From positions 186,001-250,000 of the forward strand of contig CAWUHX010000286.1 of the NCBI GenBank assembly GCA_963922205.1: a stretch of 64,000 bases of DNA, written 5' to 3'. Of this stretch, positions 1 through 64,000 are shown in pieces. Position 1 is the stretch's first letter, and each line of letters begins with the position of its first letter. The notes under the pieces are model-generated. The model ran no database searches. It was not told the DNA's origin and saw only the letters and a program-made list of their open reading frames with translations. The position numbers and the translations under genes were made by a program. This DNA comes from Romanomermis culicivorax. Lineage: Eukaryota; Nematoda; Enoplea; Mermithida; Mermithidae.

Positions 1-2
1 AT

Positions 3-3000
3 AAAGCGAAGACTAGAATGGTAGGGATTAGCCCGGAAGCCCTGAACTTGAAGGCTTTTATGACGGAACTTCTGTTTTTGTGGGCCGACGCTTTTAAGAT
101 TTCGTGGGGCCAATTGAGCTCTTTAGAATTTCGGCAGCTAATGGAAGCGGACAAACTAAACATAGAAGTTCTACGATACGCGACGCTCGACGCGCGCGGG
201 TCTCTTCTATGTTTTTTGGCGCTGTTACGATACGGGTTCGCTAGTGATGTGCAAAATTGCTTCAGACTATATCCTCACGATACGATGGAGCCAGAATTGG
301 TATCCAATTTAGCCCGAAGGTTTCGAGAAACGTTTGAAGACAAATATACGGACCCGCAGTGGAAAGGCGCATATGGGGTCGAAGAAATGACTGGCAATAT
401 CAATGCGTTGTACTTTATGATGCGCGAGGAAGCCATATCAACTTATAAATTGTCGGAAGACCAAACGGCTGGAAATTTCTATTGCCCTCCACATTTCTCG
501 AATAGCGAAAAAGATCCGCAACCAGTACCCCGTGGTTGGTACCCCTGGATAGAAAGAAGAGTGAAAGCATCACGAAAAAGAAAAGATACTGAAGAATCGG
601 TAGTAACGCCAACCAACGATTGGGACCTAGAAGATATAATAGCGGCGCGACAGTTCGGACGGCCAATAGAGCCACGAGAAATGGAAATGAAGCAAGGGAG
701 GTGGCCCAATAAAGTGATCCATTTTACGAATAAATTGCAAGAACAGGTATCGTCGCTCAAGGACTACTACCATAAAAAGATCAATCGATCAATCGTCCCC
801 GTGGTCAAAGAGTTGTACGAGAAGAATATAAATCCTATTATCTATTTCTTGTGGCCTCACTCGGCGCAAGAATGGAGATCTTGGGTCCCTGGATTTACTT
901 CGGGTATGTGGTCTACCGTATGGAGAAACGAGCAAGAGCGGATAGAATTTATGAAATGGATGGGCCAAGACCTTCTGAATAACAAGATGACCGATCAGGC
1001 AGAACAAATGATGGAACGGTATCCGAAGGTACGCACGCAGAAGTCGGTCCAAAATACTTTCTGTATCCTACCCATAAAATGGATACCGCGTTCCCTGAAA
1101 GAACCAGAGGAAGAAATAGAGACGGATTTACGCGATAACTCTATTTATTTTTTGAACCATAACTTTTATAACGTGTTTCATTTTTTGCATATTCACGCGG
1201 CGAGCAAAAATCTCATTTATTGGAATGTTTCCGCGTCCATATTCGAGGCTAAGGACCTATGGGTCCCAAGCACTTCTGCAACTTTTAAGTCAGTAACTAA
1301 GTGGGACGATTCGGATCTGTTTCCCCAAGTAGAAGTTGTGGTCCCGGCTAGCCAGGGTCCTATAGAAGGAACTTCGAAGGAGCAGACAGAAAACGTACCC
1401 TCTAAAAACGATAATTTGAATGTTTCAGGTGTCGAAATGGACCAGGAAAAGCCCGTGGAAGTAATTATCGCGGATTCCCCCACGGCCAACGCGCCCATTG
1501 ACGATAACAAAAATGTCGGGGAAGAAGAAAAATTGATGGAAATAGTTGAACCCGAACGCGAGATACAACCCGATGTGGAAAGATTGACAGAGCAGATAAA
1601 AGAAATGCGAGAAAAAATAGAAACGTTAGAAAAAGAGAAGTATGGGAAGGCCGCGATTGAGCTGGCGAAACAACTGGAAACTATCAACGCCGAAGAGGAG
1701 GAGACAAGCGAGGAGCCATATGTGGAAGTCGTTTCTGAAATTGGAAGTGAGGACGAATCTCCCGAAACTAACGTTCTGCCCGCACCGCGGGTTTATGCCA
1801 AAGCTGGTGGGCAGAGTGTAGAAAACATAACTAATCCTACAAAGTTTGCGAGAGTAATGCATAATAAAAGGCAAGAAAAAGAAAATCGAATATCAAAAGA
1901 AGAAAACAAAGCCGAATTGGACCAAGTGAAGAGCGGGAAATTTCATCAACCGCCTGGAAACCCGAACGATAGAATCAAGTACCGACGAGGCCTCGGGAAG
2001 CGTGGGCAGCTCTTGAAGAAAGCTTTGAAAGAAGGAAAGTACGTCGTCGATTTTCAATATGGCAGAGTGTCGTTGTCGAATCCGTGCGTTCAGAAGTATC
2101 TCGCACATATGGATCCTGCTTTGGATGAAGAAGTCGCTCTTATGACCACGGATCTGATAAATCGTATTTACGACGAAGCGGGAGTAGAAATCGAAACTAT
2201 ACGCTACTATGAGCTGCAATTTCACGTATTGCAGGCCAATTTACCAGAAAAATTGTGGAATATATTCGAGAGGCAATTGACAGAATGGGCCACAACTCGG
2301 GCTCCGGAGAAAGCCTATGAAGCCGCAGTGTGGGCTTGCGCCTGCCTATTTATGAAACTGTCGCGGTTGGGCAGGATTCCGCAGAATTTCGCTGGTTTCC
2401 ATTACCAGGCTCATGCTTACGTCGCCATGAAACTGCGCCGCGAGTTTAATGCGGGGCAAGAAGGACCAGCTAGTAATTTTCATACGCTATACGCCTCTTG
2501 CCAATCCAAGGCATCAGGGTTAGCGTATACAATTGCGAAAGCCGTACTTCAGGATAAAAAAGACCCGGAACCAAATTACACGAACATTCAAGTTTGGAAG
2601 AAAGAGATCGATAATACGGATCCGCGAATACGTTTTTGGGAAGTTATCGATAGAAAGAAAGCTCGCGATCTACTGGAACTCGAGAAAAAGCTGAAAAAGA
2701 AAATCGGGTACCGAGTCAAGCACCCCTACAGCAGGCCTGCGGCAGGTAAGGTATCCAGACATTGGACGAGAAAAGACGATGATAAGCAGAAAAAAGAAAA
2801 ATTGGCTACGCCAGAAAAAGAACGAAAAAGGAGATATGAAAGTCGGCATCGGGACGAAAGTCGGCATGAAAAGTCGATGTCAAGAGAAAAAAGACGGAGA
2901 GAGAATGAGGAGGAAAGCTGGCGTAAAGAAATTGAGGAATACGAGGAGAAATTCGAGCGAAAAGAGAAAGAAAGAAGAGAAATGGAAGAGAGAAAAGAGA

Positions 3001-3578
3001 ATCGAAAATCGCGAAGCCGAAAAAGAACACCCGGATATTATCAACATGATGATCGATTGGACGTGTCCTATTCCAGTCGGACGGCCTCACTGGATAGGCC
3101 TAGGGCCAACGAAGCGAGTCAACAGGGAGTATCAATGGCCGACCCCAATGCAATGATGATGGCGCAGCAGCAACAATTGCCGTATATGCCGCCGAATTAT
3201 CCGGGATTACCTATGGTAGGAGTTGACTGTATGACTCGCCCTCTCTTTTCAGGTCAACTATTGCCCAATACAATGATACCTCCGCCACAGCAATTTCAAG
3301 TTTCGCAATTTCCGGTTTTACAATTCCAGCTGGGCCAACAGCAATATTATCACCAGTTCTTGGTTCCGCCCGGAATACAAATGCCGCCGCCGTCAGTAAT
3401 TCCGCCGATACGCAACATGCAAGGCGAAGAAAGGATGGAAATCCCGGGTACGTCGACGGGAATGCAAGTGCCGCAAGGACCACCGCCGATAGGAAACCCC
3501 GAATATATATCGCCGCTGAAGAGAGATCAAGGTATCGGTCAGCCGGGGCGGGACCACAGCGGTCATCGACAGAAGTAA
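3..3578 (+). CDS. Large 3' ORF of LTR retrotransposon: exonuclease C-terminus plus novel domains (5' partial)
   Basis: The frame is open to the left window edge, so the first ATG (18) is probably not the true start; 1186 codons follow it without a stop. Numbering from that ATG, residues 1-75 match the end of a DEDDy 3'-5' exonuclease fold, with a Y54-x3-D58 box (YATLDA). Residues about 120-420 form an unassigned domain with WPHS at 279-282. Residues about 510-580 are acidic coiled coil. About 670-840 is a helical domain with LPEKLW near 741. About 890-1030 is Arg/Glu/Lys-rich with SR dipeptides, and 1030-1186 is Pro/Gln-rich. The same order of parts occurs in broken form at 42727-47880, downstream of an integrase, so I infer this is the last ORF of a related element. 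A function in nucleic-acid trimming or RNP binding is inference. A domesticated host gene is the alternative. Confidence 0.7.
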   Translation, partial: KAKTRMVGISPEALNLKAFMTELLFLWADAFKISWGQLSSLEFRQLMEADKLNIEVLRYATLDARGSLLCFLALLRYGFASDVQNCFRLYPHDTMEPELVSNLARRFRETFEDKYTDPQWKGAYGVEEMTGNINALYFMMREEAISTYKLSEDQTAGNFYCPPHFSNSEKDPQPVPRGWYPWIERRVKASRKRKDTEESVVTPTNDWDLEDIIAARQFGRPIEPREMEMKQGRWPNKVIHFTNKLQEQVSSLKDYYHKKINRSIVPVVKELYEKNINPIIYFLWPHSAQEWRSWVPGFTSGMWSTVWRNEQERIEFMKWMGQDLLNNKMTDQAEQMMERYPKVRTQKSVQNTFCILPIKWIPRSLKEPEEEIETDLRDNSIYFLNHNFYNVFHFLHIHAASKNLIYWNVSASIFEAKDLWVPSTSATFKSVTKWDDSDLFPQVEVVVPASQGPIEGTSKEQTENVPSKNDNLNVSGVEMDQEKPVEVIIADSPTANAPIDDNKNVGEEEKLMEIVEPEREIQPDVERLTEQIKEMREKIETLEKEKYGKAAIELAKQLETINAEEEETSEEPYVEVVSEIGSEDESPETNVLPAPRVYAKAGGQSVENITNPTKFARVMHNKRQEKENRISKEENKAELDQVKSGKFHQPPGNPNDRIKYRRGLGKRGQLLKKALKEGKYVVDFQYGRVSLSNPCVQKYLAHMDPALDEEVALMTTDLINRIYDEAGVEIETIRYYELQFHVLQANLPEKLWNIFERQLTEWATTRAPEKAYEAAVWACACLFMKLSRLGRIPQNFAGFHYQAHAYVAMKLRREFNAGQEGPASNFHTLYASCQSKASGLAYTIAKAVLQDKKDPEPNYTNIQVWKKEIDNTDPRIRFWEVIDRKKARDLLELEKKLKKKIGYRVKHPYSRPAAGKVSRHWTRKDDDKQKKEKLATPEKERKRRYESRHRDESRHEKSMSREKRRRENEEESWRKEIEEYEEKFERKEKERREMEERKENRKSRSRKRTPGYYQHDDRLDVSYSSRTASLDRPRANEASQQGVSMADPNAMMMAQQQQLPYMPPNYPGLPMVGVDCMTRPLFSGQLLPNTMIPPPQQFQVSQFPVLQFQLGQQQYYHQFLVPPGIQMPPPSVIPPIRNMQGEERMEIPGTSTGMQVPQGPPPIGNPEYISPLKRDQGIGQPGRDHSGHRQK

Positions 3579-4755
3579 ATTAATTGTTAATAATGACCCC
3601 GCTCTTTGTGAGGTCAATATAAGCGTAATTCTTTCAAGTTGTAACTTTTTCGGGTATTGCTTAGATCACTTATCTTTTTTTTCCGAGCGTTAGTATTACA
3701 AAATCAGAAACCGGTTGTGCCTTTTTGAAATTGCCTTAAAATTGCCTTTTGTACTAATCTCAGTTTGTTTCGTTTATTCTTTCTCTTCGTCTGTGTTTTA
3801 TTTTATTTGAACCTGCACAAACACATTTTGTACCTCATTTTTCGGTGAACTTGTAAACGATAATCCAAATCTCGTATTGCCGTAAATTTTGTCTTTTCTT
3901 TTTCCTTCCAATGCAGTTGCCAACTAGCATCGTGCAGTGTGCAGGCAGCTTTCGCGTAACCATTTTTTCACATTTCTCTTTACCTTTTTTCCAAAACATA
4001 TTTTCAATTCAAAATTCTTTTTTTTATGGCACAAACCGTGTTACTGGTTTAAGTTTACCCTTCAATAAGGCAAAATCACTTTAACAACAAATACCATAAA
4101 TATTTTTGATTCAAAATCTAGACAGCCAAAGGGCCAGAGGATTTGGTTTTCGGGCATCCTTTCTCCCTGGGGGCAGATAATACCAAAGGCGTTGGGGGGG
4201 CCAGTGTCCGGCCAAGGGGCCAGAGGAGCAACGGCGGCGGAAAATTGCGAAAGTCTTGCGGGCTCTCCACAGTCAACACCCCCCCCCTCCGGAGAGGACG
4301 GAGACGAACGCCAAAATCGATGAAGGAGGAGCCGCCGATAAAATACACATCGACGGCAGTGGGGAGCGGCCCACAACTTAACCCGGGCACCGCGGGGGTC
4401 GCCGCCGGTCAAACGATTTTGTTTTTTATTCGATCGAATTCGGCCCGAGCGCCGCGAACGCTATTCGTTCGAACATTTTATTCGTTGTTTTATTCGGGGA
4501 CAACCGGCCCACGGGGCATTCTTATTTGAAAACTTTTTTAGCGTCGGGGGTAGCACCCGGCGCCATTGGCCCCATGGTGGAACGATACCGTTCGAAACGG
4601 ACATTTTATTTTTTATTGTATACAAATTGCGTCAATGGCACGTAGCGTCGTCTTTTTTGGAACGATTGGAGGCGTCGGTCGTCGGCGTCGAGGGTCTGGG
4701 GCCCTTGGGGGACCTCCTGACTTTTCCCTTCGCTGGCGGGAAAAGTCTTGCCTTT
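3579..4755 (+). other. 3' untranslated stretch between the ORF and the purine tract
   Basis: About 1.2 kb without a credible gene lies between the ORF stop and the purine tract. The first half is T-rich; 4180-4780 is much more GC-rich. Short ORFs here (for example 4143-4529) have low-complexity compositions and no recognisable domain. Confidence 0.5.
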
Positions 4756-4767
4756 GGGGGGGAGGGA
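4756..4767 (+). other. Polypurine tract
   Basis: GGGGGGGAGGGA immediately precedes TGTCAGAGGG. A purine run directly 5' of a TG is the usual plus-strand primer just upstream of a 3' LTR. Confidence 0.6.
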
Positions 4768-5555
4768 TGTCAGAGGGTCAATTCCTCTGACCTTTGGTCC
4801 TCTAACTACCTCACTTTTATTCTCTAAAGCTCCTTTGTTGTTAAAGTGGTTTCATTTATTCTTGGGCAAACAAACCAGTAAAACGATTTGTGTCATATAC
4901 ATTTTTGGGTCAAAAAATACATAAATGGTGACGTGAATGTTTTGCATGCATCTGCAAAGTCGATGTTAGACGCGTGGCGGTTTTGTTTCATTATTATTAT
5001 TAGTCGTCTTATTGTGAACCGGTCGCGTTTTCCTTGGCGTCTTCGAAGAAGACTCGTGGCGACTGTGGAAGGATAGCGGACGCCTTTTATTGTTCGTATT
5101 ATTGTGTATTTTCGACTTCGCGTCGCTGACTCGTTTGGAGAAACTCCCGCGACCTGAGAGGACTTCCGACGTTCAAACTTTGTTGAGGAGAAGAGTGAGT
5201 GCTAGTTCAAAAGGTAGACAGATCATTTTCTTAAGCTTTCAGCTTAGGTCGTGGATTAAGGTACCCGAAGGTCCCTGGGACTCTGTGTACAGGGACTTAA
5301 GAAGGGTAAGCGACTTAGGGAGGTGTTCAGTGTTCGTATTCACACTTTGGCATTTCGTATTTGTGTTCATCATTTGCTCACGGTTGTATTTGCACTTTTG
5401 TCAGTTCCCCAAAATAAATATCTTTGTTTCTTACGTCTCTGAGACCTGCAGTAGGACAGTACCTAACACCGGGTTAGCGTCAGGGGCCGTACTAGATTGG
5501 ATCTCCCGAGAACCGCAGCTAGGTAGCCGAGGGCATACGAGCACGTAATACGACA
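4768..5555 (+). repeat. Putative 3' LTR of the left-edge retrotransposon
   Basis: It begins TGTCAGAGGG right after the purine tract. The other element's LTR in its own sense begins TGTCGGGGAT, a similar start. An AATAAA lies at about 5413 and the proposed end is TACGACA at 5555. The 5' partner LTR is outside the window, so the right boundary is provisional. The internal ORF at 5090-5548 shows no domain. Confidence 0.5.
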
Positions 5556-6752
5556 TTCACTTATTTCTATAATTTCTCTATTATATTAATTTTATCGGAT
5601 AAAGCTGTCATGAATGAAGACTGCGCACGAGGTACCTCAAATGAGTATCAACATCATTAATTCTTCTGATATTTGTCTTGCTGAAAGTTCCAGACAACGC
5701 TTATAATGATTGATCCAAGTGTCATTTTAGAATAGATGAGGTTTTAAAATTCTCTCAATCGAAGTTAAGTTCAGAGGTCTGTAGAGGTCGGAAAAATATT
5801 ATAAAATCGGCAGAGGAGAGTTTATCGAGGAGTGGCCTCAATGCATGGAGTCTCTACCTCAGTCCTCCTGAGCCAGAATGCTGGCCTCGCTGGAGGAATG
5901 TGTCTAACATAAATACAAATAAATTTGAACCAATAGAAGTTAAAAATTGCTACAGCCACCCGTTTCTCGATTTGAGTTGCTTACTTACTCTATCCAATTT
6001 GAAATGGTCGATGAAGCAGTCGGAGTTATCACAGATCAGCAGATCAATTTCTATAACCTTGAAATCATTGAATGTAGAGTGATCGTCATGGAGTCTGTAT
6101 AACGAAGAAAAACTTTATTGAATAGGGCCAACGAGCATCCCATAATTTTGGATAAAAGACCTCGCCTGCATCGATCATTCCAAAATTAATGAAGTTTACA
6201 AGCCAAACTTTAGAACAGCTAGCTCAAGTGATTTCCATAATGCATATATATAAATCGTACTGTACATAATTTCATTCTTTGTGAAGCATTTTCGAGTATG
6301 TCTGGGTTTTCATCTTGTTGACGGTCCTGTACATTTTTTCTCAAGTATCGTATAAGTACTTTGTTTTTGAGCATTTCCACACCAAAATCCATTAGTAACC
6401 CAATTAGAAATCCTTGCATAATAATTTCACACATCCGCACCTGGTCCTATAACCCACTCAAGTCACTTGAAGATACACATTCCCAAGAAATACAGTATCC
6501 CCCAGAGTCACAAAAACACCTGCCACAAGACTCAAGTGGAACACATGGAAACAGTAAAGCACATGAGAAACTAAAAGCATGTAGGCCTGGCTAAGCATAC
6601 GGTAAACTAAAACATGTAGGTGTGGAAGCTAAGCATAAATTAAAGCATGAAGGCATAGTAATAAAAGCATACAGTAAACAAAAGCATGTAAAGTGAAGCA
6701 ACGATTGGTTAGAAAAGCAAAACGGAAGTGGGCCCCCCACAGCCTACTAAAG
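5556..6752. other. Non-coding, no assigned element
   Basis: AT-rich DNA with no gene or clear element boundary. Between about 6550 and 6700 a short degenerate motif (AAAGCAT) recurs several times at irregular spacing. Confidence 0.4.
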
Positions 6753-7658
6753 CTGGGTATATACTTACCCATACGCACGTGCGGAGCAGTTTTGCGACCT
6801 GCCAATGTGCAGCCAAAATGCGGGTTGTCAAAATATACTTCAGCCAAAAAAGCGCATGCAGCCTCATTGCGGGCCGCATTTGAATATACTTAACCGTACG
6901 TGTACACCTGTGAGGGAGGGCTGGAAAATCAAGTACAATCGTGCGTCATAAGCAAAAAACGATAGTTTACAAGTATGATATGCTAACGGCCGCGCCTGAT
7001 AGAAACTAGTTAAGATTATACCCATGACCGGCGCGAAGTGCCGGAAACGCATCTTTTCGGTTTTGAATTCCCCCAAATTTTTTCCTCAATGAGAACCATA
7101 CCCAAAATTTTTTTCCTCATTTCGAAATTTTTTTCCTCAAAACACCTCATTTGAGGAAATAATGGTGCCCCTCCTCCGAATGTATGACATTGCGTTTTAA
7201 AATGCGCCAGGCACAGCAGCCATGTATTTTCCACGCGTAATATTTTTTGAATTTTCTACTGTGCATCCGAAAATGTTTTTCCCAACTTGGGAAACAGTCC
7301 AAAGTTCCCCCCCCCCCCCCCGTTTCAGAAACAAGCTAAAAATATTCGCATGCGATCGCATCGCACCAACGGGGGGGGGGGGGGGGGCTCGAAAATGAAG
7401 TTCAATCATGCGCCATGGGCAAAAAACAATACTTTACTGTACTGCCGCGGTGGTTCCTGATCCGCATGAATAACAAATGTGCGAAAAAGTAGAAATAGTT
7501 TCTACTTGCCCGCACGCGCAAAATTATTGGGTCCCGCAAATTTTTCGTCCGGCACCCGCAATGCGGCGCACGATTGTGCGTTCAATTTCCGGGCCGCAAA
7601 TTGCGAAGCCCGCTCAAAAATCGGCGGCGCACGTGCGTACGGGTAAGTATATACCCGG
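6753..7658. mobile_element. DNA transposon with ~30-bp terminal inverted repeats
   Basis: The left end (CTGGGTATATACTTACCC) and the inverted right end (CCGGGTATATACTTACCC) match over about 30 bp, through TACGCACGTGCG. The interior is a mosaic. It holds a fragment of the CAGGGCTGTGCGCA family (about 6960-7230), C and G homopolymer tracts, and a ~50-bp direct repeat (6921-6970 and 7386-7437). No unambiguous target duplication was found and there is no transposase. Confidence 0.55.
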
Positions 7659-8921
7659 CAAGCAGTATAAAAAGAAAACGTAGTGAAAAAGGTGGTCAGC
7701 AGTCGGCGGTGATTCTCGAATTCGTGTGTAAAACTTGTTTAGTGTATTATGTGAAATCGAAAGCGTTTGTAGATCATCGAAGCTAATCGCATAGCTGTCG
7801 GCGACGTCATTCTTAATTTATTATCGTGTTATCATCGTATTTAGTTCATGGTTATTGTCGTGTTGTGCACCCCCAGTACCTCGTGATTGTTCAATTGGAT
7901 CGTGGTTTCATCAAGTAAAAAGTATCGTAGGACTAGAGTGAAAACCGACCCAATACCTCATTTGGGCGTCACAGTCCGTCCAGCACACAATATTGTTGAA
8001 ATTTTTTGATAAAGTATAAAAATTGAAACTTTGTCATATTGTAGCTTGATGAATTTTCTTTTTCGGCGTGAATGCATATCACAACCGTTGTTATGTTATC
8101 AGCGCATCAGAAATTGTCATAAAACCAACTTATAGCATTAGTCTGCTTTTATAGAAAATATAGAAAAGTCCACATAGAAAAGTGACACAAATCAGTGCTG
8201 TCGTCAAAATCGTTTAAATAGAACTCTTACTGTAAAATTTTTTGCTCGAAAAATCCCTAAGGGTTAGGTCATTATGCTCACAAATTTCCAGTCCAATATC
8301 GCATATTGTTCTTCAGCAAAGCGTGAAAATCTGAAATACTACTTTCTTTCCGTTTTCATTATTTGGAAGCATTTCAAGACAAACAGACTACTGTATGCAA
8401 CGGACCCCTGTGTTATGTGACATGCTTTTTTCATTTAATTTTGTCGAACTTGATCCAATTTCCAAGAATATCGAGGCACAAACCCTGAAAATGTACCGAA
8501 TCAAGAAGATTTGTAAAATTTTCGATTGTTCGCGAATATGTTAGATTCAAAGTGCTCGAAATTTTGAATAGTCTATTCATTGGTTTACTATATAACGGCA
8601 TTATGCGTATCTTAGACACAAAACGAAGAGCACACAAACGTGATGGAGACTAATCGCGTAAACCTAATAGATCAAAACGACGCGCATTTGCTCTCCGAAT
8701 GAGGACGTTCTTCCCGGCCCAGATAATCAAGTACTCTAGTAACGGGAAGGATGAATAAAACGAAAAATATAGGTACTATAATAATGCGACACGAAATTCT
8801 CACAACTTTTTTTGCTCGCGGTGTATGTATATGCATATAATAAAAATAATAATATTGACATGGAGTGAACGATGCACAGAAAAAGGATGAACAAAAACAA
8901 AACAATGTGCGCGAGGAAAAA
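7659..8921. other. Non-coding; includes the clathrin 3' UTR
   Basis: No coding signal. The part nearest 8921 must contain the clathrin 3' UTR on the minus strand. A minus-strand ATTAAA at 8434-8439 is a possible poly(A) signal, about 480 nt after the stop. No AATAAA was seen between it and the stop. Confidence 0.4.
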
Positions 8922-37379
<28,458 letters not shown>

Positions 37380-37423
37380 GTCGTCTGATAATTTAAACCA
37401 ATTCCAGTCGGCAGAATGCGGAG

Positions 37424-37431
37424 ATTATATA
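37424..37431 (-). promoter_or_regulatory. Possible TATA element upstream of clathrin
   Basis: Minus-strand TATATAAT about 45 nt before the ATG. It would imply a very short leader, and chance occurrence in AT-rich DNA is likely. Confidence 0.2.
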
Positions 37432-37538
37432 TTAGGGAAATGCGAAATCACTAAAAAAGATTTGTCATTGGATTGACATGTCAAGAAAAAACAACCGATT
37501 TGAATTGCATGAATAGAACTCGACAATGTGATTTCAAG

Positions 37539-37746
37539 CATACCTGTACTTGGGGGGGGGGTTGGGGGGGGTCCCCCCCAACTTGGCCAACCCAGTACCC
37601 AAAATGATTTTCCCCCCAACCCCCCCAGTTGGGAAAAAGTTAAAAAAATTTTGTCAAAAAGTGTATGTTTTTTGGCCTTTTATGGGAAAAATTTCGACTT
37701 TTTCCTACCCCCCCCCCCCCAACTGGTCGGAGGTCTTACAGGTATG
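37539..37746 (+). mobile_element. hAT-like MITE, CATACCTGTA family, copy B1
   Basis: 208 bp; ends CATACCTGTACTTGGGG and inverted CATACCTGTAAGACC; perfect 8-bp duplication ATTTCAAG. It lies just upstream of the clathrin start. Confidence 0.8.
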
Positions 37747-38613
37747 ATTTCAAGTTCACGAAAATTTATTAAACTTGAAACGTTTCAATTGGCGCACGAC
37801 AATTTTAATCAGGAGCTATTGCACCAGAAAACTAACAGCGCCGGCGGTTGCCTATCAACACAGGAAGGACGAATAAGGAAATATGACATGAATACATACT
37901 AGGATTCATAGTAATATAATCACATTGGCACAAAAAAGATAAGTGGATTTCTTGGATCGGCGCAACAGCGAACAAATGAACAAAGAACATAACGTCCAAT
38001 TAAAAAATACTAAGGATTACCCAATGGCATTAAATTCGTTACAAAATTCGATTTGAACAATATGATATCAAATTTCAAAAAGCTTGACGAACTTTCTAGT
38101 TTTCATATTTATTTAACGTAAAAGTTTATCGCGTGATAGAGTCCTTTTAATAAAAAATCGCATCTTCTGCAGAAATACAGTCCAAAAAAAACAAGCGGGG
38201 ATTCAAAATTTGGAATAAACACATTCGAAACGCGAATTTTTTAATCAACTAACTATCATTTTGACTTACAGTGAATCCACTCACAAGCTAACCCTGTTTT
38301 AAAGCAGAATATCAAAAACTTGCTCAATTCGACCAGACGATTAAAAACAGGGATGTTCGTCAACCTATTTTTTCAAAGTTATCGTAAAAATAATTTCTAT
38401 AACTCAATCGAATGGAAAGCACGGAAAAATAAGAATTATCAACAAGGTTTGATAAAAAAGTAAAAATTGATGCAAGAATAACCAGTAAAGTCTAGCTGCA
38501 TGCACTGAGATTAGTCCTTTTTGTAGAATTCAGATGACAGATCAAGTGGCAGGTAATGGCAATCTGCAAAGTGCCTGACTTGGCCATTTTTTGTTCATTT
38601 CGAAATGTTGAGT
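37747..38613. other. Intergenic, nothing recognised
   Basis: AT-rich sequence upstream of clathrin, without coding signal or clear repeat. Confidence 0.4.
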
Positions 38614-39249
38614 GCCCGGTTGCTGGACTTGATAGGTAGCCTTAACGTTAAGACTGGGCTTAACGCGAAACTCTATAAATGGTCGCGTCAATTTAAAATC
38701 CCAACTTTAAAGAAACGTTTCAAAAATCATGTTATTCGACTTTCAACCTTGACAAATGTCGAGGCTTGTTTAAGGTTCATTTTTAAGGTAGGTTTCTTGA
38801 CTTGAACCTTAACGTGACCACTGAAGGAGACGACCTTAACGAAACCTTAAAATATCGGGTTGCTCGATGTGAAACTTTAGCTCATCTTAACATGACTAAG
38901 GTAACGTTAAGATTTTTCCTGTTGCTCGATTTCCACCTCAAGAGTTTTGATGGTTGCGTTAAGACTGATCTTTCAAGTAGATCTGTACCTACTTCAAGAG
39001 TTTACCTGAACGGCCTTTGGTTTATGATCTTAATGTTGCGTTAATATAAGCTGTAAAAGTTTTATAAGGTAGGCTCAAGGTTCAAGTTCAGCAAGATTTT
39101 CAAGACCACCTTGAGGTTATCTTTGTTAAGACTGACCTTAATCGTTAATCTTAACATTTGACTTTTAAGGTTGAAGTCGAGTGACGGAAACTAGCTTTGA
39201 AGTCGACTTTTAAGCCTGACTTAGTTAAGATTAAGTTGAGCAACCGGGC
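38614..39249. mobile_element. Inverted-repeat element rich in TTAAG/CTTAA
   Basis: Ends GCCCGGTTGCTGGACTT and inverted GCCCGGTTGCTCAACTT. The interior is dense in CCTTAACGTTAAG-like words in both orientations. No target duplication was found, and the small ORFs are by-products of the repeats. Confidence 0.5.
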
Positions 39250-39314
39250 CCAGACAGTGCGATATTTTGGATTTCAGGCAGGAGATTCTACTGCCTACCC
39301 CCTCCCCTACAGTG

Positions 39315-39494
39315 CAGAGGTCCCCAAGATCAGATTTTCCAGGTAGGGGTAAAGTCGAAAATTTGCGGGGATAGTGATGCTAAATGTCCACTAAACATAT
39401 AATTTTTTCTCAAAATTAGACAACCAGTGATCAATTTTTAGGACTTTAGGGAAGGGTAATACCCCCCTCATACCTCTCCCTATGGGGTAGTCTG
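39315..39494 (+). mobile_element. CAGAGGT-family MITE, copy C5
   Basis: About 180 bp, CAGAGGTCCCCAAGATC to GGGGTAGTCTG, colinear with copies C3 and C4. The flanking 8-mers match poorly (CTACAGTG/CAGCAGAG). Confidence 0.65.
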
Positions 39495-39726
39495 CAGCAG
39501 AGTGTCCATTTCTAGCATGGCAACCATCCAAGCAAGTATATTCTTCTTTTTTCTACCTCATCGGGACATTTTCTAATAAACTAGTTCACCTCTTTTTGGT
39601 GGGTCTCAAACATGCACGAAAATCTCCATTGAAACACATTGGAGTTTTAAATTTGGTCATCCTCACGTCAAAAAAACAATCTTCAAGCTGTGGAAAAAAT
39701 TTTGCAGCAAACTACCCAAGAGCATA

Positions 39727-40022
39727 TAGTATTACTGCAGCTGGTGCACACTACCTTATAGCTTTATAATGATAAGTAATACTACTTATTATGTATATAT
39801 AGGCCTACAGTATATTTCTCAAATTATCGATTACTGCAATAATCTAAGCCTAAGCCTAAGCCCAGGCCTAAATCTAAGCCTAAGCCTAAGGTTAAGCTTA
39901 TGCCCATGCTTTGGCTTAGGCTTAGATTATTACAGTGCTTACTCAATAATTTTGCCAAATATACTGTATTATACTTTGCATTATGACACTATAAGGTAGT
40001 GTGCACCAGCTGCAGTAATACC
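39727..40022. mobile_element. Near-palindromic foldback element with TAAGCC repeats
   Basis: The two halves are inverted copies: GTATTACTGCAGCTGGTGCA at both ends, and TAATCTAAGCCTAAGCC meeting in the centre. The 8-bp duplication AGAGCATA is perfect. The centre is made of CTAAGC/CTAAGG units. Confidence 0.7.
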
Positions 40023-41384
40023 AGAGCATAATGCCTTTGAATTACGTAAGAAATCGCTGGTCAAGTATTCTATGATGGCAAGAGAGAGCCCAAAAAAGAT
40101 GTTAATCCTAAAAAAAGCCCAGAAAAGATGTTAAATTTTTGGGGTATTGACATTAAGGGTTTTCTGCACAGGCCATGTTGCAATGTGAACCTTGGCGAAA
40201 AATTTTGATTGCACAGATAAATTTTTGGTTGCTCACTCTAAAATCGATAAATTTGCTTAATTTATTGGAAAAACCATCGCAAACTAGTTTTCTAGTTTTT
40301 CATTCGATCCGCGTCAGTTTTAGACATTTAAAACCCAATTTTCTGAGTTTTGGAGAGAAAATGAAAAGATTAATATGACAAGAAGGGAGTAATGTGTTCG
40401 GCGCGTAAAATTTCTATAAGCAAAAATTTTATATAATGGAGCCTAAAATTTCTAGTCAAAATTTTTATGAAGATCGCAAAAAAATTTTGGGAAAACGACC
40501 GAGAAAAATGTTAGTTTTCATTAAATTCCTCAACAAGCAATACAGGATCAAACATTTATCCATAATATGTTGATAATTAGAACCTATAAGCACTAACTAG
40601 TAGAATGACCTTTTCTAACGGCGCACTAGCATATAAAAAATTATAAATGAATTGAAACCCGGTGCACAGTGCCGGAAAATTTTCACTTTTTTCCATTTTA
40701 GAACGCATAAAAATGCATCTCCGGACAGAAATCCCTAACACCTAGTCGAAAGAGCAGTCAGGCCTCAAGTCGCACTGTGCAACTTGGCTGAATAAATTTG
40801 GTTGCACCGCCCGAAATTTGGTTGCTGTGTGAAAAAAACACTGTTGACATTCTGCGATGCTGGAAAATTAATTTTTCGAACATTTCTTTCAAGAATTAGA
40901 TTCGAATTTTGTGTTCAAAAGTCGTAATTTCTAGAATTTTACTTGAATAATCTAAATACCAATAATTTACTTGTAAACTCTCATGAACTTAGTCGAAAAT
41001 ATAAGAGTAAGAAGAGTATTTCATTAAATATCATGATAAAATATTGAAGATTACCAATTAAAACCACTGTTTTTTCCACATTTGCACTATAATGTGGAAA
41101 AAAATCTGGAATGTGGAAAAAATTTTTGAGGTTTTCCCACAAATGTTGGAGAAAAATGTGGGGCTGTCATACTAAAAAGATGCATTTTGGTGCATTTTAG
41201 GAGGTCCAAATCTCAAAATTTTCTGGCGCTTGGCGCCGGTTATATTTTTAATAATCATTATTATTCATTATACCACGCTCAGGCGCGGCTTTAGCATGTC
41301 TACCTTCACTTACCATTTAATCTTTAATAGTTTTCATCATCTTAAACGTATTATTTCATGTTTAATTGGCATCCTTGCATATTA
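40023..41384. other. Intergenic with CAGGGCTGTGCGCA-family remnants
   Basis: From about 40640 to 41340 the sequence resembles parts of elements E1/E2, including GC hairpins at 40659 and 41223. No gene. Confidence 0.4.
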
Positions 41385-41388
41385 TATG

Positions 41389-41984
41389 TGTTGAGATGAG
41401 ACTTGGTGTTGGAATTGAGAAATATAAATAAATGAATTGGTATCAGAATAGACCTAATCAGTCACTCCCTAATTCACCTAATCAGGCCGAAACCATAGGT
41501 AGAATGAGTTTGCAACAGTTCGGTCAGTCTCAAAATCAACAAAGATCTCCTGCTTTTGTTCCAAAGAACTGCAGAAGATTAGATAACTCTCTGGGCTCAA
41601 GTAACCTCAAATCAGGGACAAACCCAGAAGTCAGGCCGAGAATTGAGTTGTAAATGTAGACTTGCACGCTGGGTGGCACTCCAGAAGTCTGGGGTCTAAC
41701 CTGCGTTCTCTCCGCTGCGAGTCGTCCAAATAATTGTCCAGGCGAGGGACGTTGTATTTTCGGGTAAATTCTCCACAAAAATATAATAAATTAATATTAT
41801 AATAAAATGGCCAATAGGCCGCCGATTCACTTTATTATAAAAAAACAATAATCAAAGAATGACCAAAAACATAGACGACCGGCACTTTTATGCGCAGTGT
41901 CTATGCTAATCGGCGTCGACGCAAATCGCGTCGACTTTGGCTATTTCTTCGCAACCTGGAGATAGACTATGTCCATCCCCGACA
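41389..41984 (-). repeat. 3' LTR of the Gypsy element
   Basis: 596 bp. In element sense it begins TGTCGGGGATGG and ends ATCTCAACA, with TG...CA borders. It is nearly identical to 55625-56179 plus 57760-57779. No strong purine tract precedes it. Confidence 0.9.
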
Positions 41985-42726
41985 TCCGTCGAGCCTCGAA
42001 ACTGACCAATGGGAGGTTAAAAAGATTCATAATACGCGGCAATGACAATTTTGGAATCTTTTCAGGCCCTAATACAGTTAAAGCAGTTTTCTGAACCTTT
42101 TTGGTCATTCATGCCCCCTTGCGGAAAGCTTTCCGAATGACCACCCTCTTACGTCAAGTCTTTTACCAGGCATACTGGAATTTCCACAGGGCCGTCCGGG
42201 TGCGCTACCTATTGGTCTGGAGGCCGACGGGTCGATGACTCCGCGTCGGCTTGACTTTGTTGGCCTACCGCCGAATCCAATTTGACCTGCACCAGGGCCG
42301 AGGGTCTTCGGTTGCCGACCATCCCCTGACCTTTCCTTTCGTGCCATACACTGGAGGCCAGCAGAACATTTTTCTGTCTATCTCTTTCGGGTTGCGTGTT
42401 TCGCCATGAAGTCTCGGCCCTTTTTCCAACATTGCCCTCGTCAAAAATTTTTCTATAATGTCTAAATAATCTACAAAATATGTACATTAGTAGGAGTATC
42501 ACAAAAAAAATCAAATCCCGGGCGTATCGATTGAGCAAAAAATAAAAAAAAAGAAAAAATAAGGCGAGATTTAAATGAGATTAAGTGAAAAAATAAATTT
42601 TTACATGCCCGTTTTTTGGCAATGGGAGGTACGAAAACGAATAAAAAATTTAAAGCACGCAACAATCAAGAAAAAATTTTTTTGGTATTTTGTATTTTGT
42701 ATTATTTTTTTTGTATTTTTGTTATT

Positions 42727-43998
42727 TTATATTTTTTTGTATTTTGTGTTTTTTATGAAAAATAAATGTGAAAACGATATTTTTAGGCCAAAAACCTTGC
42801 GGCTAAATTGCTGTTGCGGCCCGCCGCCTCCTTGCACCCCTCTGTGCGCTCCTCCACGACCTCCGTAAGGTCTCCATACCCATTGGCCCTGCTGGCCATC
42901 TCTACCTTGCACCTGAGGCGCAGCACCCCTGCCACGCACTGCTCCACGACCACCCCGGTTGGGATTGTGGAACTGAAATTGGCCTCGGCCGCGGTTACCA
43001 GTTTTTTGCACCTTTCCTTGCGTAATCGGGGCTAATTCCAGGCTTCCTTGGCCTTGACGTCCGGGAACCTTCAAAGTAGCACCGGTTTTTCCGTCTTGAA
43101 CTTTACTGAACTTAACACAGCTTTGCAAGTCTGAACTGGCACTCCTTTTGGCTCCCATCACTCCGACCTGGTGATTGCTACTGAGCATCATTGATCGAAA
43201 GGCCGTTTTGAATTCCAAGGGGGTATCCTGGCTATTATACACCCTCAACAGTCGGTTATTCGCCGCCACCATGGCCCTGGCATAAATGTTTCCAATATGC
43301 ATCGGGGATAGCGGGGCGCATTCCAACATGAGGAACAGCATCATAACCAGATACCTTACCAAGGAAAACACATCAGGTGCTCTCTCCGCCTTGAGCCACC
43401 TGGGGACAAAGTCATACATGACTCTTTCCCAGAGTTCTTCAGGTAAATTGGTCCGATCATAGAGAAAAGCTCCCTGGACTCTGAACTGTTGTTCATAATC
43501 CCGGTAGATTTCCCTAACGGCATCATTTACCATGAAGAAAACCCTTTCTGACTCGAATTGCTCGAAGGCAAAATACTTGGCCACTGCACTCGTAAAAAAT
43601 GATATGGGTCCAGATTCTCTGGCTTTTGGTTGATAGACATCCCAGAAGTCCAAGAGACTGTCCTTGAATTTTTCCGCAGTAACTTCCGGCGTTTCAGTTA
43701 CCTGAGCGGCCTGTGCCTGCTTAATTTTGCTAGGACCAGCCACTTGTACTTGACTAGCTGCCACTCCTGGTTTTTGGTCCTTGCTGGGTTTTGCCTGACC
43801 TTTCGGTGTCGGTTTCCCCATCGCAAGGCCTATTGCGCCTGAAGCTTGACTAGTTTTAGATGTACTATCTTGAGTTGCAGTTGCCACTGAAGATGTAGTC
43901 AATGACGGTGTTCCAGTTGAAGTGGAAGTAATTTGGGAAGTAGGGGTAGCAGTGGAGGTAATCGTAGAAGTTGAGGTCGATATGACGGGTGAAGTCAC
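42727..43998 (-). pseudogene. 3' part of exonuclease-type ORF: Ser/Thr-rich linker, LPE-LW domain, RGG tail
   Basis: 423 codons. The N-terminus is Ser/Thr-rich low complexity. Residues about 110-290 match the second unassigned domain of the left-edge ORF (LPEELW here, LPEKLW there, with similar hydrophobic spacing around both). The C-terminus is rich in RGG and RGR, as in RNA-binding tails. The frame differs from the preceding segment, which stops at 44003, so a frameshift lies near 44000. Confidence 0.7.
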
Positions 43999-44002
43999 TG
44001 TC

Positions 44003-45040
44003 TTACTGTCTTACTTTTGCTCCCTTGATACCCTTCCTCCTTTTTTCCTTCTCTTTCACTCTCATTTTCTTCTTTCTTTCAGCCATAAATAGTATTTTCT
44101 CGTCGTTCCAACCCTTTTCTCTCATACTCTGAACAACTTTGGCTGAGTACAAACCTGGAACACCCCCATCAGCAGAAAACGCTATTACCTCCTTGCCCTC
44201 TGTCATCTCTGATTCGGGCGTTTCCGCTATCATTTCGTCAATAATGAGCTTGTCGGAGGCTATATCGTCATCTATTTTCATCGGCGATGGTGGCTCTAAT
44301 ACGACTACTTTCGCTTCCATTTTGGGCGCTGCGGTATCGTCTTTCTGGAGTCCGAATTGAATTGCCATTTGACGAAGTTTTTTGTTATAAATTGCCCCAT
44401 TCTTCGCCAATTCTTCCTCCATTTGCTCGCGTTGGAGTCAAATCCTTTCCTTCGCCTCCTCTTCCATCTTTAAAATTACCTCTAATCGATGCTGGTTGTT
44501 GAGTTCCGACTGCGTCTGAGCAGTTTGAGCTTGCATCAGTTCCGTTGCCAGAACCGATTGCTCTTCCTGCTGCTCTTCTTCCGACAGTTCAGTGACGTCC
44601 TCATCCAGTCCTTGGTCTTGCGATTCACCTTCAGCCGGCAGTCCAACTGCATTGCTGAAGATTTCGCTTTCCGACGTTTGGACTTCCTGACCTGAAAGTA
44701 TCAGAAATTCAACTACACCTACTTCAGCTTGCTGTTTGTCCTCACCTTTCAGACTATCAGTCTTGGTGGGAGTAATCTTGCCAGCTAATTTGGTGACAAC
44801 ACCTTCACCCATTTTATAACTAAATGTGTGCTGAATTCCTGGTAAATCCGAGGCCAGAGGTCTAAGGTCAAAGATCTTTGTAGGGAAAGCTATACTATAC
44901 TCCCTACTTTCAGCCAATGACCCATAGACGTCTCCAACCTTGTCGATTTTGGTTTGCCAGGTTACCCCATATCTTAATGAAGGCGTCCTTTGTGCTAGCT
45001 TGATATGGTAGAACCAGGGCTGTGCGCAGGATTTTTTCAT
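44003..45040 (-). pseudogene. Middle part of exonuclease-type ORF: acidic coiled coil
   Basis: Two stretches (45040-44438 and 44422-44003) lie in one frame, separated by a single TGA. The sequence is acidic, Gln-rich and Lys/Glu-rich with coiled-coil character, corresponding to the acidic coiled region of the left-edge ORF. The first codons after 45014 belong to the inserted element E1. Confidence 0.65.
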
Positions 45041-45991
45041 GGGGGCAGATTAGATTTTTTCACTGAATAGCCCCAGGAAATGTTGATCTTACGCGGATAT
45101 ACTGTGTGCATCACCATTTTTTTCCTCGAAGATTTTTTCCAGATGAGAACCAGACCCAAAATTTTTTTACCTCATTTTCCAAAAAATTTTCCACATTTTA
45201 AAAACGCTTATAATGTGGCTACGGATGCTTTTTTATGCATTTTAGGAGCATACCCAAGCATTCTGTTGTATTTGTAGTCAGAAACCTGCAAAAATGAGGA
45301 AAAAAATTGAGAAACTTCTGATTATGTTAGTCAAAATGAGCTCATGAAGAATATATTGGTGTTCTATAGAATGGTCCGGTGCAGAGCACCGGAAAAATTT
45401 TCTGATTTTCACTTTCTAAAACCCTGGAAAATGAACCTTCATAACGTTGGGAAATGAATTAAAATCAGACTGATGAAGCCTAATTTGGGTCCCATTCCAG
45501 TGGGCAGCGCCGGAAAAATTTTCGGGTTTTTGTATTCTAAAATGCTGAAAAATCTCTCCAACAGATAATTCGTGAACAAATGTTTTGAAATCACGTTCTA
45601 GAGTAATGTCTTCAATTTCCACGTTCAATAAACCCAAAAGTTCAGATTGCAAACGTTTAAAAAATTCCAATCATCGAGAGAAAAAATTGAGAGACTTGAT
45701 GAAAAATCTCTATTTTTGGCGACATAATTGACTGTAAATGATTAGAAAATGAAACGACCTAACTTGATTGATAGAAACTGTTGAGCATTAATTAGTATGT
45801 CGAAGTAGATATGCTAACGGCCGCGCCTGATAGAATATAGTTATAATTACACCCATGACCGGTGCCAAGCGCCGGAAAATTTTGAGATTTTGACCTTTTA
45901 AAGTCCACCAAAACACATCTTTTCAGTTTAGAGTTACTGCCTCAATGGGGGGGGGGCGGCCGCCCCCCCGCCCCCCTTGCGCACAGCCATG
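45015..45991 (+). mobile_element. CAGGGCTGTGCGCA-family element, copy E1, inserted in the ORF
   Basis: 977 bp; ends CAGGGCTGTGCGCAGG and inverted CATGGCTGTGCGCAAGG; perfect 8-bp duplication GGTAGAAC. It splits the exonuclease-type ORF. It contains GC hairpins at 45376, 45497 and 45859, and homopolymer G/C around a GCGGCCGC at its right end. Confidence 0.85.
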
Positions 45992-47450
45992 GGTAGAACC
46001 TAACATAATAATACGGATTCGAGCTATAGCTCTTACTGTCCATAGTTATTGTGTCAGGGCTGCCAGGGATCGGCGCGCACACATCGGCATTCTTCCATAA
46101 CCTCAATTGAATCGGCATAAATCCGAATCGATTCATCCAAACATATATTCCAGCACCTTTTTGGGGTACCTCATACTCTATGTTTGGAAGAGTTTTAACC
46201 AACAAAAGATATTGGGATAACTTTTCCTCTGACTGCCAAGCCATTTCCTTTATTTTGCCCTGTAGCTCTGGGCTGAACGATGTAATGAACCTGTAACTAA
46301 ACATTTCGGCCATTACAAAGTCCAGTTCCTTTCTGCTATGGGGCCAGATCACGTGGAAGGCCAGCGGGACTAAAGCACAAGCGGCTTGCAGTTCTGAGAA
46401 CCGCTTTTCCTCAAATGCCTCAGCATACTCCACTAGCTGAGGCTTCCAGTGATCTTTGTCAAAATACCCCACTCCAGGATCAATGTCAATAGGCACATGA
46501 ACCAGATGGTTTTTTAGGGCATCCAGTAGTGCTTGCTTTTGATGATCCTGGGGTAATTTGACAACTTTTCTTGTCGTGTCTATGAACCAAACTAAGGACG
46601 CTGGCTGCGTGAGCTCCTGATACTGCTTTCCTTGCGCCATCTCCTCCACTAACTCCAAGCGCAACTTATCCTTGGCCGACAAGCGCTGTTCAGGTCTAAT
46701 CATTTTGTCGTCATCGGGATTGCTTGCTTCATCATAGGAATTGGGTTTTAATTTTTTACCCTGACGGTAAGCACCTGGATAGGTGCCCCGCCATGGCAAA
46801 TTTTCTTTCCCCTTCCTAGGATTGCAGATATCCCGATGGCAATGGAATTTAGGCCCTATTTCTTGCACTTGCATGGCCCACCTTGCATACATTTCTTGGC
46901 GCATCATGTGGTAGGTGGCCTCAGACTGCCTAGCCACAATATCAGGTGTACCCACAGCCACAATATCAGGTATACGTAGTTTATAATCCATAACTATATA
47001 TGAGTAAAACTGATAGAATTTATATGAGAGTATTTCAATCTAAGCTGGATCGACTATATGGTGAGGAAAGTTAGCAACTCCCCCACATAGCTCAATCACG
47101 TACCCATAGTGAAATGCCCCCATAAAAATTGCCAAAGATAAGTACGCATCCATGCCAGCGTACTGCAGTATCTCTTCAGGGACTCTTTCTTTGGCCACAT
47201 TTTGCCTATTACGTAAAAGACTAAAATCAGTCCGGTGAGGACCGATATCAGCCAGATACATTTTGGCAAAAAGGAATTTCAATTTCAATGTCTCAGGGCA
47301 GATTCCAGCTTCCCTGGATTTGGTAATCTTGCTTCCCATGATCTGCTTTGCCGTGACGCTTAGATCATAGTATCTTCCGAGATTTCCATCCTTGATACTA
47401 CATCTAATCGCGACCATCGGTGCTTTTTCCGCATCCACGGACATTGACAA
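45992..47450 (-). pseudogene. Exonuclease-type ORF: DEDDy motif III and WPHS domain
   Basis: One frame with a single stop at 47040. Residues of the first part include YAGMDA, the Y-x3-D motif III of RNase D/WRN exonucleases. The second part matches the left-edge ORF around MMRQEM (MMREEA there) and WPHS, so the WPHS domain is shared by both copies. It ends at the E1 insertion. Confidence 0.75.
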
Positions 47451-47878
47451 TTGAAACTATATCCTCCAAAATGGCGTAACCAACTAACAACGTCGCTGAG
47501 CATAAAAAGTGTAACAAAATGTTCCACCCTTGCTCTTGCAGCAACGTCAAGTCCATTACGAACGTTTTACCATTTAGGTGGGCAAACGAAACTAATCTGG
47601 CAAACTGGTTACCTTTTTCGTTTTCGACCCCCCAACTAAATAGTTTTCTAGCATCCTCACAGTTCACCTTCTCTACATCGAAGCCGACAATGTTCATGCC
47701 TCGGAAAGTGCTGATTTCGAGGTGTTTTACCACCCTTTCCACACTTCCCATGGGAACAATTATCGGCTCGATAGGGTTGGTCAGCCAGAACTCAAAAGTG
47801 GCAAAAAACCACCTTTCTAACTCCACTATCTGCATTGCCCGACGGATATTGTGGTCTGAAAATCTGGGAGAGATTTAA
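47404..47878 (-). pseudogene. Exonuclease-type ORF: DEDDy motifs I and II
   Basis: Contains NIVGFDVEKV, the D-x-E of exonuclease motif I, and LLVGYAILED, matching motif II with its Asp. VMDLTLLQEQGW lies between, as in RNase D-like folds. The frame shifts at about 47404-47450 before motif III. In frame upstream of the first ATG (47835) the sequence runs back through TTTTCAG-ACC at about 47860, a good 3' splice site, suggesting expression from a spliced RNA. Confidence 0.75.
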
Positions 47879-49008
47879 GTTTTTATTCAGATATACTCTA
47901 TTACTCTTTTATGTGCATTTACGTGACCCTTTTCTCAACTCTTTGGGTAATTTTACCCACTACTACTTTTTACCTTTGGGGAAACTCTAGCACCTTTGTG
48001 CAAAACACCGTTTAACTTTTGAACTTTTGAAATTTTGGAGCGGGAACTTGATATTTAGCCTTTCTGGCTGTTGGGTGTCCCTTTATAGAAACCAAAATTG
48101 ATAGGCAAAAATATGTGAAATTAGGTGTTTTTCACTCTAAGCCCAACACACTCTTGCTACTCGATCAGCGCTAATCGATCACAACTCTGATCTCCACGAC
48201 TAATTCCTGCTAATCCCCTTCTTCGCTGCTTTGCAGAAACCAGAGGGAGCAGGAATGACAAAAACCTCCCCTAATCGGATCACCTAATTCGACCGAAGTC
48301 TTTTTCGGATCACCTAGGTTCGGCCCTTGCCACCCCCTTCTACCTAATTTTTTGTGTTTAATTCTCAACTCCCAGTTGGTAGCTCGTCCGAGAAAGGGCA
48401 CAGAAATAGTCTTGCAAAACACCCCTGACGAGCGTAACCTTCGCTATTTACAAGGATAAAAAATGGTTGCTTACCGTCGACCAAAAAATATCAATTATTT
48501 TGCCGCGGGTGCGGCTCCCCAAACTGGACTTCATCGTCCGTGGCGTTGTACGTTCGAGTACACTCATTCGGCGTACCCATTCGAAATTTTTGGGCCTGTT
48601 TCTTTGCACTGAAATATTTTTTAAAATCTTTAAAACCGAATTTGCAGCTGTGAAAAGTAGACAGATGTATAAAACATTTACAGTCTATTCCCATGCAGCT
48701 GCAAATTACCTTACGGGAGGATTCTTCCGTACAAAATATTTTCGAAAAAGATTTGAAAAAATGAGAGCAGACGCCGGACACAACTTTTGAAAATTTTGAA
48801 TGATTTGGAGTAGTTAACCAAGAAGTTGTAAAATGGAAAATTTACGAAAACGGGTCTTTCACTTTAAAAGCTTTTCCCCCGCTTCGTTAAAACACAATCC
48901 TATACATCAAAAAATATTAAAACGGATTTTAACCGTTACAAAACACAATTAGAATAGATATTTATTAAATACAAAAAATAAATACACGCAAATCGGCAGA
49001 TTTTGCCG
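47879..49008. other. Non-coding gap between integrase and the exonuclease ORF
   Basis: About 1.1 kb inside the retrotransposon with no domain in any frame. It may hold a splice acceptor or subgenomic promoter for the downstream ORF. The ORFs at 48467-48790 are not supported. Confidence 0.4.
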
Positions 49009-50979
49009 CTACGAAACTACATCAGGGGTCGCTCTACTCTCTGCTGATTGCGAAGGTACAGTAAGACCATACGATCGATTTTTTACGTAGTTCTGCCATC
49101 GTGTAGTCTCGTAGCAAAAAATTTTCAGCCTACTTGCTGAAACCTTTTGCCGTAGCAAAAGATTATCATAACGTGCAATTGTTATGACATTATCTTCTAA
49201 CCTGGAAACATCATTTATAATGAAGGGTCCTTCCCAAGTTAAGCCTAGTTTCTTTTGCTTATCAACTTTAAGAAGTACCCAATCATTTTCTTTAAAAACC
49301 GAGGTTTTAATTTTCTTGTCGAAATATCTTTTGCTAGCTTCCACTGCTTTCTGGATATTTTCTGCAATAATACCATAAAGCCTGGTTAAGTGGTCTGTTA
49401 GGATGAATTTATATGCCTCATAATTCATGGGCATTACTATTTTAAGGGCTTTTGAGAAATTCATCCCAAACTTTGCCTCATGGCCCCATAACAACGCAAA
49501 TGGTGATGCTTTCGTCACTGCGTGTGGGGTTGCATTATAGGCAAAGACCACTGATTTGAGATATCTTGGCCAGCTATTGGGTTCACCGATAGCTACTTTT
49601 CTCAGTTGTTTTATTAGAGTTTGGTTGAACCTCTCTACCATACCATTACCCTGAGGGTGGTAAGCAGTAGTGAAGATCTTCTTACACTCTAATAAGTCAC
49701 AAACTGATTTCATTAAATCCGAAGTAAAACAAGATCCATTGTCACTTAGGAGTTTTGTTGGTGTTCCATGCCTAAATATTACAGCTTCTAAGAACACATT
49801 CACAACTGAGTTTGCTGATTGATTTGGGATCATTTCAGCTTCAACCCATTTTGTGAAATAGTCCTGAAAAATTATAACATAAGGCATTCTTTCTCCCAAA
49901 GGCAAAATTCCTACTATATCCATGGATACAATGTCGAATGGACCTTGTGGCACAATGGGTATCAACGGAGGAATGGATGGCTTTCCTGCAGTTGCCATTT
50001 GACAGACAACGCAGTATTTTATCCATTCCCTGACATCTTTTTCCATGCCAGGCCACCAATAATGCCTTTTCATGACACTCAGAGTTCTTTTGAAACCCTG
50101 GTGTGTCATTATTACAGCACCATGATGCTGATGCAGTACAGAGTCCCTGAGGTTTGGGGGTAAGACCAATTGGTCTTCGCTTTCTGCCTCAGTTTCCCTA
50201 TACAATACATCATTTTCTTCGTAGAACCCAGTGTGATACTTCATTATGCTACTTGCACCTAACCTGTCCCAGATTGGCTTTAAGCTTTCGTCTGCTTTTT
50301 GCAGTTTGCTCATCAAGTCATCTGGAACCAGGCCAATAGATATCTCTTTTTCTCCTGATGTTCCTGGTTTATCAAATTCCTCCTCCTTTCTAGGGTGTAA
50401 CCACTGCACATTGTCTTGTTTCTTAGGTGTCGCAGATTTATCAGTTTCCTGATTTTCTTTCTGCACCTTTTCTGAGACACGAGCTTCGCTTCGGGTTACT
50501 ACCGCTTCTACTCCTTTAGAATGCTCTCTTTCGTCCTTAGAACTATTTCGAGCACCCTCTCCTTCGTTTTTATCCTTGTGGGATTTATTCTCCTCAGAGA
50601 TGTTGTTCCTCTTGGCCACCAAGGAAATTTGTTGTTGTTCTTGTTGTTCTTTTATTATTCCTTTGACATCGGAGGAAACAACATCCAATTTGAACATGCT
50701 GTCCCACTTTGGTGGTGATTTCACCACATCCTCTGGCTCATCCTTTCTGGAGAGAAAGTCAGCCATAGCCTTTTGTCTACCGGGCACATATTCTAACTTG
50801 TGGTTGTATTGATTTATGATCGCATACCACCGTTTCAATTTGTCATTTGTTGTAGTATTGACTTTCATTGATAACAGTGGTCTGTGATCTGTCTTAATCA
50901 ATACTTTCTGCCCCAATAATGCCGATAGATTTTGAGGCCGTAGATAATTGTGAGGCACTCCCTCTCGGTTGTGAACCAC
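49009..50979 (-). CDS. pol: Gypsy pol: RNase H end and integrase (long intact segment)
   Basis: 656 codons open. Residues about 25-85 end an RNase H domain (KTDHRPLLS, YVPGRQKAMADFLSR). After a charged linker comes an HHCC zinc finger (Cys pair YCVVCQ). The integrase core has catalytic Asp near 352 (SMDIVG), Asp near 412 (SDNGSCF) and Glu near 447 (MVERFN). WEGPFIINDV is the GPF module of Gypsy-class integrases. The upstream frame is broken at about 50900-50979, so the piece is not translated as part of a full polyprotein. Confidence 0.85.
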   Translation of the reverse strand: MVHNREGVPHNYLRPQNLSALLGQKVLIKTDHRPLLSMKVNTTTNDKLKRWYAIINQYNHKLEYVPGRQKAMADFLSRKDEPEDVVKSPPKWDSMFKLDVVSSDVKGIIKEQQEQQQISLVAKRNNISEENKSHKDKNEGEGARNSSKDEREHSKGVEAVVTRSEARVSEKVQKENQETDKSATPKKQDNVQWLHPRKEEEFDKPGTSGEKEISIGLVPDDLMSKLQKADESLKPIWDRLGASSIMKYHTGFYEENDVLYRETEAESEDQLVLPPNLRDSVLHQHHGAVIMTHQGFKRTLSVMKRHYWWPGMEKDVREWIKYCVVCQMATAGKPSIPPLIPIVPQGPFDIVSMDIVGILPLGERMPYVIIFQDYFTKWVEAEMIPNQSANSVVNVFLEAVIFRHGTPTKLLSDNGSCFTSDLMKSVCDLLECKKIFTTAYHPQGNGMVERFNQTLIKQLRKVAIGEPNSWPRYLKSVVFAYNATPHAVTKASPFALLWGHEAKFGMNFSKALKIVMPMNYEAYKFILTDHLTRLYGIIAENIQKAVEASKRYFDKKIKTSVFKENDWVLLKVDKQKKLGLTWEGPFIINDVSRLEDNVITIARYDNLLLRQKVSASRLKIFCYETTRWQNYVKNRSYGLTVPSQSAESRATPDVVS

Positions 50980-51116
50980 TTTTTCTCATCCTCTTTTAGC
51001 ACACGACTATTATATGCTATGACCCACTTGTCATCTCCAGACTCTTGATACAGAACAGCCCCTAGTGCTGTTCCACTGGCATCGGTTTGCAGAATGAACT
51101 GGGCTGAGCCATCCAT
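50898..51116 (-). pseudogene. pol: Gypsy pol: RNase H start
   Basis: Contains LQTDASGTALGAVLYQ and FTTERECLTIIYGLK, the first catalytic Asp and Glu regions of Gypsy RNase H. It shifts frame relative to the following segment. Confidence 0.8.
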
Positions 51117-51219
51117 TACTGAGTACCTAAGAAATGGAACCGATACCGTGCTTCTTTCAAAGCATTAAATGCTTTGTAATGATCCTCTGTGACGAGCCAT
51201 TTATTCCTTTTCTTGGCTG

Positions 51220-51519
51220 TCAGCTTATACAAGGTTCTGCGTGCTTTGCCAGATGTGGTATAAATTTTTTACACCACTGGAGCATTCGGAGAAACCTTTG
51301 CATATGCTTGACCGAGTCCCGGAATTCAAACTCCTTTATAGCTTGCACTTTTTTCGGATCAGGCGAAATTCCATTAGAATCCAAAATGTGACCAAGAAAA
51401 TGTACCTTCTTTGGTAGGAATTCGCATCTTTCCGGTCTAAGTGTAAGCTGGGCTCCTCTCAGAGCATCCAGGACCAATTTCAATTTTTCTATGTGTTCCT
51501 CAAACGTATTCGAGAACAC
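51220..51519 (-). pseudogene. pol: Gypsy pol: RT thumb/connection
   Basis: Contains EHIEKLKLVLDALRGAQLTL, CEFLPKKVHFLGHIL and FLRMLQWCKKFI, typical of RT downstream of the active site. Upstream in frame the tyrosine of the YxDD box is replaced by a stop codon at 51535-51537. Confidence 0.8.
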
Positions 51520-51534
51520 TATGATATCGTCTAT

Positions 51535-51925
51535 CTAAACTAGACATATCTTCCAAACATGAGGATGAAGGATTCTTTCCATCATCCTCTGGAACTCTGC
51601 TGGTGCATTTTTCAGTCCAAAGGGCATTACTTTGAACTGAAACAACCCTTCCTGACACAGGAAAGCAGTCTTTTCTTTACTGCCTTCTTCCATTGGCACT
51701 TGCCAGTAACCAGACTTAAGGTCAAGAGTCGTATAAAATTTTGCTCTCCAGATAATCATCCATTCTTGGTATTGGATATCGATCATCCTTCATAACCTCG
51801 TTTAAGCCTCTAAAATCAACAACCAGCCTGAGCGACCCATCTTTCTTCCCTACTAGGAATAATGGCGTCGCCCAGGGCGATCTTGATGGCTCTATGACTT
51901 ATTTGTCCAGCATTTCTTGCACATG
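51535..51925 (-). pseudogene. pol: Gypsy pol: RT fingers and palm
   Basis: 51786-51535 contains [16 protein letters not shown] and [17 protein letters not shown], classic RT palm blocks. 51925-51787 encodes WATPLFLVGKKDGSLRLVVD in another frame and carries two stops. Together they show a heavily mutated RT. Confidence 0.8.
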
Positions 51926-53611
51926 TTATCTGATATATGGTCGCCATTCAATGGCAGCTCTGTAGTAATGTTTCGCCACAGGGCTAGCATCACCTGTATC
52001 AATTTTACAAGTAAGATGGGGAGTAGTCAGAGGATCATGAGGTAGGCTAAATACATCCCGATATTTCACGAGTTGCTGTATCGCCATCTCTTTCTGTTCC
52101 TCTGACACTGTAGCTTTAGAGGTCATTTTGTAAAATGCTTCCAGAAACATAACTCCATCGAATTTTGATTCTTTGGCATCGAAAATGCCCTCTAGGCTAT
52201 TTTCTCCACTATTTCTTACCTGTAAAACTGATACACTTGATTTTCCCCAAAATACGGAGTTACAGTAGCCAAGAACTTGATTAGGTTCTATCAGGCAACC
52301 AGAACCCGTATTATTGGAGATCATCAATACAAAGTCCTTCTTTGAACCGTCAACTATAGTATCATCTATTCTGAATCTTGTTTCTGAATCATCTCCTTCT
52401 ATGATGATTCCATTTATTCTATTTGCCGAAGATTTATTCCACAATTTGGCTTTCACTAGCTGATTTGTTCCGTGTGGAATGTAAATTCTATTACAAGCCA
52501 CTACTGGAACTAGATTTTCTAGCTGCTGGATTGTCGAACAATGATCTTCTTCAATAGAATTTTCTTGTATTGATTCTGCTATCATCGGATTATGCATCCC
52601 AACTATTGGAATTGCTTTCTTATCAGATGTTAACAAATCAATACTTTTCTTTACACTCATCATAGTCATTGAACCTTTTCCAAAGTTTATTACCGTATTG
52701 ACTTCCGGATGCGCTAGGAAGTCTGTTCCCAATATTAAATCCTCTGCGGACCCTGGTATTATGATAGCTTTGACTGGAATACGGCCATAATCACATTCCA
52801 TTTGAAACTGAATGTAACCATGTGCACTAACTACTTTACCATTGGCGACAGTGACTTTTAGGATCTTAGGGTACGCTGTATACTCCAGTCCAAGTGATTT
52901 TTTCAAGAAATCACTGGACATCACCGAACACTGAGCTCCTGTGTCAATCAGTGCCTTTGCAGTAGTAGAACACACAGTTACTCTGATGTGAAATGGCTGT
53001 GTTCTAGGGTATCTTGCTAACATATCCAGTTCTTCTGCAGTTGCCTTCCTACCATACTCGGCACTGCATTCCATTTCCGGCACATTCTCCTCTTTCTCCA
53101 TGGCACAGTTATGTAGGCCACACAACTTCATCTCCATCATTGGTTCTTGCTGTACACTATTGATACCACTACTTGGCGGTTGGTCTGTCTGCCCGGAGGC
53201 TTGCGATGGACTAACTACCTTTTGCGGAACCAACAAGGTATTTGAACTCTGATTTGCGATTACTGGTTGTTGGTCCATTAGATTTGGTCCTGGTAACATC
53301 AGTTGGGTGGTAGCCTGTAACAATCTCATCTGCTCCCTGAGCTTCTTCAACTTTACGTATTCCTGGAACTCGGCATATTCTTGCAAATTTTCCGCCTCGT
53401 CGTCAGGAAACGAAACTTGATAAGCTCCCCTTTCACTTTTGTTACCAAAACCTCCTCTATTTCCTCGGTAATTTCCTCTGAAATTTCCTCTACCTCGGAA
53501 ATTTCCAAAACTTGCTCTAGGATTTCCTCTTCCAAAGCCTCTTCCACTATTTCCACCCCTTCCACGATTTTGTAGACCTTTATAAAAATTCAAGGTTCTA
53601 CAATCAACCAT
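51926..53611 (-). CDS. pol: Gypsy pol: Gly/Arg-rich linker, aspartic protease, RT start
   Basis: 561 codons open. The N-terminus is Gly/Arg-rich. At about 220-330 is a retropepsin-like protease with the DTGAQ active site and ILGTDFL flap partner. The C-terminus enters RT (HLTCKIDTGDASPVAKHYYR). Just upstream, at 53605-53650, a nucleic-acid-binding knuckle reads C-x2-H-x4-H-x4-C, that is, with His where the second Cys of a CCHC knuckle is expected. Two in-frame stops precede it. Confidence 0.8.
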   Translation of the reverse strand: MVDCRTLNFYKGLQNRGRGGNSGRGFGRGNPRASFGNFRGRGNFRGNYRGNRGGFGNKSERGAYQVSFPDDEAENLQEYAEFQEYVKLKKLREQMRLLQATTQLMLPGPNLMDQQPVIANQSSNTLLVPQKVVSPSQASGQTDQPPSSGINSVQQEPMMEMKLCGLHNCAMEKEENVPEMECSAEYGRKATAEELDMLARYPRTQPFHIRVTVCSTTAKALIDTGAQCSVMSSDFLKKSLGLEYTAYPKILKVTVANGKVVSAHGYIQFQMECDYGRIPVKAIIIPGSAEDLILGTDFLAHPEVNTVINFGKGSMTMMSVKKSIDLLTSDKKAIPIVGMHNPMIAESIQENSIEEDHCSTIQQLENLVPVVACNRIYIPHGTNQLVKAKLWNKSSANRINGIIIEGDDSETRFRIDDTIVDGSKKDFVLMISNNTGSGCLIEPNQVLGYCNSVFWGKSSVSVLQVRNSGENSLEGIFDAKESKFDGVMFLEAFYKMTSKATVSEEQKEMAIQQLVKYRDVFSLPHDPLTTPHLTCKIDTGDASPVAKHYYRAAIEWRPYIR

Positions 53612-53716
53612 GTTGTGGGTGTTGTTTTCGTGGTAAGTACACCATTTTCACTGCTGAACCTCTTGTTGACTTTTCACTTTCGCTCTATCAACTTTCTGAG
53701 TTAAAGCAGTTATGGC

Positions 53717-54128
53717 TTACTCTTGAGCTTTGGTCGAGTTCCTAATCTCTTCATAACATTGTGCCATTTTGATAAATTCTTTAGATAAAGCCACCATGAG
53801 GGAGTCCTTTTTTGGCTCCTCAACAGGCTGTTGCCGAGGCATTATGGCCTGTTGCGGAGGTACTTCAAGTACTTCATCATCTGCTATATCTATCAATTGA
53901 TTTTGCGAAGATTGCATTGGAGTTTGCCTTTCTGTGTTTGGTCTTCTAATGTCCTTATTGCGCTTTTGGGCACTTTCATAAGGCCTTTGGATTACATTCA
54001 CATCGGCTTGCTGCTCCTCAGCAATTTCCGTCTGTGCCGTATTTATCATCATGGGCTGCTCTCTTGGCCCAAATGTTCTAATAGCATTCCTGTACTTTAA
54101 CTCTATCTCATAGACTGCCTGCCAAAGA
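53717..54128 (-). pseudogene. gag: Gag C-terminal segment
   Basis: 54052-53717 is in the pol frame, not the main gag frame, and ends at a stop. The sequence between 54128 and 54052 continues gag in this frame, so a frameshift lies at about 54130-54145. Gln/Glu-rich, no distinct domain. Confidence 0.6.
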
Positions 54129-55526
54129 TCATACCAATTTTTGAATTTTGCTGTCTTTCTGCAGTTCTAATTGATAAGTTAAAGAACTTCTATAGAAAAA
54201 GGTTTCAATGATCACTTTGTTTTTAAACTCTTTAGTTTCACTCTGGTAAACGAGATTCACATGCGCTCTAACCCTTTTCAAAAATTTGGTTGCTGCTTCA
54301 TCAGGTTCCTGTTTGATATCCAATAAATCTTGTTTGAGCATGTCCAGGTTACAGTCTGGAGCACAATAGTTCAAAATCTTGTCTCGGGCTTCCCTATATG
54401 TTGTTGACTCTTCGGCCAATTCTTTCCGCAAATCACTTGACAAACGGGTTAATGCTTCTAGCTTCACTTCATCGGGAGTATTCTTTCGAAACTCACCTTC
54501 TAGCTCCACTAGAAAAGCAAGAACCTGTCTACTAGGCATATCAGATTGCAGTAATTTCGGTTTGATTGCCCTTTCAATGTCATAGACAGTTGGGCCTACT
54601 TGAGCCGGATTGACCCATAAAGCCGGATCAATCGGAATCATTGTAGGCATAACCTGCTGCCTGACACTTGCGGTCTCTCCCCTAATACAACTGCTCTGTT
54701 GTGATACAGTTGGATTTATTGGACTTGGGTTTTTTACGCCTTCATCAAAACCACAACTGCTCACTCTCTGCTCCACTTTTGAGGTAGTGGGCAAATGAGG
54801 CATATACTGCTCTTTAGGACCCAGACTTGACTTTTGGTCTTTCCGTCTACAGTCTTGCTGAAGAGTGATGCCATCATTTTGCCACGCTAACTCTTCCTGG
54901 GCCTGCTCAAACTTCAATGCACCGCCTTGTTCCAAACAACCAGCATTGCTTTGCCTCGGTTCATTTGCCTTACTGGCTTTCTGTGAACCTGTATTAGCAA
55001 TGTTGGCGAATATGCTATCATAAACATCTAACCTGTTTATGATTTGGTCCAGCTTATCCTCTAACGAGCTCTTTCGAGGATTTTCGCTGTGTTCTTCCCG
55101 CTCATTGTCCCAATATAATCGATGGTAAGTATTGAATAATTGGGCAGGTTTATTTGTCGGCCGGCGCTGCTGTTGATCCAAAACCAGAATGTTCATCTTT
55201 GGTAATGGACGCGCCGGTCCCATAATAGGTGGTTGTAAATATTCGCCTCTCTTTGGGAGGTTCATCCACGACGGAATTTTAAATATTTGATCTTTGTTCC
55301 CCGATAATATCGCGTTGTCACCCTCCCTTTCGACAGCTGCCGAGGTCATAGGTTGGTTGCCTTCATTTTCCACCGATAAAGGCCTATGATCTGAGCAATT
55401 GTCCTCTTCAGCTAAAGTTTCAGCTGAAGTTAGGACAATTAGCTTTTCTGCATCACGGGCCTTTTTTCCCGACGATGTTCTGGGCAAACCCGAACTCTTG
55501 AGGCCACCTAGGTTGTCTTTACTCAT
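54129..55526 (-). pseudogene. gag: Gag, N-terminal and capsid-like part
   Basis: The likely start is the ATG at 55526, about 98 nt inside the 5' LTR border. The open frame upstream of it crosses the primer-binding region and LTR. The C-terminal third (LTRLSSDLRKELAEESTTYR, FLKRVRAHVNLVYQSETKEF) has the helical pattern of a Gypsy capsid region. It is ended early by a frameshift. Confidence 0.7.
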
Positions 55527-55624
55527 TTTGTAACCTCCCAATTCTCTATAAAAACCAATAGGTTTTTTGACTCCTCGAGTTTGCCTCTGATTTTCCGTTA
55601 CTTTGAGTGTCAGAAGCCACCACT
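55527..55624 (-). other. Leader with primer-binding site candidate
   Basis: Two nt after the LTR, in element sense, lies TGGTGGCTTCTGAC, which would pair with a tRNA 3' end in ...CCA. The tRNA was not identified. Confidence 0.4.
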
Positions 55625-57779
55625 TGTTGAGATGAGACTTGATGTTGGAATTGAGAAATATAAATAAATGAATTGGTATCAAAATAGACCTAATCAGTCA
55701 CTCACTAATTCACCTAATCAGGCCGAAACCTTAGGTAGAATAAGTTTGCAACAGTTGTCTCAAAATCAACAAAGATCTCCTGCTTTCGTTCCAAAGAACT
55801 GCAGAAGATTAGATAACTCTCTGGGCTCAAGTAACTTCAAATCAGGGACAAACCCAGAAGTCAGGCCGAGAATTGAGTTGTAAATGTAGACTTGCACGCT
55901 GGGTGACACTCCAGAAATCTGGGGTCTAACCTGCGTTCCCTCTACTGCGAGTCGTCCAAATAATTGTCCAGGCGAGGGAGGTTGTATTTTCGGGGAAATT
56001 CTCCACAAAAATATGATAAATTAATATTATAATAAAATGGCCAATAGGCCGCCAATTCACTTTACTATAAAAAAACAATAATCAAAGAATGACCAAAAAC
56101 ATAGATGACCGGCACTTTTATGCGCGGTGTCTATGCAAATCGGCGTCGACTTTAGCTATTTCTTTGCAACCTGGAGATACAGTACGGGACAAATTTGTTG
56201 CAGCACCAGTAATCTTTTGGTGAATGTCTTGGCGATATACTGGGTCTTTACTGGTAGAAATTTCGAGATGAAATAGTGGATCACTGGTGCTTTACTAGTT
56301 GATAAGTTTGGCGGCCATGACACATTACTGGTGGCTTACTGGTAACATACTTCAATAAAATACATGCATACTATTTATATGAAAGTAATCAATACAATGT
56401 CCGTAGTTCTGGCTTTCAATCTGCTTTGTGTTTTTATCCTTCACAAAAATACAGGCATCCGTCATCCTCATGAATATATATGAAGCAAAAAGGAGAAATG
56501 GCGTTTTATTGTGGGCGTTCTGCCACTTAGCATTTCAGCTACTGTACAATTTTAGTGAAATTAAACTGACACCGCATGCATCAATGTGTAGTGTTTTCAT
56601 CTATGTCTTGATTTATCCACCACTCATTTGTTTGTATTTATCTGTTTTTATTTTGAAATGATAACTTCTCTAAAAGCAATCAAAATGTACATTTTTCAAA
56701 TTCTGCTATTACCGTATTACTCGAACTGACTTGTTTACACTTTACATAAAAAATGATAACTAAAACAGTATTGGTGCCTGAAGTTACAGAAAACTTTCAT
56801 AAACTAAGACTGTATCAGTCTCAGTTGCTGAAATGTGCTTGTGGCCAAATCGAGACACACATCAGAAATTAAATACATGCTATTGTTTATACACATGAAC
56901 ATGATAGAACATCAACCTTTAAGTATATTTATTCAGAAAATTCGGGTTGAAAACTAGAAAGTATTATGATTTTTCTACATTTAAAAATAGATCACATCTC
57001 AGTATGCTTCAAACTTTAATGCACACCTATAATCGTCTTTTTGATAAAAGCTAAAAATAACTTTCGCTATGGTTCTCAGAGGGAACCATAAGCATAACGA
57101 ACTATAAGATATTTTGTTAAAAAACTCTTCACTTGGACTATCATTTGCCTGATCACAGCCTGCTCAATGTTCACCTTTCCCAAGTAGGAAACCAAAAAGA
57201 ATTTAAAAAGAAAACAAAAGTCATATAAAAACTGCACAAGTTCCTTCTATCTGAAAATTGACAGTCATAATCTTTCCGATTTGATGGCATTATAGTACGC
57301 ATCTTGAAACGTGTCTGAACTAAAACCTACAAAGCAAGTATCAGTTCATATTTAACTAGAAGTATTCAGTGGCTGAAACCGTCACAATAAAAACCCATTT
57401 CTCCTTTCTGGTCTTTTTTTCGTTACACAACTTTTAGGCGAGAAAACAACTAAATGCTTTTCGGTTCATTAATATTCATGAGGATGGCGGACACCGGTAT
57501 TTTTGTTAAGGAGAAAAATGCAAGGCAGACTGAAGGACAAAACTACGGACATTGTATTGATTACTTGCATATAAATTGTATGCGTGTATTTTATTCAAGT
57601 ATATTACCAGTAATGCATCATGGCCGCCAAACTTATCAACTAGTAAAGCACCAGTAATCCACTATTTCATCTCGAAATTTCTGCCAGTAAAGACCCAGTA
57701 ATCGCCAAGACATTCACCAAAAGATTACTGGTGCTGCAATGAATTTGTCCCGTACTGTAGACTATGTCCATCCCCGACA
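55625..57779 (-). repeat. 5' LTR of the Gypsy element, split by a DNA transposon
   Basis: 55625-56179 and 57760-57779 together match the 596-bp LTR at 41389-41984. The intervening 1578 bp is the element at 56180-57757. Confidence 0.88.
56180..57757. mobile_element. Tc1/mariner-type non-autonomous element with very long inverted repeats
   Basis: Ends CAGTACGGGACAAATT at both sides, flanked by a TA duplication. The other LTR has a single TA at the site. The inverted repeats extend at least 320 bp with small gaps. The first 190 bp contain many ACTGGT/ACCAGT words, likely transposase-binding subterminal repeats. No transposase ORF. Confidence 0.8.
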
Positions 57780-57783
57780 TATG

Positions 57784-59436
57784 TTTGTATTTAATAAAGA
57801 TCCACATTTTTTCCTTCATATATATAGATTTTTTGAGAAAGATCAACACGTCAACTTTCTCAACTTTTTGAAGCGTTTGTTTTTTTCCTACGTAAATTAA
57901 ATTCAAAAGCTCCATGGAAGTATTTTTGGGGAATTTCTACGCTTCTGACTCATAGCTTTCCGGCCAAATTTATGGAAGGTTATGAACAAATTGATGGTTT
58001 TAAAATTTTTCGAATAATAAATTTATAAAAATTACGATTTATGAACACAAAAATTAATTGTATTTTTTTGAAACATATGGTCAGAATGATTATCAGAATG
58101 CTTTAAAAGCTCAAAAACACTTGAACAAAGCATTAGTGAGCATTTTCAAGCAAAAAACGAGCATTTGAAGACCAAAAACTTTTTTTCCACATGTGGAAAA
58201 AAAATTTGACCTCTAAACAGTGATTAAAGCATGAGATAATACGTTTAAGACGATGGAAACTATTGTAGATACCTTTTTTTCCTCAAACCGAGTCTTTTGA
58301 GGAAAAAAATTCCGAAATGAGGAAGAAAACTTTGGGTATGGTTCTCATTGTGGGAAATTCAGAACCCAAAAGATGCGCTTTGATAGACTTAACAGGGTTA
58401 AAATCTCAAAATTTCCCGGTGCTTCGCGCCGGTCATGGGTATTATCTCAACTATTTTCTATCAGGCGGGGCTGACGTTAGCATATCTACTTCGACTTGTT
58501 GGCTCGTTTTATTTTCTAATCGTTAACAGTCAATTATGTGGCTCAAAATTAAAATTTTTCATGAATTCTCAATTTTTTCTCTCCATGCTTGGAATTTTTT
58601 AAACATTTGCAACCTGAACTTTAGCTTTGTTGGAGATGGAAATTGAAGACATCATTCTGGACTGCGATTTTAGAACTACTGTTCATCATACCTGTACTTG
58701 GGGGGGTTGGGGGGGGGGGGACCCCCCAAACTTGGCCAACCATAGACCCAACCACCCCTCCCAGTTTGGAAAAAATTAAAAAAATTTGCAAAAAAAGTGT
58801 ATGTTTTTGGCCTTTTTTGGCAAAATTTTGGACTTTTTTCGACCCCCCCCCAACTGGTCGGAGGCCTTACAGGTATGCTGTTCACGAATATCTGTTGGAG
58901 AGATTTATTTTCCAGCATTCTAGAGTATGAAACCCCGAAAATTATTCCGGCGCTTCGCGCCGGAATTTGAAACAAATTACACTTCATCAGTTTGATTTTA
59001 ATTTCTTTCTCAAACGTTGTGAAGGTTTATTTTCCAGTGTTTTAGAAGGTGAAAATCCGAAATCTTTTCCGGCGCTCCGCGCCGACCAAAAACTAAATAA
59101 AATTAAATGATTCTGATCAGAACCACAGAAATGTTAATAGCAGGTAAACTCTATCGTTAACATGCTTCACCCACTCCTGTAGAATACCAATATAATCTTC
59201 ATATTTTGACTAACATAACCAGAATTTTCCTCATTTTTTCAGGTTTCTAACTCCAAATACAACAAAATGCTTGGGTACGCTCCTAAAATGCATAAAAAAA
59301 GCATCGGAAGCCACATTATAAACGTTTTTAAAAAAGGAAAAAAATGAGGAAAATTTTTGGAAAATGAGGAAAAAGGTTTTGGGTCCGGTTTTCATGTGGA
59401 TTAAATCTTCGAGGAAAAAAACGGTGAGGTAGACAC
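57784..59436. other. CAGGGCTGTGCGCA-family-like remnant region
   Basis: From about 58190 to 59430 the sequence aligns to the interior of elements E1/E2 (GC hairpins at 58416, 58947 and 59069; TATCAGGCG motif). It is interrupted by B2. No coding signal. Confidence 0.5.
58687..58877 (+). mobile_element. hAT-like MITE, CATACCTGTA family, copy B2
   Basis: 191 bp; ends CATACCTGTACTTGGGG and inverted CATACCTGTAAGGCC; 8-bp duplication CTGTTCAT/CTGTTCAC. Colinear with B1. Confidence 0.8.
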
Positions 59437-59841
59437 CATACATGCACAGCATAGAAATTCTGCGGGGGGTCAGCCAGGAATGGGGGTGGAATACGGATTT
59501 TTTTTCATTCTTGATAATGAAAAGAAAGGTCTCAGAAAGTCTTCTAACATCCAAGCAGCATACTCTTCAACCTATATTAGTCAGATATGAACTATTTGCT
59601 TAGACAGCACTTTTTAAAGTTTCCATGTTACTTTTTTGGAATCAAGTATGATTTGTTTAGAAAAATTGTCAAACTACAACATCATTTCCATTTTAATGAC
59701 GACTTTTTCTCTCTCTTGCTCATTTTCGTTCGTCATCTTCTCAATCATCGCTGGAAAAGTCAAATCTGCTGGGGGCCAAAAAGAATCTGCTGGGGGTCAA
59801 TAAAAATCTGCTGGGGGTCAAACCCCCCACGTGCATGTATG
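59437..59841. mobile_element. hAT-like MITE with CATACATGCAC ends
   Basis: 405 bp; ends CATACATGCACAG and inverted CATACATGCACGTGG; perfect 8-bp duplication GTAGACAC. Near the right end AATCTGCTGGGGGTCAA is repeated three times. Confidence 0.75.
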
Positions 59842-61283
59842 GTAGACACTAGGTAATACATAATATAATAAATTAAAGTAACCGGCGTGCGCCGAAAAAT
59901 TTTGAGATTATGACCTTCTAAAATGCACGAAAATGCATTTTTTCTGCAATTTCCTTCCCCAAATAGGCAAAGAGCCTTAAATTTTTTCCCTTTCCTCAAT
60001 TTTTCCTGAAAAAGCACGAATTGGGAAAAAACAGTGGAGCCACCAAGCCAGCGTTTTTTATTTGTGCACAGACATTTGTGCCAATTGGCACAAGAGGCCA
60101 AAAAAATTTGTGCCAATGGCACAAAAAAATTTTTTTTACCAGAGACATTACTTAAAACTCAGGAAACGTTTTAGGCCAAAAGTTTGATAAAAAGTTAACC
60201 TTTAACGCATTAATTTTTTGTAAAAATCGTACACAACCTATTTTTCAGCTAACCATGTCAGTGAGAAAAGAAAAAACTGTGCAACAAAATAGTTCACGAA
60301 ATCCCAAAACGAAATGGAATGCTGAGGCAATTTAAATAGCTCTAGAATTGTTCAGGATTAGGGTTGGCAAAAGCCAAACTTTTGAAATTTCGACTTTTTG
60401 GTTTTTAGTGATTTTTAATGGGTTTTTGGTTTTTCTATGGTTTTTTAGTGGTTGTTTTCTGTTTTAATTCTTTAGAATGTTTGGTACATCAAAATAACTA
60501 TGTAAAAAACTGCTGGAAGCTCCCTGTATCATCTAAGACTAGTTAGGGAGCCTTGAAATGGCGGCTAGAAGTATTAATCTTATCGGAATTGTCATTATTT
60601 TATGCTATTAGGAAATCCCTATTATAGCAATAGAAATACAGTAATAGTGGGCACATAAGAAAGGAACCATGAGTGAAGAACATAAGAAAAGTAAAAATGG
60701 AACAGAGCATGCGATATGTAAGGGGTAAATTCAAGGAAAAGAAGAAAAATTACAAATAAAGAGAAATATACAATACACAATGTACGTAATCAAAACTCAA
60801 AAGAAATCAACTACAGAATTGTATCAATGCATCACATATATACATATGCACAGAAAAGTTGAAATGACACAATTTTTAAGCATACCATTTTCGATAAGAG
60901 TTTTTTAAATTGATAGATTATTACATGTTATTAATATTACAAACTGCACTTTAAGGTCACACATAGACATTTCTGATGTTTCCAAATTTTGCTTTTCAAA
61001 CCTGTCTGCAAGCTATAACTACAGCAAATGGGTCTTATTATATATATTATTCTCGCTTGCATGATAGATACATATTTTTGTATGATTTTTTCTACTTAGT
61101 AGCGACGTCAAGTCACATAAAAATGAGCCACTCGAAAGCTCTTCTTTGTCAACCCACAGTATGCTCAACTGATCTGTATAAAATTTTATTATTGTTGTCT
61201 CATTTATATTTTGAAATTTCGAGCTAAGAAAATTAATAAGCTTACTGTAACAATAAATTCAGGATATTAAACTCAATCATATT

Positions 61284-62318
61284 CAGGGTTGGCAAAAACC
61301 CAGTTTTTGAAATCTTCATTTTTGGGTTTTTGGGTTTTTTGGTGGGGTTTTCTGGGTTTTTGGTGGGGTTTTCTGGGTTTTTGGTGGGTTTTTCTAGGGT
61401 TTTTGTTCCAGTTTTGTACTAATGAATGATCATTTTACTTAAAATATATATGAGAATGTTATTTTTAACGTATAAAGTGTATTAAATTGCTGAACAGTGT
61501 TCAAGACTGACTATACATTTGGTTGTAACATATTTACACGAGTCACGCGACTGCACATTGCACAACGATTTTATCGATTTGGCTCATTAAAACGATTGGC
61601 TGTTTATTGAATTTTTTATTGCATGATCTAAACACTAAAAATTGAAATGTCACTTTAAAAAATTGAAAATTACGGAAATCAAATTTCACGCTTCGGCTTT
61701 GCTCACTTCATCAGATTCACAGTCACGGGAACTTTCTAGCAGCCCAAAGTTCGTCTTGACGAATACCAGTTTGCGCACTGTTTCCGTCGACAATTGATTT
61801 CGCAGCTTGGAATGTATGAAGCCATAGCCAAAGGTAGAGAAGTTTCTTTCCGAAGATGCGGTAGAGACAACGAGCAAAAAAACCTCAATTAATTTTTTAT
61901 ACATGTAATACATTGAAACAAATAACATGTTATCTATGTACCTTCAGAGCGATTCGTTGCACCAGCGGCCAGTCAGCTCCATCTGTGAGCCAATACTCAA
62001 GGACAGACTTTTTCTTTTTGACGAGCATCTGGTAGCGAAATGAGTTATTTTGTTTTTGTAATTTTGCCTCAATCATGTATTGCGTCAATTCTTGATACAC
62101 AGCACTTTTTTGGTCAGCTAGTTCTGGATTTGCCACAGGGAAATTAATGATGGAATCCTCAATCTCGTTCTGTATTTGCCACAGGGAAATTAACGTTGAA
62201 ATCCTCAAATTAACGATGAAATCCTCATTTTAAAAGAATTAAGAAAAACCCAAAAACCCAAATTTTGTCGAGAAAATGCACCCAGAAAAACCCAAAAACC
62301 CAGGTCTTGCCAACCCTG
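61284..62318 (-). mobile_element. hAT element with transposase remnant (nested)
   Basis: 1035 bp; ends CAGGGTTGGCAAAAACCC and inverted CAGGGTTGGCAAGACC; perfect 8-bp duplication ATCATATT. It holds a fragment of the hAT transposase gene and is internally deleted. Confidence 0.8.
61686..62208 (-). pseudogene. hAT transposase C-terminal fragment
   Basis: Two open pieces (62208-61930 and 61928-61686). The second contains STASSERNFSTFGYGFIHSK and RNQLSTETVRKLVFVKTN, the hATC dimerisation motif. An intron or frame break lies at about 61929. The N-terminal zinc finger and catalytic core are absent. Confidence 0.75.
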
Positions 62319-62751
62319 ATCATATTTTATAACATTTTGATGATGATATGGATCAATGGATGTCACCCCGTATGGTCGAAGTACACTCCACGAGAGATTT
62401 AGCGTCTACTTTTTTGTGAGCAAATTATAGCAGTTGACTCATGTACTAAATGTGTGCTTGCAAGATAGATACAACGGATATCGATTGATTTATATTACAT
62501 CTTTTGAGTACGAAATGTATCATAAAAATACGACTTTTTTATACTTTGTAGTGAAGTCAATTCAACTAAATCAATTGTTTTGTTGATTTAGATAGACACC
62601 AATACATGCCTAGAAGATCAACTAATGTCAAAAAACAGTTTCCCAATGATTTTGGAGAAAAAACCAAAAAACCAGAGATTTTCCAATTTTTTGGTTTTTT
62701 TAAAAAATCAAAAAAACCAATAACCAAATAACGAAAGCCTTGCCAACCCTG

Positions 62752-64000
62752 TTCAGGACGTTCAAATTGATTCAATTTTCAACTACGGACGAATATCTAT
62801 GCTACTTATGTAAATTTAACAACCATGTAAATAGAGAAAATAAAGTCGCAAAGAGTGTTAATTTTCGATCGAAACATTGTACCATTATCAACGATATCGA
62901 CTTTTCTATTTGAATCAATCAAACGCAAAAAGTAAGAACTTCAGTTTTGATTGGATCCGATCCGAATCTGACTGAATGAAGAGAGAATATTCAGAATTTT
63001 TTTTCACTCATCAGTCTTGACAGCCTATAAAGTTTGCTGCAACGATACTAATACACTGTTCGAATAGAAATCGTTTGCGTTCGGGTCAAACATACGAATA
63101 GGAAATATTATATTCATTGATTCGGCGCGAAGCGCCGAAAATTTGTTGCATTTTCAGCCCCTAAAACGTCTAAAAACCAAGGAAATTTAATGTTTGACCA
63201 GCCAAAAAATTTGTGCCGAATGCCGATTGGCATAAACGCTCAAAATTTCCTGTGCCATTCTAAATATTTTTGTGCCAAAAACCACGTTTTGGCACAAAAA
63301 GAAACTGCGCCAAGCCAAGGCCAGATTTTTCTACAGGGTCGTGAGTACAGTAAGATGGATTATTTGCCACATCGATGAACATACTAGTAATACGTAACTT
63401 TTTATTGTAGTTCGAATAAAGCCAAAATGATTATTCTCATGAAATTCTTTCAAATACCAAACAAATAATTGTCATCAGTGATAAACGTGAGAATTTAAAA
63501 ATTCGAATATTTATTTTACCGCTGCACTTACGATTGCATGAACTATAATGTATAATATGCACCATAGAGGCCCACTCATACTTCACCCCGAGCTACCGGC
63601 CGGTGCCACCCGGGAAGTATGAATAGATTTTTCTAATTTTTGTACCGCTTTTTCAAAGTTCAACTCAAACGAAATTTTCGAACAACTCGTGTGTTATGAA
63701 GCTGTAATATATTGTTGCTATAACATATGCATACTGTCACGGACAGCCGCTCAAGTGAAACTACAGTATACCTTTAAGGGCGGTAAGTTTGTTGGCCGAT
63801 TAAAATAATCCAGCATTACGTTTAATCCCCGATTGTGTAATCGTGGATTAAAATTTAGTCGGCAATTAAAGTAATCCGTATCAGTTCATCAGCTGATTGA
63901 AGGACTTTTACATAATTGCCGATTAAAAATATAATCGTCAATTAAAATCATATGATCCGGGATTAAAAGTATAATTGCTGATTGAAAACTGTACAATGTA
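62752..64000. other. Non-coding right end
   Basis: No gene. A GC hairpin lies at 63123-63137, with TTTGTGCC repeats at 63195-63300. From about 63800 to the edge a degenerate ~22-bp repeat with core GATTAAA/CAATTAAA recurs at least seven times. Confidence 0.4.

What the first reader, a model, noticed from the sequence alone, without database searches (positions are those of the whole stretch)
41985..49008. Gypsy retrotransposon carrying a large 3'-5' exonuclease protein after integrase
Seen: between integrase and the 3' LTR lies about 5 kb of decayed coding sequence on the element's strand. It has the motifs FDVE, LLVGYAILED and YAGMDA in order and spacing expected for a DEDDy (RNase D/WRN/EXD-type) exonuclease, followed by two unassigned domains, a coiled coil and an RGG tail. 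Known: this position usually holds env or nothing in Ty3/Gypsy elements; extra domains reported to me are chromodomains, dUTPase or additional RNase H. Inference: an element lineage recruited a host-type exonuclease, perhaps to process RNA, trim cDNA ends or counter small-RNA silencing.
Basis: partly seen in the sequence, partly recalled or inferred. Interest (0 to 1): 0.92.

Follow-up and report, generated by a model that had tools for sequence, protein, structure and literature searches.

The report
Jumping genes carrying an exonuclease
A family of large retrotransposons in a mosquito-parasitic roundworm carries, after its integrase, a big extra protein that begins with a likely 3'-5' exonuclease; the copy in this stretch is broken, but unbroken and apparently selected copies exist elsewhere in the genome, so it looks like a working part of the element, of a kind previously reported from rotifers.

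Summary
Window 41389-56181 (- strand) is a decayed Ty3/Gypsy element, family A, of the nematode Romanomermis culicivorax. Between integrase and 3' LTR lie remains of an ORF3 with DEDDy-exonuclease motifs. The host genome gave 112 scored matches to its dom2 part, many in an open frame of 1398 codons; 54 of 67 scored integrase copies have it about 2 kb downstream. A divergent family (B) at the left window edge is intact: LTRs differ at 1 of 791 aligned positions, ORF3 is open for 1361 codons. The A and B exonuclease regions are 24% identical, yet keep all five catalytic residues; a small upstream coding exon with same-phase splice signals is also shared. dN/dS is about 0.08-0.10 for ORF3 B and 0.06 for its integrase: purifying selection. 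A third LTR family (C) carries a clear PF01612 exonuclease ORF3. DEDDy ORF3s were reported from rotifer LTR elements in 2017, so the kind is known. Not found in my paper searches: a nematode case, this ORF3's size and domains, the mini-exon, selection on a DEDDy ORF3. Profile support for the exonuclease is weak in A and absent in B; fold, RNA evidence and substrate are missing.

The parts
55625..56181 (-). 5' LTR of the family A element
   Evidence: 533 of 576 aligned columns identical to the 3' LTR, 21 of them gaps; ends read
55605..55622 (-). primer-binding-like site TGGTGGCTTCTGACACTC, 2 nt inside the 5' LTR
   Evidence: sequence; single match of its last 17 bases in window. The tRNA was not identified
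54129..55697 (-). gag-position open frame, no Pfam match
51926..53647 (-). protease-containing frame
   Evidence: Pfam gag-asp_proteas 4.9e-11
51220..51789 (-). reverse transcriptase, two broken pieces
   Evidence: Pfam RVT_1 1.2e-15 and 2.2e-08
50898..51164 (-). RNase H, first part
   Evidence: Pfam RT_RNaseH_2 2e-19
49009..50985 (-). end of RNase H and integrase
   Evidence: Pfam Integrase_H2C2 1.2e-19, rve 5.5e-13
48475..48580 (-). putative ORF3 exon 1 (106 nt, own ATG; broken in this copy), followed by donor GTAAGC
   Evidence: aligned with four other copies; same exon in gene model P0003, which joins it to dom2, not to the exonuclease
47856..48474 (-). putative ORF3 intron
   Evidence: donor GGTAAGC and acceptor TTTTCAG in this copy, TTTTTAG in the four others; no RNA evidence
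47404..47855 (-). exonuclease N-half, motifs FDVE and ILED
47040..47456 (-). exonuclease C-half, motif YAGMDA
   Evidence: weak PF01612 match, E 0.066; the profile A4, which includes it, has EXD2 as its only PDB match, E 0.1
45942..47039 (-). dom2, unassigned domain
   Evidence: 112 scored genome matches; family B relative z 6.9
45015..45992 (-). insertion of about 1 kb inside ORF3 of this copy, repeat-like
   Evidence: absent from L003; the two flanking matches overlap by 9 bases; similar repeat at window 6971-7139
44003..45049 (-). charged, coiled-coil-like region in two pieces
   Evidence: coiled coil judged by eye; no similarity to B shown
42727..44010 (-). C-terminal domain and RGG-rich tail
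   Evidence: family B relative z 9.2 for the domain; tail read
41967..41983 (-). purine-rich tract before the 3' LTR (imperfect)
41389..41966 (-). 3' LTR of the family A element
3..3575 (+). family B ORF3, unbroken (1191 of 1361 open codons lie in the window), motif YATLDA
4756..4767 (+). polypurine tract of the family B element
4768..5555 (+). 3' LTR of the family B element; 5' LTR is at L032:1947-2734
   Evidence: 791 aligned bases, 1 mismatch; TGT...ACA ends and 4-bp repeat TTCA outside both

Best explanation
This is the relic of one member of an abundant lineage of Ty3/Gypsy LTR retrotransposons of the mermithid nematode R. culicivorax whose third gene encodes a large, probably nucleic-acid-handling protein: DEDDy 3'-5' exonuclease, an unassigned domain, a charged coil, a C-terminal domain and an RGG-rich (A) or RS- and proline-rich (B) tail. 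Shown: the gene lies downstream of integrase at a fixed distance in most scored copies, its catalytic residues persist across two very divergent families, and its codons evolve under purifying selection close to that of integrase. Inferred: exonuclease activity; expression from a spliced mRNA with a small first coding exon. Inferred and least certain (about 0.4): the protein rides in the element's RNA-protein particle by way of its tail and trims 3' ends of element RNA or cDNA, making cDNA ends fit for integration.
For: Co-location: A 54 of 67; B 37 of 39, integrase match ending 1198-1219 nt before the ORF3 match. LTR-bounded young copies: C22 copy 601 of 601 LTR bases identical, B element 1 mismatch in 791. 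Catalytic residues: A FDVE/LEDI/YAGMD, B LDTE/REDI/YATLD; 28 of 30 family A loci keep all three A motifs in one frame, the exceptions being the window copy and L025. Exonuclease identity: a PF01612 search of the whole genome lists at least four family A copies among 103 matches, one of them over the curated cut-off; the A/B profile's only PDB match at E <= 10 is EXD2 (E 0.9). Selection: dN/dS 0.079, 0.088 and 0.095 for ORF3 B in three pairs, 0.038 in its 97-codon exonuclease part; integrase B 0.056. Splicing: exon 1 peptides of A and B align (2 of 5000 shuffles reach the score) and both end in phase 1 at GTAAG.
Against: Pfam support for A is weak (E 0.037-0.066 on single proteins) and absent for B. 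Profile comparison of A/B found nothing in E. coli RNase D (E 0.18) and only E 0.006 in family C, while an unrelated control (YeaX) reached E 0.025. B and C exonucleases show no pairwise similarity above shuffles (z 0.0). The N-half profile's PDB matches are unrelated. In A the exonuclease N-half of the window copy against L003 has the highest dN/dS of the six pieces (0.29), though this includes decay of the window copy. The one fold obtained, of half a domain, is unusable (pLDDT 45.6); no fold of the whole domain could be run. No RNA evidence for the splice and no substrate evidence. 13 of 67 integrase copies had no ORF3 in the truncated list; whether they lack it was not checked.
Confidence: 0.78

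Rival explanations
1. Counter-silencing: the exonuclease degrades or trims small RNAs or their precursors, protecting the element from Dicer-made siRNAs.
For: A DEDD-class exonuclease acts in silencing (C. elegans mut-7, as cited in PMC5408684). R. culicivorax is reported to lack PRG-1/Piwi and 5'-triphosphate small RNAs, and clade I to keep an RRF-3-type RdRP (PMC4323106, passages read).
Against: No test here. A mut-7-like activity promotes silencing rather than blocking it.
Confidence: 0.25
2. Structural or env-like role: the exonuclease fold is used as a binding platform and catalysis is dispensable.
For: ORF3 sits in the env position and is very large, with a coil-like region and RGG or RS tail. 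Catalytically inactive DEDD derivatives that keep RNA binding (Maelstrom, EXD1) exist, as PMC5408684 notes.
Against: The catalytic residues are kept between A and B at 24-26% identity; in B, dN/dS is lowest in the exonuclease part tested.
Confidence: 0.12
3. Captured host gene fragment in a single element, or a separate gene next to it.
For: Suggested by the decayed state of the window copy alone.
Against: Fixed spacing to integrase in 54 of 67 (A) and 37 of 39 (B) copies; LTRs flank it in the three further copies examined (B, C22, C4).
Confidence: 0.01
4. Proofreading or error repair of cDNA during the element's own reverse transcription.
For: 3'-5' exonucleases proofread polymerases elsewhere (general knowledge); the elements are long, 13.6-13.9 kb (coordinates).
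Against: Untested; ORF3 is a separate frame from pol. The family C copy examined has no RT motif yet keeps an exonuclease ORF3, though it could act in trans.
Confidence: 0.08

Closest known systems
DEDDy ORF3s of bdelloid rotifer LTR retrotransposons Juno and Vesta (Rodriguez, Kenefick, Arkhipova 2017, PMC5408684; outline, passages and two sections read)
   Same: RNase D-like DEDDy exonuclease as ORF3 after pol in LTR retrotransposons; more than one lineage in one genome.
   Different: Nematode host. [quoted passage not shown] The paper reports DEDD changed to DEED, while D is kept here in motif III. Juno and Vesta carry a dUTPase; the family B gag-pol has no dUTPase match. The paper's variation test, on env- and GDSL-like ORFs only, found mostly neutral variation; here dN/dS of ORF3 is about 0.08-0.10 in B and 0.11-0.12 in the six most diverged pairs of A copies fetched. 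Common descent with the rotifer ORFs was not tested.
Terminons/Athena Penelope-like elements with DEDDy ORFs (PMC6431247, passages read)
   Same: Retroelement with accessory DEDDy exonuclease.
   Different: Different retroelement class; absence of LTRs and integrase there is recalled.
PF01612 cellular exonucleases (EXD2 and RNase D compared here; WRN recalled)
   Same: Motifs DxE, D, YxxxD in order; EXD2 aligned at motif III.
   Different: Sequence similarity is near the limit of detection, RNase D not found by profile; unknown domains follow.
Family C LTR elements of the same genome
   Same: LTRs, integrase, then an exonuclease ORF3 (608 aa in L045, PF01612 1.4e-10).
   Different: The copy examined has no YxDD reverse-transcriptase motif in the 5.9 kb upstream (L046); its exonuclease is only weakly similar to A (blastp E 0.003) and not detectably to B.

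Membership tests
Ty3/Gypsy LTR retrotransposon | LTR pair with PBS and polypurine tract | tested here: met
   A (imperfect purine tract), LTR pairs also; B
Ty3/Gypsy LTR retrotransposon | pol order protease-RT-RNase H-integrase | tested here: met
   B in one 2010-aa frame; A in pieces
Ty3/Gypsy LTR retrotransposon | short target-site duplication | tested here: inconclusive
   TTCA for B, ATTA for the C4 copy of A; none seen for the window A copy or C22
Ty3/Gypsy LTR retrotransposon | RT phylogenetic placement | not tested
   No RT tree was built; RT pieces of A are 78% and 51% identical to B
DEDDy 3'-5' exonuclease (PF01612) | five catalytic residues DxE / D / YxxxD in order | tested here: met
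   A, B and C
DEDDy 3'-5' exonuclease (PF01612) | score over Pfam's curated cut-off | tested here: inconclusive
   A: 1 of the 4 family A copies that I recognised is over the cut-off with its neighbours; L003 is below; B no match; C met
DEDDy 3'-5' exonuclease (PF01612) | RNase H-like fold | tested here: inconclusive
   Half-domain model pLDDT 45.6; whole-domain fold not run
DEDDy 3'-5' exonuclease (PF01612) | metal-dependent 3'-5' exonuclease activity | not testable with these tools
   needs bench assay
Rotifer Juno/Vesta DEDDy ORF3 | exonuclease ORF3 downstream of pol within LTRs | tested here: met
Rotifer Juno/Vesta DEDDy ORF3 | common descent of ORF3 | not tested
   no rotifer ORF3 sequence was retrieved

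The most novel reading that the evidence does not exclude
Independent retrotransposon lineages in nematodes and rotifers have converged on, or share, an ORF3 exonuclease as a standard, selected third gene. In this nematode it has become a 1.4-thousand-codon RNA-protein factor with its own spliced mini-exon, and an exonuclease ORF3 is retained even in an apparently RT-less, very recently inserted element of another family. That would point to a required 3'-end processing or anti-silencing step in the LTR-element life cycle that textbooks lack.
Probability: 0.35. Interest if true: 0.8.

Novelty: new variant of a known kind. Interest (0 to 1): 0.62.

Why it matters
It carries the exonuclease-ORF3 theme from rotifers to nematodes and adds clear purifying selection on such an ORF3 and several unbroken young copies. 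That makes the question of what a 3'-5' exonuclease does for an LTR retrotransposon directly testable, in an animal reported to lack Piwi (PMC4323106) and with 289 of 359 Mb called transposable elements (PMC10879605).

Tried and rejected
Single host-gene capture or a neighbouring gene: rejected by fixed spacing to integrase. C-terminal domain as a second capsid: the A/B C-terminal alignment does not match the elements' gag (E 0.89); that alignment was poor because L003 is cut inside this domain, so the test is weak. Rfam (gathering scores) and tRNA scans of the window: nothing. IMG/VR scan with dom2: nothing. Protein search with the 1191-aa ORF3 B: none at E <= 1 among 3293 candidates; with dom2 3 proteins and with exoN 2, four of the five named R. 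culicivorax and P0001 unnamed from ENA. PDB phmmer with single proteins: no exonuclease. NCBIfam with the six ORF3 pieces: nothing meaningful. Half-domain fold: unusable. Profile match of A/B to E. coli RNase D: none. Similarity of the C-terminal parts of family C with A or B: none. A first alignment of ORF3 B with the pieces of A was misaligned and not used.
Full report
WHERE. The window lies in an assembly of 359,112,060 bases in 595 contigs (C286:186001-250000). Size and contig number equal those of the Romanomermis culicivorax v2 assembly given in PMC10879605 (359.1 Mb, 595 scaffolds; passages read), and four of five protein matches are named R. culicivorax. The word gypsy does not occur in that paper's main text.

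THE WINDOW COPY (family A). LTRs at 41389-41966 and 55625-56181 are 93% identical over 576 aligned columns, 21 of them gaps. A primer-binding-like site lies 2 nt inside the 5' LTR and a purine-rich tract before the 3' LTR; no clear target-site duplication was seen. Protease, RT, RNase H and integrase are present in several separate frames.

OTHER COPIES. A search of the host genome with dom2 scored 112 matches out of 2021 first-look candidates: the window itself and 111 others at 89-92% identity, many in an open frame of 1398 codons. Of 67 scored integrase matches (9695 candidates), 54 have a listed dom2 match 1973-2015 nt downstream on the same strand; none has one upstream or on the other strand within 8 kb; 13 have none listed, but both lists are truncated. 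In the C22 copy the LTRs are identical over 601 bases; in the C4 copy they are 97.5% identical, with ATTA on both sides, while C22 shows no such repeat. Their LTRs are only 83-88% identical to the window's, so the window copy seems to belong to another subfamily. gag-pol is a single open frame of 2237-2240 codons in many of the 67.

FAMILY B. The left edge of the window holds a second ORF3, open for 1191 codons in the window and 1361 in all. Upstream (L032) are a 2010-codon gag-pol frame with protease, RT, RNase H and integrase and a 5' LTR matching window 4767-5557 with 1 mismatch in 791; TTCA flanks both ends and a polypurine tract precedes the 3' LTR. 39 ORF3 B matches were scored of 6816 candidates; 37 of the 39 have an integrase match 1198-1219 nt upstream on the same strand (57 of 97 integrase rows were entered). 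RT pieces of A are 78% and 51% identical to B and RNase H-integrase 39%, whereas the exonuclease regions are 24% identical.

IS IT AN EXONUCLEASE? For: the residues of DEDDy enzymes are kept in order in A (FDVE, LED, YAGMD) and B (LDTE, RED, YATLD) at 24-26% overall identity. 28 of 30 family A loci keep the three A motifs in one frame. The genome-wide PF01612 search lists 103 matches at E <= 0.1, all but 8 over the cut-off; four of the 103 are family A ORF3s by position (E 0.04-0.08), one of them over the cut-off with its neighbours. The A/B C-half profile and the A/B profile each have one PDB match at E <= 10, both EXD2 (E 0.1 and 0.9), the latter aligned at YAxxDA. A against family C scores z 6.3, blastp E 0.003. 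Against: no single Pfam match of A passes its cut-off on its own, B has none, the N-half profile's PDB matches are unrelated photosystem proteins at E >= 1.1, B against C is at shuffle level, A/B against RNase D finds nothing, and A/B against C (E 0.006) is only modestly better than the best unrelated control (E 0.025). There is no usable fold. I hold the assignment at about 0.9 on the catalytic pattern under selection and the agreement of several weak signals.

SELECTION. dN/dS (Nei-Gojobori) for ORF3 B: 0.079 (window against L047, dS 0.51), 0.088 and 0.095 in two further pairs; by region 0.038 for the 97 exonuclease codons in the window, 0.052 C-terminal domain, 0.070 dom2, 0.099 tail, 0.12 coil. 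Integrase B, same pair of elements: 0.056. For A, the six window pieces against L003 give 0.10-0.29, highest in the exonuclease N-half; this includes decay of the window copy. Among 29 fetched A copies the six most diverged pairs give 0.11-0.12. The rotifer paper's variation test covered env- and GDSL-like ORFs only and found mostly neutral variation.

EXPRESSION. Between pol and ORF3, family A copies share a 106-nt stretch starting with ATG and ending at GGTAAGC, and an acceptor TTTTTAG (TTTTCAG in the window) directly before the conserved ORF3 start. Three of the four other copies fetched keep it open at the same length, L035 has a 1-nt shift, and the window copy has a stop. Family B has an 85-nt counterpart with GTAAGT and TTTTAAG. 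Both leave phase 1, and the peptides share FGEP..RQ.N..F; 2 of 5000 shuffles reach their score, and of the three frames of the B intergenic region only this one scores high (44 against 17 and 19). Gene model P0003 uses the same exon and donor but joins it to dom2. This predicts a spliced ORF3 mRNA; no RNA was examined. Acceptor-like stretches before the ATG (read by eye) could receive a leader by cis- or trans-splicing.

FAMILY C. The eight best PF01612 loci were fetched; with the integrase of L039 as query, seven of eight (L039 included) show it upstream (L041 only a fragment at the locus edge, L040 not). In the C69 copy LTRs of 620 bases differ at one position and enclose a frame with zinc knuckle, RNase H and H2C2 domain (the last just under its cut-off), an integrase core 30% identical to A's (E 2e-16; no Pfam integrase match) and a 608-aa exonuclease ORF3 (PF01612 1.4e-10). 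No YxDD motif was found in any frame of L046, so this copy seems to lack reverse transcriptase. How many of the 103 matches are family C, and how many are host genes, was not counted.

KNOWN OR NEW. Exonuclease ORF3s in LTR elements are known from bdelloid rotifers (PMC5408684). My paper searches (listings, with passages of the papers named) showed no report of one in a nematode; one search listed 15 of 46 papers, and the library holds open-licence PMC papers only. Hence: a new variant of a known kind.

MECHANISM. Shown: position, conservation, selection. Inferred: exonuclease activity, spliced expression, RNA binding by the RGG or RS tails. Chosen as likeliest, at about 0.4: 3'-end processing of element RNA or cDNA in the particle; counter-silencing second at about 0.25.

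Noticed in passing
L045, L046, L054 (G000:C69:273025-280551): Third LTR family (C) with a 608-aa PF01612 exonuclease ORF3 and near-identical LTRs (1 difference in 620) but no visible reverse transcriptase: perhaps a recently mobile non-autonomous element.
   Followed up: partly
window 24087-37424, - strand: Exons of a clathrin heavy chain-like gene (Pfam Clathrin 1.7e-31 and 3.1e-19, Clathrin_propel 7.1e-12 in three of four frames scanned); the family A element lies upstream of it.
   Followed up: partly
window 41536-41790 and 55766-56020, - strand: Both family A LTRs contain an 84-codon open frame.
   Followed up: no
G000:C473:6370-17116, C224:241783-251722, C74:533167-543304: LTR matches of family A type spaced only about 9-10 kb apart, possibly elements without ORF3: natural comparators.
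   Followed up: no
window 6971-7139, 17318-18183, 45122-45878 and 58356-59467: Dispersed non-coding repeat with a GGCGC/GCGCC palindromic core; one copy interrupts ORF3 (the link between the copy in ORF3 and those at 17 and 58 kb is by eye).
   Followed up: no
L034-L037; L032:9100-9195: Acceptor-like stretches (TCTACTTTTCACAG in A, CTACTTTTTAG in B) shortly before the ORF3 exon 1 ATG, possible sites for a spliced leader (by eye).
   Followed up: no
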